A stretch of DNA of 64,000 nt from positions 1 to 64,000 of the IMG/VR virus record IMGVR_UViG_3300009008_000029, one strand, 5' to 3'. The position numbers and the translations under genes are program-made. The notes below the pieces were generated by a model. That model did no database searches. It had not been told where the DNA came from and saw nothing but the letters and a program-made list of their open reading frames with translations. Of the stretch, positions 1-64,000 are shown piece after piece. Origin of the DNA: a virus. Positions within the stretch are counted from its first letter, which is position 1, and every line of letters starts with the position of its first letter.

Positions 1-34
1 GATGTCCCGATTCTGTCCTGAAAGCGTCCACTAA
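1..34 (+). other. Possible 3' end of an upstream gene
   Basis: One forward frame closes with TGA at 19-21 and another with TAA at 32-34. Either could be the end of a gene that starts before the window. Too little sequence is present to choose a frame or name a product. The next gene has its own ribosome-binding site (AAGGAGG) just after this stretch. Confidence 0.2.
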
Positions 35-43
35 GGAGGCACC

Positions 44-502
44 ATGCCGAGATATGACTATCAGTGCGAATGCGGTTTGATCTTTGAGGGTTACGCTTCT
101 ATGACCGACAGCATGTCCCAGAAGGAATGTCCTGATTGCGGCCAGATGGCGGGCAGAGCAGTCCCGGAGTCGGTTGAAGGGAACTTTGACCACGACGTGT
201 CCGGCCCGGTCCCCCAGAACACGGGTATTTCCCAAATCGATGCCATTGCGGATCGAGCCATCGGGAAATCAGCACGTAAGGGGTGGGAGGTCGCCGACAA
301 GCGGGTCCAAGACAAACGCAGGGTACTAGCCGGGTCGGAAGCCACCGGGCATGACCTTTCCCGGAATCCTGATGGGAGTTACAGGGTTATGACCCCGGAG
401 GAGAAGGGTGTCCATGAACGGTCTCAGGAAATCCACAGCAAGGCCATGACGGAGCTTCTGAAAAAGAGGAAAAAGGCAAAGGCTGCGCCCCCCTCCCCGT
501 AG
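44..502 (+). CDS. FmdB-like zinc-ribbon protein
   Basis: A 152-aa protein. Its N-terminus has the FmdB/CxxC_CXXC_SSSS look: MPRYDYQC, Cys8 and Cys10, then Cys29 and Cys32 in a CPDC knuckle. These four cysteines would bind one zinc. The first pair is C-x-C rather than the usual C-x-x-C, a small deviation. Residues 40-152 are polar and charged with a Lys/Ala/Pro-rich tail and no recognisable fold. The start is supported by AAGGAGG four bases before the ATG. FmdB-type ribbons are common small genes in phage structural regions, but their role there is unknown; DNA or protein binding is only inferred. It precedes the sheath gene on the same strand with a gap of about 250 bp. Confidence 0.75.
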   Translation: MPRYDYQCECGLIFEGYASMTDSMSQKECPDCGQMAGRAVPESVEGNFDHDVSGPVPQNTGISQIDAIADRAIGKSARKGWEVADKRVQDKRRVLAGSEATGHDLSRNPDGSYRVMTPEEKGVHERSQEIHSKAMTELLKKRKKAKAAPPSP

Positions 503-532
503 TGTCCCCCACTAGTTCTTCAATAGAGCCGA

Positions 533-574
533 TACAATAGCGGATGGAGTCCGTTAAAAAGGACAATACCCGCT
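533..574 (+). promoter_or_regulatory. Two-part hairpin behind a TACAAT box
   Basis: AGCGG (539-543) pairs with CCGCT (570-574) and GTCC (549-552) with GGAC (561-564). They are separated by matched five-base internal loops around an A-rich terminal loop. A TACAAT hexamer at 533-538 resembles a -10 box, but I see no convincing -35 upstream. No U-tract follows, so it is not a classical terminator. It could be a leader structure for the sheath transcript or a processing site. Confidence 0.3.
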
Positions 575-594
575 CGTGAGGAGTGCCCGGCTTT

Positions 595-735
595 GTGCCG
601 TGGAAAGATGTAGATGGACGGCCTATGAATGCATCGATTGTGCTGGGTTTCCCCTGTTTCGGCAGGTGGTATGACAGACGGATGAACGGGACGGACATTG
701 ACAAGTTTGGGCTAGACTCCGCTAGAGCGGATTGA
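595..735 (+). CDS. Possible 46-aa small protein
   Basis: A short open frame starting with GTG at 595 and ending at TGA 733-735. GAGGAG at 578-583 lies 11 bases upstream as a loosely placed ribosome-binding site. An ATG at 625 is an alternative start. The predicted peptide (starting VPWKDVDGRP, with an aromatic stretch CFGRWYDRR and an acidic end) has an ordinary protein-like composition and matches nothing I recognise. It fills the gap between the zinc-ribbon gene and the sheath gene, ending 15 bases before the sheath start. It may be a genuine small gene or a chance frame. Confidence 0.35.
   Translation: MPWKDVDGRPMNASIVLGFPCFGRWYDRRMNGTDIDKFGLDSARAD
718..731 (+). promoter_or_regulatory. 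Palindrome just upstream of the sheath gene
   Basis: TCCGCTAGAGCGGA holds two perfect six-base arms around AG. As RNA it would form a five-base-pair stem with a UAGA loop. It sits directly before the sheath ribosome-binding site (GAGGTG) and 14 bases after a TTGACA hexamer at 698-703 that has no good -10 partner. It may be an operator or a 5' stabilising hairpin. Confidence 0.35.
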
Positions 736-750
736 AAACGAGGTGAGAAG

Positions 751-3700
751 ATGCCATTTCCGGGGAAGAATTACGCCCCTCCGGGGCCGTACACGCAAAC
801 GAAGTTCGAAAACCCGTTGGGTCAGGCACTGGAGAGCCTGAAGATTCCCGTCATTATCGGTGAGGGGAACGAATCGCTCTTCCAAGAGGATCTGGAGATT
901 GTCCGGGGTTCCTCCGCTGTGATCGATCAGCGGGTGGTGAACGAGGACCAGACAGGCCGGGCCGTATCCAGTGTCTCCGCAACCGGGGTTGTGACTCTTG
1001 GTTCGTGGAACGGTGCTCTCGACAAGTTTCAAGTAGTCAACCGTCCCATCGTATCTGGTGACGGTACGGGGACTACGACGACGAGCCGAGGCGATGTTCT
1101 GGTGACCGTCAACAACCAGCCGGTCGTAGTGTTGTCCGTTGACGGGACCACCGGGATCATTCAGATTGCGGATACCCCGGCGGCAACCGATGTAGTGCGT
1201 TGCACGTACTACTTCAACCGGACCGATACCCTCGTCACCGACGATGTATCCTCTCAGGTTCCGACCGAATCGGCGACCGTCCGGGCACAGTCCGGCATTG
1301 CCGATGTAGACGCCCCGAACGCTGGTGTTGTTGTCATCGATATGCACGGTGACATCCTCAGCGACGAGGGAGCCGTTATTGTACCAGCCAACAACGTCCT
1401 GTCCCTGACGGTTGACGGTGTTGCTCGTACCGTGACGATTCCCGCCAAGAGCGACTACACGATGGCCCAGATCGCTGCGGCAATTACGGCGGCCAGTGCT
1501 GGGAGCCTGACGGCCTCGACGTTTGCTGACAACTACGGGCACTCGGCCCTGATGCTTCTGGCTGACCACAGTGTTGCGGTCGGTGACGGGAGTGCCAACG
1601 GGGATCTGGGTCTGATCAGCGGTCAGGCTGACAACCGGGTTTCGACCTTCTACACCATGAACGGTCCCATCGTTGATGGTTCCGGCGGTGGTGTTGTGAC
1701 CACCGACCCCGCCCATGTGACGGTTCGGGTCAACGGTACACAGGTCATTCCCACATCGGTTGACGGTGCTACCCGAGCGGTGACGCTGGCGGAGGCTCCC
1801 GCAGCCAATGCCACCGTATCCATCCAGTACTACTGGAACACATGGCAGGACACTTTCGATTACCTCGCCCACGTTGGGGTTACTGCGGTATCCCGTTGCG
1901 GCGACGTTCCCGGAAGCTCCGCCTACACCGAAGAAGCTGATTTCATCCTCCAGAATGACCGTATCGTCTGGGGTACGGCTGCTTTGACAGAAGCTGGGCT
2001 GACAACGACGGGTGCAACCCTGTTCGATGACACCCAGATCACCAACACTCTGATCGACAACCGCAACTTCCTTGGTGCTTGCACCGCAGTTACGGACTCG
2101 ACCGGTGGTGTTGCTACCGATTCCCGCACGGAGTTCCAGCTTCCGTTTACCCCGACGCTGGGTAACGGGCGTGACACCCCGTTGGGGCAGAGCCTGTTCC
2201 AGACCATCAGCAACAGCCGCATTGACCTCCCGGTCAACCGCCCGGATGTTGTTTGGGCATACTGGGGCTACGATGAGCAGGATGCACTGGTACGGGGCCG
2301 TGTCACGGTGACCAAGGTAGAGGGTACCGTGATCACGTTGGCTTCCGCTGTGCCTCCGGGTGCCAACGTCTATGCGACCCAGTACTACAACACCCTGACG
2401 GACGAGACCTACACGCTGACCTGTGCAACGGCTGGTGTGTCCGGGGTTGGCCAGTACACGATGCAGGATTCTGGTGAGAACGACGTGTACGGGGCAACGA
2501 TGGTTGCCGGGAGCAAGGGCGCAGGGCTGACCGGGATCACGGTTGAGTTCCCGTCCGGGTCCGAGATGACCCCTGATTTCCGTCTGGAGAGCAACAGTGC
2601 CACGACGTTCGTAGGCCCAGTTGAAGAAGTTGTGACCGTTGAGTTTGCTGCACGGACGGCGACTCCGGCGAAGTGGGCTGTTCCGGGTTCTGGGAACTAC
2701 TCCTTCATTTCGGGTCAGTCTGACAAGCTCCGCATGACCGTCCATAGTGTGGATGTTGGTGGGGCTACGGGACTCAACCTGAGTAGCCCTTCGGCAGCCA
2801 CGACCCATACGGGAGGCTTCTTTGCCACCTTGGTCGGGGATGAGATCGTCTACTCCAAGGAGAGCGGTGACGCAGCCACGGCGGGTCAGGGGTTCACCAT
2901 TTCGACCTCCGAAGAGTTCGTCCTTCTGGTGGACGATGCCACGGTGACGGTCAAGACCAACGTGGTGGATGACGTTGATGCGGGCTACCTCGCCCGGTAC
3001 ATCAACGACGCAGCCAGCGGGCACAACTCCACAGCAGCGGCCAACGAAGCCGCAACCGATACCATCACTTTGGATGTTGACCTCGCCAGCAATCAGGACG
3101 ACTACTACAATGGTTGGAAGATTGTCATCGGGAACGGTGCGAGTGCGGTTACAGCCGGGCAGGTTACGACCATTACGGACTACGTAGGGTCCACAAATGT
3201 TGCTACCGTGAGTCCCGCTTGGGAAGGCGGGGACCAGAAGATCGATCTGGGTGACGCCTACTACATCTACAACCCGGACGCACGTTCATCCATGAAGGGT
3301 GCAACCCGGTTCAACGGTCCCACCGTGATCACGGCGAATGAGTTCGACCAGATGCGGGTCATCTACAAGGGTGACAATTCAACGGAGGCAATCCTTAGCC
3401 TTCAGTTGGATGAAGCCACTTACGCCTCCGCCACGACATTGGCCGCTGAGGTCAACACGCAGTTGGCGGCGGCAGTTGCTACGGCGATTGGTGCGGGCAA
3501 TGTCACCATCAAGGGTCTGATCATCGAGTGTGCTGCGGATAGTGATGGTCGGATGGAGTTCAAAATCCAGCTTCCCGGTGTGGATGGTTCGGGGTTCATT
3601 CAGTTCCTCTATCTCGATCCCGCTTCCGACGCCAAGGATTTCTGTGTCCTTGCGGGTCTCGACAAGGCAGCCTCGGCAGGTGCCGGTCAAGCGGCTCTGA

Positions 3701-6063
3701 TTCAGGGTCCGATTGCCCGTACTTACGAGTGCCCGGATACGGGGGCAACCAAGAACTTCGACCGGATCATCCTCCGTAACCGGCTCCTGCCGGGTGGTGG
3801 CGGTTCGGTGGCCCCTTGGGACATCGTAGACCAGTGCAAGTTGGAAGTTCAGACCGGGAACACCAAGTGTGCCCTCTCCACGGGGATGACCGGTACCGCC
3901 GGTTCCCGTGCCGTTGTCAACCCGGCAACCATGTTGGGTCGGATCGGCATCACCGGTGGTCAGGATTCTGAGGGTGACCCTGTTGTGACCCTCTACAACG
4001 GTGAGGGAACCCAGCCCGCCAACAACGTGTTTGATTTTGAGATGGACGGAACCCCCGTTACCGTGACCTTCACAGCGGCGGCGGATGGTACGGCCACTCC
4101 CATCGGACCGGAAGGGACCGCAGGGTCGCTTCTGTATCAGATCGTTGCGGCGATGGCAGCCGTTCCAGGTGCGCCTTTCGGGAATGCAACCGCAATCGGT
4201 GAAACCAACTTGCTGGCTCGCATCGAGGGTTGCGGGATTCGGTTGACCAGTGCAGTGTCTACGGCGGCTTCCAATATCACCATCGGCTCTGGTTCAGCGA
4301 ACACCATCCTCGGGTTTGGGTCCGGTTCCTCAGCGTCCCGGACGCTTGTGACGCCGAAGGCTCTGGCTTCGGCACTCAACGCCCATCGGAACAGCACGTT
4401 CGCCACATGGTTGAACGTGTTGGCCACCACGACCGGGAGCTTCTCCAGGTATGGCATCGCCAGCACGGTGCTTGATGCTGCGGGTGCAGAGTACTTGTAC
4501 CTTCAGGATGCACCGACACTGGTAGCCAATCTCGGTGCTGCATCCAACGTGTCCGTGCAGACCCCAACGGGCAGTGTGCAGGATGCCCTCCGATATGATG
4601 CTGGGCTGAATGCTACCGCTGGTGACGGTGCTGTAGGGGAACCTGCAATCGATGGGTTTACCGTGACCTCCGGGAACCCGGATGGTTCCGGCTCCGCCAA
4701 CACCTCCATTCTCAACGACGGCACAGGTCAGGACGGTGTTGTAGGCCAGACCTACCGGGATGACGTGACGGGCCTTACTTTCACGATCCTTCCGAGGGGT
4801 TGGAGCAGTGACCAGACCGGTCCTTGGGTTTCATACCCGACTGGTGACACTGCCCTCTTCCGTATCCGGGTCTCCAAGACCATGACCGCCAACAGCAACA
4901 TCCCTCAGAATGCCGTTCCGGGCGTTGAGATGAAGGTTGCCAACACGGTCGGCGTTGACGTAGGGGACACGGCTACCGTTCAGACGTTTGAACGGAGCGG
5001 GAATGAACCCGCAATCGGCGACCTGTACTACGCCTCCTACACCTACACCAAACAGGATTTCACCACGCAGTTCTTCACCAAGATGTCTGCGGTTGAGAAT
5101 GCGTTCGGTGCAGGTGTCCCGGACAACCCCGCATCGCTCGGTACGTATCTGGCGATGATCAACGGGGCGGTTCTCGTAGGGGTCAAGCAGGTGCAGCGTG
5201 CCTCTGGGTCGAGTCAGGCCAGTCTGGTGAGCTACCGCTCGGCGGTAGACGAGCTTGAGGGTGTCCTGCCCGGATTCGTCAACCCCGACATTATCGTCCC
5301 GATGCGGGGCGACTCGACGGACCTCTATACGTTGATCAAGCGGTCCTGCGAGAAGATGTCCAGTATCCGGTACAAGTCGGAACGGACGGCCATCGTAGGG
5401 ACGGCAGCCGGTACGCTGCCAGCGGACGTCAAGCTGATGGCTCAGACGTTGGGCAATGCACGTATGCGGATCGTGTACCCGGACATGGCAGTTCTGTCCA
5501 TTCAGGATGGTGTCACCGGGGAAGCCACCGAGTACGTTGTTGACGGGACGTTCGTTGCCGCAGCCCTCACTGGTTCGGTTGTGAGTCCGAACCTCGACGT
5601 TGCGACACCTTGGACAGGACGGAAGCTGGTAGGGTTCACACAGCTTGCCCGGATTCTGGACCCGGTCGAGATGAATCAGGTCGCTCAGACTGGTGTGACG
5701 GTCATGGAGACCAAGCCGCCGTTCCTGCGGGTACGTCACGGTTTGACCACCGACATGTCCAACATCATGCAGAAGACCCCGACGGTGATGATGATCGCCG
5801 ACGAGGTTCAGCGTCAGGCCCGCAACGTGATGGAGAGTTTCGTAGGGATCAAGTTCCTCGGAACTGTCTTGAGTCAGGTCGAAGGTCGGTTGGCGATGAT
5901 GTTCAAGCGGATGGTTGCGGCCCAGATCGTAGCCGCCTACACGGGCATCAAGGCCAACGTCAGTGCCGCCGACCCGACGGTTGCCGAGGTAGAGGCATGG
6001 TACAGCCCGGTCTGGCCGCTCCTCTATCTGGTGATCACCTTCCACATGCGGTCTAGCGTATAA
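751..6063 (+). CDS. Oversized contractile tail sheath protein
   Basis: A 1770-aa protein that would polymerise around the tail tube and contract at infection. The N-terminus (NYAPPGPYTQT, residues 7-17) is the usual sheath opening. The last 400 or so residues resemble the sheath core: LGTYLAMINGAVLVGVKQV near 1468, YRSAVDELEGVLPGF near 1494, and a C-terminal VWPLLYLVITFHMRS strand that in sheath families links neighbouring subunits. Typical sheaths are 400-700 aa. Here roughly residues 45-1240 are extra beta-rich material likely displayed outside. Two copies of one module (about 97-168 and 305-373; shared PIV-G-G, SVDG-T, PAA and YY-N-DT) show internal duplication. A second module type ends in ILGFG near residue 1190. 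The start has GAGGTG five bases upstream. A strong terminator follows at once. Confidence 0.9.
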   Translation: MPFPGKNYAPPGPYTQTKFENPLGQALESLKIPVIIGEGNESLFQEDLEIVRGSSAVIDQRVVNEDQTGRAVSSVSATGVVTLGSWNGALDKFQVVNRPIVSGDGTGTTTTSRGDVLVTVNNQPVVVLSVDGTTGIIQIADTPAATDVVRCTYYFNRTDTLVTDDVSSQVPTESATVRAQSGIADVDAPNAGVVVIDMHGDILSDEGAVIVPANNVLSLTVDGVARTVTIPAKSDYTMAQIAAAITAASAGSLTASTFADNYGHSALMLLADHSVAVGDGSANGDLGLISGQADNRVSTFYTMNGPIVDGSGGGVVTTDPAHVTVRVNGTQVIPTSVDGATRAVTLAEAPAANATVSIQYYWNTWQDTFDYLAHVGVTAVSRCGDVPGSSAYTEEADFILQNDRIVWGTAALTEAGLTTTGATLFDDTQITNTLIDNRNFLGACTAVTDSTGGVATDSRTEFQLPFTPTLGNGRDTPLGQSLFQTISNSRIDLPVNRPDVVWAYWGYDEQDALVRGRVTVTKVEGTVITLASAVPPGANVYATQYYNTLTDETYTLTCATAGVSGVGQYTMQDSGENDVYGATMVAGSKGAGLTGITVEFPSGSEMTPDFRLESNSATTFVGPVEEVVTVEFAARTATPAKWAVPGSGNYSFISGQSDKLRMTVHSVDVGGATGLNLSSPSAATTHTGGFFATLVGDEIVYSKESGDAATAGQGFTISTSEEFVLLVDDATVTVKTNVVDDVDAGYLARYINDAASGHNSTAAANEAATDTITLDVDLASNQDDYYNGWKIVIGNGASAVTAGQVTTITDYVGSTNVATVSPAWEGGDQKIDLGDAYYIYNPDARSSMKGATRFNGPTVITANEFDQMRVIYKGDNSTEAILSLQLDEATYASATTLAAEVNTQLAAAVATAIGAGNVTIKGLIIECAADSDGRMEFKIQLPGVDGSGFIQFLYLDPASDAKDFCVLAGLDKAASAGAGQAALIQGPIARTYECPDTGATKNFDRIILRNRLLPGGGGSVAPWDIVDQCKLEVQTGNTKCALSTGMTGTAGSRAVVNPATMLGRIGITGGQDSEGDPVVTLYNGEGTQPANNVFDFEMDGTPVTVTFTAAADGTATPIGPEGTAGSLLYQIVAAMAAVPGAPFGNATAIGETNLLARIEGCGIRLTSAVSTAASNITIGSGSANTILGFGSGSSASRTLVTPKALASALNAHRNSTFATWLNVLATTTGSFSRYGIASTVLDAAGAEYLYLQDAPTLVANLGAASNVSVQTPTGSVQDALRYDAGLNATAGDGAVGEPAIDGFTVTSGNPDGSGSANTSILNDGTGQDGVVGQTYRDDVTGLTFTILPRGWSSDQTGPWVSYPTGDTALFRIRVSKTMTANSNIPQNAVPGVEMKVANTVGVDVGDTATVQTFERSGNEPAIGDLYYASYTYTKQDFTTQFFTKMSAVENAFGAGVPDNPASLGTYLAMINGAVLVGVKQVQRASGSSQASLVSYRSAVDELEGVLPGFVNPDIIVPMRGDSTDLYTLIKRSCEKMSSIRYKSERTAIVGTAAGTLPADVKLMAQTLGNARMRIVYPDMAVLSIQDGVTGEATEYVVDGTFVAAALTGSVVSPNLDVATPWTGRKLVGFTQLARILDPVEMNQVAQTGVTVMETKPPFLRVRHGLTTDMSNIMQKTPTVMMIADEVQRQARNVMESFVGIKFLGTVLSQVEGRLAMMFKRMVAAQIVAAYTGIKANVSAADPTVAEVEAWYSPVWPLLYLVITFHMRSSV

Positions 6064-6069
6064 CAAGGG

Positions 6070-6101
6070 GGGAGGGCATCTACGGATGCCCTCCCTATTT
6101 T
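6070..6101 (+). terminator. Intrinsic terminator after the sheath gene
   Basis: A perfect 11-bp stem (6070-6080 with 6085-6095) closes on TACG, giving the very stable c(UACG)g tetraloop in RNA, followed by TATTTT. It begins seven bases after the sheath stop codon. On the opposite strand the same stem is followed only by CCC and TTGTT, so it may also weakly stop the leftward operon that ends at 6327. Confidence 0.92.
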
Positions 6102-6326
6102 CCCGCCATGAATGGTGACACCCACACCGTCAAGTTACCCAAGCAAGTACTCAGGCTAGTTTGTCGTGCCCTCATCGGCGTTTTGTCCCTCTCTGGACCC
6201 CGTGCCCCCTTGTCGCAATTCACAACGCACAGCGGGTTCTGAGGGGCTCAGAGGGGGAGATGGTCGTAAACCTGTTGGATGACGATGGGCAGCATTATGG
6301 ACAGGTAACTTTCAGGACATGGACAC
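6102..6326. other. Convergent intergenic region with two short frames
   Basis: This lies between the sheath terminator and the end of the leftward operon. A 44-codon + frame (6108-6242) has no ribosome-binding site. A 26-codon + frame (6260-6340) is preceded by GAGGGGGAG and overlaps the end of the Hsp20-like gene on the other strand. TCTGAG-GGG-CTCAGA near 6239-6253 is a small inverted repeat without a U-tract. I see no firmly supported gene or RNA here. Confidence 0.35.
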
Positions 6327-6752
6327 CTAAAGAATCTTGACCGATTCAGGAGTGGCCGATTCCTTTGCAGGGATAACGACCCTGACGATGCCATTGGCGA
6401 TGGTTGCGTTGGCCTTGGTGGGGTCGTAGATGTCGGGGAGGCGTGCTTCAGCAACGAAAGTATCCTCCTCCGGGATCAGTTTCCCGTCACCCCGGACAGG
6501 CACCTCAATCTGAAGTGACCCTGCGACGACCTCGATTTTCGACCCCTTCTTGATGGCCCCCGGAACGGTGGCCACATAGGTCATCTGTTCCTTTCCGTAA
6601 TCCACACGGTGAGACCCGAAACGAGTGGTGAACATGTCGCTCTGCGGTTCCGAAGGGTTGAGTGAAACACCATCAGATCCAAAGACCTGATGCATCAAAC
6701 CGTCGGGGCCGAAAACATCTCCGAAAAGGTGGTTGTGTCTTTTGCATGTCAT
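6327..6752 (-). CDS. Hsp20-like small heat-shock protein
   Basis: A 141-aa protein, the last gene of the leftward operon. Small heat-shock proteins hold unfolding proteins in soluble complexes without ATP. The alpha-crystallin fold is suggested by the beta-rich segment at about residues 50-130 and its end, ANGIVRVVIPAK, which matches the family's A-x-x-x-NG-hydrophobic-IP pattern. The C-terminal VKIL resembles the I/V-x-I tail that docks between dimers. The N-terminal arm (FGDVFGPDG, FGSDG) is Gly/Phe-rich, as is common. AGGAGG seven bases upstream supports the start. Length is typical. The canonical A-x-x-x-n-GVL motif reads GIV, so the match is recognisable but divergent. It may protect phage or host proteins during infection. 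Confidence 0.7.
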   Translation of the reverse strand: MTCKRHNHLFGDVFGPDGLMHQVFGSDGVSLNPSEPQSDMFTTRFGSHRVDYGKEQMTYVATVPGAIKKGSKIEVVAGSLQIEVPVRGDGKLIPEEDTFVAEARLPDIYDPTKANATIANGIVRVVIPAKESATPESVKIL

Positions 6753-6806
6753 GGCTAATCCTCCTTGCCGTCTACGTCCTTGAAAGTAGTAGAGAAAGGA
6801 GGGTTG

Positions 6807-7412
6807 TCAAGCGTCCGTGCGATGGGCTCGGATGTCCGCTGCACGGGTCAGCATCCCATGAATGTTGCGTTGCAGACGCTCCTCAATCCAGACACCGAGG
6901 TCGTAGAACCCGCCGCTGATGCCTTTGCCCCGTGCCACCATGATCTGGATCAGGGGGCAGACGAGTTCGATGGTCTCGTAGGCGTACTTCTCCAACCATT
7001 CGGGGCTGGAGGCGATGTTGAAATCCATCGTGTTGTGAAGCCGGTCGAACAACTTGATGGCCAACACACGGGGATGAGCCAGAGACAACATGGTGAAGTA
7101 CACGTCGGGATTGGTCTCACCGATCTTCGATTTGGAGAGCATGGCAACGGTCCCGGCCACGTTCCGCCCATACCGTTTGACCAGATCATCCCAAGAGAAA
7201 CCCGGTGAGTCCTCTTTGATGTCATGGAGCAAGGCCGCACACTTGTCATCGTCCGAGAAGAAAAAGGGACTCTCTTCCATCAATTCCAAGATGCGGAGCG
7301 GGTGGGTGTAATAGGGAACGCCTGTGTTCTTGCGCTTCTGCCCTTCGTGAAGCTCCTTCATCCACGCAATGCAGTCCCTTACCTTAGCCGTTCGGATTTT
7401 GATAGATGGCAT
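6807..7412 (-). CDS. SpoT/MESH1-like HD hydrolase (predicted ppGpp hydrolase)
   Basis: A 201-aa single-domain HD hydrolase. SpoT and MESH1 enzymes use a metal to remove the 3' pyrophosphate of (p)ppGpp. All expected motifs are visible: His37 in YYTHPLRIL, His63-Asp64 in ALLHD, Glu67-Asp68 (the ED catalytic pair) and Asp123 in KLFDRLHN. No synthetase, TGS or ACT domain is present, so it is a small alarmone hydrolase type. I chose the ATG at 7412, which has GAGG five bases upstream. An earlier in-frame ATG at 7460 would overlap the upstream gene by 41 bases. It starts eight bases after the DUF4313-like stop and is followed by the Hsp20-like gene. By inference it lowers alarmone during host starvation; related hydrolases also act as antitoxins, but no synthetase toxin is adjacent. 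Confidence 0.85.
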   Translation of the reverse strand: MPSIKIRTAKVRDCIAWMKELHEGQKRKNTGVPYYTHPLRILELMEESPFFFSDDDKCAALLHDIKEDSPGFSWDDLVKRYGRNVAGTVAMLSKSKIGETNPDVYFTMLSLAHPRVLAIKLFDRLHNTMDFNIASSPEWLEKYAYETIELVCPLIQIMVARGKGISGGFYDLGVWIEERLQRNIHGMLTRAADIRAHRTDA

Positions 7413-7419
7413 TTCATCC

Positions 7420-7707
7420 TCACTTGAGCCTCCATACCGGTTGGCCCTGTATGAACCCATAAGAAACCTTCTTTCCTGTGTCTTCGAAAAGCCCGGAGGT
7501 CATCAGTGCCTCCTGATAGGCGGGACGGATATCGTGGTTGAGGATGAACTCACCCTCCTCCAACGGGATCTCTACGACATTGATGCTGATGGTCGCATAC
7601 GGACCCTCGTACTCGGATACGGAACGAACGGCGATATTGCCGGTGGCGTAGTTGAGAACGTCGATATAGTGGGTTTCATCCTGAAACGTCAGTTTTTTGA
7701 TGCTCAT
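7420..7707 (-). CDS. DUF4313-like small protein
   Basis: A 95-aa protein, first gene of the leftward operon, with GGAGG upstream of the start. It has a pattern I associate with DUF4313 proteins of phages and plasmids: a short beta-rich N-terminus (KKLTFQDE), GNIAVRS, the core GPYATISINVVEIPL, then TSGLFEDTGKK and a C-terminal GFIQGQPVWRL. The family has no established function. The gene sits opposite the MerR-type regulator gene across a 127-bp control region and is probably cotranscribed with the hydrolase and the Hsp20-like gene. The coding call is firm; the family name is from memory of the pattern. Confidence 0.6.
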   Translation of the reverse strand: MSIKKLTFQDETHYIDVLNYATGNIAVRSVSEYEGPYATISINVVEIPLEEGEFILNHDIRPAYQEALMTSGLFEDTGKKVSYGFIQGQPVWRLK

Positions 7708-7772
7708 TTGGCACCTCCATCTAACCTCTCTACTCCTACGCCCGCAGGGATGAACCCCCGCAACAAAATAAT

Positions 7773-7808
7773 TCGACAGAAAACTTGACAGTGAATTTGA
7801 CAGTGTTA
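7773..7808 (+). repeat. Three tandem 12-bp repeats (operator candidate)
   Basis: TCGACAGAAAAC, TTGACAGTGAAT and TTGACAGTGTTA follow each other without gaps, so GACAG recurs exactly every 12 bases (7775, 7787, 7799). The array spans the -35 box and the spacer of the rightward promoter. MerR dimers normally bind an inverted repeat between -35 and -10, whereas these are direct repeats, which is unusual for an operator of this family. Confidence 0.6.
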
Positions 7809-7812
7809 TCTT
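7785..7812 (+). promoter_or_regulatory. Sigma-70-like promoter for the MerR/VIT-vWA pair
   Basis: A perfect TTGACA (7785-7790), a 16-base spacer and TATCTT (7807-7812) lie about 20 bases upstream of the start codon. The 12-bp repeats overlap it, so the regulator encoded just downstream may control its own transcription. The 16-base spacer is shorter than the 19-20 typical of MerR-activated promoters, which argues for repression rather than twist activation. Confidence 0.6.
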
Positions 7813-7834
7813 AGGGGGCGTGAGGAGGTGAAAG

Positions 7835-8239
7835 ATGGAGAGTCAAAAATACTCATTGGCGGAGTTGGCGGAGGTTGCGGATATCACGGGCCGTAAGATT
7901 CGCTACTACATTGCGGAGGGGGTGCTTCCGGGTCCGGTATCGAGAGGACGTCAGGCTCGGTACACCGAGGAGCACCGGAATCTGTTAGGTGAGATTCAGA
8001 GGTTACAGAAAGAGGGGCGTTCGTTAGAGGAGATCCGTGACTGTCTCAAGGGGCCACGTCCTACGTCTGTTCCACGGTCGGTGACCCCAACGGCGGAGCA
8101 CCCCACCGTGTGGGAGGAGTATGGAGTAGCTGAAGGCATGCAGTTGCGGCTGCGGAGTGATGCACCTCTGGGCCGTAGACAACAGTTCAATCAGATTTTG
8201 GCGGCAGCCCGCCAGATAGTAGAAGGGAGGGAATCATGA
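7835..8239 (+). CDS. MerR-family transcriptional regulator
   Basis: A 134-aa protein. Residues 6-70 form a MerR-type winged helix-turn-helix: YSLAELAEVADITGRKIRYY for the recognition helices, then EGVLPGP and the wing (RGRQARYTEEH), then a helix with LEEIRDCL. No cysteine pattern for metal sensing is seen. After a Pro/Thr-rich linker, residues 103-134 (WEEYGVAEGMQLRLR, then a helix ending AAARQIV) form a short C-terminal segment that may sense a signal or contact its partner. The ribosome-binding site is close to ideal. The stop codon overlaps the start of the VIT-vWA gene by four bases (ATGA), so translation is probably coupled. It likely regulates the promoter at 7785 and perhaps the divergent operon. 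Confidence 0.9.
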   Translation: MESQKYSLAELAEVADITGRKIRYYIAEGVLPGPVSRGRQARYTEEHRNLLGEIQRLQKEGRSLEEIRDCLKGPRPTSVPRSVTPTAEHPTVWEEYGVAEGMQLRLRSDAPLGRRQQFNQILAAARQIVEGRES

Positions 8240-10773
8240 ACACAGCAGTTGCAGGGAATGTTCTTCTCGACCCTATGACCCGAACAGAGATCCCTCTGGC
8301 AATGCAACGGATGGGACTGACGGGTCGTGTGGGTCCAAATGGTGGTGTGTTGACCGTGACACACCATTTCCAGTGCAAGGGTATCCGTCCGATGGAAGCC
8401 TTGTACGTCTTCCAACTCCCCAGAGGGGGTGCCCTACGCAAGTTTCTGGTGAAGGGTAAGGATTTTCAGATCGAGTCCCAGTTATCACCCCGTGCGGAAG
8501 CCAAGAAGACGTATGAGGAGGGTGTAGACGCCGGGCATTTGTCCACACTGGCCGAAACCAGTCTGGATGGCGTTGTGACACTGGCTATCGGACAGGTGCG
8601 TCCCGATGAGACGGTTTCTGTTGCCGTTGAGATTGTGGGCGGTGTGGAGACCCGTGACCAAGGGTACCGATTCCGGTTCCCGTTCACGTTGGCTCCCAGC
8701 TATCATTCCAAAGCCAATGCGGTACCAACGGCGGGGGGTGGCAAACTGGAGCTTCCCGGTGATGTGTTTGAGGATCTGGTCTTACCAGAGTGGCGTGAAG
8801 ATGCTTCGGGTCTCCACGAGGTAACCTTCCAGATGAGGGTCGAGACCGACGGCAAAGTAGGGACAATAGCGTCCCCCTCTCACAACATCACGGTTCAACC
8901 GAATGACGATGGAACGGCTGACATCTGGTTGGCGGGGCTTCACGACCAGCCGGATAGGGATCTGGTTGTGGATGTTACAACCAAGGAGCCTTCAGTTGTT
9001 GTGCATGTAGATGAGTCTTTGACTACGGACAAGCCGTCGAAGCCGTCGGTCAAGGGGAGTCCACGGTGGAAGATCAGTGTTCCGTCCCATCTGGTCCCGC
9101 AACAGCCGCAGCAACCCCGGCGGGTTTGTTTCGTGCTGGACCGTTCGGGTTCCATGAACGGGCCTCGGATAAACAAAGCGAAGTTGGCGTTACAGGCTTG
9201 TCTGACGGGGCTTCAGAGCATCGATCAGTTCGGGTTGCTGGCCTTTGACCACAATGTCTCCGTCTTTCATGAACAGATGGCCGAGGCTTCTGACAGCAAC
9301 CGGACGGAAGCCATCCGATTCCTGAATGGCATCCAGTCCGGTGGCACAACCGAGTTGTCCACTGCGTTGGCTGCGGCGGTCCAGATTCTGGGCGGTCCGG
9401 GCGGGGACGTGTTCCTGATCACGGACGGGGAGGTTTGGGAGACCGGTCCTATCATCGAACAGGCCGCAGCATGCGGCAGCCGTATTCATGTGTTGGGTGT
9501 GGGTGAAGCCTCACAGGATCGTTTTCTGGCGTCACTGGCCCGCCGGACGGGTGGGGTCCAGAAAATGGTCAACACGACCGAGGACGTGGCAACAATGGCG
9601 TTGGAGTTGTTCAATGCGGTGCGTACTCCTCGTCTGATGGAAGTGTCGGCTCTCGTTGAGACGGCGAGCGGGGGTGAGACCCAGAAGCATGACATCGGAA
9701 CGGTTTGGGAGGGCCGACCCATTGAGATCATGGACAATGGTACTTCCGGGACGTACCTCCCGGTCCGTGTGGGCTTTTGCTGGGGTCCGAGTGAGAATAC
9801 AACGGTAGACCTTGCGGGGGCTTGCCGTAAGGTTCCTGACGGCGAGTTGGCCCTCGTATGGGCCGGACAGCAGGTAGAGGATCTGGAAGCGGCTCTCGAT
9901 ATGACAAAGAGCGGACCGGCCCGTGTAGCCGTTGAGCAGGAGTTGAAGGAACTGTCGGCGGGGTACGAGCTTGCCAGCCGTGTCATGTCACTGGTCGCCG
10001 TCCATAAGAGGGTCGGGGATCAGGCGGGTGAGACCCCGGAGCAGAAGATGGTTCCGGTAGGTATGCCTTCGGATATGGTCGGTCAGGGGGGAGTTTTCGG
10101 CAAGGGTGTCCTTCGGTCAGCGTCCCTGAACTTCTGTTCCTCCACCGGTGGAGGAACTACCTCTAGGGGTCTGGACATGGCGGATGCTCATCCGAGCACG
10201 TCATATGCAGCGGCTACCAATACTGCGTCCCTCAGTTGTGAGACGCAGACCAGCGGGAGTTGGTCGTTGGATACGTCGACCACAAAGGGTCACCTCGGCG
10301 GCACCCGGAGTCGGAAAATGTCTGACCCGTACAAGAGCATCGTTTTTAACGATACGATGGCTGAGAATCTCCTCCAGATGGCGGGAGGTGTCATTGCCTA
10401 TCTGGGTGACCTCAAGAGTGACGGTGGGTTGCCGGGCGATGATATGGCGACTCGGATGGCAAAGACGGCGGTACTGGCCAATCTGGTTCTCCAGAGGAAA
10501 ATCCAGTCCCGTTCCAGTGCTTTCACAAAGCACCTCATCAAGATGGCTGATTTCTTGGACGCCCATAAGGAGTCTTTCCCGGAACTCAACCGGGTCGGGT
10601 GGAAGACCTGTGAAATCATCGGGGCCATTGTTGATGTGTTTCGGGCGGGGACTGAGTTGCTTCCCGCTACTGATGTTGAATGGGACCGTGAATTTGCGGC
10701 CTTCTATCAGAAAGCGACCTTGTCAGCGGATGAGGTCGCCGACATCTGGACGAATTTGTCTCCCCTGAGTTGA
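8236..10773 (+). CDS. VIT and von Willebrand A domain protein
   Basis: An 845-aa protein. Residues 1-155 match a VIT domain (vault/inter-alpha-trypsin): YVFQLPRGGALRKF, then a helix with RAEAKKTYEEG, then GQVRPDETVSV. Residues 297-470 are a vWA domain with an intact metal-ion-dependent adhesion site: Asp302, Ser304 and Ser306 in LDRSGSMNG, a Thr in SGGTTEL and Asp in LITDGEV. Segment 574-592 (GYELASRVMSLVAVHKR) matches the conserved stretch after vWA in this family. The C-terminal 150 residues are mainly helical. No signal peptide or membrane helix is visible, so it is probably cytoplasmic. In cellular organisms such proteins bind partners through a divalent metal. It is cotranscribed with the MerR gene. 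A substrate cannot be named. Confidence 0.92.
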   Translation: MNTAVAGNVLLDPMTRTEIPLAMQRMGLTGRVGPNGGVLTVTHHFQCKGIRPMEALYVFQLPRGGALRKFLVKGKDFQIESQLSPRAEAKKTYEEGVDAGHLSTLAETSLDGVVTLAIGQVRPDETVSVAVEIVGGVETRDQGYRFRFPFTLAPSYHSKANAVPTAGGGKLELPGDVFEDLVLPEWREDASGLHEVTFQMRVETDGKVGTIASPSHNITVQPNDDGTADIWLAGLHDQPDRDLVVDVTTKEPSVVVHVDESLTTDKPSKPSVKGSPRWKISVPSHLVPQQPQQPRRVCFVLDRSGSMNGPRINKAKLALQACLTGLQSIDQFGLLAFDHNVSVFHEQMAEASDSNRTEAIRFLNGIQSGGTTELSTALAAAVQILGGPGGDVFLITDGEVWETGPIIEQAAACGSRIHVLGVGEASQDRFLASLARRTGGVQKMVNTTEDVATMALELFNAVRTPRLMEVSALVETASGGETQKHDIGTVWEGRPIEIMDNGTSGTYLPVRVGFCWGPSENTTVDLAGACRKVPDGELALVWAGQQVEDLEAALDMTKSGPARVAVEQELKELSAGYELASRVMSLVAVHKRVGDQAGETPEQKMVPVGMPSDMVGQGGVFGKGVLRSASLNFCSSTGGGTTSRGLDMADAHPSTSYAAATNTASLSCETQTSGSWSLDTSTTKGHLGGTRSRKMSDPYKSIVFNDTMAENLLQMAGGVIAYLGDLKSDGGLPGDDMATRMAKTAVLANLVLQRKIQSRSSAFTKHLIKMADFLDAHKESFPELNRVGWKTCEIIGAIVDVFRAGTELLPATDVEWDREFAAFYQKATLSADEVADIWTNLSPLS

Positions 10774-10918
10774 ACCCACCCCGTTAATTTGCCTTTGACC
10801 TGTCCTCATAGATAGGAGAGGGCAGGTCGATATCCCGCCTCGGGATCGTTGATCCGCCTATATACGAGCTTAGGTGAGAGCGAACGCTGAATCGAAGCGT
10901 AGCTGATGGAGGCTTCTA
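10774..10918 (+). promoter_or_regulatory. Leader before the tail tube gene, with stem-loop
   Basis: ACCTGTCCTC (10798-10807) pairs with GAGGGCAGGT (10818-10827) over ten positions with one G-U pair and a ten-base loop. A weaker stem (ATCCC with GGGAT) follows near 10833-10847. Neither has a U-tract. A TATATA at about 10859 has no matching -35. The tube start at 10919 is preceded by GGAGG. Tail-tube transcription must restart somewhere after the sheath terminator, so a phage-type promoter may be here, but none is evident by consensus. Confidence 0.4.
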
Positions 10919-11773
10919 ATGGCAGATCCAAATGCGGGAAAGAATCAGGACATCAACCCCCAGAACGGGGTAGGTGGGACGTCGTACCTGTATGATTTCG
11001 GAACCTCACCCAATACCCGGACAGCGGTCTCCCAGAAGGTTCGCATCCTGACGCCTCACTACGGGTCGTCACAGGCGATGCACCAGATGGGCGTCCTGTC
11101 ATCCTTCAACCCCACCCAGAGTCGGACGGTTGAGCCGGTTCGGGGCGTGGGTTTCGGGGATAAGGTAGCGGAATTGGTGCCGAGTGTGACGGAACCGACG
11201 ACGGGTTCCTTTGAGCGTGCCCTCCTGTACTTGTGCAATCTGTGGCAAGCAACGGGATACGCAGCGGGCGTCGACGGCCCAGTCAGGTCGTTGGCTCACC
11301 ACAAGTGGCCGTTCGATATGGAGCAGCAGCTTGTGTTCAGCACGCTGGCTGATCAGGACATGGGCGGGAACGCCAACACTGGCTACGGTGGTTCCGCCGG
11401 GAATTTCGACGGCGGCGTGAAGGCCATCGGATTCCCGCAGGTAACCCACAATGGGAGTCAGGGGTCACCGGATCTGGTGCCTGAGAATCGGGGTCACTCA
11501 GCCATTATCACCATTTACGAAGCCGCATGGTTCACCTCTTGGTCCGTGACGTTCTCCAAGGACGCCGGAATGATCATGGAGTCCGGGGACGTCAGCATCA
11601 GTGACGTTCACGATTTCGCCAGTGTCTACGGTGAGTTCCTCGCCACTGGTAACGACCCCACAATCGGCCAGTTGGGTTCCATCCGGTTCGCTGAAGGGTT
11701 CGCTGAGCCGAACATCGCATCGGCAGGTGGCGGCATTGAGGGTGGTAACACCATCTCGGCCTTTGTCAGCTAG
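10919..11773 (+). CDS. Probable tail tube protein
   Basis: A 284-aa protein that would stack into the inner tube carrying DNA. The call rests on position (the first structural gene after the sheath, before chaperones and tape measure), size, and a beta-rich body. QLVFSTLADQDMG around residue 138 is followed by YEAAWFTSWSVTFSKDAG near 200, reminiscent of tube-type beta sandwiches. The N-terminus is flexible (NAGKNQDINPQNGVGG) and the C-terminus is Gly-rich. GGAGG six bases before ATG supports the start. No catalytic motif is present. It is separated from its usual neighbour, the sheath, by the 4.8-kb accessory block. A tail terminator or another tube-like protein is the main alternative. Confidence 0.7.
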   Translation: MADPNAGKNQDINPQNGVGGTSYLYDFGTSPNTRTAVSQKVRILTPHYGSSQAMHQMGVLSSFNPTQSRTVEPVRGVGFGDKVAELVPSVTEPTTGSFERALLYLCNLWQATGYAAGVDGPVRSLAHHKWPFDMEQQLVFSTLADQDMGGNANTGYGGSAGNFDGGVKAIGFPQVTHNGSQGSPDLVPENRGHSAIITIYEAAWFTSWSVTFSKDAGMIMESGDVSISDVHDFASVYGEFLATGNDPTIGQLGSIRFAEGFAEPNIASAGGGIEGGNTISAFVS

Positions 11774-12016
11774 GTATAGTGAGTATGACCGTGGGCGTGG
11801 CCCGCTGGATTGACAGATAGAGAGAGCAGCCTCTGCGGCCTTGTGTAACAGACCGACAGATGGAAATGTGAACGAACAAGTTGTGCTGTAGTTCCCCTGC
11901 TTTTTGCGGGTGGTTAGATGGGAAAGGACGAAACAGATAGGCACAGATCGCATCTTTGCGCTGTCCATAGGCTCGTCGCAGCCGCTGTTTCTCTATAACA
12001 CGGATTGGAGGAAGGG
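11774..12016 (+). other. 243-bp gap between tube and chaperone-position genes
   Basis: There is no gene of credible length here. A TTGACA at 11810-11815 lacks a -10 partner. ACAGAT occurs four times (11813, 11856, 11933, 11943). CCTGC-TTTTT-GCGGG near 11896-11910 is a small hairpin without a U-tract. I see no tRNA-like T-loop or CCA end. The gap may hold an untranslated leader or a phage promoter of unfamiliar type. Confidence 0.4.
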
Positions 12017-13231
12017 ATGCAGATCTCTCTAGAGGCACTGGGTCAAGCTATTGCACCCATTGAACAACTGGGACAGGGGGAGTTGACGTTTAAGGTGGGG
12101 GCCACCCCTATCACCTTGAGGATTATGACTCCTGAAGCTGAAATCGATGTGCAACGGTTTGCCAACGAGACCTTGGACGATGACGGGAACATGGCTGCCA
12201 CAGCGGATTATCTGGAACGCTTCAAGTTGGCGGTGTTGTCGCATGCCATCGTTCAGGTCGGGGATCTGGATCTCCGGGGTGTGAAGACCGTTGAGACGGG
12301 CGAGTTTCTGGATGATGGGACGACGCCCAAGAAAATCACGAAGATTAGGGCTGTCCGGGAAACGATCCTCAAGTGGTCCGGTTCCATCCGGCTCGCTGTG
12401 TTCCGTAAGTACGGGGAACTGGTAGAAGAGGTGGAACGCAAGGCTGAGAAGGCCGTTGAGTTCAAACCTACGGACATCGATGCTGAAATTGAGCGGGTTA
12501 AAGCCCGGCTCAAAGAACTGGAGGATGAGAAAGCCAAGGGGTTGGAGAATCCCGTTGAGACCCCCGTGGGCCGAATGTCCAAAGCCGTAGCCGCCAATGA
12601 TGCTTTGGAACAGGCGGAGACCAGCGAGAAGCTGAGTCGGATAGCCGCCGGGCAAGTCGAGCCTGAAGAGGTAGAACCGGCACCCACACCGCAGAAACCG
12701 CCCCAAACGGCCCGACAGCCCGTCACACCGACCCAAGCGGCCCCTCCGCCCCCGCCTAAGCCACAGGAGCCACCCTCGGCCCCTGTCGCACCCCAACAGG
12801 CACCTGAGCAGCCGTTACCGGCCCCTCCGCCCCCGCAGGACTCATTTGTAGATTCATCGGACCCGGATCAGATGAACGCAGCGGTTGCGGAAGAGAATCG
12901 CCGGTTGATGGCGGCCCGGATGGGAACGTCGGCGGCCCAGATGCCGGACTCGGTACTTGCTGCCGCCGCTCAGGTTGGAATCGCCAAGCCTCCGCACCTT
13001 GAGGCCCAGAAAGCGATGGAAGAGTTGGAGAACACCCCGACGGAGGATGCGACTGCGAAACCCGAACCGGACCCCCAGCCGGATCAGCGTCCCACTTTCC
13101 GGCTGCCCGTCGAAGAAGTTGGGCCTCATACAGGGGGCCAGACGGCGGGTGAAGCACCTCAAGTGACGTTGAATGATCCAAATGCGGGGAAAGGAACACG
13201 TAACCCTCGTTTCAGGACGCCGCAACAGTAG
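12017..13231 (+). CDS. Putative tail assembly chaperone with proline-rich tail
   Basis: A 404-aa protein located between tube and tape measure, where tail assembly chaperones lie. Residues 1-140 form a compact alpha/beta region (ELTFKVGATPITLRIMTPE, then YLERFKLAVLSHAIVQVGD). Residues 150-185 are a charged helix (ERVKARLKELEDEKA), probably coiled coil. Residues 215-285 are strongly proline-rich with PPPPP and PAPPPP runs, then low-complexity polar sequence to the end. I chose the ATG at 12017 because GGAGG lies five bases upstream; the TTG at 12005 would sit upstream of that site. The stop in the downstream gene's frame at 13233 rules out a simple frameshift fusion. The chaperone role is inferred from position only. 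Confidence 0.55.
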   Translation: MQISLEALGQAIAPIEQLGQGELTFKVGATPITLRIMTPEAEIDVQRFANETLDDDGNMAATADYLERFKLAVLSHAIVQVGDLDLRGVKTVETGEFLDDGTTPKKITKIRAVRETILKWSGSIRLAVFRKYGELVEEVERKAEKAVEFKPTDIDAEIERVKARLKELEDEKAKGLENPVETPVGRMSKAVAANDALEQAETSEKLSRIAAGQVEPEEVEPAPTPQKPPQTARQPVTPTQAAPPPPPKPQEPPSAPVAPQQAPEQPLPAPPPPQDSFVDSSDPDQMNAAVAEENRRLMAARMGTSAAQMPDSVLAAAAQVGIAKPPHLEAQKAMEELENTPTEDATAKPEPDPQPDQRPTFRLPVEEVGPHTGGQTAGEAPQVTLNDPNAGKGTRNPRFRTPQQ

Positions 13232-13247
13232 ATGATGGGAAGGGCTG

Positions 13248-14432
13248 ATGCAGAGTGCGTTGCAGAGTACCACACCGGATCAACGCCACCCTTTGTACCG
13301 GGATGTGGAAACCCTCATCGCTCCGGGGTTCCTGAGTCAGCACGTCACCGTTAATGATGTCCCTCTAGCCCTACGGTCCCTTTTTCCGGGAGACATTTAT
13401 CTCCTCCAAGCCCGAGTTGGTAATGGCGGAGATTCCGAATGGAAAAACTGGGCCATCGCTTCTTCCATCTGGTTGGTTCAGGGGTATATGGTCTCGGACC
13501 CGAATCTTGTCCCTCGTCTGTACCGGATGATCAAGGCACTCCCCAAACGGGCGAGAGACCGGCTCTTTTCCATCGTAGTCTCGATGTTCGACCGCCAAGG
13601 AAAAGCACTGGAGGCTACCGAGTCCTATTGCTACGAGACCTTTTCCCGATACCAATGGCGAACCTACGGAGGTCATAACCCAACGGATCACATGGGAATC
13701 TCCGGGTTGGAGAAGCTGGGGACAAATCACATCCAGAGAATGTGGACCTTCTACAACTCGGTTGAAGATCAACGTATCCAAGATGACCGAATGTGGGAGG
13801 GGTTCAAGCTGTCTATCTCGCCCCACACCAAGGGCGTCAAGAAGATCGACCAGAAGGATATTCAGCAGCGGCGGGAAGAGTTGGCACGGCGTCAAGAGGT
13901 CCAAGACAAGTTCTTCTACACTGCAACTGGCGTGTTGGAAATTGGACCCAAGGGCGAGGTCAAGGATGCACCTCCGGGTATGGCGGTCAAATCCGTCGAG
14001 GATTTGGAGCAAGAGATGTACCGGTGGGTGACGGGTCAGGAGGACCAGCACGACGAGATTGTCAGGGCGTACAAGGAACGCATTTCACGGAAGCATCAGG
14101 CCGCCAAGGAGGAGCGGGAACGTCGGGCTGCCATGATGCGTGAAGAGTATGACGACAATGCGGTTTTGGCATCGACTGCATTGGTTGGTTATACGGCGGA
14201 CCAGTTGAGAGAGGTTTTGAAGGGCCGCAAGACGGGTGTGAAATCCGTTCTGCCGGGAGGCGGTGGTGTCCGAGATTATCTCTATGAGAAGTATATAGAG
14301 AGGCCCGCTGATGCTGGGTTGTTGAAAGCCGAGAACGGCCAGTTGAAGGCGGGGGGTGGTAAAAACCTGACACCCCACTTAGATGGGCGTCAGGTTCCTT
14401 TCCAAGTGGATGACTCGGGGAGCGAGGAATAA
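13248..14432 (+). CDS. Tape-measure-adjacent protein of unknown fold
   Basis: A 394-aa protein directly upstream of the tape measure, in the position of the second tail assembly chaperone. Residues 20-180 look globular with aromatic-rich stretches (LVQGYMVSDPNLVPRLYR, FSRYQWRTYGGHNPTDHMG). Residues 195-300 are highly charged helices (QQRREELARRQEVQDKFF, then KHQAAKEERERRAAMMREEY), likely coiled coil. The C-terminus has a small segment around GVRDYLYEKYIER and an acidic end. It resembles no family I can name with certainty. A GGGAAGGG site precedes the ATG. The tape measure starts four bases after its stop codon. A role in loading or protecting the tape measure is inference. Confidence 0.5.
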   Translation: MQSALQSTTPDQRHPLYRDVETLIAPGFLSQHVTVNDVPLALRSLFPGDIYLLQARVGNGGDSEWKNWAIASSIWLVQGYMVSDPNLVPRLYRMIKALPKRARDRLFSIVVSMFDRQGKALEATESYCYETFSRYQWRTYGGHNPTDHMGISGLEKLGTNHIQRMWTFYNSVEDQRIQDDRMWEGFKLSISPHTKGVKKIDQKDIQQRREELARRQEVQDKFFYTATGVLEIGPKGEVKDAPPGMAVKSVEDLEQEMYRWVTGQEDQHDEIVRAYKERISRKHQAAKEERERRAAMMREEYDDNAVLASTALVGYTADQLREVLKGRKTGVKSVLPGGGGVRDYLYEKYIERPADAGLLKAENGQLKAGGGKNLTPHLDGRQVPFQVDDSGSEE

Positions 14433-14435
14433 GCC

Positions 14436-17400
14436 GTGGCAGGTGCAAACCAAAATGTTGTTGATGTCCTTTTAGGAATTGAACCCAAAGGATTAAGCAA
14501 CTTCAACAAAGCACTGACTCAGGTCTCCATCGATGCCATGACCACGATGTCTAAGCGTGGGGCAGAGAAATTCCTGAAGGAGATGAAAACCACCTACGGG
14601 AAGCTGGAAAAGGCTCAGATGGAGTCGGCCAGAATCCTGCACAAGCTCAAGAAAGAGGAACTCACTGATATCCAGCGGCGGGAGTTGACCCACCGTCATC
14701 AGATGCTGCAAGGGGACATCAAGGACATCGAGAAGCGGTCCAAGATGGAACTGGAAGCAGCCGATAAGGTTGCCAAGCGTCGTAAGGCCCACTTTGAGAA
14801 ACAAGCCAAGGCTCAGGAAAGGATCGGCAAAGTAGGAGAGGTTGGGGAGCAATTCGGGGAGGAAATGGCGAAAGCCTTTGCGGACCTGACCTCCAAGGAC
14901 ATCGGACAGATGTTCAAGGGTCCATTGACCCAGATGGGTACCCTCACCAAGAAAATGGGAGAGGGTATCGGTAAGCGGGCGAAGCCGGACAGTGCAATAG
15001 GCAAGATCGGGGGCATGATGAGCAAGCTGGGGCCAGCGTTGATGGCTATCGGGGCCATCGCCGCCGGATTTGCCGCACTTCTCAAAATCTTTATTGATGC
15101 CGATGCTCAGGCCAAAGAGTTCAACCGAACGTTGATGGAGTCGGGTGCCGCAGCCGGGGAACTGACGGACAATTTAGGGGTTATCGGGACTAACCTTACC
15201 ACTATTCGAAGTGCCTTTACTGATTTCTCGTTCAACCGGATATGGGGTACTACCGCCAAAGATCATCTTGAGATTCTGGGTGCCTATGCGGGAGCGGGGA
15301 TGACCTTCAAGAAATTAACCCAAGGCATCGACGACGCTGCGGGCAAGATGCAGACTCTTCAGAAAGCGACCTCCCAGACGCTGGCCTACGCCAAGCTATT
15401 TGGACAGACCAATACGGAAATGGCTGGGAACATGGGGATGTGGATGGAGGAATTGGGGCACAACTTTGAAACCATTGAAGAAGCGTTATCGGGCATTCAT
15501 GATGCTGCGATGGAATCGGGTTTTGGTGTCAAACGATTTTACGGAATGATCCTTCAGGCCACCTCCGGGATGTCAATGTACAATGTCCGGTTGAACGAGA
15601 CCGCAGGGCTTTTGATGCAGTTGTCTAAGGTGCTGGGGCCAAATAAGGGGGGTGAGTTCTTACAGAACCTGCTGGGTGGGTTTAAAGAAACTAGCACCGC
15701 TGATCGAACAAAGACGGTGATGCGGACGGGGGAAGACCGCACGATTGAAATTCTCCGTAAAGGTGCGACAGATGCGGTGGGGGACTTTAGGGACAAGATG
15801 AAATCTAGCAAGGCAGGGGAGGAGGTAGCGGCGCAGATTGAGAACTCCTTGGGTTTGAAGAAGGGTGAGAGTCAAACGATGTCACCCGAGAAGCTGATGA
15901 GTAAGCTGGGGAATCTCCCCGATAATGCTCGTGATGACTTGGTATTTGCAATCCAGGCGTTGGATGAACCTCTGGCCCGCCAAATGGCTGCTGTGACAAA
16001 CAAAGCATTGGTGGCCCAAGGGGGGCGGGGAGGGGCGCAAGCATCCTTGCAGTTTGCTTCCCCTGCGGAGGCACTCGCCATCCAGTTGAATGAGCTTCAA
16101 GGTGTTTTGGGTAAGCGAGTGGACCAGATCGATCTGACGAATGAAGAGGAGCGAATTGCTTGGGAGAACATTACTGGAGTCCAAGGTGAGGCGGCACTCC
16201 AATTGTGGGAGGTTGGGAACAACGCCTCTGCTGCAAGCCGGATGCTGAAAGAGGCTCAGTCCCAGTTGAAAAAGACCCCCAAGGACATAGACAAAATCAA
16301 TGAGAGATTACATAAGCAGGGGTACGAGATTGGTGCCTCCGGGGATGTCTATAAGGTCCGAAAAGAAGTGGATGATGAGGGGGAGAAGCATTGGGTTCAG
16401 GTGGGGAACATCATCGGAACTTCGGTCGAGGATGTCATTTTGGGTTCCGGTGATGAACTGGCCCAGATTGCAAAGGAAAAGGTGCCCGTCGATATTGCCC
16501 TCGCTCAGGAGGTAGCACGCAGTACGACTGAGATGACCAAGATATTGGAGCAGGGCGTTGAGTATTGGTTGGAGCGTATCCACGGGGGAGTCGAGGATCT
16601 TATCAATATGTTCGGGGGCGGCAAGGAACGTAAGGCCCGTGACAGTTTGACGAGAGACAATAGGATACAGACGAAAGAGGCACGTACTGCTTTACGTGAC
16701 ACGGAACGTCAAATAGCGGCTTTAGAAGTGGAAAAGACATCCACGACTTCGAAAAAAGAAAAGGAAGAATTGCAGCTCAAAATCGATGCCCTCCAAAAGG
16801 GGGCAGACCGGCAAAAGGCCGCCGTTGAGACGCTCATGAAGGATGCTCAGAGATTGCAGCAGGTGGAATCGAGAAAAGGGTTCGGCAGTAGGCAGAGAAG
16901 CAAATCGGAACTGCGTATCGCAGCAAAGATGGGTCGTGGAGATGCTTCCTTTTTCCATCAACGACCTCAAGTGGTACGGGATATCGGGCTGAATTTGGCG
17001 AGCGCAAAAGGGGCTGGGGCGGGTCTTTCCCAGTTGGAAACGGATTTCGACGGTGCGGCCTCCCCTGATGGTGATTTGGGGAAGGAATATAAGCGGTTAG
17101 GGGAGGAATTTGCAAAGACACTGTTTTTGGCGGCGGAAAAAGGCGCACAGCCCCAATTCCTTGCACGGGGCGACAGCGCACTTGACCCCAGTTTCCAAAA
17201 GAACATCTACAAGAATGTCAAGGAAACATTAGGTGCCGACGAGATCGTTAAAACTCTCGATGAGATACAGACAAGAAACGAGTTTGCGGCACAGAAGCGG
17301 GAAGAGGTGTTGGCGAAAGCCGACAATGACTTCTTCACGTCCCGAGCGGAAAAAAAGCGAGCGACGGAATTAGCCCAGAAGATTGTTGAGGAAGGTAAGG

Positions 17401-17864
17401 GTTGGGAAAAAGAGAAACAGGAAGACGATATCGCCAAGTATCTTGAGATGACGGGCCTAAGCAAAGGTGATGCGAGGAGAGGAGCAAAAGCATTAACTGG
17501 GACGGGCAGTTTCGACAACAACAGGGGTTTGTTCACCGATGAGAGAGCCTCGGCAATCCTCAGAGATCTGGGTGATTCCAGAGCACTCGATTGGGGTAAC
17601 AAATATATGTTGGAGGAACAGGTCAAGAATATCGGTAGTACCCCACCCGCCGGTGACCTCGTCATGCAGATTGGCAGCGAGGGCGTCAAGTTCGCCCAAC
17701 GAGTCGATCCCGGAGACGTTGGAGTCTTTGCTAAGGCCGGGGGTGCCCTCGCAAATGCAAAGGGTGGCGGTGGCGGTGGTGTGAACGTCTATCACCTCTA
17801 CGGTGAAGGTCCGGGTGTTTTGAACACGATTACGAAAGCCCAGCAGTCCGGGCTGTTGTCTTGA
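14436..17864 (+). CDS. Tail tape measure protein
   Basis: An 1142-aa protein that would set tail length and pass into the host at DNA entry. It has the usual features: long stretches of charged helix (residues 30-135 and roughly 680-1000), a hydrophobic, possibly membrane-active segment at about 188-222 (GPALMAIGAIAAGFAALLKI), and a Gly-rich then structured C-terminus (KGGGGGVNVYHLYGEG). Translation starts at GTG, with GAGG eight bases upstream and only three bases after the preceding stop. No lytic transglycosylase or peptidase domain is visible; wall degradation seems delegated to the hub. At roughly 0.15 nm per residue it predicts a tail near 170 nm. Position after tube and chaperone-like genes fits. 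Confidence 0.9.
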   Translation: MAGANQNVVDVLLGIEPKGLSNFNKALTQVSIDAMTTMSKRGAEKFLKEMKTTYGKLEKAQMESARILHKLKKEELTDIQRRELTHRHQMLQGDIKDIEKRSKMELEAADKVAKRRKAHFEKQAKAQERIGKVGEVGEQFGEEMAKAFADLTSKDIGQMFKGPLTQMGTLTKKMGEGIGKRAKPDSAIGKIGGMMSKLGPALMAIGAIAAGFAALLKIFIDADAQAKEFNRTLMESGAAAGELTDNLGVIGTNLTTIRSAFTDFSFNRIWGTTAKDHLEILGAYAGAGMTFKKLTQGIDDAAGKMQTLQKATSQTLAYAKLFGQTNTEMAGNMGMWMEELGHNFETIEEALSGIHDAAMESGFGVKRFYGMILQATSGMSMYNVRLNETAGLLMQLSKVLGPNKGGEFLQNLLGGFKETSTADRTKTVMRTGEDRTIEILRKGATDAVGDFRDKMKSSKAGEEVAAQIENSLGLKKGESQTMSPEKLMSKLGNLPDNARDDLVFAIQALDEPLARQMAAVTNKALVAQGGRGGAQASLQFASPAEALAIQLNELQGVLGKRVDQIDLTNEEERIAWENITGVQGEAALQLWEVGNNASAASRMLKEAQSQLKKTPKDIDKINERLHKQGYEIGASGDVYKVRKEVDDEGEKHWVQVGNIIGTSVEDVILGSGDELAQIAKEKVPVDIALAQEVARSTTEMTKILEQGVEYWLERIHGGVEDLINMFGGGKERKARDSLTRDNRIQTKEARTALRDTERQIAALEVEKTSTTSKKEKEELQLKIDALQKGADRQKAAVETLMKDAQRLQQVESRKGFGSRQRSKSELRIAAKMGRGDASFFHQRPQVVRDIGLNLASAKGAGAGLSQLETDFDGAASPDGDLGKEYKRLGEEFAKTLFLAAEKGAQPQFLARGDSALDPSFQKNIYKNVKETLGADEIVKTLDEIQTRNEFAAQKREEVLAKADNDFFTSRAEKKRATELAQKIVEEGKGWEKEKQEDDIAKYLEMTGLSKGDARRGAKALTGTGSFDNNRGLFTDERASAILRDLGDSRALDWGNKYMLEEQVKNIGSTPPAGDLVMQIGSEGVKFAQRVDPGDVGVFAKAGGALANAKGGGGGGVNVYHLYGEGPGVLNTITKAQQSGLLS

Positions 17865-17872
17865 GGTAGGTA

Positions 17873-18493
17873 ATGGGGCCGAACGAGACAAGCATCTTCC
17901 AATCGGCATTTCAGTCGCCGGAGGATGAGTTCAACACCAATCTCGGTGTCCGTCCGTTTGTCTTTGACATTCTGGGGCCGGACATGGAGACCAGTGTGTT
18001 GCCCCGCAATTTGAGAATGGTCCTTCATGCACCCCCTCAGTCCGTCAACATCAGCTACAGCAAGCAGATTGAACGGATTCAGACGAGAGGTGGGTTCGTT
18101 GAGCAGCATTGGGGTGAGGGTGCCCGGACCATCGATTTCAGTATGGTCACAGGGGGCTTTATGCGGCTTTTCTCCGGGCTTTCTAATGTCACCGGGGGTC
18201 CGGGTGCGGAAGACACCGGTGGAAGCCGACGTGAGTCAATCTCGTATGACAAGTATCTGGATTTCCTAGCCCTCTTCCACAACAACGGGTCCGTTTACGA
18301 TGCGACCGGCAAGATTGTCTTTCAGGGGATCATTCAGGTGACCTTTGATGGTGGCATCTACAACGGGTGGTTTTCTGATTTCAAAGTGACCGAGGATGCA
18401 TCACGCCCCTATCTGTTTTCCCTGACCACGAATTTCACAATCGACCGGGAGATCCAGAGATTCAGGACACCACTTCCGGCAGGGGGTGTGTAA
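17873..18493 (+). CDS. XkdP-like baseplate protein, short paralogue
   Basis: A 206-aa protein immediately after the tape measure. Segment 44-90 (APPQSVNISYSKQIERIQ, then GFVEQHWGEGARTIDFS) matches the N-terminal domain type found in XkdP-like proteins that link tape measure and hub. The second half (FHNNGSVYDATGK, then YNGWFSDFKVTED) continues the same domain. The next gene carries a clear second copy of this whole arrangement. No LysM motif is seen. The start has GAGGTAGGTA upstream; the stop overlaps the next ATG (TAATG). It probably forms part of the tube-baseplate junction. The family assignment is by pattern and position. Confidence 0.6.
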   Translation: MGPNETSIFQSAFQSPEDEFNTNLGVRPFVFDILGPDMETSVLPRNLRMVLHAPPQSVNISYSKQIERIQTRGGFVEQHWGEGARTIDFSMVTGGFMRLFSGLSNVTGGPGAEDTGGSRRESISYDKYLDFLALFHNNGSVYDATGKIVFQGIIQVTFDGGIYNGWFSDFKVTEDASRPYLFSLTTNFTIDREIQRFRTPLPAGGV

Positions 18494-20061
18494 TGGCTCC
18501 GACTACGGATTTTGCACCCATACCGGGGGGTCAACACCCCAGCACGAAAGAAAGTGATAGGAGGGCGAGGACTCCGGCCCCAAAACAGTTCAAGGCGGCC
18601 AAGAAAGCCAAGGTGAAACAAGAGCGGGTACTGGATACGGTTGAAACCACTGCCGTCGCCGAGGTCATGCCCCCGGCTCCTGAAACGGGCGAGGACGTGC
18701 AGATCGGGTCCATCGATGCAGTCCAGAGAAAAAACCTCAGTGAGAATGCACAGGCCCGCCGTGAAGCCGACTACGAGGAGCGGTACAACCAAGCGGTTGC
18801 GAACTCCGTCAAGACACCCCCGGACCCCGATAAGTATGTAGGGCTGCAAGCCGGACCAGAGTTGCAGATTCAGGTGGAAAACAGCCTGACCCGTCCGATG
18901 GACATGACCTCCTCGTTGCTCCGGCGTCTTTCCCCCTTCATGATCCAGTTGGAACCTCCTCTGGTGTACGGGGAAGATGGCGGCTTCCTGAACAAGGGCG
19001 GTAATCAGATCAACACCTCGGCCTTTGATGCGGCACAGCGAGGTGCTAGAGGGTATGAGAGTGCCCGCACTGCTTTGTCTCAGTCCGCCCTCTCTGTAGG
19101 GGTCAACAGCAATGTGACTTCGGCGGACGCCTTTGTGTCCGCCAACTCCCAGATTGCCCCCACGAAGGCGGGAAGCTCGGATTCCAACCCGTCAGACAAT
19201 TTGGGGGAACCGGCAATCGCAGATCTGATGACCGCCGCTGACATCGCATGGCAGTTATCTACCGTGTTGAATGCTCCACCTTTGGTGTTGCTTATCAATC
19301 CAACCTCGATGGAGATCACCTACACGAAGGTTCAGCAGTTCCAAGACAGGACTCGTTACGGGTTTTTGTTTCAGGCGTGGGGCGAGGAACAACCCAAGAT
19401 CACGTTTTCTGCCCGGTGCGGAGCCTTCGTGACGGGTGGCAAGGGCGTCCAGTATGCCAGCAAGCGGGACTCCCGTGCGTGGCAGAATCTGATGAACGCC
19501 TTTCACTTCTACAAGAACAACGGGTACATCTACGACACCATCGGGAAATCCAACGCCCATCTCTTTGTCGGTGCTTTGTCCATCCATTACGACCAGATGG
19601 TCTACTACGGCAACATGGAATCTTTCGGGTGGGGTTACGACGAGAACAACCAGTTGGGTGGGGTGGAGTTCTCGATTGAGTTCACCGTTACCGCCATGTT
19701 GGATACGGCCCAGCAGAAGTTCGTTGTGACCCCTATGAAATCTCCAATCCCCAGTCTGAGTGACCCTCGGTATTCCGGGATTGAGTCCAAATCGAAGAAC
19801 GCCCCCGGTGAATTCTCGGTGGGGGCCGATAGTGATGGTCTCACGTTGACGACCGGCGGTCGGGATGTGAGCGTGGATGAAGCCTTCAGCAGTACGGTTG
19901 GGGCCGACTTGTATGATCAACCTCCGTCACCGGGGGGCATTGGGGATTCGGGGCCGTCTGAAAAGGGCTTCACGGAACCCACAGAAACGACTGAACCGGG
20001 AGAGCGTGAGGTTACGGTTGCGACGGCCACCTCCACGACGAAGCCTTTCGGGATGAGGTAA
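18493..20061 (+). CDS. XkdP-like baseplate protein, long paralogue
   Basis: A 522-aa protein. Residues 1-120 are charged and low in complexity (RRARTPAPKQFKAAKKAK). The conserved part lies at about 255-420: INPTSMEITYTKVQQFQ, FLFQAWGEEQPKITFSA, FYKNNGYIYDTIGK, ESFGWGYDENN, EFSIEFTVTAMLD. Each of these has a counterpart in the preceding 206-aa protein, so the two are paralogues. The last 90 residues are Ser/Thr/Gly/Glu-rich and probably disordered. Such proteins sit between the tape measure and hub genes in contractile-tail operons. No peptidoglycan-binding LysM repeat is visible. It starts on the last base of the upstream stop codon. Confidence 0.6.
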   Translation: MAPTTDFAPIPGGQHPSTKESDRRARTPAPKQFKAAKKAKVKQERVLDTVETTAVAEVMPPAPETGEDVQIGSIDAVQRKNLSENAQARREADYEERYNQAVANSVKTPPDPDKYVGLQAGPELQIQVENSLTRPMDMTSSLLRRLSPFMIQLEPPLVYGEDGGFLNKGGNQINTSAFDAAQRGARGYESARTALSQSALSVGVNSNVTSADAFVSANSQIAPTKAGSSDSNPSDNLGEPAIADLMTAADIAWQLSTVLNAPPLVLLINPTSMEITYTKVQQFQDRTRYGFLFQAWGEEQPKITFSARCGAFVTGGKGVQYASKRDSRAWQNLMNAFHFYKNNGYIYDTIGKSNAHLFVGALSIHYDQMVYYGNMESFGWGYDENNQLGGVEFSIEFTVTAMLDTAQQKFVVTPMKSPIPSLSDPRYSGIESKSKNAPGEFSVGADSDGLTLTTGGRDVSVDEAFSSTVGADLYDQPPSPGGIGDSGPSEKGFTEPTETTEPGEREVTVATATSTTKPFGMR

Positions 20062-20064
20062 CGG

Positions 20065-23000
20065 ATGGGGTTGGAACACAGACCGTATATCGGCAGTTGG
20101 ACAATGGGGTCACGAAAGGTGATCCAGCATACCCCCGATGCCTTGGTGTACATCAATGGTGATATGAGTGTTCCCGGTTGCGTCAAATGCAACAGCCACA
20201 TCAACATTCAGGAGTTCATCACATCTGTTTCCGTAGATGCGGGGACAGATCCTGCGGGGGCGTCGGCATCTATTACATTGTCCGTCCCCGTCCACCATTT
20301 GGACTCGTTCGCTAGGGACGCTCAGTTCATTCTGCATCCCGGTCTTGAGGTTCATGTCTACCAACGGGGTTACTTCCCGGTGAAAGGCATGTTCTCCAAT
20401 CTAGCTGGTGCCACCAGCCCAGAAAAGATGGAGATCATCTCCGGTACCGGACCTATCCAAGAGGGCAAGTACGAGGGCAAATACGACCCGCAAGATCTGA
20501 TGGGTAGTAGCGAGGGTTCCTACAAGGATCTCCCGGAGGGTGTGCGGGAAAACTTGTGGGCCATGACCTACAACATGGAGACCATCGATCAGTATTTCAC
20601 GGCGAGGGCCGAGCGTGGAGATTTCGGGTCTTACAATCAGGGGTCATTGAGAATCCACGTTGGTGATGGCTACGCACCTCCGAAAGCCAATGACAAACGC
20701 AAGAACACCAGCCAACATCGCAAAGGGAATGCCCTCGATTTCAACATCCAGTACGAAGATGTGAACGGGCAGGTTCGGATGATCCCCCGAGATGACACTT
20801 GGGCGGGCCTGATTAAGATGCAGGGTTCCGGTTACATCGAGCACGGAGGGATTGGTTCCTATCTGGAGGTCGATGATGCGGGGAAACCAACCGGACGCTG
20901 GTACGTCAATCCTCATTATGACCGGAGAGGGCTGAACTCACGTGACCAAGATCCCCGCTGGAATAGGCACAAGAAAAAGAGTGAAGAGAACTGGACGGGC
21001 GGCTTTGCTCCAACAGCCTCCATGAACAAGGCATTGAGTGAGAGTCCCGAACCCGGTGACCTCGGTGGCGTAAACACCTATGCCGGAAACAAGGACAAGA
21101 AGTGGCAGATCCCTCAGAATGTAACGATTGCGGGGGAGTCTACTCAGCCGCAGGATCCCAAATGGGAGCCATCCCCGTTGGAACAGATGGGGATGTCGGA
21201 CAAGGATTTGGAGAATCTGCTGGCGTACCCCTACTATCACACCTTCCACGGGGTCGTTACACAGGTGTCTTTCTCTTGGAGTCCCGGCGTGCAGGAGATT
21301 ACCCTCCAGTGTGCCTCGATGCTCCACTTCTGGCAGTACCACCAGATGAGCACCAATGCTTCGGTGTTCGGTGCGAGGCCGCACAATTCCAAGGCCCGTG
21401 TGTCGATGGTGGGTCACAACTTCACCGGAATGCACCCCTACGAGATTATCTACTACCTCCACAACGACACAGCGGGTGCTGCCGGGGGTATCTCATGGGC
21501 ACTGTCCCAAAAGACGAATCAGAAGGCACGTAGCCCTGTTACGGGCGAGTCCTTGTTCAGTATGAACTTGCGGTACTGGCAGCAACGGTTCAATCAGCGT
21601 GAGATCAAGCTCCGACTACATGGTGCCACGGGTGAAATCTACAATACGGCCCAAGCCACTTTCTTGAGCCGCATGAAGGGCGGCAGCCTTGCGAGGCTCA
21701 TCAAGAAACGGTTTAACCTTCGGGAGGATCGGGCCGGGGCGGACATCCTCACCGATTCCGTGTTGGAGGCGTTGATTTGGGGTCGTGCTCATGCTGGAAA
21801 GGCAGACTCCAAAAAGCCCCAGTTTGAGCTAAACCTCGCCGAGATGATTGCCTTTGTGTCCAACATTTCGGAATGGGGTAACATCCAGCTATTCGAATCC
21901 ACCTATGAGTCCAAGCTCGATATCGCCCAGAAGGTCTGCGAGGTTACCGGGTTTGAGTTCTATCAGGACGTGGATGGGGATTTCGTTTTCAAACCTCCCA
22001 TGTACAACCTCGACACTTCCAGCAGCCGGGTTTACCGGATCGAGGACATTGACCTCATCAACATCACCTTTGATGAGAAGGAACCCGAAGTCACTTACAT
22101 GACGGTGAAGGGTTCCGGGATGAAGAATCAGCTAGGGGCGGGATTGGAGAACGAGTGGGGCAAGCAAGGTCAATACATTGACTACCGGCTGGTAGCCCAG
22201 TTTGGCTGGCGACCGGGAAACTACGAGGCCGAATACTTCAGTGATCGGGCTTCGATGTTCTTTGCTGCCGTCAACCGTCTGGACATCATGAATGCCCCCG
22301 TCAAATCGGCGTCGGCAACGATTCCGGTTCGTCCTGAGATTCGGCCCGGCTACCCTGTTTACATCCCGTATCTGGATTGCTTCTACTACTGTCCCAGCTT
22401 CGCTCACAGTTATCAGGTGGGTGGGCAATGCACTACATCCCTCCAACTTATCGCCAAACGTGCCAAATTCTATGCCCCCGGCGACCCGACGAAGGGCACG
22501 AAAGGTATTGAAGCAATCAACATGGGGTACCCGGCGTTCCCTCCGATGCCCTTGCGGGTGGAGGATAACGACGGGCGGCCTCGTCTAGCGGGGTTCCCTA
22601 ATGTTGTGATGGCTCTGGACCCCCACCAGTTGAGTCCTACCTACTTCATGGTGGGGGCCGACATTGATCTGATGAACACCACCGAGGCGTTGGGAAGCCT
22701 GTTGAAGATGGCTGTGGACCTCAACGTACTCATTACCGATGACAAGGGCGGCCCCGGACCGGAGTACTGGATGGAAACCCCCGTGGGGGATGCTCAGTTG
22801 AAGTTTTGGTATGACCCGGATGGGAAAATGGCTCCCGAAGGGTTTGCCGACCTGACTGAGGTTGCCAAGCAGTATCAGACGGCACTTGATAAGTTCAACG
22901 AGTCACAGTCGGAGAAGACCAAGGAGATGTTGGGTCAGACCGAAAAGGTAGCTGAGTTGGACGAGAAGCTGCGTGAGGTGCTGGTGGACCCGAAACGGAC

Positions 23001-25107
23001 GGAAGCCAAACTGAACAAGGTGTTGGGGAAGGCGGAGGCAGCCCGCAAGAAACTCCACAAAATGGAGTTGAAATTCGAACAGGCTCGCCAAGCGTTCAAC
23101 ACTACTGAATCAAAGAAGTTCCCGCTGAAGGGGACATTCCTAAAGTTGATCCAAGAGGTCGGTTCCAAGTTCTTCTCTAGCAAGCAGTTTGGATCAACCT
23201 ATGGCAACCCAAATGCCACCTCTGCACTGTTGGAGATGTTGTCGGATAAGAAAGCCATCATGACTAATGGCAGTTTGCCGGGCATGTATCGGTACTACTC
23301 GGCCTCACACCCTCATAAAGAACAGCAGGGGCAGCCCCCCCTGACCATCAAGGATACGGACACGGAGAAGAGTACCATCGTCCATACCCCTTTTGTGTCG
23401 GGAGCGAGAGCCGTCCCTACGTTCATTCCTTCGGGGCAGATTCAGGTCACGGGTGACACTTCAAACCCACCGGATGCAAAACTGGAGGACCGCCAACCCA
23501 TCTGGGGTATTCGTGTTTTGACAAACCGAGTCCCGAATGGGGAGTTTCTACCTACCAGCGAGATACGCCAGTTAATGTTCGGGGTCCACCAAGTTCATCT
23601 GACGACTACCAAAGGAAAGGGTCGGGTTGTCAAACGCAAGGTGGATTTAGGCCGAGGCATCGGCAAGAGGGTTCATGGTTCCTTCTGGGAGACCAAGGAT
23701 GTGGCATGGAAGAATGATCCTCTGAGGACCGTCCCTTCTGATTTTATCACCTCCGTTTTGGACCTCGTGAATGAGGCTTTGTTGGGAGTCGGAACCGATC
23801 ATGAGGGTAGTTGGGGGTGGGCCGCTGATGTCATTGAGGAGGCTGGTTGGGACCGTAGTAGCGTCCCGAAGATCGATGTTATCGAACTCAAAGAAACCTA
23901 CCTCTTGTACCGTGGGGTTGGGGTAGAATTCAGTAAATCCTTGGACAACTACAAGTTGGCGGACAACCCGGAGGCCGAGGATTTGATGTTTCCGGGTTCG
24001 GACAGGTTCACATCGCTTCAGATTTGGCAGGATCTAGGGGAGAAAATCGCCAACCTTGTGATCAAGGTTGTGACGAGGGTGAAGGATGAATGGGTTGATG
24101 CCCTCGATGAGTTACAACTTCCGGGTGCCGTGAAAGCCAAAGCCATAGGGAAAATTTACGACGGACTCCAAAGGTCGATGGGCAATCCGAACACAAGGGT
24201 CAAGGTAGTTCGGACCCGCCAACGCAAGCTGTTCCGGGATGTTGTGTACAGTCCTGTGTTCCCCATCTCGGATGCTCAAGGTTATGAGGTAATCGGGTCA
24301 TACCGGTACGGGCGTGACGTTGATATTGACCCCTCGGGTGTTTTCGATGTGTTCCACCGGAAAGACCCCTTCTCGTTGTTGAATACCAAGTTGGTCGAGG
24401 AGTTCATCGACGTTGTATACAACAAGAAAGGTACATGGGAGGAGGAGGAGGTCGAGAACGTCAATTCCAATACGGGAGAACCAGCGACGGTCAAGAATTT
24501 CATCGATGGACCTTACGCCCAAAGTGTTGTGGAGCAGAAGGTCATTGATGCCCTGCGGAAGAACATGACCGACAAGCAGATTCTGGATCTAGGGTTGGCC
24601 GTGACAACGGGAGACCCGAATGTCCTGCAACTCGATCTGGCGAACTGGTATGCCTCCAAGAACAAAGATGGGCTTCAGAAAATCCCGCTGGTGAATGCTG
24701 GATTTTCGTTGGGCGACCTCCAGATACACACCGGGGCTAATATGTGCCGTTGTAAGGCATCCGAGGCCGATGTCCTACTCCATGTGGCAGGTACGGACGA
24801 TTTCGTTGCTGTGGAGGCTTCAGGGGCCGTCCTGCCGGAAGCATGGAGCGACTCGGAACTGGACCCGATTACCCGTTGGGAAATGATCAACGCAGCTCGA
24901 AGCGCACCCGAATGGCAACAGGCACAGGAAGCTCTCAGGGGTGTACGCCCCATTGTGGATAAGAGCAGCATCGTCAAATCCTTCAAGGATCTGGGTGAAG
25001 CCTATGAGAACTGGTCCGATGAGATGGAGAACCGGCAGGAGACCCTGACGAATTTTGCGACTGAGGGCACGGCGGATGCAATAGACGCTTTTGACGAGGA
25101 CGATTGA
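20065..25107 (+). CDS. Baseplate hub protein with M15-type peptidase domain
   Basis: A 1680-aa protein. Residues 1-110 and 390-800 resemble gpD/XkdQ-type hub domains, with KLDIAQKVCEVTGFEFY and DGDFVFKPP near 610-650 and a beta strand FHGVVTQVSFSW near 393. Between them, residues 160-295 carry a zinc peptidase of M15 type: Ser216, His218, Gly221, Ala223 and Asp225 in SQHRKGNALDF, and His284 in VNPHYDRRG, the last matching the HxDxR-type end of Peptidase_M15_3. It would cut cell-wall peptide cross-links during penetration. A charged coiled coil follows at about 940-1012. The remaining C-terminal part is not recognised. The length is several times that of usual hubs. It overlaps the spike start (TGATG). 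Confidence 0.8.
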   Translation: MGLEHRPYIGSWTMGSRKVIQHTPDALVYINGDMSVPGCVKCNSHINIQEFITSVSVDAGTDPAGASASITLSVPVHHLDSFARDAQFILHPGLEVHVYQRGYFPVKGMFSNLAGATSPEKMEIISGTGPIQEGKYEGKYDPQDLMGSSEGSYKDLPEGVRENLWAMTYNMETIDQYFTARAERGDFGSYNQGSLRIHVGDGYAPPKANDKRKNTSQHRKGNALDFNIQYEDVNGQVRMIPRDDTWAGLIKMQGSGYIEHGGIGSYLEVDDAGKPTGRWYVNPHYDRRGLNSRDQDPRWNRHKKKSEENWTGGFAPTASMNKALSESPEPGDLGGVNTYAGNKDKKWQIPQNVTIAGESTQPQDPKWEPSPLEQMGMSDKDLENLLAYPYYHTFHGVVTQVSFSWSPGVQEITLQCASMLHFWQYHQMSTNASVFGARPHNSKARVSMVGHNFTGMHPYEIIYYLHNDTAGAAGGISWALSQKTNQKARSPVTGESLFSMNLRYWQQRFNQREIKLRLHGATGEIYNTAQATFLSRMKGGSLARLIKKRFNLREDRAGADILTDSVLEALIWGRAHAGKADSKKPQFELNLAEMIAFVSNISEWGNIQLFESTYESKLDIAQKVCEVTGFEFYQDVDGDFVFKPPMYNLDTSSSRVYRIEDIDLINITFDEKEPEVTYMTVKGSGMKNQLGAGLENEWGKQGQYIDYRLVAQFGWRPGNYEAEYFSDRASMFFAAVNRLDIMNAPVKSASATIPVRPEIRPGYPVYIPYLDCFYYCPSFAHSYQVGGQCTTSLQLIAKRAKFYAPGDPTKGTKGIEAINMGYPAFPPMPLRVEDNDGRPRLAGFPNVVMALDPHQLSPTYFMVGADIDLMNTTEALGSLLKMAVDLNVLITDDKGGPGPEYWMETPVGDAQLKFWYDPDGKMAPEGFADLTEVAKQYQTALDKFNESQSEKTKEMLGQTEKVAELDEKLREVLVDPKRTEAKLNKVLGKAEAARKKLHKMELKFEQARQAFNTTESKKFPLKGTFLKLIQEVGSKFFSSKQFGSTYGNPNATSALLEMLSDKKAIMTNGSLPGMYRYYSASHPHKEQQGQPPLTIKDTDTEKSTIVHTPFVSGARAVPTFIPSGQIQVTGDTSNPPDAKLEDRQPIWGIRVLTNRVPNGEFLPTSEIRQLMFGVHQVHLTTTKGKGRVVKRKVDLGRGIGKRVHGSFWETKDVAWKNDPLRTVPSDFITSVLDLVNEALLGVGTDHEGSWGWAADVIEEAGWDRSSVPKIDVIELKETYLLYRGVGVEFSKSLDNYKLADNPEAEDLMFPGSDRFTSLQIWQDLGEKIANLVIKVVTRVKDEWVDALDELQLPGAVKAKAIGKIYDGLQRSMGNPNTRVKVVRTRQRKLFRDVVYSPVFPISDAQGYEVIGSYRYGRDVDIDPSGVFDVFHRKDPFSLLNTKLVEEFIDVVYNKKGTWEEEEVENVNSNTGEPATVKNFIDGPYAQSVVEQKVIDALRKNMTDKQILDLGLAVTTGDPNVLQLDLANWYASKNKDGLQKIPLVNAGFSLGDLQIHTGANMCRCKASEADVLLHVAGTDDFVAVEASGAVLPEAWSDSELDPITRWEMINAARSAPEWQQAQEALRGVRPIVDKSSIVKSFKDLGEAYENWSDEMENRQETLTNFATEGTADAIDAFDEDD

Positions 25108-27527
25108 TGACTGGACCACTAGATTACGGGCGTAGACGCCCGACAGCCCCGCCTACGGTGACCCGTGGGCAGATGCGAGCCACCTCCCAGAAAGCGAAGA
25201 AAGATCTGGAGAAGGGCAGCCCCGATTTCAATTTGGGGTTGGGTCTCGCCAAGGTCATCGGGATCGATTACGAAGGTCACTTTGTGAGTCTCCGTACTCT
25301 TTCCGGTGCCTCTCAGCAATATGACCGAGTCCCTGTGCCGATGACCTATCCGGGAGCGGGTGCAAGACACTTCCTAGGGGCAATGCCGCAGGAAGGCGAC
25401 CATTGTGTCGTCGGTTGGGTGCCTACGGGGGGTCCGGGAGGTGGGACCAAGACGCCCATCATCTTGAACTGGGTCATTCCGGGCGTGTGGCCCGGACGAG
25501 ACTGGTTGACGACCGCCGAGGTAGAGGATTCAGAGTACGACCCCACACCCGGCCAAGAGGCTTTTTTGGGGGCTTCCTTTGCCCGTGTTCGCCACAAGCT
25601 CCGGCATATTCAACCGGGCAATATCGTAGCAAGCTCCGCACAAGGTTCCGATCTTGTGTTGGATGAAGGCATCACGATTTCCAACCGGAGGGGAAACGAG
25701 GTCCGACTGCGGGATCAGGATCAAGCTCTGGTAACACGTAGCCTCCAGCAGTTTCATGCAATGGCGGGTACCCGTATCTACGGAGGGATGGTCCAAAGGG
25801 ATGCGACATTCTTGCCCGAAATGATGGTCTCCGATGGGAACGTCTGGGATGGCCCAATTCAGGCTATTCTAGGTGAGCCCATCAAGGACTATCAGTTGCA
25901 TCCTGATGTGAATCTTCCCGAAGGGTTCCTGACCCCGGCCCGTTTGTTCCAACGTGACTCGATTGACGCTGATGATGGGTACTTGGACCGGAGTTCCCTA
26001 CGTGTGAGTCCCTACCTTGACCCGTATCTGTTCCTGAAGGCTGGCAGTTTCATCGACGACACCGGCTATGTGGTGGACAGCAGGTACTCAGCGGACGGGG
26101 TCTACGGGGGCAAGCCCTTGTACCGGGTGGCATCCAAAGCCAAAGAGAATGCCGTTCTCAACCCCGATGCCGCAACTCTCACAGAGTACCGAATCGAACT
26201 GACCCACACCTCAAAGGGACGTTTGCCTGTCACGGAACAGACCGATATGTTGGACGCCGAGAGGCTTCCCGGCAGAGACCCCAACATGGCGATGGGCGCA
26301 CCGCCTCCCAATGCACCTTTTATGGAATGGGTACTGGGGAGTGTGGTCGGGAACGATCCCTTCTCACAGGATGGGCGAACGAAGTACGGGATGCCGCTGG
26401 TGGCATCCATCTTTGACGGGAATGTTCCGAATCCCCGAATCGAACCAGCGAAGTTGGCGGAAGTGGGGGAGACGGCGACCCCCACCCCGTTACTGGAGCA
26501 AGCGGCGACGTTGTTCCGGCTCACACCTCCTGCCGGACAGTTACCCAGCACATTCTGGTCCGTGAATAAACAAGGGCAACTCAGAGCCGCAATCGGTGGC
26601 AATGCCCGTGAGAATTCCATTGAGGCATTCACCACGGGTGGCTTGAAGCTCGGCGTAGCGGGCAAATTCCAGTTGTTGCTGAATGGGCACATGGAATTAG
26701 GCACTTTGAGCAAATCGAGTATGGCACTGACGGCGGAAGAAGGGGCCGTCAGAATCTATGGCGGTGGTCCGCTGAAGGGGCTTGAATCCGACACTGAGAC
26801 TCTCACAGGAGAACCCGGTGATCTCCCCGCTGTTGATATCGAAGCCAAGACGAACGTTCGGATGAAGGCCGGGCAGAAAGTAATCGTGAACGGGACCAGC
26901 ATGGAGATGAACGCCGGTTCTATCTCGATGGTGGGTCGGGAGGACATTTCCATTGGGGGGTCCAAGCGGACCATGCTGGCGACCGAGGGGCTTCAGGTTG
27001 CCGTCAATGGAAAGGCACAAGAGTCCTACGGTGGACCCAAGTACAACATGCCTACGGCGGGTGCTCTCCACGAGCGAACCTACTCTCCGGCTTATCCGGG
27101 ATTGGTTTGTGAGAAGGTCGAGTACAAAAGCGGGGATCGGGAGGAGACCTTCACCCTCGGGAGTCACTCGACCACGGTCAAAATTGGCAACCTGACCTAT
27201 GAAACGAGCCTCGGGACATGGAAAGCCAAAGGGACGACGAGCGAGTTGAAGCTAAGTGCCTCCGGGTTTGAGGGTAAGGCTTCGACGGGCGTTGTGTCCT
27301 TGAAGGCACAAGCGGGATCAGCCTCCATGACTGGGTCTGTCGACGCCAACGTGAAAGCAACTATGGGTACGGCCCGTGTCACTGGAGGTGCTGGGGTCTA
27401 CCTTGGTGGTCCGATTACCGGACCAGATTCTGGTCCGATTATCTGTGCGGGTTCTTTGGAGCCCTTCACTGGCTTGCCGTTCACCACTTGGGGAATGGGG
27501 GCCAAAGCCCACAACGTAGGTCCATAA
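25107..27527 (+). CDS. Baseplate spike, gpV/gp5-like
   Basis: An 806-aa protein that would form the trimeric central spike under the hub. Residues 43-140 look like the OB-fold of gpV/gp5 proteins: GLAKVIGIDYEGHFVSL, then MTYPGAGA, then MPQEGDHCVVGW. The middle (GITISNRRGNEVRLRDQD) resembles the neck of VgrG-like spikes. The C-terminal 250 residues contain repeated short hydrophobic-polar strands with regular Gly and Ser (VRMKAGQKVIVNGTSMEM, VSLKAQAGSASMTGSV), consistent with an intertwined beta-helix needle. I chose the ATG at 25107, which overlaps the hub stop, instead of the TTG three bases earlier. No lysozyme domain is present; the peptidase is in the hub. Confidence 0.75.
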   Translation: MTGPLDYGRRRPTAPPTVTRGQMRATSQKAKKDLEKGSPDFNLGLGLAKVIGIDYEGHFVSLRTLSGASQQYDRVPVPMTYPGAGARHFLGAMPQEGDHCVVGWVPTGGPGGGTKTPIILNWVIPGVWPGRDWLTTAEVEDSEYDPTPGQEAFLGASFARVRHKLRHIQPGNIVASSAQGSDLVLDEGITISNRRGNEVRLRDQDQALVTRSLQQFHAMAGTRIYGGMVQRDATFLPEMMVSDGNVWDGPIQAILGEPIKDYQLHPDVNLPEGFLTPARLFQRDSIDADDGYLDRSSLRVSPYLDPYLFLKAGSFIDDTGYVVDSRYSADGVYGGKPLYRVASKAKENAVLNPDAATLTEYRIELTHTSKGRLPVTEQTDMLDAERLPGRDPNMAMGAPPPNAPFMEWVLGSVVGNDPFSQDGRTKYGMPLVASIFDGNVPNPRIEPAKLAEVGETATPTPLLEQAATLFRLTPPAGQLPSTFWSVNKQGQLRAAIGGNARENSIEAFTTGGLKLGVAGKFQLLLNGHMELGTLSKSSMALTAEEGAVRIYGGGPLKGLESDTETLTGEPGDLPAVDIEAKTNVRMKAGQKVIVNGTSMEMNAGSISMVGREDISIGGSKRTMLATEGLQVAVNGKAQESYGGPKYNMPTAGALHERTYSPAYPGLVCEKVEYKSGDREETFTLGSHSTTVKIGNLTYETSLGTWKAKGTTSELKLSASGFEGKASTGVVSLKAQAGSASMTGSVDANVKATMGTARVTGGAGVYLGGPITGPDSGPIICAGSLEPFTGLPFTTWGMGAKAHNVGP

Positions 27528-27528
27528 C

Positions 27529-28134
27529 ATGGCATTGACCCCCACAGGCGTCTATAACGCCCTCGTAGCGAATCGCCTTGCGGGGGTTTTCCCTTTTGGC
27601 GGGGTGGCCTACGACAAGTTAGCTTTGGGGTTGGCTCTGGGGGTTTGCCAATGGGGTGTGAACAACCCGGCGAATCTAGCCTTGAAAGGGGTGGCTACCG
27701 GGTCCGCCGGGGTGGGTAAAATCCTACCCGCTGCCAGCAAAATCGTATTGGTGAGTTCCGGGGCCGTGACTGCCGGGTTGCAAGGGGCGGGGATGGTTGG
27801 GCCTCTGTCACAGGCACTGGGAACCGCAGTCGAGGCCGGTCTATCCCAAGCCTTCTCCAGCTTGGCACAATACAATGGTCAGAGTCCTACAGTGGCCGTT
27901 GGGACCGATACCAGCAAAGTTTCCGTCGCCAATGCCGCCTCGTTGGTCGGTATCTTGAATCAGACGATGGGAGCGGTAATGGGGACCGGACCGGCATATG
28001 GAATGATGACAGCGGGACTGGGGAATGGGGTGGCAGCACTCCTTCTTACTGGGACCGGTTCAGGGGCTGTGACGGGGACACCCGTAGTTCCAGCGGCCCC
28101 CGCAACGGGAACGACAACATCAGTGGTGATATAG
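27529..28134 (+). CDS. Gly/Ala-rich small virion protein
   Basis: A 201-aa protein between the spike and the giant structural protein. It is rich in Gly, Ala, Val and Ser with moderately hydrophobic stretches (LALGLALGVCQWGV, SLVGILNQTMGAVMG) but few charged residues, so it may be membrane-active or pack inside the baseplate. The opening LTPTGVYNALVANRLAG is a pattern I have seen in unnamed phage structural proteins. There is no PAAR motif even though its position would suit a spike tip. It starts one base after the spike stop and ends directly before the next start codon. Function unknown. Confidence 0.5.
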   Translation: MALTPTGVYNALVANRLAGVFPFGGVAYDKLALGLALGVCQWGVNNPANLALKGVATGSAGVGKILPAASKIVLVSSGAVTAGLQGAGMVGPLSQALGTAVEAGLSQAFSSLAQYNGQSPTVAVGTDTSKVSVANAASLVGILNQTMGAVMGTGPAYGMMTAGLGNGVAALLLTGTGSGAVTGTPVVPAAPATGTTTSVVI

Positions 28135-31100
28135 ATGGGCGTTAGATTCCAAGGACACGTACTTAGGGGGGCTCGTATTGCCCCCAGTAATTCTATCACC
28201 ACCGGTGAACCCAACACGGGGGTCGTTCGTTTTCCGATTACCCTTCCGGCGGCGTATACCCTAGATGCCCCCGAGTTTGTGGACCCAGCGGCAGACCAGT
28301 ACAGGGCGTCCATCCTTCAAGGTCCGGGGACAACCCCCACAGAATATCTGGTGTGGGCGCAGAACTCTTCCCAGTTGGCATTGCTGGACGATGGTGACTC
28401 ATGGTGGACTGAGGACGGAGTAGGAACAATTCCGCAAGGGACCATCCCGGTCACCAACAATGATCCCCCTGAAGTTGCCGAGGGTGCCACCGTACCCACC
28501 ACTTACGGGACCGACCGCATCGTGGTTACGGATAACGGAGGTCGCAACATCTCCAACATCATCGTTATCGTCGTTGCCCGAGGTGACGTGGACTATGACG
28601 ACGATGGTTGGAAAGACGATGATGAAGAGAGTGTCCTCCCCAGTGACTGGGCGGGACAACCGAGGGACGGCGACACCCCGTACATCACATTGGAGATCGA
28701 TAGTCTCCAGCAAGTTCCCGACGCTGGGTTGGTCTACCTGACGGAGGCACAGAAGACGGAACTGGGTGGCGGTGTGTCCCTTGAACGAGGTGACCAGATC
28801 ATCTCAGTCAGGTACACGGCGGCCCCTGCTCGATTCTGGTGGACCCGCAATGATCGTTATGAGACTCGGTTTGGTTGGAATGGCAAGAAGCAGCGGTGGC
28901 AGCCCTACAAGGGTACCGGGGCTATCAACGTAGGCACCCTTCAGTTTGGTGTCACCTACAAGATGGACCCGCCAATTAGGAACATGCCGGTGGGTTCCTA
29001 CCTGCCGGGGGACAGCACGACCCCAGATTCCTACAGCACTCTGCGGGTTGGTTCCGATGCGGGGGCTACTGGGGTTCCCGTAGGTAACGTCCGGGTCAAG
29101 AACAACTCCGAGTTGGAAGAGTTTGATTTCTCTACCGAGCCTGTCCTGAACGCAGTGATGGGTCAGAGCAATGGGGAACTCAAGTTCAACCCCTCGTTCG
29201 TCCAACAACATGCTGGGAAAACCATCTGGTTCAACTACAGCGGTTTTCAGGAGAAGGCCGACGGAGTAGTGGGGGCGTTGTATCAGGCGGATTTGAATCC
29301 CTTGTATGTTGCGCCGGTTCCCGGTCCTACTGATTTCCCCTTCATCCGTCTAGGTTCCCGGAGACCTCTCCAGCCGACACTGGTTGCAACTGAGGCGGCT
29401 TTGGAAAATGCCGATGCTCCCGCTTCCGGTTCCGTTTTGGTTGCCTTGTCCACAGGACGACTCCGCCTTGCTCTGGATGATGTCAGGAAGGCGGACCCGG
29501 ACCGTGAGGATGATTTCGATAAGAATTATCTGGGTGAGAACGTCTACTACGACGGGGTGGCCTTGAATGCCGTCCCGCAATCTGTCCGCCCGGCGGTTCA
29601 ACTGTTAGACGGAGACGGGGATGAAGGGGTTGCCAACAGTGACGTTCTTTACGTGCCCGACGCCGAGTACCTGCCCTCAGAGTTTGCCGCAGACGACCAA
29701 TGGCGTGGGTTAGGGGTCTCCGGGATTCTGGATGTGCCGGATGGAACCGGGTCACTTCCGGTGCTGCCCGGTGTTGCTGCAAGTGTGCGGCCCGGCGGTG
29801 ATACTCTTGCTGCGGCATCCACGGGCCGTATCCGTCAGGTCAGTGACGGGATCGGCGACACCATCATTTTCACCCGGAAGGGCGCAATCGAGACTCTTGT
29901 TGAGGAGAGTACCGATGCGGACCTGCCCTCGATGGGTTTTCAGGTCAAATCGAGCAAGGCGTACATTGCCCTTGAACGTGGGGCGCACGGGTCAAGGGTC
30001 TTCATAGGGAAGAAGGATAGGAAGCGGTTCGGTGACAGTCCCATTTACTTCCTTCAGGCGTCCCTGACCCCGGCGGTTCGGACTACGAGTGCCGAGATAT
30101 ACTCCCGGAACCGTACAATCTTCCGATTTGACGGAACTGAGACCCTGTACTTTGCCGTCGATGGTGTGTCACACGTCTGGACTCCTACCACGTTGATAGG
30201 ATCGGACCTGACAGCATCCTTCTTTACCCCCACACAGGTCGCTGCTTCGCTCAATGCGGACAGTGTCCCGGCTGGAACTTTTGCCAGTGAACTGAACGGA
30301 CGTATCCGGTTGTATGGTGAGACCTCCGTTGAGATTGGTTTCGGGACAACCGAAGAAAAGGATTTGACCGGGTGTGCCGCACTGGGGTTCGCACCGGGTT
30401 GGCGTGTTGTTAATGGCGTTTCCAATTGGTTGCCCGACTCAGGTGTGTCACTGGGTTTGACCCGCAGCCCCGTGAATCTTGACCGCAGCCAGTCGGACCC
30501 CGATTTCAAGGCGGATGTCCGGGTAGAGGACATGTTGCTGGTCAAGAGTGTCCAAGAGGCACCCTATGTGTTCCTTGACAACCCGCCCCTTCAAGACGTT
30601 GCTGGGGTCGATTTCAATGTGTTCTTCAACCTGACGACCACGGTGCTTGAAAATCTGACCCTTCGGGTCATCAACACCCCTTTGCGCCACTATGAAGACA
30701 TCATCCATAGATTCGGCAATGACCGTTTTGACTGGGTAGAAGAGGGAGCCACCGTAGCACCTATCGAGCAGCCGACCTCCACGTTGACATTGGGAACCCC
30801 GAATCTGGTGTTGGACTCAATGCGTGCGGCTCCGGGAATTGGCGGTGGTCTTTGGATCACCGGGGACACCGGAGTCATGGGTTTCCAAGACCCGGATACC
30901 GATTACGTCTTGCCCCTTGATGGTTTGCCGGGGAGCGTCACCCTGATTGAGAGATTCGGGAACCGTGTTACCTATGGGGGTCTGGGTACTTGTGAGGCAG
31001 GAGGAATAGTCTTTACGGATACCGCTGCTGATTTCTTGTCCGAACTGGCACCAGTAGAAGAGGGTTATCGACTCAAGATTTCCTCTGGGGAGAATGCTGG

Positions 31101-34100
31101 TTCCTACAAGATTGAGGACGTATCTACCACTTCCTTGATGGTTACACCCCCTTTCCTAGCCTCGACCGACCGACCCGTAGCATGGGAGGTTTTCCGGGGG
31201 TACACCGATGATGTGTATGACCCGGCCCTCGTAGCGGACATCACCTACAAGAGTTTTGATCACCTGCCAGAAGAACCTTTCAAGATTCGTTTGCTGCATC
31301 CTGTAGGGACTGTGGGTGACATGACGAACGCCCAAGTAGAGGGTGCTGTCAGCAGCGGACGTATCGTCACCTTACGGTTCGGTCTGGTGGCCCCCACGTC
31401 GTCCACTGAGGCCACTTTGACGCCTTTGGGCACCGAGGGGTTAGGTCCGATGGCAAACGGCTCCTTGGACCTTCCTGACGTGACCTCGGCGAGATTCACG
31501 GGACAGGCATTTGCGATCCAGATTGGGACCACGGAGTACAGCGGTTCGAATGTGGTAGGGGTCACGGAGTTCAGTGCCGATCCCGCATGTATCGAATACA
31601 TGACTGCGGCGGGCGTTGAGAACGACGTGGCGGTGCCCAAGGGACGGCTCAAGTTCAGCACAACCCTCATCAGTCAATATGGCACGGCTCCCGTCACCTA
31701 CCGGGAAACCTTCATGGCTCCTGCATCACTCACAGCAGGAGAAGCAGAGTTCAACCCCGTGTCAGGTGCCTTGAACATTTCAGCAGCCGATGCTGTGACC
31801 CATGCGGGCAAGAACCTGTACTTTGTAGAGCAACTCATCACCGAGGATGAGAAGGATGTAGCCATCAACCCCCAGTCTGGTGCTTTTGCTCCCAACGTCC
31901 CAGTGCCGAAGGGGGCTGTTGTGGAGGTGGAGTATTGGAAGGCGGACCTTGAGGGTCGGAAAATTGGGTCGCTTGAGACCGAGTTCCTCTCGGTGTTCAT
32001 CCAGCGTGAAGCAGCCACCCGTGAAAAGGAGAACGTCTACCGGTTCAACTCTGCCGGGATGACGATAGATGAGCGGGTAGACCCGACCGTTTGGATCGGG
32101 GCCATGATGCAGAATTTCGGGCAGGTCGATTGTATCGTAGATTACCCCGATGGTGCTACCGGAGAGGGCCGCATCACATTCGTCAGCAAAACGGTTGATG
32201 CAAATGACCCGGTAGCGGTGACCTATGCCGTCTTTGAGGCCCAAGGTGGGGAGCGGACTTTTGAAGCCAGTCAGAAACCCCTTTACCGTCCGCCCTTCTT
32301 CATCAAAGAAGCCCAGTACCAGTTCGGGTTGCGGGGGGATCGGGTTGATGAGTTCTTGCCCGGCCAGATGCTTCGGATCGGGGAGGACTGTTTCTACATC
32401 AAGAGTCTCAAATACTTCCCGGAGACGGATACCGGCGGGGATGTGACTGCCGTTCGGATTTTCCCTCACACGGTGGGGGAGGTAGGCAGCCGGTCTCCGG
32501 GTAACGATGTACTCAGACTGATTTCTACAATCCCGGTGACGACGGTTGTGGACCCCGACGGGGAAACTCCTGTGGCGACTACGGCTCCCGCCGGGTTCAT
32601 GTCAACGATTGACTGTACCGTGTTCCCGTTTGAGCCTGTGAGTAGGGGCCAGAAGACCATCGTTTTCAAGGGCGACCTGACCCAGTTTGCAGTTCCCGGA
32701 CATCTTCTGGAGATTGCCGGGTGCCCACATGCAATCTCGGACACCAAGATGTCCGAGGATGGCTCCTACACCCTCATTACGGTGACGGGTGGTTTTGTGC
32801 GGGGCTACGATGTGCTGGAAGCCCCCACCATCAAGCTCTCCTACCGGCCTGTTTACCCACCAGAGACACGAGATTTCCTCGGTTGTGGGCCGATGTTGGA
32901 GTCCGAGAATGTTGAGTTGGTTCTGTTCGGCGAGACCAACGCAGCGGGACAAGTGAAGCCGGGGCGTACATTGGTTCCCGGTGTTGAGTACTTCGCTGAC
33001 CCCACCTCGGGGACTATCAACCTTCTGAGCCCCTCTCAAGATGCTCTGGGGGCGGGGCAGACGCTCACCCTTTCGTTCACACGGTTGCGGACAGTTGGGC
33101 CTGTCATGAAGGATCAGGCTCTGACGATGCCCTCGTATAATGCCACGTATCTCTACAACACTCTCCCTAGCGTCTCCAACGGATTCCTGAATGGTCAGGT
33201 GACCGCCACATACACCTTCCACAACCCGGACAGCTTTTATTTCCGGGCGGTTTCTTTGCAGCAGTTCTTGGGGGAGGCCACAAGGGAAGCGGTTGCAGAG
33301 ATCACTAGCAAGGTTCCGGCGGGCGGGGCCGTAGGGGGGCAGCCCGCATCCGAGAACTGGGAGATGGGCCGGTTTGGGATACTGGGGGAACGGAAGCACT
33401 TGTTGGACAAGGACCGTGCGGCACGGGCGTTCCTATCCTTCTACAACGACAGCATCGTCATGTTTGAGCAGGTGAAGGAGGCCATTTCCGGCGGGATTGT
33501 TGGTGACCGAGATGGGAAGTTCCGATTCTGGGTAGGGCATGACAGGGAGTATCCCACGCCGGGATACGAGGATGAGATCAGTGGACTCCTGACCCCCCGT
33601 AACGTGTGGGCAGATGTGTTCCAATCGCACCGGTACAAGACGCTCTATGTTGACTCCAGTGACTACCTCACGACCCCTATGTCGGCGGGCCTCACCAACG
33701 CCGAAGTGTCCGGGACAAGTCCCGATAGTGATTACCTGAACAGTCTGCTGGCGGAGCAGGGGTCAATGGTCCAGAACGACATTGACGACATTGTGATGTT
33801 CCGTATGGGCAAGACGACGTATACCTTCATCCCGACGTTCCCGTTCTTCCGGTTCCGGGCAAAGGGTGTGTTTGCGGAGATGGGTTCGGAACACCGTTTC
33901 TCACGGCTGTACCCCACATTGAGCAAGGCACTTTTCCGGCTCCTTCCCGGTGTGGGTGCCGAGATTGATGCCGGAGATGGGTTTGATCCCGGAGTCTACA
34001 CCGCTGGACGAGAAATTGGCGGCAAGGACGCCAAGACTCGCAAGAATCAGATTGGCCAGTTGTCCAATCCGGTACTGGGCGAGATCGATGGGGTCAAGAG

Positions 34101-37100
34101 TGCTGCACTTCAGGTTCGGCGGGCCAGAGGCAGGATCTGGGGCTACTTCCCGAATGGCATCCCAGCAGGAGCTTTTTTGGACGGTGCCTCCGCAGCCATC
34201 TCCGGGCCTTGTGTTATTGCGTTCCCCACATTGTTGGGTGAGGTGCCAATCAACCCCAACACAGGGTTCCCGGATGAGACCAAGTTGATGTCACACTCCG
34301 GGCAACTGGGTTGGGTTCCTGATTCCACCGCTGGCGACCCCGAATTGGCAATCCCCGGTTTTGAGGCTGGGGATCAGGTGGCATGGGGTAAACCAGATGG
34401 TACGTCCTACAAGGTGGTGACAGGTTCCCCTATCACCCTTTTCGGCACGTCTCTGCTCGCTAGTGCCTTTGTCTATGGCGAGGTACTCTACGGTTGTGTC
34501 ATTCGGTTCCGGGATTTTCTTGGCAACCACGTTGAGAATCCAGACCTGTTGATGGTCGCAACCGAAACGGCGGGCGGGATTCCGGCTCATGAGTTTCCAA
34601 TCGAACGGGGGGACACCCTGTATGCGGTCCCGGCTACCGGGTTCCGTCCCAGTAGCATGGAGGATGAGCCGGAACTTACGGACTCACCTACGTTTGAGAC
34701 CTATTCCCAGATGGCTGCGGGGTTGGACACCTATCGAGAGAACTTTGACCTCGATGTGAAGAAGGACGGTCGGATTGTAGACAAGACGCTCTGGTCATGG
34801 GATGACCCGAACTTCTTTGGCCTCAAGGAACTGTTTGGTCAGCACCCGCCCCAGCCCATGAGTGCGTTGGAAGGGCCGGTGGAGTTTACCTACGGGCTTC
34901 AGAACCCGTTGTTGATTCCCGCTTTAGAAGGCAAGTATCAGGACGATTCTGGTGACTACACCATCCCGTACTTGAAGACGGGCGTCACGGAGATGGATCG
35001 TTTTGACCAGATCTCCACCGGGCTGTCGGAGATTATGAGTTCCGAGTCAGCCGGGGGCGAGTCCGTATACCCGGATGAGTTCCTAGGGGCTGACGGGTCC
35101 GTTGTTGGTTCCGGCGTGAACCCTGCCGCATTGCTGACCGATGTGGATGTGTTGCCGGGGGCTTCATTGGGTGTAGGTGACGCACGCCCCTTCGATTTCA
35201 TGTTCATACAAGCCCCCGCAACGGGTCAGGATGCATCTTTCTCTACAGGTGCGGGGTTGACTAAGGGACCGCACGGAATCTGGTCTGTGGCGTCTGTGGC
35301 AACGTCAGCGGGTGGGTCTTCCATCGTTGAGCCTCCCCGGTTCATTACGCACAGCAGGGCACCACAGGCGGGATCGACCGATACTGGGGATGCTATCCGG
35401 TACACGTTGGACAACGCCATCGTCCACTTGTTCGGTGCCGAGTACCCGCCGACCCCGCAGGGGGAGGACGTTTCTGGTGTTCAAATCTACGAGCGGGCGG
35501 CGGGTACAACCGTTCTCGATCTCACCTCTACGACCATTGCCTTGAATGATGGTGAGACCATCGGCACTGGGAACTTCAACGATATCGATACGGATGGTGC
35601 CAGCATTACCATTCGGCTCATTGCATACCCGGATAACCTGATTGAGTTCGGACCTGACGGGGCAAACCCTCTGCCCTCCGCCACGGGTGGTGTCGAGGCA
35701 CTCAGAATCCGTATCACAGGTGGGACGCTGGAGGTTTGGACCTATCAGGACGACCCGGAAGGTGCCCCCTCCTACAGCGGGGCGTTAGGTGCCGCTGTCC
35801 AATGGGGTGTGAAAGAAGCGGCGGACCCGGCTCCGGGTTCTGTACTGGGATACCGCAAGGTCATCATCCCTCTGACTGGGTTCATTCCTTGGGTTCCCGG
35901 TGTACTGCCTCCGGGCTGGGATGACAGCAAGTGGTTCTTACCCTACGAAATGAACGGGGCGGACTACGAAATGCTGTACCCGTTTGAGGTTGCGATTGAC
36001 ATTGATGCCCACGACGGGAAGTTGTCGAATCGGGCTTGGGTAGATGAGGACCGCCTGACGTTCCATGAAATCTGTGACCTCCGACATGCACAGGCGAGGG
36101 ATACAACACACCCCCTGACTGATCTGTCCCTTGAGACTCAGTTGGTTGTGTACGGAACACAACTGGGTTTGACGGGTGGGACCGAAGTTTGGAGTGAGGC
36201 CAACAAATTTGCGAACGGTCTGGATGGTGCCAATCCCGTTCCATTCACCATTGTCGCCCGTGACTCTGTGGTCGGTACATGGGAGGTACGAGACGGGGAT
36301 ACCACCGAACGTGGTTCCTTGAAGGTGATGGGCTTTGAAGGGTGGGACAACACACCGTTGACAGCCGAGGATGTGACCTTCTCGGTTATCCCCGGCAGCG
36401 ATTATGCTACGGGGGAAGCCACCCCGATCCTCCTCGGTACTGGGTTGATGGGTAGCCGTTTCAACATTGAGATGGGTGTACCCGACCGGGACAGCATCGA
36501 GAGCCGGGTCAAAGAGGTCGGTGTCGTTGTTGGAGACGTTGCGGATGTGCAGCCCGGAGATGTTGCTGTGGTTACCGGGTCGGCGAACTCGGACCACCCC
36601 GGATCACTTCATGTCGGAACGTATCTAGTTCGCCATGCCATCGCAGCAAATGAGGAACCCCTCGTCGGAGAGTTCCGTCAGGTTAACCCCTTGTCCCCGA
36701 TTGACAGTACGACGGACTGGTGCCGAGTCTCTTTCCCGGAGGTCGTGTCCTACGATTCTGGGGAAAGTAAACTGACAATCAGCCATCTGGCTCCGACGGG
36801 GTCTTTATCAAGCGGGTTTGCCCCGCCGGGGGCCGATACTCGTATCTATGTACTGGTTGACTACCCCAAACTGGCTTCAGGGACGGAGTTGACCTTCCGG
36901 CGTGCCGTCATCAGTGCCTTGTACACGGCGGTGGAGACAGGGCCGGACGGCGAAGGCATCTTCACTGTTACCGATTGGAAAGACGCCAAGGGTGAGTCCC
37001 CTGCCGAGGGTGACCCGAACTACACTGATTTCGAATCCCTTCTGGAGGCTGGTCAGCAGGTGTCCGGGATGGTCTACCTTCCGGTTGTGATGGGTGGTTC

Positions 37101-39507
37101 CAACTATGGGTTGCCAGAGAACAATACGGTGGGCTGGGACAGTGTGGAAGCGGGTAAGGAAGCTGCTTACGGTTGGCGGCGGCTCACTTTGAACCCCCCG
37201 TTGGAGTTGCGGAACTTCTCTGCCGATGCAGACAAGGCCCAGCCGATTCGGTTCAATGTTGCTGGGGCACTCGGTGACGCTGACGGTGGGATCGATAAGG
37301 TCGGGGCTGCGGGGGATATTGTTCCGGTAGTCACGACTCCCGGAACAAGCAAGGAGTTCTATAGCGACCCCATCACTTCCGTCTACCACTGGGTTACGGA
37401 CCTGTTGATGGTCTCGCTGTTGACGGATGCCCAATGGGACAAGTTGAATATCCCGACCGGGTCTGCCGGGGCGGGTGCCGGACTGGTCAACTGTGTTCTT
37501 CCGGGGTCAGAGTTCAGATGCACCTCTTACAACGATGCCGCCGAGCCAGTGTTGGAACCCGGATTTTTGGCTCAGGCTGGTGTGTTCTTTGAGCCTTCCG
37601 TACCCCGAGCCGTTGCTGACAGGGCACAGGATTTCGTTCATGTGGTAGACAGGGACCATTCTGTGCCGGACCCGGTAGCGGAAGACGATTGGGACCGGGT
37701 TATTGGTTCCCGTGAGGCCAACGCATACAATCCTGCCGCCGTGGTGTCTGCACCCGAGATGGTACAGTTTGAGATCCGGCGTATCCGGCGTTTCCATGAC
37801 GTTGCGGAGGTTGAACAGAATCTGAAGCCTCTCCGGTATGCCTATGAAATCCGGCGGGGGATGATCACCTCGTACACACAGGACGACAAGCAGACAGGAT
37901 TCGTGACGGCTGAGTCGTTCACAATGAACTGGGAGACGGTTAAACCTGCGGGTGCTCCCAAGGCCAATGATGCTTGGAATGACGGTCTGACACATACGGG
38001 AACGAACCTTGGTCCTTTTACGGACCCTGACGTGAATATCCACCCCGGAGATATGTTCCGGCTGTTGGATGAAGACGGGGTAGCTGTGGAGGAGGCGAGG
38101 GTTGTTTCTGTACTGGGCAACAATCAGTTGAAACTGGCTGCTCCGGGTTTGACCCAGTACGATGCGGACACGACCTACAGGTTTGAAATATGGTTGCGTC
38201 AGGCACCGGTTCCGCATGAGCAATCCAACGAGAAGCTGTTGGATCTCATTTCGGACTCCGAAGTCACTCGGACGGATGCCGCATGGGGTGAGGCTTCTGA
38301 GACCGGTGGGTATGCCTTGCAGGTCTCAGGTGAACTGACCTACGAGGATTGCGTCAACAAACTCTACGATGACCAGAAAGCTCCGGGCACTGGGGGTCAG
38401 ACCTTCGCTGCATTGGGTGTCCGGGCGGGTGACATTGTTGTGATCGACCCCGTAGGGACTATCCCGCAGAAGGGCGGCCTTCCGGTCGTTCAGGAGACGG
38501 GGGTAAGACCTCTAGGCGATGAGGGTGTTGCGGGTCGGGTAGACTGGGACGGTAACCCCGTGTTTACGGCGGGGGCACCGAACCCCTTGGATGACAACCG
38601 GGGCTACTACAGGGTTGTGTCCGTAGTTGACACTGAGGTACCGCCCTATCTGGTTGTGGACCCAGTATCCGAGTTCTCCGGGACAGCAGCCGCACCCGTG
38701 ACGTTCGACTCTACGGACTCCTCCCGTGAGTATGCGGTGTACCCCACGGTGAACGGTTCTACGTTGTCAGAGAACAACAAAGAGGGTCAGATGGACCTCC
38801 GCCCCACGAGGGCTAGAAACGCCGTTACGGGGTCATTCAAGACGTATGACGAGGGGTTGAGCAACCATTCTATCCGTCCCTTCTCATATCGGGTGTTACG
38901 TCCCTCCGCCCTGTTTGTGGATGAGTCCATTGACCTTGTGCTTTCGACCCGTGAGAGGATGCAGAGTCTCATAGAGTTGACCCGACGGATTAGCCGGGGC
39001 AAGGGTGGGTCGTACTTCATCTTCCAGAGGGACGTGCATATCGGCGAGTTGGGAGACCCCACCGATGCCGAGTTGGGTCTGGGGGTGATGTCCAACGACT
39101 TCCTGACAATGGTCAAGGGTCGTGTGGACGTGATGCCTTACGCCAACAATTCTGGGTGCCTGTCCGTTCTGGACCGTAGATTCTGGACCCTCGATTTGCG
39201 GTTGGATTCCCTGACCTACGATGCGACGACACACGGCATGAAGAAATCTTCACCGGGCGATCCTACCTACACCGCCTATACGGACGATGTGGGTGGGCTG
39301 GTTCGACCGGTACTCCCGGACCTCATTGACGGGGTTCTGGATTACGATGAGCGGTTCCGGGCGGTTCGGTATGTCTGGTTGTCATACCGGGTTCATACCG
39401 TTCTGGGGACGTTGGCAGCGATTCGGCGATTCGATGCGGAGTTACCTGACCGCCTTGCCGAACAGGAGCAGTTGCTGTTGCAGTTGAAATCGACGGAGGA
39501 CGTTTGA
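28135..39507 (+). CDS. Giant 3790-aa virion structural protein
   Basis: The largest gene here, 11.4 kb without a stop. The sequence is mainly beta-rich modules with frequent Gly, Asp, Thr and Pro, suggesting an extended string of small domains. Recognisable units include an LGF-ending module (about 657-756, CAALGFAPGW) and a GxxAGSYKIEDV module (about 950-1040) also found in the 1813-aa protein. Two acidic stretches (DVDYDDDGWKDDDEES near 152; FQDPDTDYV) might bind calcium. The last 200 residues become helical (RERMQSLIELTRRISRG, then a terminal helix LAEQEQLLLQLK). It starts right after the upstream stop with a weak ribosome-binding site. Its position within baseplate genes favours a baseplate or tail-surface scaffold. 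No enzyme motif is recognised. Confidence 0.75.
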   Translation: MGVRFQGHVLRGARIAPSNSITTGEPNTGVVRFPITLPAAYTLDAPEFVDPAADQYRASILQGPGTTPTEYLVWAQNSSQLALLDDGDSWWTEDGVGTIPQGTIPVTNNDPPEVAEGATVPTTYGTDRIVVTDNGGRNISNIIVIVVARGDVDYDDDGWKDDDEESVLPSDWAGQPRDGDTPYITLEIDSLQQVPDAGLVYLTEAQKTELGGGVSLERGDQIISVRYTAAPARFWWTRNDRYETRFGWNGKKQRWQPYKGTGAINVGTLQFGVTYKMDPPIRNMPVGSYLPGDSTTPDSYSTLRVGSDAGATGVPVGNVRVKNNSELEEFDFSTEPVLNAVMGQSNGELKFNPSFVQQHAGKTIWFNYSGFQEKADGVVGALYQADLNPLYVAPVPGPTDFPFIRLGSRRPLQPTLVATEAALENADAPASGSVLVALSTGRLRLALDDVRKADPDREDDFDKNYLGENVYYDGVALNAVPQSVRPAVQLLDGDGDEGVANSDVLYVPDAEYLPSEFAADDQWRGLGVSGILDVPDGTGSLPVLPGVAASVRPGGDTLAAASTGRIRQVSDGIGDTIIFTRKGAIETLVEESTDADLPSMGFQVKSSKAYIALERGAHGSRVFIGKKDRKRFGDSPIYFLQASLTPAVRTTSAEIYSRNRTIFRFDGTETLYFAVDGVSHVWTPTTLIGSDLTASFFTPTQVAASLNADSVPAGTFASELNGRIRLYGETSVEIGFGTTEEKDLTGCAALGFAPGWRVVNGVSNWLPDSGVSLGLTRSPVNLDRSQSDPDFKADVRVEDMLLVKSVQEAPYVFLDNPPLQDVAGVDFNVFFNLTTTVLENLTLRVINTPLRHYEDIIHRFGNDRFDWVEEGATVAPIEQPTSTLTLGTPNLVLDSMRAAPGIGGGLWITGDTGVMGFQDPDTDYVLPLDGLPGSVTLIERFGNRVTYGGLGTCEAGGIVFTDTAADFLSELAPVEEGYRLKISSGENAGSYKIEDVSTTSLMVTPPFLASTDRPVAWEVFRGYTDDVYDPALVADITYKSFDHLPEEPFKIRLLHPVGTVGDMTNAQVEGAVSSGRIVTLRFGLVAPTSSTEATLTPLGTEGLGPMANGSLDLPDVTSARFTGQAFAIQIGTTEYSGSNVVGVTEFSADPACIEYMTAAGVENDVAVPKGRLKFSTTLISQYGTAPVTYRETFMAPASLTAGEAEFNPVSGALNISAADAVTHAGKNLYFVEQLITEDEKDVAINPQSGAFAPNVPVPKGAVVEVEYWKADLEGRKIGSLETEFLSVFIQREAATREKENVYRFNSAGMTIDERVDPTVWIGAMMQNFGQVDCIVDYPDGATGEGRITFVSKTVDANDPVAVTYAVFEAQGGERTFEASQKPLYRPPFFIKEAQYQFGLRGDRVDEFLPGQMLRIGEDCFYIKSLKYFPETDTGGDVTAVRIFPHTVGEVGSRSPGNDVLRLISTIPVTTVVDPDGETPVATTAPAGFMSTIDCTVFPFEPVSRGQKTIVFKGDLTQFAVPGHLLEIAGCPHAISDTKMSEDGSYTLITVTGGFVRGYDVLEAPTIKLSYRPVYPPETRDFLGCGPMLESENVELVLFGETNAAGQVKPGRTLVPGVEYFADPTSGTINLLSPSQDALGAGQTLTLSFTRLRTVGPVMKDQALTMPSYNATYLYNTLPSVSNGFLNGQVTATYTFHNPDSFYFRAVSLQQFLGEATREAVAEITSKVPAGGAVGGQPASENWEMGRFGILGERKHLLDKDRAARAFLSFYNDSIVMFEQVKEAISGGIVGDRDGKFRFWVGHDREYPTPGYEDEISGLLTPRNVWADVFQSHRYKTLYVDSSDYLTTPMSAGLTNAEVSGTSPDSDYLNSLLAEQGSMVQNDIDDIVMFRMGKTTYTFIPTFPFFRFRAKGVFAEMGSEHRFSRLYPTLSKALFRLLPGVGAEIDAGDGFDPGVYTAGREIGGKDAKTRKNQIGQLSNPVLGEIDGVKSAALQVRRARGRIWGYFPNGIPAGAFLDGASAAISGPCVIAFPTLLGEVPINPNTGFPDETKLMSHSGQLGWVPDSTAGDPELAIPGFEAGDQVAWGKPDGTSYKVVTGSPITLFGTSLLASAFVYGEVLYGCVIRFRDFLGNHVENPDLLMVATETAGGIPAHEFPIERGDTLYAVPATGFRPSSMEDEPELTDSPTFETYSQMAAGLDTYRENFDLDVKKDGRIVDKTLWSWDDPNFFGLKELFGQHPPQPMSALEGPVEFTYGLQNPLLIPALEGKYQDDSGDYTIPYLKTGVTEMDRFDQISTGLSEIMSSESAGGESVYPDEFLGADGSVVGSGVNPAALLTDVDVLPGASLGVGDARPFDFMFIQAPATGQDASFSTGAGLTKGPHGIWSVASVATSAGGSSIVEPPRFITHSRAPQAGSTDTGDAIRYTLDNAIVHLFGAEYPPTPQGEDVSGVQIYERAAGTTVLDLTSTTIALNDGETIGTGNFNDIDTDGASITIRLIAYPDNLIEFGPDGANPLPSATGGVEALRIRITGGTLEVWTYQDDPEGAPSYSGALGAAVQWGVKEAADPAPGSVLGYRKVIIPLTGFIPWVPGVLPPGWDDSKWFLPYEMNGADYEMLYPFEVAIDIDAHDGKLSNRAWVDEDRLTFHEICDLRHAQARDTTHPLTDLSLETQLVVYGTQLGLTGGTEVWSEANKFANGLDGANPVPFTIVARDSVVGTWEVRDGDTTERGSLKVMGFEGWDNTPLTAEDVTFSVIPGSDYATGEATPILLGTGLMGSRFNIEMGVPDRDSIESRVKEVGVVVGDVADVQPGDVAVVTGSANSDHPGSLHVGTYLVRHAIAANEEPLVGEFRQVNPLSPIDSTTDWCRVSFPEVVSYDSGESKLTISHLAPTGSLSSGFAPPGADTRIYVLVDYPKLASGTELTFRRAVISALYTAVETGPDGEGIFTVTDWKDAKGESPAEGDPNYTDFESLLEAGQQVSGMVYLPVVMGGSNYGLPENNTVGWDSVEAGKEAAYGWRRLTLNPPLELRNFSADADKAQPIRFNVAGALGDADGGIDKVGAAGDIVPVVTTPGTSKEFYSDPITSVYHWVTDLLMVSLLTDAQWDKLNIPTGSAGAGAGLVNCVLPGSEFRCTSYNDAAEPVLEPGFLAQAGVFFEPSVPRAVADRAQDFVHVVDRDHSVPDPVAEDDWDRVIGSREANAYNPAAVVSAPEMVQFEIRRIRRFHDVAEVEQNLKPLRYAYEIRRGMITSYTQDDKQTGFVTAESFTMNWETVKPAGAPKANDAWNDGLTHTGTNLGPFTDPDVNIHPGDMFRLLDEDGVAVEEARVVSVLGNNQLKLAAPGLTQYDADTTYRFEIWLRQAPVPHEQSNEKLLDLISDSEVTRTDAAWGEASETGGYALQVSGELTYEDCVNKLYDDQKAPGTGGQTFAALGVRAGDIVVIDPVGTIPQKGGLPVVQETGVRPLGDEGVAGRVDWDGNPVFTAGAPNPLDDNRGYYRVVSVVDTEVPPYLVVDPVSEFSGTAAAPVTFDSTDSSREYAVYPTVNGSTLSENNKEGQMDLRPTRARNAVTGSFKTYDEGLSNHSIRPFSYRVLRPSALFVDESIDLVLSTRERMQSLIELTRRISRGKGGSYFIFQRDVHIGELGDPTDAELGLGVMSNDFLTMVKGRVDVMPYANNSGCLSVLDRRFWTLDLRLDSLTYDATTHGMKKSSPGDPTYTAYTDDVGGLVRPVLPDLIDGVLDYDERFRAVRYVWLSYRVHTVLGTLAAIRRFDAELPDRLAEQEQLLLQLKSTEDV

Positions 39508-39752
39508 TGACCAAGGATACCAAACAGATGTCCCCTGAAGAGGTTTTGGAAGAGTTGAAGAAGCTGGGTGTTGATGCTGGTGGGTGGGGCAAGGTGGAGA
39601 GTCATACCGCTCAGCCTCAGTTCTTACGGCGTCAAGGCGAGAGTCTAACGAAACTCCGGGACATCTTAGAATCGGTAGTGGCCAAGGATCAGGCGGATGT
39701 GGCTCGGTTGCGAGAGCAACTTACTCGGCTTGAACAAGGCGGGGGGTCATAA
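39507..39752 (+). CDS. Small coiled-coil protein
   Basis: An 81-aa protein overlapping both neighbours by one base (stop TGA shares A with the ATG; its TAA shares A with the next ATG). Two helical parts are visible: residues 9-20 (EEVLEELKKLG) and 43-76 (LTKLRDILESVVAKDQADVA, then LREQLTRLEQ), with leucines spaced as in a short coiled coil. The adjacent giant protein also ends in a helix, so the two may pair. I chose the ATG at 39507 over a TTG three bases earlier. The function is unknown; a bridging role in the baseplate is inference. Confidence 0.65.
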   Translation: MTKDTKQMSPEEVLEELKKLGVDAGGWGKVESHTAQPQFLRRQGESLTKLRDILESVVAKDQADVARLREQLTRLEQGGGS

Positions 39753-42652
39753 TGGCTGATAATTGGGGCACAATCACATTTGACGTTCCCGATTTCTTAG
39801 AGGACACCCGAGAGTGGATCAATGACGTAGCCGATTTCTTGGTCACGATGTTGGATATCGCATTGATGGCCTTGGAGTTCGCCAAGGTCTACCTAGTGGG
39901 GTTTCTGGACCCCATCATGGCCCTGATCCAAGCGATTGTGGACGAACTCAAAGCCCTGCTTCGGGATATCCGCCAAATGGGGCTGTATATGACGGGGGAT
40001 TGGGGGCTTCTGACGAAGCCCTACGAGGAGTTGCTGGGCGGGTTTCAGGAGTACGAACGGCGTATGATTGCCCGGCTGACGGACCGGACAGACCCCACCC
40101 GTCCCGATTTGTCCAGCAAGACGACCGTGCTGGCTTTGTTTTTCTACCTCTCGGTGGACATCTCGGACATTCAGCGTCTGATCAAGTTCATCAAGCAGTT
40201 GATCAAGTATTTCAAGCAGTCCTACGACAACGCCAGCGGCTACCCCATCTGCAATATCACCGATGTCCTTTACGGGACCAGTGCCGCTACGATTATGCAA
40301 GCACAGGACATTGGTAGTTTCTTTACTACAGAATCGACTCCCCCTCCGATCTCGTTGGTCAAGTGGGGGGTTCAGTCCCCAACCCAGAGGTCACCTTTCA
40401 ATCCGTTCCCGCCCGGCCCGCCCGACGGGTTCATTGTTACGGTCTCAACCCTCCGTGAGGGGATTCAGCTTGTCTATGACCGGCCATCCTCCACGGGACA
40501 GATGAAACCTGCTCCCGTAGGTGAAGGGCAGGTTCAAGGGCGTGAGTACGGGATGGTCAAGGACAGTGCGGGGAAACCGGTTGTCCTGATGGGTGGCAAG
40601 GAGATGTTGGACGACCTTGCACCGATGCTGCACTACAACGCTGGGTTGGATACGGACGGGACGGTGAAGCCCGGTGCTGTTCGGGTGTACGGCCTTGATC
40701 CCAGTACTAAGACCATCATCCCGTTGGACCAACTCAAACAGGGTGACAACTACTACTTCCAGCGGACGTTCTATGTGTCCCCCACACAGGCGGGGGCCGC
40801 TTGGATTACCGGTGAGTACACGGTGCTATTGAAGCAGGAAGAGATGCCCAAGGCCGGGCGTGTCGTGACTGCTACGGATCAGACCCTGACCATTGAAGAC
40901 GACGGCGTCCCCGCTGTCCTGTACGTCCGGGTAGCGTGCTGTGCCAAGAATATCGCAGATACGGAAGTGTTCCAGTATTCCTTTGACCCGCAGGGGAAGG
41001 ATGTTGTCGGGGACAATATGATAGCCCTGAACTTGGGTGCCAGCCCCAAGGACATCCCGGCACCTACGGAACTGGGTGATTGGAGCATACCCCGTCAGGT
41101 GGTGTTCCCTAACGCTAATACCAAGGCGTATCTAGATGCTCTCAAGACGGCCCTCATGGTTCTGGTCTTGAGTCGTCCTGATTTGACACCCCTCGACAAG
41201 CTGGAGGATACTTTCTCGGCGGATGATGTAGCCCGCATCAAGGCAAACAAACTCCTTGTTCCTCGTATTGCGTTGGAACGGAGCGGTCTGGAGAAGTTCC
41301 TCCCGCTGGCGGATCTGGTAGTGGGGGGTGATTATTCCGAGTGGGTCGAGTCCTATGAGGATACAGACCCGCTGGCGTGGCGAAAAGATCTCTTCAAGAA
41401 GATCGAGAAGGTTGCTCATGACATCTACAGCAAGACTGGCCCGATGCCAGAGGCGGAGGCTGTTGTTGCCCAGCGGACCGAGTTCCTTCGCACTGCAACT
41501 TGGTATGACGTAATCGATGCCGCCCATACAAGTTCGGTTATCGATGTCCTGTATGAAAAGGAGATACCGAAGTTGAAGGCTGGACCTCTTCTGGATTCCT
41601 TGAAGCCGGAAGAGGATCAAGGCTCTCTCCTTGTGGCTGGGTTGGCCCGGAACCCCGTGGGGATTGCGGGTCAGACGGACCACCTTGAGACCATCGTGGG
41701 CCTTCCTTACGTCACAATGGACCGTTCACCCCAGATGCAAGAGGTCAAGATAGGTGGGAATGGTCCTCTCTGGGCGGGTGAATGGGAAGCGGAGGTGGCA
41801 GCCAAAGATGTGCCCGCATTATTGGCCGAGTCGCCCACCGGAATACGGTGGCTCTATGAGAGGTGCATCCAAGATGATGGGTCCATCAAGGTTCCCGAGG
41901 ACTGGTACCCAGCTATGAATGCTATTACAAAGGAGACACCCGAGCATATGGGGTCCGCTGACATATCCCCTGTCTTTTATTTGAACCGTAAATACACCAC
42001 GAGCCCCAGTGAAGGAGATTGGGCGTTTGCTCGGATTCTTTATTGCCGGGGGCTTTTCGCTAAGGCCAACAACGGTCAGATACTGGAGGAAGCCGCAATC
42101 GCATTGGGGTTGGCGGGTGCTACCCTACGGTCACCAGATGATGGTGCATGGCTCAATATCCGGTATGTGGATTCCTTCCCCGGCATTGACCGGGTTGTCT
42201 CGATGATCACTAACTGGGTGGAGGCGGTTATGAAATCCCTCCAGTCGATCATTGACACGTACAAGAAGTACATCGAGTTCCTTGAGGCCCGGATCATTGA
42301 GATGCAGCAGTTGATCCGGCGTATTAACGGCATGATCCAAACCATTTTGGGCACGACAGTTCAGATTCCGAAATGCTCCGCCCTCACGCTTGTTTCGGAT
42401 GGCACAAACGGTGTCCTGACCGATCTTGTGTCCGCCGAGACAAAACCCAGTGACGGCCCCCGTGCTTACGGTGCGGGTGTGGCGATTGTGATTCCAATCG
42501 GGCCGACATGGATCATGGATCTCATCAAGGCAGCGTTGAAACAGGAAGAAGGCTCACCTGTAGAGGGGGAATACCTAGCGGGAGCAGGGATCACAGGGAT
42601 CACTGGCATCCCGGAGGACTCCCCCGAAAGTGATGAGCCTGATGTCCTGTAG
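39752..42652 (+). CDS. Baseplate-region protein with amphipathic helices
   Basis: A 966-aa protein of unknown family. The first 130 residues are helical and partly hydrophobic (MLDIALMALEFAKVYLVGFL, then MALIQAIVDELKALL), followed by a helix with IKFIKQLIKYFKQ. The middle is mixed alpha/beta. Residues 820-867 are again amphipathic helix (AVMKSLQSIIDTYKKYIEFL, then RRINGMIQTILG). The Gly/Glu-rich end looks disordered. It lies between the giant protein and the gp25-like wedge and overlaps its upstream neighbour (TAATG). Hydrophobic helices at both ends suggest oligomer contacts or membrane interaction. No motif gives a function. Confidence 0.6.
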   Translation: MADNWGTITFDVPDFLEDTREWINDVADFLVTMLDIALMALEFAKVYLVGFLDPIMALIQAIVDELKALLRDIRQMGLYMTGDWGLLTKPYEELLGGFQEYERRMIARLTDRTDPTRPDLSSKTTVLALFFYLSVDISDIQRLIKFIKQLIKYFKQSYDNASGYPICNITDVLYGTSAATIMQAQDIGSFFTTESTPPPISLVKWGVQSPTQRSPFNPFPPGPPDGFIVTVSTLREGIQLVYDRPSSTGQMKPAPVGEGQVQGREYGMVKDSAGKPVVLMGGKEMLDDLAPMLHYNAGLDTDGTVKPGAVRVYGLDPSTKTIIPLDQLKQGDNYYFQRTFYVSPTQAGAAWITGEYTVLLKQEEMPKAGRVVTATDQTLTIEDDGVPAVLYVRVACCAKNIADTEVFQYSFDPQGKDVVGDNMIALNLGASPKDIPAPTELGDWSIPRQVVFPNANTKAYLDALKTALMVLVLSRPDLTPLDKLEDTFSADDVARIKANKLLVPRIALERSGLEKFLPLADLVVGGDYSEWVESYEDTDPLAWRKDLFKKIEKVAHDIYSKTGPMPEAEAVVAQRTEFLRTATWYDVIDAAHTSSVIDVLYEKEIPKLKAGPLLDSLKPEEDQGSLLVAGLARNPVGIAGQTDHLETIVGLPYVTMDRSPQMQEVKIGGNGPLWAGEWEAEVAAKDVPALLAESPTGIRWLYERCIQDDGSIKVPEDWYPAMNAITKETPEHMGSADISPVFYLNRKYTTSPSEGDWAFARILYCRGLFAKANNGQILEEAAIALGLAGATLRSPDDGAWLNIRYVDSFPGIDRVVSMITNWVEAVMKSLQSIIDTYKKYIEFLEARIIEMQQLIRRINGMIQTILGTTVQIPKCSALTLVSDGTNGVLTDLVSAETKPSDGPRAYGAGVAIVIPIGPTWIMDLIKAALKQEEGSPVEGEYLAGAGITGITGIPEDSPESDEPDVL

Positions 42653-42663
42653 GAGAAAGTGAT

Positions 42664-43548
42664 ATGGCATCCTTTGGAAAACTCTGTGTCTGGCCGGTGG
42701 GGTACTTTCGGGCGTATTCCAGTTGGCTTCTCAGGAATAGACGGGAGATAGTCTCCAGAATCAACGTGCTGACGGCTGAGATTGAACGGATTGGTTTCAT
42801 TACGGTGGACTATGCGAAAGAGGAGATGGATGACGGGTCGGTATACCGCACTGAACAGCGTTTAGGCATCCGTGTAACGGAGGGCTCATCACTGGGGCTG
42901 TTGCTGCGGGCCTACGTTGCAGGTGGGGGCGACCCTTTGAACATTTCCCCTTTCATGTACCCGAACACCTCGGACATTGAGGTCAAAGGGACGAGTGACC
43001 CGATAATCACGGAGACGTACCCTCATGGCGGTGTTGTGGCCCCCATATCGGCGTCCCCAATAGGGTCGGAAGCATCCGAGACAAAAACGGGTTTTGAGCC
43101 GGACCCCGGCGGCAATATCCGAATGGAATCCTACTACCCGGCTCGGCAGGGCGGCAAAATCGATCCCGGCTCTTATGACCACGATGCTATTGTCCGAACC
43201 ATGCACCTCATCCGAGGGTGGGCAAATCAGGACATTAAGGAACGATTGCAGGACATCGAGTGGCGAATCGTCAAGCTCTGTGACCTACGAGAACAGTTGC
43301 TCAAAGAGCGGGATGAAGTGTTGGTAGCGGCTTTTGGTGGAACGATGACGGGACTGGGTACTTTTGATGACACCCAGTTTGACCCGGCCCTCCGGGTCCA
43401 AGCACTTGTCCAAGATATGTACGAGTTAATCTACGACATTACGGACTCGGGAGATGCTTCATTCCGTGCAAGGGAGGAGGTCCAGTACCTCCAGTTCACG
43501 TTCCCGGATACGGCTGCGGAGGCCGTGAGAGACCCGTTAGGCTGCTAG
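42664..43548 (+). CDS. Baseplate-region protein, unknown
   Basis: A 294-aa protein. It opens with an aromatic-rich helix (GYFRAYSSWLLRNRREI), then a beta part (GSVYRTEQRLGIRVTEG) and a central Pro/Gly-rich segment. The C-terminal helices contain many charged residues (DIKERLQDIEWRIVKLCDLR, REQLLKERDEV). AGGAGA is found upstream of the ATG. It sits immediately before the hairpin-containing gap and the gp25-like wedge gene, so it is most likely a minor baseplate component. I recognise no family or catalytic motif. Confidence 0.6.
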   Translation: MASFGKLCVWPVGYFRAYSSWLLRNRREIVSRINVLTAEIERIGFITVDYAKEEMDDGSVYRTEQRLGIRVTEGSSLGLLLRAYVAGGGDPLNISPFMYPNTSDIEVKGTSDPIITETYPHGGVVAPISASPIGSEASETKTGFEPDPGGNIRMESYYPARQGGKIDPGSYDHDAIVRTMHLIRGWANQDIKERLQDIEWRIVKLCDLREQLLKERDEVLVAAFGGTMTGLGTFDDTQFDPALRVQALVQDMYELIYDITDSGDASFRAREEVQYLQFTFPDTAAEAVRDPLGC

Positions 43549-43562
43549 GTCTTTCGGTGTCT

Positions 43563-43588
43563 CGTCTATATCGGGCGGTATGTAGACG
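43563..43588 (+). promoter_or_regulatory. Hairpin before the gp25-like wedge gene
   Basis: CGTCTATAT pairs with ATGTAGACG over nine positions with one G-U pair and an eight-base loop (CGGGCGGT). It fills most of the 57-bp gap and ends 17 bases before the ATG, ahead of a GGAGG site. It has no U-tract, so it is probably a leader or processing structure rather than a terminator. Confidence 0.45.
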
Positions 43589-43605
43589 ATGGAGGCCGGA
43601 AGGCT

Positions 43606-44760
43606 ATGACACAAGAATTCCAACTGGCGTGGCCTTGCCCGCACACGACGGTGGAGGAACACGTTGCCCTAGGTGATGACCGCCGATCTTTGCGGACTCA
43701 ACAGCCCGTTGCCGGTGCCGCCACTATCCGTCTCCTTGTGAATGACGAAATGTTCATCCCTCAGTCGGGGTTGTTTTCCTACGCCGCCCTTGCGAGTGCC
43801 GTTTCTGGACCCTACGAGTTGGTCCCAAACGAGGACACCATCACCATTTTGACCTCTGAGGGGTCTACGACTCATACCTTCGGGGTGTCCCGAACTGTCC
43901 GCTATACCGCAACCCAGATCATCGAGTTGCTTCAGCGGGCGAATGTTCGGGTCTACATGGAGAACGAGAATGGGCATCTGGTGTTCTATGACACGGCTGC
44001 CGTAGGTCCAACCTCCCGTGTGAAGGTTACCGGGACTGCGGCAGCGTCACTGGGCTTTGGGTCTCCCGGCGTCAACGAGTACCAATGGCAAGCTGTTGGA
44101 AGGGAGTTGTACCCCGGCTGGCACCTCTACACGCCCGATGAAGAAGTGACGACCCGGTTTCCTAGATTCAACCGTATCATTAGGGGGAACCAGAACTTCA
44201 AAGCCACCTACACGACGGCTCCGAACAGGTGCCTCCGCTGTGGTGCCTCCTATGTAGAGAATGATCTGCGGTTCGATTCTCAGGGTCAGAGCCTCATGAT
44301 CGAGAACGAGAATCTTCTGTATCAGGCAGCCTTGAAGGTTCTGTTGACGGATAAGGGGTCCAATCCGTACCACCCGTGGTACGGCACGTCCCTACGCTCA
44401 CGGATTGGAAGCAAGACGGTTTCGGGGATAGCCTCGCTCATCAGTGAGGATGTCCGCAAGGCGTTAGAGAAGTATCAGAAACTGCAAGAGTCACAGGCAA
44501 AGTACCAGACCGTGACATTCAAAGAACGGCTGCTTGTGATTCAGTCCGTTGACGTGAAGCAACACGAACAGGATCAGACAACTTACTTGATCGATGTGAC
44601 TGTGAGGAATGCCTCCTCACAGCCGGTCTCCTTGTCGATTGTTTTCACCGTCCCCTCCGTTGTTGCCCTGATGGGTTCCAACGGTTTGATGTTGGGAACG
44701 GAACCGACCGGGATACTGCCAGAAAATCAGGGCCAGTTGTTCCTGACAGGACAGAGGTAG
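43606..44760 (+). CDS. gp25-like baseplate wedge protein with N-terminal extension
   Basis: A 384-aa protein. Residues 232-365 match the gp25/lysozyme-like wedge family: LLYQAALKVLLTDKGSNPYH and WYGTSLRSRIG, then a helix and a strand pair with YLIDVTVRNASSQPVSLSI. In T4-like tails gp25 is a core wedge subunit that triggers sheath contraction. The usual gp25 is about 130 aa. Here a 230-residue extension precedes it, including an LGF-ending beta module (about 92-151, TAAASLGFG) like those in the sheath and giant protein, and a single CLRC pair (Cys209, Cys212). One CxxC is not enough for a zinc ribbon alone, unless it pairs between subunits. The J-like wedge gene follows within four bases. Confidence 0.8.
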   Translation: MTQEFQLAWPCPHTTVEEHVALGDDRRSLRTQQPVAGAATIRLLVNDEMFIPQSGLFSYAALASAVSGPYELVPNEDTITILTSEGSTTHTFGVSRTVRYTATQIIELLQRANVRVYMENENGHLVFYDTAAVGPTSRVKVTGTAAASLGFGSPGVNEYQWQAVGRELYPGWHLYTPDEEVTTRFPRFNRIIRGNQNFKATYTTAPNRCLRCGASYVENDLRFDSQGQSLMIENENLLYQAALKVLLTDKGSNPYHPWYGTSLRSRIGSKTVSGIASLISEDVRKALEKYQKLQESQAKYQTVTFKERLLVIQSVDVKQHEQDQTTYLIDVTVRNASSQPVSLSIVFTVPSVVALMGSNGLMLGTEPTGILPENQGQLFLTGQR

Positions 44761-44763
44761 CAG

Positions 44764-47700
44764 ATGGCGACGACACCTACTTTTCTTGGCCCCGACGGTG
44801 TGTACCGGACCCAGTATATCTTCACGACTGACCAGTCGACCCGTTTCTTCACCGGTCAGATGGATGCCGATACTATCGACATGAGGGTCTCTATCCGAGG
44901 CGGGGCCGAGAGTTCCGACCCGGACATGATTGCCTTTGAGGGTACCAGCTTCACAATCCCCAACCCTTCGGCCTTCCCGGATGGGTTGCCTTTGTTGGCG
45001 GGCAACAACCTGATCACCGTCCGGTCAGTTCTTTCCAATGGTGAGACAACCCCTTACGGGACGATTCAAGCGAATCTGGCGTTGGATCGAGACACTCGAT
45101 CCCTTATCCCACCCCCCACGGGTTTGTACATTGAACGCAAGGACCAGACAGTAACCGTTTCCATCACGGGAGATGAGGGTGGCAACATCCTCGGCTACCA
45201 TTTCTACGCTGCCTCCGCACCGGGTGGGGGGATCACTGGGTATAAGAGAATCAACCTGTCCTTGGTGACCGCTTACGAGACCGAAGAGGAAGTGACCACC
45301 ATCGGGACAATGACGGCAGATTCCGTTGTTGACACCAATGACGACGGCTCACCCGTTACCGACCCCCTGTATTTCCGTATCACAGGGGCACAGACAGATG
45401 AAGATGCCGACGTTGTGTCTACCGATTTTGATGAGCAGATTGAGGTGCCTGAGACCGCCGGGCGTTTGCGTACTGTAGCGTATACAGGCGTTGTGGCCAC
45501 CGTGAAGCGGTTCTCTTTCACTCATGACCGGGGAGGGTCTGCAAACTCCACGTACCCCACGATTCCCAATTCCGAGTTCACCACTATCCCTTCGGAAGAC
45601 CCCCTCTACTACACGGCGACGGCGGTGTACTTGCTTGATGATGCGGAATATGAGTCACCCATGTCACAGGAGGTGGCGGGAGGCCCGTTGAAGGTGACAA
45701 CGGTGGTGGCGGACCTGCCGGTCGTTTCCCGTCAGCAGATCATCCGGGACTCGACACTCTCTATCTTCCGATCCCGCCCAGACGTTGATGTCAAACCGGG
45801 TTCGTACCTCCGAGACACGTTCCTTGATCCGTTTGCAACGGAGTCGGAGAGAATTCGTTTCATCATCAACTTCCTACAGGCGGCACAGAGTTTCAGCACC
45901 CTGTTGTCGATTGATGACCCCAACAACTCTGGGGTCTCCGTTTCGGTTCCGCAGTCGCCGTACAAGATTGCCTTGAAGCAAGCGTTCTTCCTGCAAGATA
46001 ACCTGTCGACTCAGAACCTCATCGACAATGCCTTTGACCACCTTGCGGCTCGCAGAGGAACGACAAGGCTACTGGGTCAGGTATCGAAGGGCGAGGTGAC
46101 CTTCTATGTGACGACCCGTCCTGTTTCCACCCGGTACCTTCCTATTGGTACGGTCGTTACGGGCGGGGGTCTGCGATTCAGGACAATCTCTGCGGCCCGG
46201 ATCACATCCTCTGGGGCCGGGAGCATTTACAACCCCGGAACGGGACGGTGGTCTGCGAATGCCTACGTTGAGGCCGAGGATGTAGGTTCCGCCGGAAACT
46301 TGGCGGGCGGGCAAATCAATTCCGTTACCGATGGACCCCGAGGGGTCCGGGTGACAAATGCCTCCGCCATGTATGGCGGTAAGGACTCGGAAAGCAACTA
46401 TGACCTTGCTGTCCGGGCAGACGGAATCCTCTCTTCCGTTGATACCGGAACGTATCGGGGGTACGTCCAGACCGCTTCCCAGACGTCGGGAGTTCGTCAG
46501 GTCAATGTCGTTGACGGGGGCCATTCCTTGATGATGAGGGATATGGACCTGACCACAGGTGAACACTGGGGCGGCAAGGTCGATGTGTGGGTTCGGGGTG
46601 TGAACCTTGCTACCGTGACGGATACCTTTGCCTTCTCTTTCCAGACGGTAGAGAACGGCGGGTTCGTACCGGTGGGGGACATTCAGAACTTGCGGTTCCG
46701 GGTGGTAAACACCTCGGTCAATGTGGACAACCCCATTATCGAGATGCTGGACAATTCCGAGTGGGGCTATGAGTTCAAGGCGATCAATGCCAGCGACGGG
46801 TCCACGACGGTTCTGGACCTGACGGATGCAACGATTATCGCCCCCGATGGTTTGCAGCTTTCTACGGACTACAATGATCCAACCCTGCTACACCTGACGG
46901 ATACCTTTGAGGGAACCTACCGCTACCGGACAAGCAATACATATGAGTTCACTCGGCAGCCTGTGACCGAGATTTTGAGCTTCTACCGGGTTGACAGTAA
47001 CGGTGACCAGCAGGTCGTATCAGATTCAGCCTACCGGTTGTTCCACCCCAGTGGTCCGTTGGAGTCCGGGCGGTCTACGGAGGCTGGCAACTATTTCCAA
47101 GTGATCCAGCCCACGGACGGAACGGCACCGGTCAATCTGCCTTCCGGGGATGCGATTGCGGTAACGGGCGAGTCCCACACGTTGTTGGATGGTCCCGAGT
47201 ACCTGCTCAACCTAGGGGTGAACAAGAGAACCGTCAGGATTTGGAACGTGGCCCGGACGGTTGAGTACCGGGGGCCGTACCATCCGGGTTCCGCCCAGCG
47301 TGATTTCAGTTTCACCAATGAGACCGGACAGAGGCCGGTGGCTTTCAACATGGTCACAGGCGGTGACCTTGAAGCGGGCATGACGGTTGTTGTGGACTAT
47401 GAGCATGACGAAAACTACGTCATCAAGTACAAGACCAATTCTTTGGTTGGAATCGTTCAGACGGCCATCGATGATATGCGGCACTCTACGGCGGATGTAC
47501 TGGCCAAATCCGCATACTCGGTGGGTGTCGATATTCAGGCAACCGTAGTCCTACAACAGAATCAGACAGCTTCGGTTGTAGACGGGGCTATCAGGACGGC
47601 ACTGGGACGTTTGGTAGGGCGTCTAGGGTTAGGTATGCCCCTACGCCAAGGTGACGTTATTCGGGAGATTGAGGCCACGAGCGGGGTCTCTTATGTGTCC

Positions 47701-48237
47701 GTACCTCTGATTGAAATGGACCGCCAAGATGAGTCCGTTGTTGTTCAGGAGCCGGTGATAACAACGACCGATGCGGATTACGTTGAGATCACGGCTTGGA
47801 GTACCGACAACGTGAAGGTCTACCTGTTGACCAACCCCCTTCTTTACGGGACGGCCAACGGGGGCGGGGATTTCAACGAGTTCCGGGGTGTCAGGATGAA
47901 TGACCTCCCGCTGACGGTGAACAGGGGTGTCCCAGCGGTAAGCGGTTCACCTTTGAAGGGCGTGTCTATGTCGGCCTGTATCATCGGTGACGGCGGAGCT
48001 TCGATTCCGAACTACACGGGGTTGACCGCCCGCAGGGTGCTGGTAGCTCTTCCTGTAGGAACCGACCCCTCGGATGGAGAATTCAAGGTCACGTACATTG
48101 TGGACAAAACGAATGTGACGACCCCCGAGGTCAAGAACATCGAACCCGGTCCCTTGGGGTATTTGGAACTGGGGGACTTGGAATTCACCTACGATGAGGA
48201 TGAAGACTTCGCCTCACAGGTGACGAGGGAAAGATAA
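44764..48237 (+). CDS. Baseplate J-like wedge protein (gp6/gpJ type)
   Basis: An 1157-aa protein. Residues 320-400 hold the helical start (YLRDTFLDPFATESERIRFI). Residues 443-720 carry the J-like core: a strand set with TRYLPIGTVVTGGGLRFRT, GSAGNLAGGQINSVTDGP, and GGKDSESNYDLAVRADG, equivalent to the E-S-D-x-x-L-R signature of the family. The region after 900 (DDMRHSTADVLAKSAYSVGV, then AIRTALGRLVGRLGLG) resembles the C-terminal domain that follows. The first 300 residues are beta-rich additions with fibronectin-like spacing. gpJ/gp6 proteins form the iris around the hub. It follows the gp25-like gene, as in P2- and Mu-type operons, and overlaps the next start (TAATG). Confidence 0.85.
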   Translation: MATTPTFLGPDGVYRTQYIFTTDQSTRFFTGQMDADTIDMRVSIRGGAESSDPDMIAFEGTSFTIPNPSAFPDGLPLLAGNNLITVRSVLSNGETTPYGTIQANLALDRDTRSLIPPPTGLYIERKDQTVTVSITGDEGGNILGYHFYAASAPGGGITGYKRINLSLVTAYETEEEVTTIGTMTADSVVDTNDDGSPVTDPLYFRITGAQTDEDADVVSTDFDEQIEVPETAGRLRTVAYTGVVATVKRFSFTHDRGGSANSTYPTIPNSEFTTIPSEDPLYYTATAVYLLDDAEYESPMSQEVAGGPLKVTTVVADLPVVSRQQIIRDSTLSIFRSRPDVDVKPGSYLRDTFLDPFATESERIRFIINFLQAAQSFSTLLSIDDPNNSGVSVSVPQSPYKIALKQAFFLQDNLSTQNLIDNAFDHLAARRGTTRLLGQVSKGEVTFYVTTRPVSTRYLPIGTVVTGGGLRFRTISAARITSSGAGSIYNPGTGRWSANAYVEAEDVGSAGNLAGGQINSVTDGPRGVRVTNASAMYGGKDSESNYDLAVRADGILSSVDTGTYRGYVQTASQTSGVRQVNVVDGGHSLMMRDMDLTTGEHWGGKVDVWVRGVNLATVTDTFAFSFQTVENGGFVPVGDIQNLRFRVVNTSVNVDNPIIEMLDNSEWGYEFKAINASDGSTTVLDLTDATIIAPDGLQLSTDYNDPTLLHLTDTFEGTYRYRTSNTYEFTRQPVTEILSFYRVDSNGDQQVVSDSAYRLFHPSGPLESGRSTEAGNYFQVIQPTDGTAPVNLPSGDAIAVTGESHTLLDGPEYLLNLGVNKRTVRIWNVARTVEYRGPYHPGSAQRDFSFTNETGQRPVAFNMVTGGDLEAGMTVVVDYEHDENYVIKYKTNSLVGIVQTAIDDMRHSTADVLAKSAYSVGVDIQATVVLQQNQTASVVDGAIRTALGRLVGRLGLGMPLRQGDVIREIEATSGVSYVSVPLIEMDRQDESVVVQEPVITTTDADYVEITAWSTDNVKVYLLTNPLLYGTANGGGDFNEFRGVRMNDLPLTVNRGVPAVSGSPLKGVSMSACIIGDGGASIPNYTGLTARRVLVALPVGTDPSDGEFKVTYIVDKTNVTTPEVKNIEPGPLGYLELGDLEFTYDEDEDFASQVTRER

Positions 48238-51200
48238 TGGCGGATAAGCCTGTTGACAAAAACCTGCTGCCGGGACTGCTTGAACAGAACCCCTCCCCTT
48301 GGAAGGAGGGCGGTCAGGACCGGAAGACCCGGATTCAAGAGCAGGTCGACCGGGTTATGGGCATCTTCCGTCAGTTGATCCCCAGCAACTATGTGAGTCG
48401 GGTTTCGGGTCCATGGTACATGACCCAGTTCCAAACAATCGCCGAACGCCTTGCCGATTTCCAGATCACCGCACAGGAGACATTCGCCGATAGTTCGCTC
48501 GATTACACCCGCCCGGAGGTGCTGTATCAGATCATCGGTGACCTGATTTTCCCAGAAGCCGAGAAGGGATACCCCACCCTTGAAGGTGACCTGACATATC
48601 GTGAGTTCCTGTACAACATGGTATCCCTCCTACTGGGTGGTTCGACTACCGAGGGCATGAAGGCTGGGATTGAGCTTCTGACAGAGGCCACGGTAGAGAT
48701 TATCGAGCGAGGGCGGCAAGCTCGGCTACTGGGAGACAATGCAGCGTGGGGGGCCGCTGACACTCACGTTGACGAGATCAATATCAGTCAGGAAGCGGCG
48801 ACCATTACGGTTGGGGACCAAGATATTGTCCTCTACCGTTTCCCGGAGGAGCCCTTCACACTCTACCGGAACGTCAAGCTCGTTTTGCGGGCGTTGAAGC
48901 CGGGCCACGTCATCTACAAGTATCGGCATCTGTTCCAAGATACTTTCGGCACCCTGTTCACCGAGTCCTCAAGTTGGTCAATGGACTCGTACTACTATCA
49001 GGATTTCCGGCGGTACTGGTTCGGGGCCGAGAAGATTACTGGGACAGCGGGTATCACTTGGACGGGCAATCGCAATGTCTTCAGTGACCATACAAGAGAT
49101 TTCTCAACGGTTCGTGCTGGGGCAACGCTTACGGTCACGACCGGGGTCAACTCGGTAGGCTCCTCCACAACGGATGAGTCCTATGTGGGACGGTACAAGG
49201 TAGCTTCGGTTCTTGCCTTCCTTCAAGATGACACGACCGCCCGTGCGTATACGACAGCCCCCACCGGTTTGTCTGGGACGGCTACGGTGTCCGGGGATGA
49301 AGTTACCGACAGTGAGCAAACCGACTGGGCTACCGTTGAGGAAGGTGAGGTACTAACCTTTACAGCGGGGCCAAACGCAGGTTCCTACCGAATCAAAGAC
49401 ATCTTGGGCCTCAACGGTGGTCCCGCCGGTTTCGCAACCTCGGCTACTGGGACGACAATCAGAATTGCACCTAGCATCCTTCGACTGAACCGCAGAATGG
49501 GTCTGGCTGCGACGGGTCAGTCTTACGAGGTGACCCTTGACCGGCTGGGTGTTCAGAATCCCAGAGAGGCCACCGAGGATGTGACTGAGTACTTCTTGGG
49601 TCCGGGTTCCGCCAAGGATAGCTTCTCAACCCGGCGTGGTCCTCTCGTCAAAGACTGGGGCAGCATGACCCCGGCGACGAAGAACGACGTTACGGTGACG
49701 GTTGATGATGTTGAGGTGACGGTTGAGTCTGTCAACCCCTTCACTGGGAAGGTGACGCTGGCTAGTTCCATTGGGCCTTTTGACCCGGCGGAGCCTGAGT
49801 CCACCGTTAGCATCACGTATAACTGGTTCCCCACACCGATTCTGCCTCTTTCGGAGTTGAACCTTGAGGGTGCGGTACTGGGACAGTGGGACATCCCGTT
49901 GGGACACCACTCTCCACCGGCCCACGGGGACCAGATTCAAGACGCTACGCACCCCAAGGGTGCCGTAGGGCTGTCCCGGTTCCCAATGTGCGTTGTTCTG
50001 GGGCCAGTAACACCCCTAGAACCGCTTTTGGTAAGCCACCGGTACATCGGCTTTGAGAAGGGCTACTCGGCCTTACTGAACAGTCCTACAACCCTCAAAT
50101 TGAACCAGAGCCCTTGGGTGAGTCAGATTCCGAGCTTCGACTACCCTACAGCGGGCGTGTCCGTAGCCTATGAGGGAGATGTACTCCCGACCGCCGCAAC
50201 GAACGCTTGGTCATTGGTTGGTTCCGATGCAGGAGGTTTGAACGGGGACGGGACAATCACGGTGAGCGACATCGTAGGGGCCGCACCGGACCCCGACTCC
50301 CTCAATGTCACGATGTATCAGCGTGAGGTTGATCTGTCCTTCCCGGCATCCCTCTACGTTGTGGGCCGCATGGACATCCTCAAATATGAGGCATCGGGTG
50401 TTTTCACGGGCGTCTCGATGGGGGTGCATGACAACAAACACCTCTATGCGATGGGTGCTCTGGAGTTTGATTCCGGGGATACCACTGTTGAGTCCGTAAA
50501 GGCTGTTGGTCTATTGACGGATGCAACCCGCCCGGATCTTCTGGCCAGTTGGGAGGTTGGACCCAAGGCAACGGGGAGTGTCACAGCCAGTGCTACGGTG
50601 AGTTTCACCACTACGGACATCCCGGATGGCGTTGAAGAGGACAGCAGATTCCAAATCCTGACTGGGACACAGGCTGGTGTGTATACGGTCTCCAGTATGG
50701 TGGAACAGACGGATGGGACGACCACCGTCACCGTCACACCTGATTTCCCCGCCAACTACCGGTTGTATGGAAACAAGACGGTTGTAGCGGTCTTTGAAAG
50801 CTGGGGTGTGAATCCGAATGCCGAGGGTGAGGTGTCCGCCTCGGACGTTGTGACCGTGACCACTACCGATATCCCAGTAGGGGCAGAGACTGACACCACT
50901 TTGGTTATCCCAAGGGGTGAACAGACTGGAACCTACACGATTACGGACCTGAAGGCACATCTGGACGGAACGACCTCTATCTATGTCTCACCCGCATTCC
51001 CGGCGGACTACAGCATTGAGGGAAACGCTGCCGTAACGATCATCTTCCAGATCAATACCGCAGACCCTGTGACCTACCGGCTCGTTGTAGACCCAGATCA
51101 GAAAACGGGAACTCTGATGGTCTCAGGGGCCATTACTGGGACGGTAGCCAGCTTAACGGGTGAAACCTCCTTGCCGAACCCTGCCGATGCGGGAGAGTTG

Positions 51201-53678
51201 TTCACGACAGATGAGAGGGGCCGGGTTTGGTGGGGGTCCATCAACTCCCTTGCGACTTCGGACACCTCATGGTCTTTCCTACGGTACGGCGTTGTCCCGG
51301 ACCAGACTGCCATTAGGGGGTATTCCACCTCCGTCAACACCGACATGACAGTCCTGCCGGAAGCAGACAGCCCAGAGTGGTATCTGGAAAGAGCCTACGG
51401 GTACTCCAAGATCGATTCAGGACTGCTCCTCAAATCAACTGCGGGGAGTAGTTCCTCTACCTTCTCCTATGATTACAAGAGGATCGAACCCTACGCAACG
51501 CCCGCCAGCAATATCGAACTGCGTGGAGAGTTGCAGGTTCAGACTGGGACATGCGGGAGTTTGGATGGTGGGATAACCCTGACGACAACGGAACGTCAGG
51601 TTGTACTGGGGACGCTCTTGTACAGCGAGAGCGGATTGCAGACTCCTTACCGTCAGTTGTTGGATATGCCTTTGACGAGTATGACCGCAGAGTACTCGCC
51701 TTTGGATCAAGGTTGGGTGTTGAACTCGGCGACCGGTTTGGAGGGTGAAACTCTGGGTCGGGATCTGGTACTTGCGGTCGAGGAGGAGCAAGCCAAGGTC
51801 TACCGCTCTTCCGTTGACAGTTCCCAGAGCCATTCCGGTTGGGTCTTTGAATCTCGCATGGCGGTTGATCTGGCTACGGGAGATCCCGGTTGGATTATGG
51901 GCCTCCTGACGGATGAGGCCAGCCTGTACCTGAAGTTGACGGGGCCGACCACACCGACAATCCAATTGGTCAAGACTGACGGGGATGTGGTGGTTCAGGA
52001 GTACTCGTTTGACTGGACCGATGAGGAGCTTCATTCCATCCGGCTCGTTGAGTCTTCCGGTGTGATCACGGTGTTCTTGGATGACACCGTGCAAGTTCCA
52101 ACTCTCACGACCGCTGATTTTGCACCGGACGTACCCCCGAGTCCCAACACATCCTACATTCTGTTCGGCACCTCAATAGCAGCGGGTGGGGCGGACGTGA
52201 CGACACGGTGGCGGTCAGCCTCTTTGTCCTTGCTACCCCCGTCCACAGCGAAGCGGACACTGGGGATTTGGAAGGGTGGTCTCCAGACTGACATTGATAA
52301 CTGGGAGATTCCCCGGACGGATACGAGTTCGGCTGCCAACTCGGAAGAGGTCGGTCCGGTCATTGAAGAGATCGACTGGCGGTCCTCAACAAAGGTCAGG
52401 CTGCTTTGGACCCCCGGTTGGGGCGTTACGATGTTCTTGCCGGATGAAGACCTGCCCCCGTACTACGACCTTGAGGAGGACGGGGTGGCTGGGACGGGGT
52501 ACATCCACGAGTCCAACCAGCCTTCAGCGGGTTGGATTAATGTGGAGCAACCCAACATTCCGGTACACACCAGCACCTTTGGGGGTGTTTCGTTCGGGGC
52601 GTTGAACCCCAGTGCCGTAACTCAGCAGAAATGGGCTGACATCCGGTACACCATCTTCCGGGAAGCCTCTGGGGACCACAAATCCCCGGAACACATGGTG
52701 CTGAACCAGTTCAATGTGATCACCAGTGGTGAGATGCTTCGGGATGTGACGTTGGAGTCCGAAGCTATTCAGGTGGTTGACACCTCAACCCTGAACCTCC
52801 GTCCCTGCCACATCAATGCAAAGGACGTGTACACGGTCGTAGACGGGAGTTCCACCTATGATCGTTCGTACTGGTCCTTTGACCCGGAGACCCAAACGGT
52901 CACGATGAACGAAGGGTTCACCTTCTCTTCGGCGACAGCAACGGTGACCGTATTCTTCATCCCCAGCAAGCCGGTGACGACAACATACCTCCAGAAACAA
53001 CCTTTGGCGGACGGTGTGACCCAGTTGAATGAGGGGACACCTCCAGTACCCAAAGGTCAACTTGCTGAAGCCTCCCTGTTTGATTCCTCCGGCGAACTGC
53101 TGGAGGTTGAGGGGGCGTTGATCGATGACGACACGGATGAGTTGGACAAGGTTGTTGCCCCGCAGGACGATCCAGATGCTCTATACGAGAGCATGGAGTT
53201 CATCGAGGTCACCAATGATGGCCTCACGGGACTGATTACGACCATCAACGAGGGCCAGCTTGCCGAGGGTACTACCGGATACAGTTCTCTTGAGGGTGAG
53301 ACAGTCTACAGCCCGGAGGGTACGGGGGCATCACTGGGTGGTGTTGGATGTTGTGAGGGACTGAAAGCAACGGACACGAAGGTGGGTGCCGTTTCCGGGG
53401 GCCATGTCCTAGGTCTTGAAGGGACATCGTACTGGGACAAGGGCAGGACACTAAATGACCACGGGTTACCTCAAGTTGGAGGTGTCCCCGGTGGTAGTAT
53501 GACAAGTGGTATCTGCGGGCCGGTAGATGCTGGTCTGATGTATTGCAATAACGCCCAGAAGGGTGCTCCCGGACCCGGCCCAGTGACGAATGGGATGGGG
53601 GCTGCCCGGATGACGTTGAAGGATACCGAGACGGGAGATATTACCTCTTGGCTCGTTGAAGCCGATCCCCCCTTGTAG
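48237..53678 (+). CDS. Tail-protein-I-position structural protein with beta repeats
   Basis: An 1813-aa protein directly after the J-like gene, the place of gpI in P2-like operons. Residues 30-130 are helical and could be the wedge-anchoring part (VSGPWYMTQFQTIAERLADF, then LDYTRPEVLYQIIGDLIFP). The rest is beta-rich: two tandem 84-aa units at 778-942, related degenerate units at about 268-430, and a module VTVTVDDVEVTVESVNP near 481 related to sheath modules. Residues 1200-1345 (VFESRMAVDLATGDPGW, HSIRLVESSGVITVFLDD) look like a lectin-type jelly roll of the LamG/concanavalin class and could bind sugar. The C-terminal 150 residues are Gly-rich. Receptor binding or attachment of receptor-binding proteins is inferred. 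Confidence 0.65.
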   Translation: MADKPVDKNLLPGLLEQNPSPWKEGGQDRKTRIQEQVDRVMGIFRQLIPSNYVSRVSGPWYMTQFQTIAERLADFQITAQETFADSSLDYTRPEVLYQIIGDLIFPEAEKGYPTLEGDLTYREFLYNMVSLLLGGSTTEGMKAGIELLTEATVEIIERGRQARLLGDNAAWGAADTHVDEINISQEAATITVGDQDIVLYRFPEEPFTLYRNVKLVLRALKPGHVIYKYRHLFQDTFGTLFTESSSWSMDSYYYQDFRRYWFGAEKITGTAGITWTGNRNVFSDHTRDFSTVRAGATLTVTTGVNSVGSSTTDESYVGRYKVASVLAFLQDDTTARAYTTAPTGLSGTATVSGDEVTDSEQTDWATVEEGEVLTFTAGPNAGSYRIKDILGLNGGPAGFATSATGTTIRIAPSILRLNRRMGLAATGQSYEVTLDRLGVQNPREATEDVTEYFLGPGSAKDSFSTRRGPLVKDWGSMTPATKNDVTVTVDDVEVTVESVNPFTGKVTLASSIGPFDPAEPESTVSITYNWFPTPILPLSELNLEGAVLGQWDIPLGHHSPPAHGDQIQDATHPKGAVGLSRFPMCVVLGPVTPLEPLLVSHRYIGFEKGYSALLNSPTTLKLNQSPWVSQIPSFDYPTAGVSVAYEGDVLPTAATNAWSLVGSDAGGLNGDGTITVSDIVGAAPDPDSLNVTMYQREVDLSFPASLYVVGRMDILKYEASGVFTGVSMGVHDNKHLYAMGALEFDSGDTTVESVKAVGLLTDATRPDLLASWEVGPKATGSVTASATVSFTTTDIPDGVEEDSRFQILTGTQAGVYTVSSMVEQTDGTTTVTVTPDFPANYRLYGNKTVVAVFESWGVNPNAEGEVSASDVVTVTTTDIPVGAETDTTLVIPRGEQTGTYTITDLKAHLDGTTSIYVSPAFPADYSIEGNAAVTIIFQINTADPVTYRLVVDPDQKTGTLMVSGAITGTVASLTGETSLPNPADAGELFTTDERGRVWWGSINSLATSDTSWSFLRYGVVPDQTAIRGYSTSVNTDMTVLPEADSPEWYLERAYGYSKIDSGLLLKSTAGSSSSTFSYDYKRIEPYATPASNIELRGELQVQTGTCGSLDGGITLTTTERQVVLGTLLYSESGLQTPYRQLLDMPLTSMTAEYSPLDQGWVLNSATGLEGETLGRDLVLAVEEEQAKVYRSSVDSSQSHSGWVFESRMAVDLATGDPGWIMGLLTDEASLYLKLTGPTTPTIQLVKTDGDVVVQEYSFDWTDEELHSIRLVESSGVITVFLDDTVQVPTLTTADFAPDVPPSPNTSYILFGTSIAAGGADVTTRWRSASLSLLPPSTAKRTLGIWKGGLQTDIDNWEIPRTDTSSAANSEEVGPVIEEIDWRSSTKVRLLWTPGWGVTMFLPDEDLPPYYDLEEDGVAGTGYIHESNQPSAGWINVEQPNIPVHTSTFGGVSFGALNPSAVTQQKWADIRYTIFREASGDHKSPEHMVLNQFNVITSGEMLRDVTLESEAIQVVDTSTLNLRPCHINAKDVYTVVDGSSTYDRSYWSFDPETQTVTMNEGFTFSSATATVTVFFIPSKPVTTTYLQKQPLADGVTQLNEGTPPVPKGQLAEASLFDSSGELLEVEGALIDDDTDELDKVVAPQDDPDALYESMEFIEVTNDGLTGLITTINEGQLAEGTTGYSSLEGETVYSPEGTGASLGGVGCCEGLKATDTKVGAVSGGHVLGLEGTSYWDKGRTLNDHGLPQVGGVPGGSMTSGICGPVDAGLMYCNNAQKGAPGPGPVTNGMGAARMTLKDTETGDITSWLVEADPPL
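50568..51059 (+). repeat. Tandem 84-aa protein repeat (coding)
   Basis: Two adjacent units inside the 1813-aa protein: residues 778-861 and 862 to about 941. They share TTDIP, then G-x-Q-x-G-x-Y-x-(I/V), then DGTT, then V-(T/S)-P-x-FPA-x-Y and a valine-rich final strand. The DNA copies have diverged clearly at third positions, so the duplication is not recent. Confidence 0.75.
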
Positions 53679-53685
53679 CGGTAAA

Positions 53686-53714
53686 ACGCCTATCTGATAA
53701 GGGGGGTAGGGCGT
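53686..53714 (+). promoter_or_regulatory. Hairpin in the gap before the 218-aa gene
   Basis: ACGCCTATC (53686-53694) pairs with GGGTAGGGCGT (53704-53714), leaving one bulged G and one G-U pair. It occupies most of the 49-bp gap and leads into AGGAGG at 53716-53721. No U-tract follows, so read-through is expected. It may mark an RNA processing site or a 5' stabiliser. Confidence 0.4.
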
Positions 53715-53727
53715 CAGGAGGACGGCG

Positions 53728-54384
53728 ATGATCCAGCGGGAGCACCTGAGACAGATACGGCAAGGAGTCAAAATGGGGATGAATATGGGCACTCACGTTG
53801 AAGCCGAGGTCTTGACGGACCGGGCGGAGGGCGTGTTTTACTTCAAGATGACGGATGCCCGGTCCGGTGATGTCCTGAAAGAGTGGACGGCCAAGAACCG
53901 TATCACAAGGGATGCTGGTATTCTGGTTGCCCGTTTGTTGAAGGATAGCACCAGCCCGAACGCCGGGGTCAACAACGGCCTCAAGATGCTTGCCATCGGG
54001 ACGGGGGCGACGGGCAACATTCTGTCGCCAGACTCACCGCAGGATACGCAACGGAAGCTGAACACAGAGATCGCCCGCAAAGCCTTCTCGACTACCCAGT
54101 TCAGGAATGCAGCGGGCATCGCAGTGTCTATCCCGACCAACATCGTAGATTACACCGTTGTTTTCGGTGAGGCCGAAGCGGTCGGGGCGTTGAACGAGAT
54201 GGCCCTCATCAGTCCATACTCGGCGGACCCTGAGACCACGAATCCGATTGACAACGGGCCGGACGATTATGATGCGACGATTGACGTGAGTGCGTTGGAC
54301 CTGATGGCCAACTACCTGACGTTCCCGGTCGTGTCCAAACCCAGTACCGCCATCCTGACGATCACTTGGAGGATCACGGCCTGA
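53728..54384 (+). CDS. Peripheral baseplate or fiber protein, 218 aa
   Basis: A 218-aa protein with the general pattern of small phage structural proteins that begin with a charged leader, then N-x-I-T-x-x-(A/G)-G (NRITRDAGILVARLLKD), then a glycine-rich iGTGAT turn (LAIGTGATGN). Further on come a strand pair (VDYTVVFGEAEAVGALNEMA) and a conserved-looking end (FPVVSKPSTAILTITWRIT). Proteins of this type occur among tail fiber and baseplate genes of phages and tailocins. AGGAGG six bases before the first ATG supports the start; a second ATG 15 codons later has a poorer site. The stop overlaps the next start (TGATG). Confidence 0.55.
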   Translation: MIQREHLRQIRQGVKMGMNMGTHVEAEVLTDRAEGVFYFKMTDARSGDVLKEWTAKNRITRDAGILVARLLKDSTSPNAGVNNGLKMLAIGTGATGNILSPDSPQDTQRKLNTEIARKAFSTTQFRNAAGIAVSIPTNIVDYTVVFGEAEAVGALNEMALISPYSADPETTNPIDNGPDDYDATIDVSALDLMANYLTFPVVSKPSTAILTITWRITA

Positions 54385-54767
54385 TGACCACGGAACTTGA
54401 AAGAAAGTGGTTCGGAAAGGTCGGATACCCGGTACGGGATGACGACGTGACCGAGACCTTCAAGGTCACAGCGAGTCCGAAGGTCATGGAACGCTTCAAG
54501 CGGTTCCTGACATTTCTAGCCTACAATGGCGGGCACAGCGGGATTTTTGGGCTGTATTTCGACGGTGATGGTTCGGATTTTCTGCGGGTCGAACCCAAAC
54601 TGGACAGGAAATACACCAAAGGGATGCATGCCATCGGCGGCACTGGGGCAGATGTAGAGATTGCGGGGGGTGAAGGCTACTCGGGCCGGTTCCTTGATTG
54701 GGATCGTGCTTCTTGGTCTGCTGCGGATGATAGCAAGGAAGCACATAAAGAGGGTGAGGCTGAGTAA
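54384..54767 (+). CDS. Small protein of unknown function, 127 aa
   Basis: A 127-aa protein overlapping both neighbours by one base. I chose the ATG at 54384, on the stop of the upstream gene; the TTG at 54366 lies inside that gene. The body has a basic N-terminal helix (KVMERFKRFLTFLAYNG), then a glycine- and aspartate-rich part (IFGLYFDGDGSDFLRV) and an acidic tail (DDSKEAHKEGEAE). No family is recognised. Its place between two fiber-type genes suggests an adaptor or assembly factor, by inference only. Confidence 0.6.
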   Translation: MTTELERKWFGKVGYPVRDDDVTETFKVTASPKVMERFKRFLTFLAYNGGHSGIFGLYFDGDGSDFLRVEPKLDRKYTKGMHAIGGTGADVEIAGGEGYSGRFLDWDRASWSAADDSKEAHKEGEAE

Positions 54768-57700
54768 TGGCCATAAAGGACTACGACAAACACTTTGAGG
54801 GTCTAGCCGATCCGGGTTGTGTCATCGAGACACCAAATACGGTGTCTCGTAGCCTAGCTGTAGGAGACCGTTCCTTCCAGACCGCCGTTTGGCAATCCGG
54901 GAAACCGATTCTGGATTCGGACCTTCTCCTTGGGCAAGACATCCGGGAATGGAACCAACGTATGTTCCGTCGGTGGCAGATCCCCTCTGGGTGGCTGCGT
55001 GCAACGGGTCACTTTGACGTTCGGAACGACTACACACTGGGGACGGCACCGACGGGTATTTCGGACAACCTCCCCTCTGGTGGCGATGCCTCCATCAATG
55101 TCGCCGATGACACCCTCATCAACACTATCGTCCTCCCCCGGCTTGAAGCAGCGATTGCCGGGATGCCCTTGGTCGTTGAGAACACCTACACCGAGACCTC
55201 GGGCTACAACCTGATTGCACTGGAAGCCCCAACCATCTACGACGGCACCTCCGATACCGTCAAGCGTACCGATTTTGTCTTTGTTGAGGCATGGCTCGCA
55301 CTGGTAGCACCCAGCCCGGCGGCCACCGGATATGTTGAGATTGCTTCCAATGATGATCTGGAGGCCGGGGACAAGATTACCATTGACGGGAATGACCTGA
55401 CCGCAGTAGCAGGAGCACCCGGAATAGATCAGTTCCAGATTGGTGCCTCGGCTGTGGTCACCGCCGAGAACATCGCCACCGCAATCAACACTACAACCAA
55501 CTCCTTTGAGGAGATTGTCTACGGGCGAGCCTCAGAGGGGGTCGTTTACCTAACCGCAATTACGGTCGGGACGGCAGGAAACGCCATCACTTTGTCCGTG
55601 ACCGTCACAACACCGGGAACAATGGTTGCGTCTGGCGCAACCTTGACCGGGGGTGCGACTCGCCCCAGCAAGCCTTCTACGGCACAGGACAAGATTTACC
55701 CGCACGGGAACGTCATGTCGCCGGAGAACACATGGTTGGACGATGATCTGGTAGACCCAACCTTGCGGCTGGAGAGCACCCAGAGAGTTCAACTTCAATA
55801 CCGCATCCGGGTGACGGGTGCGACGGAAGCTGTCAATTACAAGACGCACCCGGATGGCTTCTCAAACCGTTCAGGGGGTCTGCCCACTATCAAGGCTATG
55901 GGCGGAGGATCTTCCGTAGTAGACGATTACCCCTTCATTCCAGCAGACGGTTCCAGCACATGGATCAGTAGCTCTGCTGCGGCTTACGGTCTCGTAGATG
56001 ATGGCTTGTGGGTTGCGGGGGATGGCACAACGACATCGGCAGAGGCACTGGGGGCGTTGGATGGTTACGTCTATGCGATTCCGATTTGCTTCATCCACCG
56101 TCACAATGATTGTTCCGATGAGACTGCTGGGGTGCAGGGGTTCGATCCGCTGGTGAATACGAATGGGGGGCCGACATACCTCCATGATGAGTTCACTGGG
56201 CAGCTAGGCACCGTCCCGGTAGGGGCTTCCGACCGACCGGATGGGAATTTCTGCGATGTCATTGTGGACTCCAACATTCTGGACCTCCGGCGTCATGTCA
56301 TGATGGCGGGGTTGGATTCGGCGAGCGAGTTGAGCTACCAGATTCAGTCCTTGCTGGACGGGACGATGAAGACATGGTCCATCGATACCGCTTCCAAGCA
56401 GGAACTGGGGGACGGGTCCGGCGACGTGTCGGTTCAGTACCTTGTCTGCGATGAGGTGGGGCGAAGCACGGCTCATAACGGCAACGGTACGACATCTGGT
56501 ACGACTACCCGTGGCGAGTTCATCCGTGAGTTTGATCATATCGCCCGGCGGTTTGCGGACCAGTCCATCATCGAGCGTGTTGTCATCAGCTTCTATCCGG
56601 GAGACCGTGCAGAGGGTCCGGTTGTAGCACCCGGCACCATCAATCCCGGCAAGTATGTCACGAAGGTAGCGGGGGAGAGTTCTACTACTTGGTATGACGG
56701 GGATGTACTCCATCTGGATCTGTCGAACCTCGATTCCTCTACACTGGGGACCATCTTTGACGGTCGGGACGGTGCGGGGGCAACCTACGATACGGGACTG
56801 CCTATCAGCGAGGTTCTGCCGGAGGGGACGGTGATTACGGATGTTCTTTCCGCCTATCACGATGATGGAAATTTCACCGCTGCGATTGAGCAGTCAGTTG
56901 AGATGTCCGTTGTCAAAGGTCTGGGTACACTCCACTTAGCGGTCACACTGGATGCAAATGACCGTGAGGCTACCGGTGGGATTGATGCTGCGGCCTATAA
57001 GGTGGTTGAGTCCAATACGGGAGATGACGGGTCGCCCCGGCGGATCTTCCTTGAGGTAGAGATCACATATCCCATTGGTTCCGGGACAACGGATCACCCC
57101 GATTTGGAACTGACCCCTACTCCGGCAATGTACGACGGTTCCGGCACGACCGGTCAGGTTCCCGGTCCGGGGCCAGTGATCGAGGACGATGCCGACCAGA
57201 GACCCAATGATTTGAATGCACTGATGGCTCCCCGGTTCCGTGAGGGTTACCGGGAGGTTGGGCTGGAGTACATCCCGAATGATACCGTCACCCATGACCC
57301 GGCGGAGAAACGGACCAGTGAGAAGGTGGGTTCAAATGTGGACACCACGGAGACCCTCGTAAGCCGGGGTATCCGTACCCTCTACTTCCCACGACGTATC
57401 TGGGGGAGTTCTACGGTGGCCAACAACCCGGTCGTGACCGATACGGTGGCTGCGGCTGCTGTACCAGTAGATGACACCCTTACGGAATATGGGAGTAGTT
57501 CCCGGAAGCTGATTTTGGATGATGCCTTGTCAGCGGCTCAGACGTTGTGCGAGGTTGAATACTACCCGCAAGACCCGATCCCCAACTACGGTGCTCTAGG
57601 CGGCGGTTACCAGTTGAGTGTCTACTATCGGAGTAATGCTCCTCAGACCGCCGGAGTGAAGGAAGGTGCTATCGGTACGGGTGAGACCGGTGTGATTCCG

Positions 57701-58324
57701 ACAACCTTGAATGTCGAGCCTCTGGCACTGGGTTCCGTCTTGTGGACAGGTCAGGTGAGTTCCGGGTCCGTTGATCAGGCTTACCCTTACGGCCAACCGC
57801 TGGATCAGATTCCCATCAATGATGGGGCTTCACCCTCGATCCGTGAGTGGTTCTTCTGTGCCACGGCGAATATCAGCATTGACGATTTCAATGCTGAGAC
57901 GGGGTTGTTGAATCTGCACCCCTTCACCGCTCCTGATGGGCAGAGTCTGTTCCAGTTTGGCGGGACGGATAATGCCCGCAAGCCCCGCAAGGATGCTGAG
58001 TTGCGGGCCTATTACCCCTTTGCCGCCGATTGGGTGTACCGACCTACAATTCTGTCCCAGCCTTTGTACGGTTCGGTCAGGCACAAGGTCATCTACCCCA
58101 TGCTGGTGAGGATCACAGAGGAAGTTGCGGGGACGGACGGTGGGTTGCTGTTCCGCAAGAACGAGGTTGCCTTGATGGTGTTGACCCGGTTTGCGGAACT
58201 GGATGAAGAGAACGACGTCCGGTTTACGGATGCGGACAACACAACCTGTGCGGCCTTGTACCGCAGCAGGAATCTGCTGATGGTTGTGGGCGATAAGACG
58301 ACTGCGGTCCCCGCAGAAAGTTGA
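54767..58324 (+). CDS. Structural protein, DUF4815-like N-terminus
   Basis: An 1185-aa protein. Residues 33-66 (RSFQTAVWQSGKPILDSDLL, then GQDIREWNQRM) resemble the opening of DUF4815-type virion proteins, where a conserved F-x-x-x-G-x-P-x-x-x-E/D-L helix anchors the protein. Residues 186-300 contain a common phage beta module (GDKITIDGNDLTAVAG, then ENIATAINTTTN, then GTAGNAITLSV). Past residue 300 it is beta-rich with many Asp, Gly and Thr and no repeats that I can define. The start is TAATG-coupled. It is probably a peripheral baseplate or fiber-base protein. The family call is by pattern. Confidence 0.55.
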   Translation: MAIKDYDKHFEGLADPGCVIETPNTVSRSLAVGDRSFQTAVWQSGKPILDSDLLLGQDIREWNQRMFRRWQIPSGWLRATGHFDVRNDYTLGTAPTGISDNLPSGGDASINVADDTLINTIVLPRLEAAIAGMPLVVENTYTETSGYNLIALEAPTIYDGTSDTVKRTDFVFVEAWLALVAPSPAATGYVEIASNDDLEAGDKITIDGNDLTAVAGAPGIDQFQIGASAVVTAENIATAINTTTNSFEEIVYGRASEGVVYLTAITVGTAGNAITLSVTVTTPGTMVASGATLTGGATRPSKPSTAQDKIYPHGNVMSPENTWLDDDLVDPTLRLESTQRVQLQYRIRVTGATEAVNYKTHPDGFSNRSGGLPTIKAMGGGSSVVDDYPFIPADGSSTWISSSAAAYGLVDDGLWVAGDGTTTSAEALGALDGYVYAIPICFIHRHNDCSDETAGVQGFDPLVNTNGGPTYLHDEFTGQLGTVPVGASDRPDGNFCDVIVDSNILDLRRHVMMAGLDSASELSYQIQSLLDGTMKTWSIDTASKQELGDGSGDVSVQYLVCDEVGRSTAHNGNGTTSGTTTRGEFIREFDHIARRFADQSIIERVVISFYPGDRAEGPVVAPGTINPGKYVTKVAGESSTTWYDGDVLHLDLSNLDSSTLGTIFDGRDGAGATYDTGLPISEVLPEGTVITDVLSAYHDDGNFTAAIEQSVEMSVVKGLGTLHLAVTLDANDREATGGIDAAAYKVVESNTGDDGSPRRIFLEVEITYPIGSGTTDHPDLELTPTPAMYDGSGTTGQVPGPGPVIEDDADQRPNDLNALMAPRFREGYREVGLEYIPNDTVTHDPAEKRTSEKVGSNVDTTETLVSRGIRTLYFPRRIWGSSTVANNPVVTDTVAAAAVPVDDTLTEYGSSSRKLILDDALSAAQTLCEVEYYPQDPIPNYGALGGGYQLSVYYRSNAPQTAGVKEGAIGTGETGVIPTTLNVEPLALGSVLWTGQVSSGSVDQAYPYGQPLDQIPINDGASPSIREWFFCATANISIDDFNAETGLLNLHPFTAPDGQSLFQFGGTDNARKPRKDAELRAYYPFAADWVYRPTILSQPLYGSVRHKVIYPMLVRITEEVAGTDGGLLFRKNEVALMVLTRFAELDEENDVRFTDADNTTCAALYRSRNLLMVVGDKTTAVPAES

Positions 58325-58337
58325 TAGGGAGACGGAT

Positions 58338-61300
58338 ATGCCACGGAGAGTGAACCCCGGATCAATCAACACCGGCCCCGGCAAGACCGTTCCGGGCGAC
58401 TCGGATAATCTTGTTTTGTACGGGGATGGGATGTCAGGGGTAGGGCCGAATATCGGTGTTCCCGGCCACATCCCGCCGGGTGGTTCTGCGGAAGCAGGAT
58501 GGCCCAAGCCGTTCATTGAGGGTGGGGGTGGAAGTGGGCTGGAGATGCTCAAGATTCACCTTGAAGACCCCAAGAACGCACACCCTGCGATTGCCATCAG
58601 TATTGATGGATATCCGCCGCTGGTCCTGTCCAACAATGTCGAGGGTGCCCTCGATGAGTTGATGGCTAACATTCCCCCCGAACCCCCCAAGATTGGGCAG
58701 TACAAGCCCTACCTTACCTTGAACGGAATCCCCGACTGGGGTTACTTGCGTATGAATGACGGCCCTCTGGCTGTCCACACCGACATTGGGTCCAACGAGA
58801 CTGGCGACGGTGTCTACCCCTACTACTGGACGGCTCCTTCGCCGACTGAGGACGCTGTATTCACCACGCTAGGCAACGATCCTATTACCGATACCCTTTG
58901 GAACGGCCCCTTGGTGAGTCCCCCCGTTGCGGGAACGCCGACGGGAGTTGCGGGTGCCTTCACCAACTCTTCGGATGAGGTTGTCCGTACCCGATTGTTC
59001 ATGCCGATTGTTGTTGATGACGCTGTTGTAGAGACAATCTCCAACTTGTCCGGGGTCATTTACCCGGCGGACCGTGGTGTAGTAGCACTTCTGCACTGGC
59101 CAGCGGGCGGAACGTTGGTGACGGAGTTTCTGACACAGCCTCTGCTCGACCGGTGTTGGGGTGCTCTCCTTCTAGGTCAAGGCATCATGGGCGGACAGCA
59201 GTGCATCAAAACGGTCGAGGATGCTGTTGAACTATGTGACGGAGACCCCGGCGGCATCTTTGCTCAGGGCACCACAGACGGCCACTATGACCCGTTTACC
59301 TATCCGGGTAGGGCTACGGGTCAGTATGACCTCAGAGAGCTACACACGGGCGTTTCGGGCATTGACGGGACGGCCTTGCCCTCACCTTGGGATTCGGGTG
59401 TGCCGAGGGTCTTGAATTCGGAGACACCGGGGGCCGGTCAGGTGCGTCTGGGAACGGACCCCTTGGCAGGGTCAGACCTGATCCAACCCTATGGGATTCC
59501 CATTTTGGGTGCCACGGTTGGTGCCTACAGCCCAGAACCGGCAGACACCATTCTGGATGACACCTACAAGTACGTTGGTCATATGGCTTTGACCAGCGGC
59601 AACTTCATGAGATACCGGCTGCCCTACCTGAAGGACTACACGGTGGCCACGGGACTCAAGTACACACCAAAGGGTGTTGATCCTTACCTGACAAGAGAGT
59701 CGGCACGGTATTTGGAGGTCGCCGAACCTTATGACCCGGCCTCATCGGACATTGAGTCGGTAGGTGGGGTTGATGTACTCCGGCAAGGTGGGAACTATCC
59801 CAACTTTGAAGAGGACTACTGGGTCTGGCAGCTTGCTCGTATGCGTCAGATGATTTGGCGGGGTCCAGATGCGGTAGGGACCGAACTGGGAACCTTGTGG
59901 CTGGCCCATTTCAAGACAGAGAAAGATTTCGAATCTTGCGTCCGGGATGGGGTGATGCCTTGGGACGCCACCGACGGGTATGAGATGTACGGGATGCAGC
60001 TTGTGGCGGGTATTCCTCCGGTTGTCGGCAATCTGGTGAACGTGGATACCGGATTAACGGCAACGGATTTCCCAGCACCTACTTATGGGTACGGCTCGTT
60101 GTCCTACCATATCCTTCGGTCTTCCGGGTTCGTTGCTGACTATTCCACGTTGCCTACGGCGACGACAGCAACATGGTCCTACTCCGTTCCGGGGGCGACC
60201 TCGCCGGGCGTTGTCTGTGTCTCTGGGGTCTGCTACTTCACCCCCCTGACGACGGCTGGTGTTCAATCCTTCCAGATTGATGATCTCGATGCTGTCTATT
60301 CTGATGCGTGGAAAGACGGATACCGGACCGACGATAATCCGTTGACTAATGATGCGTCACCCGCAGCCCCTGTAGTTCTGTCCAGTGCAAACCCAGCGTT
60401 CTTGGGTTTGGCACCCTTCAGCTATGCGACTGAGGCTGCTGTTCCCACATTCGATATCCCGATTGGGTTTACGGATGCGAGGGGTAAGCGGCTCCAACGG
60501 GTTGAGTTCCCCTACACCAAACTGGGTAGCAATGCGGGTGGGGATTTCGCTGAGGACAATGGGCCACAGGATGCAGATGACCTTGAGGTCCATCTGGATG
60601 GGACACTCAGCCCTCTGGGTGACAAGAGTGTTGCGGCGTTCAGTACGGATGCTGCGCCCCGATTCTTCATCCGGCGGCCTTGGATTGTTGACCCGATTCA
60701 ACCCGTAGACGGGACCAGTCTGGGTACTAAACTGGCTCTGGCAGATACCTCTGGCCATAAGGTCATGTTCCACTCGGGGTACTTTGACGAGTCCGAGGGG
60801 TCTTACGGAAACCATGTTGATGGCAACGATAGGGTCTTTGCCTGTTTGTTGACCTCAGCGAAGGATTCCGCCGAGGTCTTCTTGGATGAGACCTATCGTA
60901 TCCGGGAAGAGTGGCATAGTGACCTAGGGACAACGCAGACGGTCCTTGCCGGTCCGGGAATGAAGAACTGGGTCGGCGACGGCATAGCGGTTCCTGTCCG
61001 CATGGGCGATTTGACAGGGTACAACGGGACCATTGAAGACCTATGGAAGACCTCATGCTTCGTTCATGAGGGGCTTCACGCTGCGGCACTTCCCAGCGGC
61101 GAGCTTCGGGTGGGTGGTTTGCCTGAGCGTAATCCTCCGGCTACGAACTGGTTGACGGACCCCTTCCCTGCGGCGGGGCTGCTTTGTTACCCCCAGACGG
61201 ATTACAGTTCTGACTACCGGCCTTCCTTTGCTGAGACGGGGTATGCACAGCCCGACTATTCTGGGGAGACGGGACGCAAGAAGTTCGTTCGATGTCTCGA

Positions 61301-61904
61301 TGCCTCGTTTGTTCGTAATGCAACCCAACGAATTGATGCTGCGGGGCAACCCTTCTTTGTCATTCAGATTGATGGCCTGACCCTTGACGATTTCAAGTAT
61401 CAGGCACCGGGACCGGGTAAGTACAACGATGCCAACATCGGGATCGCTATTTCGGTCAAGATTCCGGGTTTGACGACGTGGATGGATCTGGGTCGGCTTG
61501 ACGGGGACGGACCCGGAAAGCAGGACAATACCGTTGATGGTGCTGGTTGTCAGGTAGCTGGGCCTTACACATACACGGGCGTCAGTTCCTCCACAGGGAT
61601 GGTGTTCAGTCAGGTCCAAGTGCATGTGGGGCCGGATGTAGCATTGGCTTACGGTGCCTCCTATGACGACGCTGGGACAACTCGGTATGAGGTTCCAGTT
61701 CTGGTCAAGGTTGAAATGACGGAAGCGGCTGTAGACTACAACCTGACGAAACCTGCCACGGGGGTGGGGACGTTTGGTAGTGCCGACCCCTCGGCGTTGG
61801 CACACCAAATCCGAGGGGTCACCGGTATTTCGATTCTACACCCCTCCCGGTGGGTTGCTTTGACGGAAGAGATGAAAACCCTGTACGACACCCTGCTGGG
61901 ATGA
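58338..61904 (+). CDS. Peripheral virion protein, 1188 aa, possible fiber
   Basis: An 1188-aa protein. I chose the ATG at 58338, which has GGGAG six bases upstream; in-frame codons further up lie inside the previous gene. The first 60 residues are Gly/Pro-rich and flexible (VNPGSINTGPGKTVPGDSD, VPGHIPPGGSAEAG), as in adaptor tails. The remainder is beta-rich with scattered aromatic residues (DEDYWVW-type stretches around 495). A CVSGVC pair at about 633-638 could form a disulphide or a turn. No lectin, depolymerase or chaperone domain is recognised. Its place among late baseplate genes suggests a fiber or tail-surface protein. Confidence 0.5.
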   Translation: MPRRVNPGSINTGPGKTVPGDSDNLVLYGDGMSGVGPNIGVPGHIPPGGSAEAGWPKPFIEGGGGSGLEMLKIHLEDPKNAHPAIAISIDGYPPLVLSNNVEGALDELMANIPPEPPKIGQYKPYLTLNGIPDWGYLRMNDGPLAVHTDIGSNETGDGVYPYYWTAPSPTEDAVFTTLGNDPITDTLWNGPLVSPPVAGTPTGVAGAFTNSSDEVVRTRLFMPIVVDDAVVETISNLSGVIYPADRGVVALLHWPAGGTLVTEFLTQPLLDRCWGALLLGQGIMGGQQCIKTVEDAVELCDGDPGGIFAQGTTDGHYDPFTYPGRATGQYDLRELHTGVSGIDGTALPSPWDSGVPRVLNSETPGAGQVRLGTDPLAGSDLIQPYGIPILGATVGAYSPEPADTILDDTYKYVGHMALTSGNFMRYRLPYLKDYTVATGLKYTPKGVDPYLTRESARYLEVAEPYDPASSDIESVGGVDVLRQGGNYPNFEEDYWVWQLARMRQMIWRGPDAVGTELGTLWLAHFKTEKDFESCVRDGVMPWDATDGYEMYGMQLVAGIPPVVGNLVNVDTGLTATDFPAPTYGYGSLSYHILRSSGFVADYSTLPTATTATWSYSVPGATSPGVVCVSGVCYFTPLTTAGVQSFQIDDLDAVYSDAWKDGYRTDDNPLTNDASPAAPVVLSSANPAFLGLAPFSYATEAAVPTFDIPIGFTDARGKRLQRVEFPYTKLGSNAGGDFAEDNGPQDADDLEVHLDGTLSPLGDKSVAAFSTDAAPRFFIRRPWIVDPIQPVDGTSLGTKLALADTSGHKVMFHSGYFDESEGSYGNHVDGNDRVFACLLTSAKDSAEVFLDETYRIREEWHSDLGTTQTVLAGPGMKNWVGDGIAVPVRMGDLTGYNGTIEDLWKTSCFVHEGLHAAALPSGELRVGGLPERNPPATNWLTDPFPAAGLLCYPQTDYSSDYRPSFAETGYAQPDYSGETGRKKFVRCLDASFVRNATQRIDAAGQPFFVIQIDGLTLDDFKYQAPGPGKYNDANIGIAISVKIPGLTTWMDLGRLDGDGPGKQDNTVDGAGCQVAGPYTYTGVSSSTGMVFSQVQVHVGPDVALAYGASYDDAGTTRYEVPVLVKVEMTEAAVDYNLTKPATGVGTFGSADPSALAHQIRGVTGISILHPSRWVALTEEMKTLYDTLLG

Positions 61905-61917
61905 CGTGGAGTGACTG

Positions 61918-64000
61918 ATGACGACGATCAATAAAGATGCATGGCAAGAGCGATTGACCACACGGACTACGGTGCCAGCTTCCGAGGTGGTACAGGCTGT
62001 GGAGGCCATTCGTGGCCTTGCGGGTTCGTGGGCCGCTGCCTATGCCTTTGATCTGGGGGTCCGTTCCACTACGGCACAGAATTCCAGTGCCCCCTCCCCG
62101 ATCCTTGCCAAGACCTCCAAATTGGGACAGCCCGGCTTCCCGGAGATCAACTTTGCACCCTACTCCCACGGCACCAACCGTTTCGGAACCAAGGGCGGTT
62201 CTTTCATCGGGCACCCCATTTCCTTCTCACCGGTAGGTCCAACGGGGAAACACTCGGACGTTGTTTGGCGGTGGAAGGTCACGGATAACTCCGGTGAGGC
62301 CGAGGGCGATATTCTGGAGATGGAAGATCAGACTCTGAATGAGCAGGTCACCACCCTCTACGGGATTGAGGATGCAACCTCCGTGTACTTCCCCGGCGGC
62401 CTGTACGTTGTCATTTCCCAGACGGGCGACCCCGGTTTGCTGGGCTCATCAGCGGGTGGTTTGGGTGACGGGTATCTGAGGAATCAGGCTGCGGGTGACG
62501 TGCCCTTGACCCCTGCGGATTCCACCAGCAAGTACGAGATCTTCCGGGTCATTTCACTGGACCGGGTTACGAGGACCAAACTCACGTTGGACCCCGCCAA
62601 GCGTTTGGCGGACTACTTCACCATCGCCGAGGGGCCGGATGTACCTTACGTAGACAAGATCATGCTCCTTCAGCCCCAAGCAACTCGTTTGGTTGCGGTT
62701 CCCACCCCCGGTGAGACAAAGGGTGCGGAGCAGACCTTTGCGGTAGTGCCGCCCCCTAGGGCACTCAACACGGATGAGCAGTACCCCTTGAACCAATGGA
62801 AAACGGCGACATGGCAAGAGGACGCTTTCCCGAACCACGATCTGGCTGCGGGAACGGACTTCGAATACACCAACAAGCCGTTAACCCCGTTGGCCAAGCC
62901 CACCGGCAAGAGCACTCTTTGGTTGTACGGAACTGCCGGTGATACCGCTGCGGAGGCCATCCCAGCGGGCCGTTTTGCTGTGTTGGAAAGGTACGGGGAT
63001 TCCGCCCGTGTGGGAGACATTATCCGGGTCCATGATGTGAATGCCCGAGGTGATGCGGTGATGAACCCGGACTCCGGGACGGGTCGTCGTGCTTCGTTGG
63101 ACACGCTTCTGGGTTACTTTGAGGTCATGGAACTGTTCACCGGGGGCTACTACGTCCGGCGGATGGAGGAGATGTCCCCAGATACGGGACAGATGTTTGT
63201 TGGTAGCTGGCCGAGTCTCTGTCAGGAAGGAACCCCCAGCAATACGAGCCACATCGAACTTCAGGTCACCATTCATAGTTCTGTATCCTCACTATGGACG
63301 GGCACATATTATGATGTGACGGAGTTGGAATCCGTCCGACTTCGGAACCTGATCGACCCCTCACAGGTCAAATCCACGGCGAAAGTACCAGAGGACACCC
63401 TCGTTACCAGCACGACACGGCTATTGGGTCAGAGCAAGGGCCGGGCGGACCGGGCCGTCTTTGATACCAGTTCTACAAACTCGGGTGTTGCAAACTCCAA
63501 TGCTGATCCCGGCAACCTGCTGGACCTTGGATTCCGCATGGTCTTGTACCCGGCGGTTGCCCGGACAGAGACCATCAACCCAGCCGGAGATACCGCAATC
63601 CTGACGGCACCCGATTGGGATCGTCCTATCAAGACGAACGAGGTCGTTCTCGATCCTTCCAAGCCGGAGGAGAAGCAGTACATCGAGGTGGACTACTCCA
63701 ACGGAATGGTTCACCTTTCACACGTCCCGACAGAAGGCAGTGACGTGTGGCCCGGTGACATGACGGACGTTACCGACAACCCCAGAGGCGAACTGGTCCT
63801 GTTTGCTTGCTGCGTGCCCTACTCCCAAGAGGAAGGGCAGATGGGAACGGGTGTCCGGGCGACGGCTTCCGCTATCACTGGAGTCCCTGACCAGTGTGTC
63901 CCAGACCCGGTAGGTGGGGCCGACCAGAATCAGACGGATGCATTCAGTACCCGTCTTTGCTACCCCCTGATTGCTCAGACCATCACAACGAACCACGACG
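61918..64000 (+). CDS. Partial virion protein running off the window
   Basis: An open frame with ATG at 61918 and no stop up to the window end (about 694 codons visible). The upstream stop lies 13 bases before its start. The N-terminus (INKDAWQERLTTRTTVPASE, then VVQAVEAIRGLAG) is helical and may be an anchoring part. Further on the sequence is beta-rich (DVVWRWKVTDNSGEAEGD, YEIFRVISLDRVTRTKLTLD). A CC pair lies near residue 624. It continues the style of the two preceding fiber-type genes. Full length, C-terminal domain and function are outside the window. Confidence 0.7.
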   Translation, partial: MTTINKDAWQERLTTRTTVPASEVVQAVEAIRGLAGSWAAAYAFDLGVRSTTAQNSSAPSPILAKTSKLGQPGFPEINFAPYSHGTNRFGTKGGSFIGHPISFSPVGPTGKHSDVVWRWKVTDNSGEAEGDILEMEDQTLNEQVTTLYGIEDATSVYFPGGLYVVISQTGDPGLLGSSAGGLGDGYLRNQAAGDVPLTPADSTSKYEIFRVISLDRVTRTKLTLDPAKRLADYFTIAEGPDVPYVDKIMLLQPQATRLVAVPTPGETKGAEQTFAVVPPPRALNTDEQYPLNQWKTATWQEDAFPNHDLAAGTDFEYTNKPLTPLAKPTGKSTLWLYGTAGDTAAEAIPAGRFAVLERYGDSARVGDIIRVHDVNARGDAVMNPDSGTGRRASLDTLLGYFEVMELFTGGYYVRRMEEMSPDTGQMFVGSWPSLCQEGTPSNTSHIELQVTIHSSVSSLWTGTYYDVTELESVRLRNLIDPSQVKSTAKVPEDTLVTSTTRLLGQSKGRADRAVFDTSSTNSGVANSNADPGNLLDLGFRMVLYPAVARTETINPAGDTAILTAPDWDRPIKTNEVVLDPSKPEEKQYIEVDYSNGMVHLSHVPTEGSDVWPGDMTDVTDNPRGELVLFACCVPYSQEEGQMGTGVRATASAITGVPDQCVPDPVGGADQNQTDAFSTRLCYPLIAQTITTNHD

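Follow-up and report, generated by a model that had tools for sequence, protein, structure and literature searches.

The window analyzed here (64,000 nucleotides) is part of a 75.8-kb IMG/VR record with relatives among phages of 300 to 485 kb. Between a tail sheath gene and a tail-tube candidate, it carries five divergent open reading frames (ORFs), as had been described in an earlier, sequence-only reading. All five have a Shine-Dalgarno sequence that is clear by eye, and the minus-strand and plus-strand genes diverge from a common 127-bp control region containing TGACAGT repeats (Table 1).

Table 1. Features of the sheath-tube gap and its borders, in window coordinates
Feature	Position	Strand	Evidence
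Giant tail sheath protein, 1770 aa, left slot border	751..6063	+	C-terminal ~300 aa matches annotated sheaths
Terminator-like strong hairpin, directly 3′ of sheath stop	6070..6095	+	-27.5 kcal/mol, z -3.9
Small heat-shock protein (Hsp20/alpha-crystallin), putative, cargo	6327..6752	-	Pfam 5e-4, NCBIfam 1e-5, PDB profile 3e-5
SpoT-type HD hydrolase, hydrolase domain alone, cargo	6807..7412	-	HD_4 2e-10; RSH of known structure, E = 5e-13
95-aa ORF, no family assigned, cargo	7420..7707	-	ORF call; no Pfam, NCBIfam, or PHROG match
MerR-VIT promoter (predicted): TTGACAGTG at 7785 and 7797, TATCTT -10	7785..7812	+	Motif conservation
MerR-type regulator	7835..8239	+	MerR_1, Pfam E = 4e-15
VIT-vWA protein, 845 aa	8236..10773	+	VIT 1.7e-13 (39-132), VWA_2 4e-13 (298-399)
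Hairpins 3′ of VIT-vWA, possible terminator	10790..10848	+	77-nt stretch, -29 kcal/mol, z -3.2
Separate promoter-like motif TCGTT..N..CCTATAT 5′ of tube gene, possibly late promoter	10845..10863	+
Tail-tube candidate, right slot border	10919..11773	+	Synteny, strong conservation

The sheath assignment stands: the C terminus resembles the annotated sheaths of Mycobacterium phage Phabba, Bacillus phage G, and Tunturi_5, and full-length relatives are found at 45% in LR745208.1 (485 kb) and 32% in Tunturi_5. The tube assignment keeps its basis in position and conservation, being drawn from the gene order sheath, X, two genes, tape measure and from strong conservation, but the candidate matched no family and no PDB entry, and its AlphaFold model (pLDDT 31) is useless for the fold. 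Likewise, the strong terminator proposed after the sheath gene corresponds to a stable hairpin, but its T run on the plus strand is short; stable folds occur 3′ of the sheath gene in 33 of 52 related loci.

A variable cargo slot between sheath and tube genes

Sheath and tube genes had been taken to be normally neighbors, which is overstated for this phage group. Among the IMG/VR relatives, the gap ranges from 97 to 9128 bp, is shorter than 400 bp in only 2 of 51, and contains a homing-endonuclease-like gene in 18 of 51. The split between the two genes is thus common across the group, and we rejected it as a peculiarity of the window phage. In huge phages, the gap between the sheath and tube genes is a slot for changing cargo, and homing-endonuclease-like genes enter it repeatedly; the odd gene mixes found there are explained by such a slot. 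The reverse-strand bS21 gene of huge phages is likewise a host-type gene located on the opposite strand within a structural block; however, bS21 is expressed late, with the structural genes (PMC9723584), whereas the MerR-VIT pair of the window has a sigma70-like promoter unlike the tube motif.

On the minus strand, the Hsp20-like assignment is weak yet supported. The Pfam score fell just below the curated cut-off (20.5 versus 20.8 bits), but NCBIfam gave a match and a profile of two relatives matched solved small heat-shock proteins. The SpoT-like assignment of the second gene holds, as every motif residue of RSH hydrolases is present (H, HD, ED, D..N) and the segments HPLRIL, LLHDIKED, and KLFDRLHN align with RelA/SpoT of known structure. 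Its start at 7412 is likelier than one at 7460, since the former has a Shine-Dalgarno sequence and avoids overlap with the next gene. With RSH proteins and small alarmone hydrolases, including the jumbo-phage “HD-alarmone PDEase” (PMC7824862), the protein has in common an HD hydrolase domain bearing the RSH motif residues and the lack of a synthetase domain; alarmone hydrolysis is a predicted activity. Phage-borne relatives are about 30 to 35% identical. The third gene, the 95-aa ORF, had been called DUF4313-like, an assignment that we rejected because there was no Pfam match to E = 1 and none in NCBIfam or PHROG. Its best weak match was VipB_2 (E = 0.11), and a single weak match elsewhere (E = 0.03) came from a 595-kb uncultured phage.

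The five genes had also been read as a single cassette. In related phages, they are scattered: the HD gene has no relative at the sheath-tube gap in any of them, neither it nor a counterpart of the 95-aa ORF is present in the 17 other VIT phages, and relatives of Hsp20 occur among these in one lineage only (L003, L005, and L006). Such scattering is what the earlier reading had named as refuting its proposal, and we rejected the five genes as one unit on this distribution; a joint program of alarmone control, protein quality control, and metal-dependent binding is unsupported as a conserved entity.

The MerR/VIT-vWA pair and its promoter

The family assignments of both plus-strand genes hold, and the VIT-vWA start and MerR stop overlap by 4 bp. 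MerR lies directly 5′ of VIT-vWA in all 18 VIT-bearing phages (the window and 17 distinct loci), the pair being co-inherited, and VIT is less than 200 bp from the tube gene in 13 of the 18. L051 and L069/L070 have a broken VIT gene, and close relatives differ in its presence (L058 versus L059), so that VIT is dispensable in at least some cases. The tube tree gave no support for VIT having arisen only once: it forces at least four changes and makes seven the most likely number, most of them inside a single clade (17 of 23 rows), with L044 in addition.

The MIDAS of the VIT-vWA protein (DxSxS...T...D) is intact, with D302, S304, S306, T372, and D397 invariant across 15 phage copies, and VIT is under purifying selection, with a dN/dS of 0.10 to 0.19 among four related phages. 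The AlphaFold model (pLDDT 77, pTM 0.78) predicts an ITIH-like fold, with ITIH1 as the best solved match (E = 2e-28), at about 14% identity over the fold to the eukaryotic proteins. Research on VIT-vWA proteins has centered on animals and protists (ITIH, VWA5A, and PARP4); the full-length form is now found in huge phages and also in bacteria, where it has a MerR partner of its own. Like the window protein, ITIH heavy chains, VWA5A/BCSC-1-type proteins, and PARP4 have a VIT followed by a vWA domain, an intact MIDAS, and a helical C-terminal part, whereas the phage and paired bacterial copies are tied to MerR and have no PARP or secreted part. A cytoplasmic, protein-binding member is known in Dictyostelium, namely, Vwa1 (PMC10539598). 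TIGR03788, the “marine proteobacterial sortase target protein,” is homologous over residues 40 to 614 (E = 3e-61), but the window protein scores far under its cut-off (208 versus 552 bits). Homologous plasmid copies in Massilia and Aquabacterium are annotated as “VIT and VWA domain-containing protein,” and a BFVD search found no phage member of full length. A recent pick-up from a sequenced bacterium was rejected, the only relative in the genome contigs scanned being at 22% and INPHARED yielding none.

Upstream of MerR, TTGACAGTG is directly repeated with a period of 12 bp, and this pair of elements is unique within the window. The pattern TGACAGT-N4-TGACAG, whose spacing does not fit this period, had no match in the window. 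TTGACA[GC][TC] was found 5′ of MerR in 16 of 17 phages versus 0.26 in shuffled sequences, and in none of 106 regions upstream of tube or sheath genes; tandem GACA[GC] repeats spaced 9 to 15 bp apart were found in 10 of 17 phages versus 0.05. TTGACA is the -35 consensus itself, which means that some of the motif can be explained without MerR; the operator reading draws on the conserved bases after TTGACA and on the repeats, the latter present in only 10 of the 17 phages. The direct repeats at 7785 and 7797 are the predicted MerR operator, and the conserved motif makes it directly testable. CTATA[TAC], meanwhile, lies no more than 120 bp from the tube gene in 28 of 65 cases versus 3.6 expected, and before MerR in 1 of 17. 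By these motifs, MerR and VIT-vWA have a common sigma70-like promoter distinct from the tube-gene motif, which bears out the earlier proposal of accessory genes under separate control within the tail module.

Scores against the curated metal and redox equivalogs in NCBIfam (MerR, CueR, ZntR, and SoxR) were all far below cut-off, and the best spacers of the phage MerR promoters measure 15 to 18 bp, not the 19 to 20 bp of classical MerR promoters. HspR is of the MerR type as well, yet the window regulator reaches 24 of the 105 bits needed for that equivalog. BldC shares the MerR-type winged HTH and likewise uses direct repeats (PMC5859096). The motif of CvkR, a MerR-type repressor of a CRISPR-associated transposon (PMC9938897), is AnnACATnATGTnnT and differs from TGACA[GC]T. 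A short C-terminal extension (VW..VAEGVELRL type), kept in the alignment of phage and bacterial partners, sets the window regulator apart from BldC, CvkR, and HspR.

Bacterial pairs and the proposed role of the module

The MerR alignment was searched against 395 Desulfobacterota genomes. We obtained 21 full-length matches to the subfamily at 110 bits or more, while ordinary MerR proteins scored at most 71 bits, and VIT-vWA adjoins 19 of the 21. The pair is also carried by three plasmids, in Massilia, Nonomuraea, and Aquabacterium. TGACA[GC][TC] was present in 19 of 24 bacterial MerR-VIT promoters versus 1.35 in shuffled sequences. A conserved third downstream gene was rejected, since only one related pair (L201 and L209) showed it. 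SspC, BrxC, Cas3e, TmtA, AbiE, or ZacA genes are found in the vicinity of several of the bacterial pairs, which hints at a link to anti-phage defense. Matches to PADLOC models near the pairs outnumber those near controls by 155 to 10, a difference overstated by the redundancy of the models; by locus, 5 of 21 can be named versus a few of 20 controls. The link to defense genes is only a lead. In the window, VIT-vWA, HD, Hsp20, and the 95-aa ORF matched no PADLOC defense model. Among the Desulfobacterota genomes, one has a SpoT-type HD fragment 1.1 kb downstream of a MerR-VIT pair, and a second has an Hsp20 gene at a distance of 8 kb from such a pair. The pair was not found in the jumbo-phage overview (PMC7824862) or in a 2026 review.

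The region is probably composite, combining a captured MerR and VIT-vWA module that has its own promoter and a conflict or host-takeover role with lineage-specific cargo. Its core would be MerR and a cytosolic VIT-vWA protein, which are homologous to the bacterial pair and which one branch of huge phages carries 5′ of its tube gene; the two would form a self-controlled unit of regulator and scaffold that huge phages have captured. We infer its binding, autoregulation, partner, timing, and function. MerR may keep the pair low or poised by binding TGACA[GC]T elements that overlap or flank the -35 of its promoter. The ITIH-like scaffold, with its intact MIDAS, could bind a protein partner in a metal-dependent manner, and VIT-vWA would either relieve the regulator or sequester the partner. 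The phage pair would be a conflict or host-takeover module and not part of the virion.

A narrower form of this explanation, and one compatible with it, is a counter-defense or decoy device: the phage MerR, predicted to share the bacterial operator, would bind host promoters of MerR-VIT-linked loci, or VIT-vWA would capture a host defense protein. We consider this tentatively, given that the half-site TGACA[GC]T is common to phage and bacterial promoters, that several of the bacterial pairs have named defense genes next to them (TmtA begins 22 bp after VIT in L166), and that the PADLOC mad1 HTH matches the window MerR (E = 8e-9); however, the mad1 match covers the common HTH alone, the proximity to defense genes is a lead with an inflated PADLOC comparison, and the reading presupposes a host-borne pair. 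It is similarly speculative that MerR/VIT-vWA represents an undescribed, self-regulated two-gene conflict module of bacterial defense islands, captured by huge phages and kept next to the tube gene, of which the phage regulator reads the bacterial TGACA[GC]T operator and so can interfere with host copies.

The location of VIT beside the tube gene is compatible also with a role in tail assembly. VIT-vWA would then be a tail morphogenesis factor of this branch, as a chaperone or minor structural protein, and MerR would merely set its dose. All phages with VIT have it on the tail-gene strand and close to the tube gene, and MoxR-vWA pairs are tied to tail assembly in Acidianus two-tailed virus and have been proposed to be so in group 2.2 jumbo phages (PMC7824862). 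We nonetheless find this unlikely, as a separate sigma70-like promoter precedes the pair while a hairpin and a different promoter-like motif precede the tube gene, the bacterial homologues form gene pairs with no adjoining tail genes, tailed near relatives have no VIT or broken copies, and no MoxR gene accompanies VIT-vWA. Least credible is a five-gene moron acting as one stress-control program (alarmone, chaperone, and metal-binding protein): the strands meet at one control region, Hsp20 is divergent to MerR in the L006 lineage too, and HD and Hsp20 sequences lie near bacterial pairs in separate genomes, but the distribution in related phages speaks against it and the slot elsewhere carries unrelated cargo. 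Within the composite region that we favor, Hsp20, the SpoT-type hydrolase, and the 95-aa ORF are plausibly lineage-specific morons, carried as cargo on the other strand of the variable slot.

Genes between sheath and tube

The IMG/VR record from which the window is taken (75,783 bp) is best read as a piece of a huge myophage tail module. Its sheath shares 45% identity with that of LR745208.1, an uncultured 485-kb phage, and 32% with that of Tunturiibacter phage Tunturi_5 (309 kb), and sheaths annotated in Bacillus phage G and in mycobacteriophages match its C-terminus. Matches to the tape-measure, gp25/sheath initiator, and baseplate J proteins follow downstream, in that order. The gene to the right of the slot had no family or PDB match and yielded an unusable AlphaFold model, and its position suggests that it encodes the tube. 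An FmdB-like zinc-ribbon gene immediately 5′ of the sheath is kept in related phages. Several related huge phages carry an actin/ParM-like gene (recognized by eye) 5′ of the sheath in the tail module.

The ORF layout of the sheath-tube gap is as the sequence-only reading described, with strong family matches for MerR, VIT, and vWA and a clear HD_4/RelA-SpoT match for the SpoT-like hydrolase (HD), which has all RSH hydrolase motif residues and is better started at 7412. The Hsp20-like assignment is borderline in Pfam, but NCBIfam and a comparison with small heat-shock proteins of solved structure agree with it, and the DUF4313-like label of the 95-residue ORF (ORF95) found no support. A hairpin lies 3′ of the sheath stop codon, with further hairpins 3′ of VIT-vWA.

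A tube alignment was used to scan IMG/VR, and the best 80 of 465 loci, 64 of them distinct, were compared; this and the other scans reach close relatives only. Sheath and tube had been presumed usual neighbors, which is not borne out in this phage group: across 51 distinct loci with both borders visible, the gap is a variable slot of 97 to 9128 bp, shorter than 400 bp in just 2. A ROS/MucR zinc-finger, HTH, nuclease-like gene occupies it in 18 of the 51, mostly immediately 3′ of the sheath; we infer that this gene is homing-endonuclease-like, and it looks like a free-standing homing endonuclease holding the slot open. Other cargo domains include PLD, HNH, DNA methylase, RNA ligase, and SNF2. 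Nor do the five genes form one cassette, since relatives keep MerR and VIT without HD or ORF95. Neither of the latter had a counterpart among the 17 VIT-bearing loci of the tube scan (18 with the window), a local statement because many IMG/VR records are fragments, and Hsp20 recurs only in the lineage of phage loci L003, L005, and L006. HD and Hsp20 are plausibly separate morons, for alarmone removal and protein folding, and nothing in this analysis linked them to the MerR-VIT pair beyond a common divergent region.

Coordinates of features in the window and in related phage loci
Feature	Location	Remark
MUG113/T5orf172-MerR fusion	L006:14163-14888; L075:6636-7322; L076:6554-7282	
ROS/MucR zinc-finger, nuclease-like slot gene	L006:11625-13616; L044:2518-3996; 16 more loci	
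Actin/ParM-like gene (by eye)	L032:2480-3493; L034 (reverse strand); L006:1192-2226	
Very large tail-module ORF	window 28135-39507	3790 aa
Very large sheath ORF	window 751-6063	1770 aa; sheath-like match to other phages in the C-terminal fifth only
FmdB-like zinc-ribbon gene	window 44-502	
TCGTT..CCTATA motif	window 10845-10863	

The MerR/VIT-vWA pair in related phages

The pair holds a fixed place in one branch of huge phages. A MerR gene lies immediately 5′ of VIT in 18 of 18 VIT-bearing phages, and all 12 loci recovered by scanning IMG/VR with a VIT-vWA alignment share the window's tail setting. Fewer than 200 bp separate VIT from the tube gene in 13 of the 18, and a role in tail assembly is the main rival explanation for the pair. 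The VIT-vWA gene is accessory, as it is disrupted in L051 and L069/L070 and missing from L058, whose tube is near-identical to that of L059. Its dN/dS in four related phages is 0.10 to 0.19, versus 0.05 to 0.11 for the tube gene.

The VIT-vWA protein gave a good AlphaFold model (pLDDT 77, pTM 0.78), with ITIH1 as the top solved structural match (E=2e-28). The full-length matches in a viral structure library belonged to eukaryotic giant viruses (Fadolivirus, Terrestrivirus, and Tupanvirus), and phages gave none. The metal-site (MIDAS) residues are identical across 15 phage copies. In three phages, MerR carries an additional MUG113/T5orf172 (GIY-YIG-like) domain as an N-terminal fusion, and a close relative, L072, encodes an unfused MerR. 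Exchange of the regulator seems to be faster than that of VIT or the tube.

Predicted control of the pair

Sixteen of 17 distinct phages have TTGACA[GC][TC] no more than 120 bp from the MerR start, compared with 0.26 for dinucleotide-shuffled sequences, and the motif is in 0 of 106 tube and sheath upstream regions. Tandem GACA[GC] copies spaced by 9 to 15 bp are present in 10 of the 17 (0.05 expected), and a -10-like hexamer follows the longer motif by 15 to 17 bp in most phages. The window carries TTGACAGTG at 7785 and 7797, with no second such pair in 64 kb. Because TTGACA is itself the sigma70 -35 consensus, the hint of an operator in the MerR promoter comes from the repeats and from the conserved positions that follow this hexamer. 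Tube genes have another motif, CTATA[TAC] with a TCGTT-like block upstream, at 28 of 65 loci (3.6 expected), and CTATA[TAC] occurs in 1 of 17 MerR upstream regions. These distinct motifs support a predicted control of MerR and VIT-vWA that is separate from that of the tube gene. The window's TCGTT..CCTATA motif, kept upstream of related tube genes, is a candidate for a late promoter in this group of phages.

Bacterial pairs and a possible role

Plasmids of Massilia, Nonomuraea, and Aquabacterium carry an overlapping MerR/HTH gene 5′ of VIT-vWA. A search of 395 Desulfobacterota genomes with a MerR alignment gave 21 full-length matches of at least 110 bits, ordinary MerR proteins scoring about 71 bits or below. 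VIT-vWA adjoins 19 of the 21. About 5 of the 21 are non-independent because 4 of the 10 alignment rows came from this phylum and were originally found beside VIT; the remainder were found through MerR alone. Since most Desulfobacterota VIT genes detected with Pfam VIT lack such a MerR, the pair is a distinct subset. TGACA[GC][TC] is present in 19 of 24 bacterial pair promoters (1.35 in shuffles), often as a dyad flanked by TTGACA at -35 on one side and a TAT-rich -10 on the other. MerR and VIT-vWA are evolutionarily coupled; the pair has a promoter of its own, and its motif is common to phages and bacteria. We found no description of the pair in the open-access literature subset, which is not proof of novelty.

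In our working model, MerR would regulate itself through the TGACA[GC]T elements, and VIT-vWA may be a scaffold that depends on metal to bind proteins and that works together with, or upon, either the regulator or a host protein, the pair possibly serving in phage-host or phage-phage conflict. PADLOC gave 155 model matches among 110 neighbors of bacterial pairs (SspB/SspC, BrxC, Cas3e, ZacA, SoFic, AbiEii, TmtA, and type I restriction) versus 10 among 110 neighbors of ordinary MerR genes, a comparison that counts redundant models; by locus, defense genes could be named at 5 of 21 pairs (L163, L166, L198, L201, and L205) versus a few of 20 controls. Three Pfam ADP-ribosylglycohydrolase matches also lie near pairs, two being near-identical copies in one genome. 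We regard this defense neighborhood as a lead and claim no enrichment. At L166, TmtA starts 22 bp 3′ of VIT, and Hsp20 is encoded 8 kb away from the pair. At L163 (7174-9477), a Desulfobacterota locus, a SpoT-type HD fragment is found 1.1 kb downstream of the pair, comparable to the HD gene near the pair in the window.
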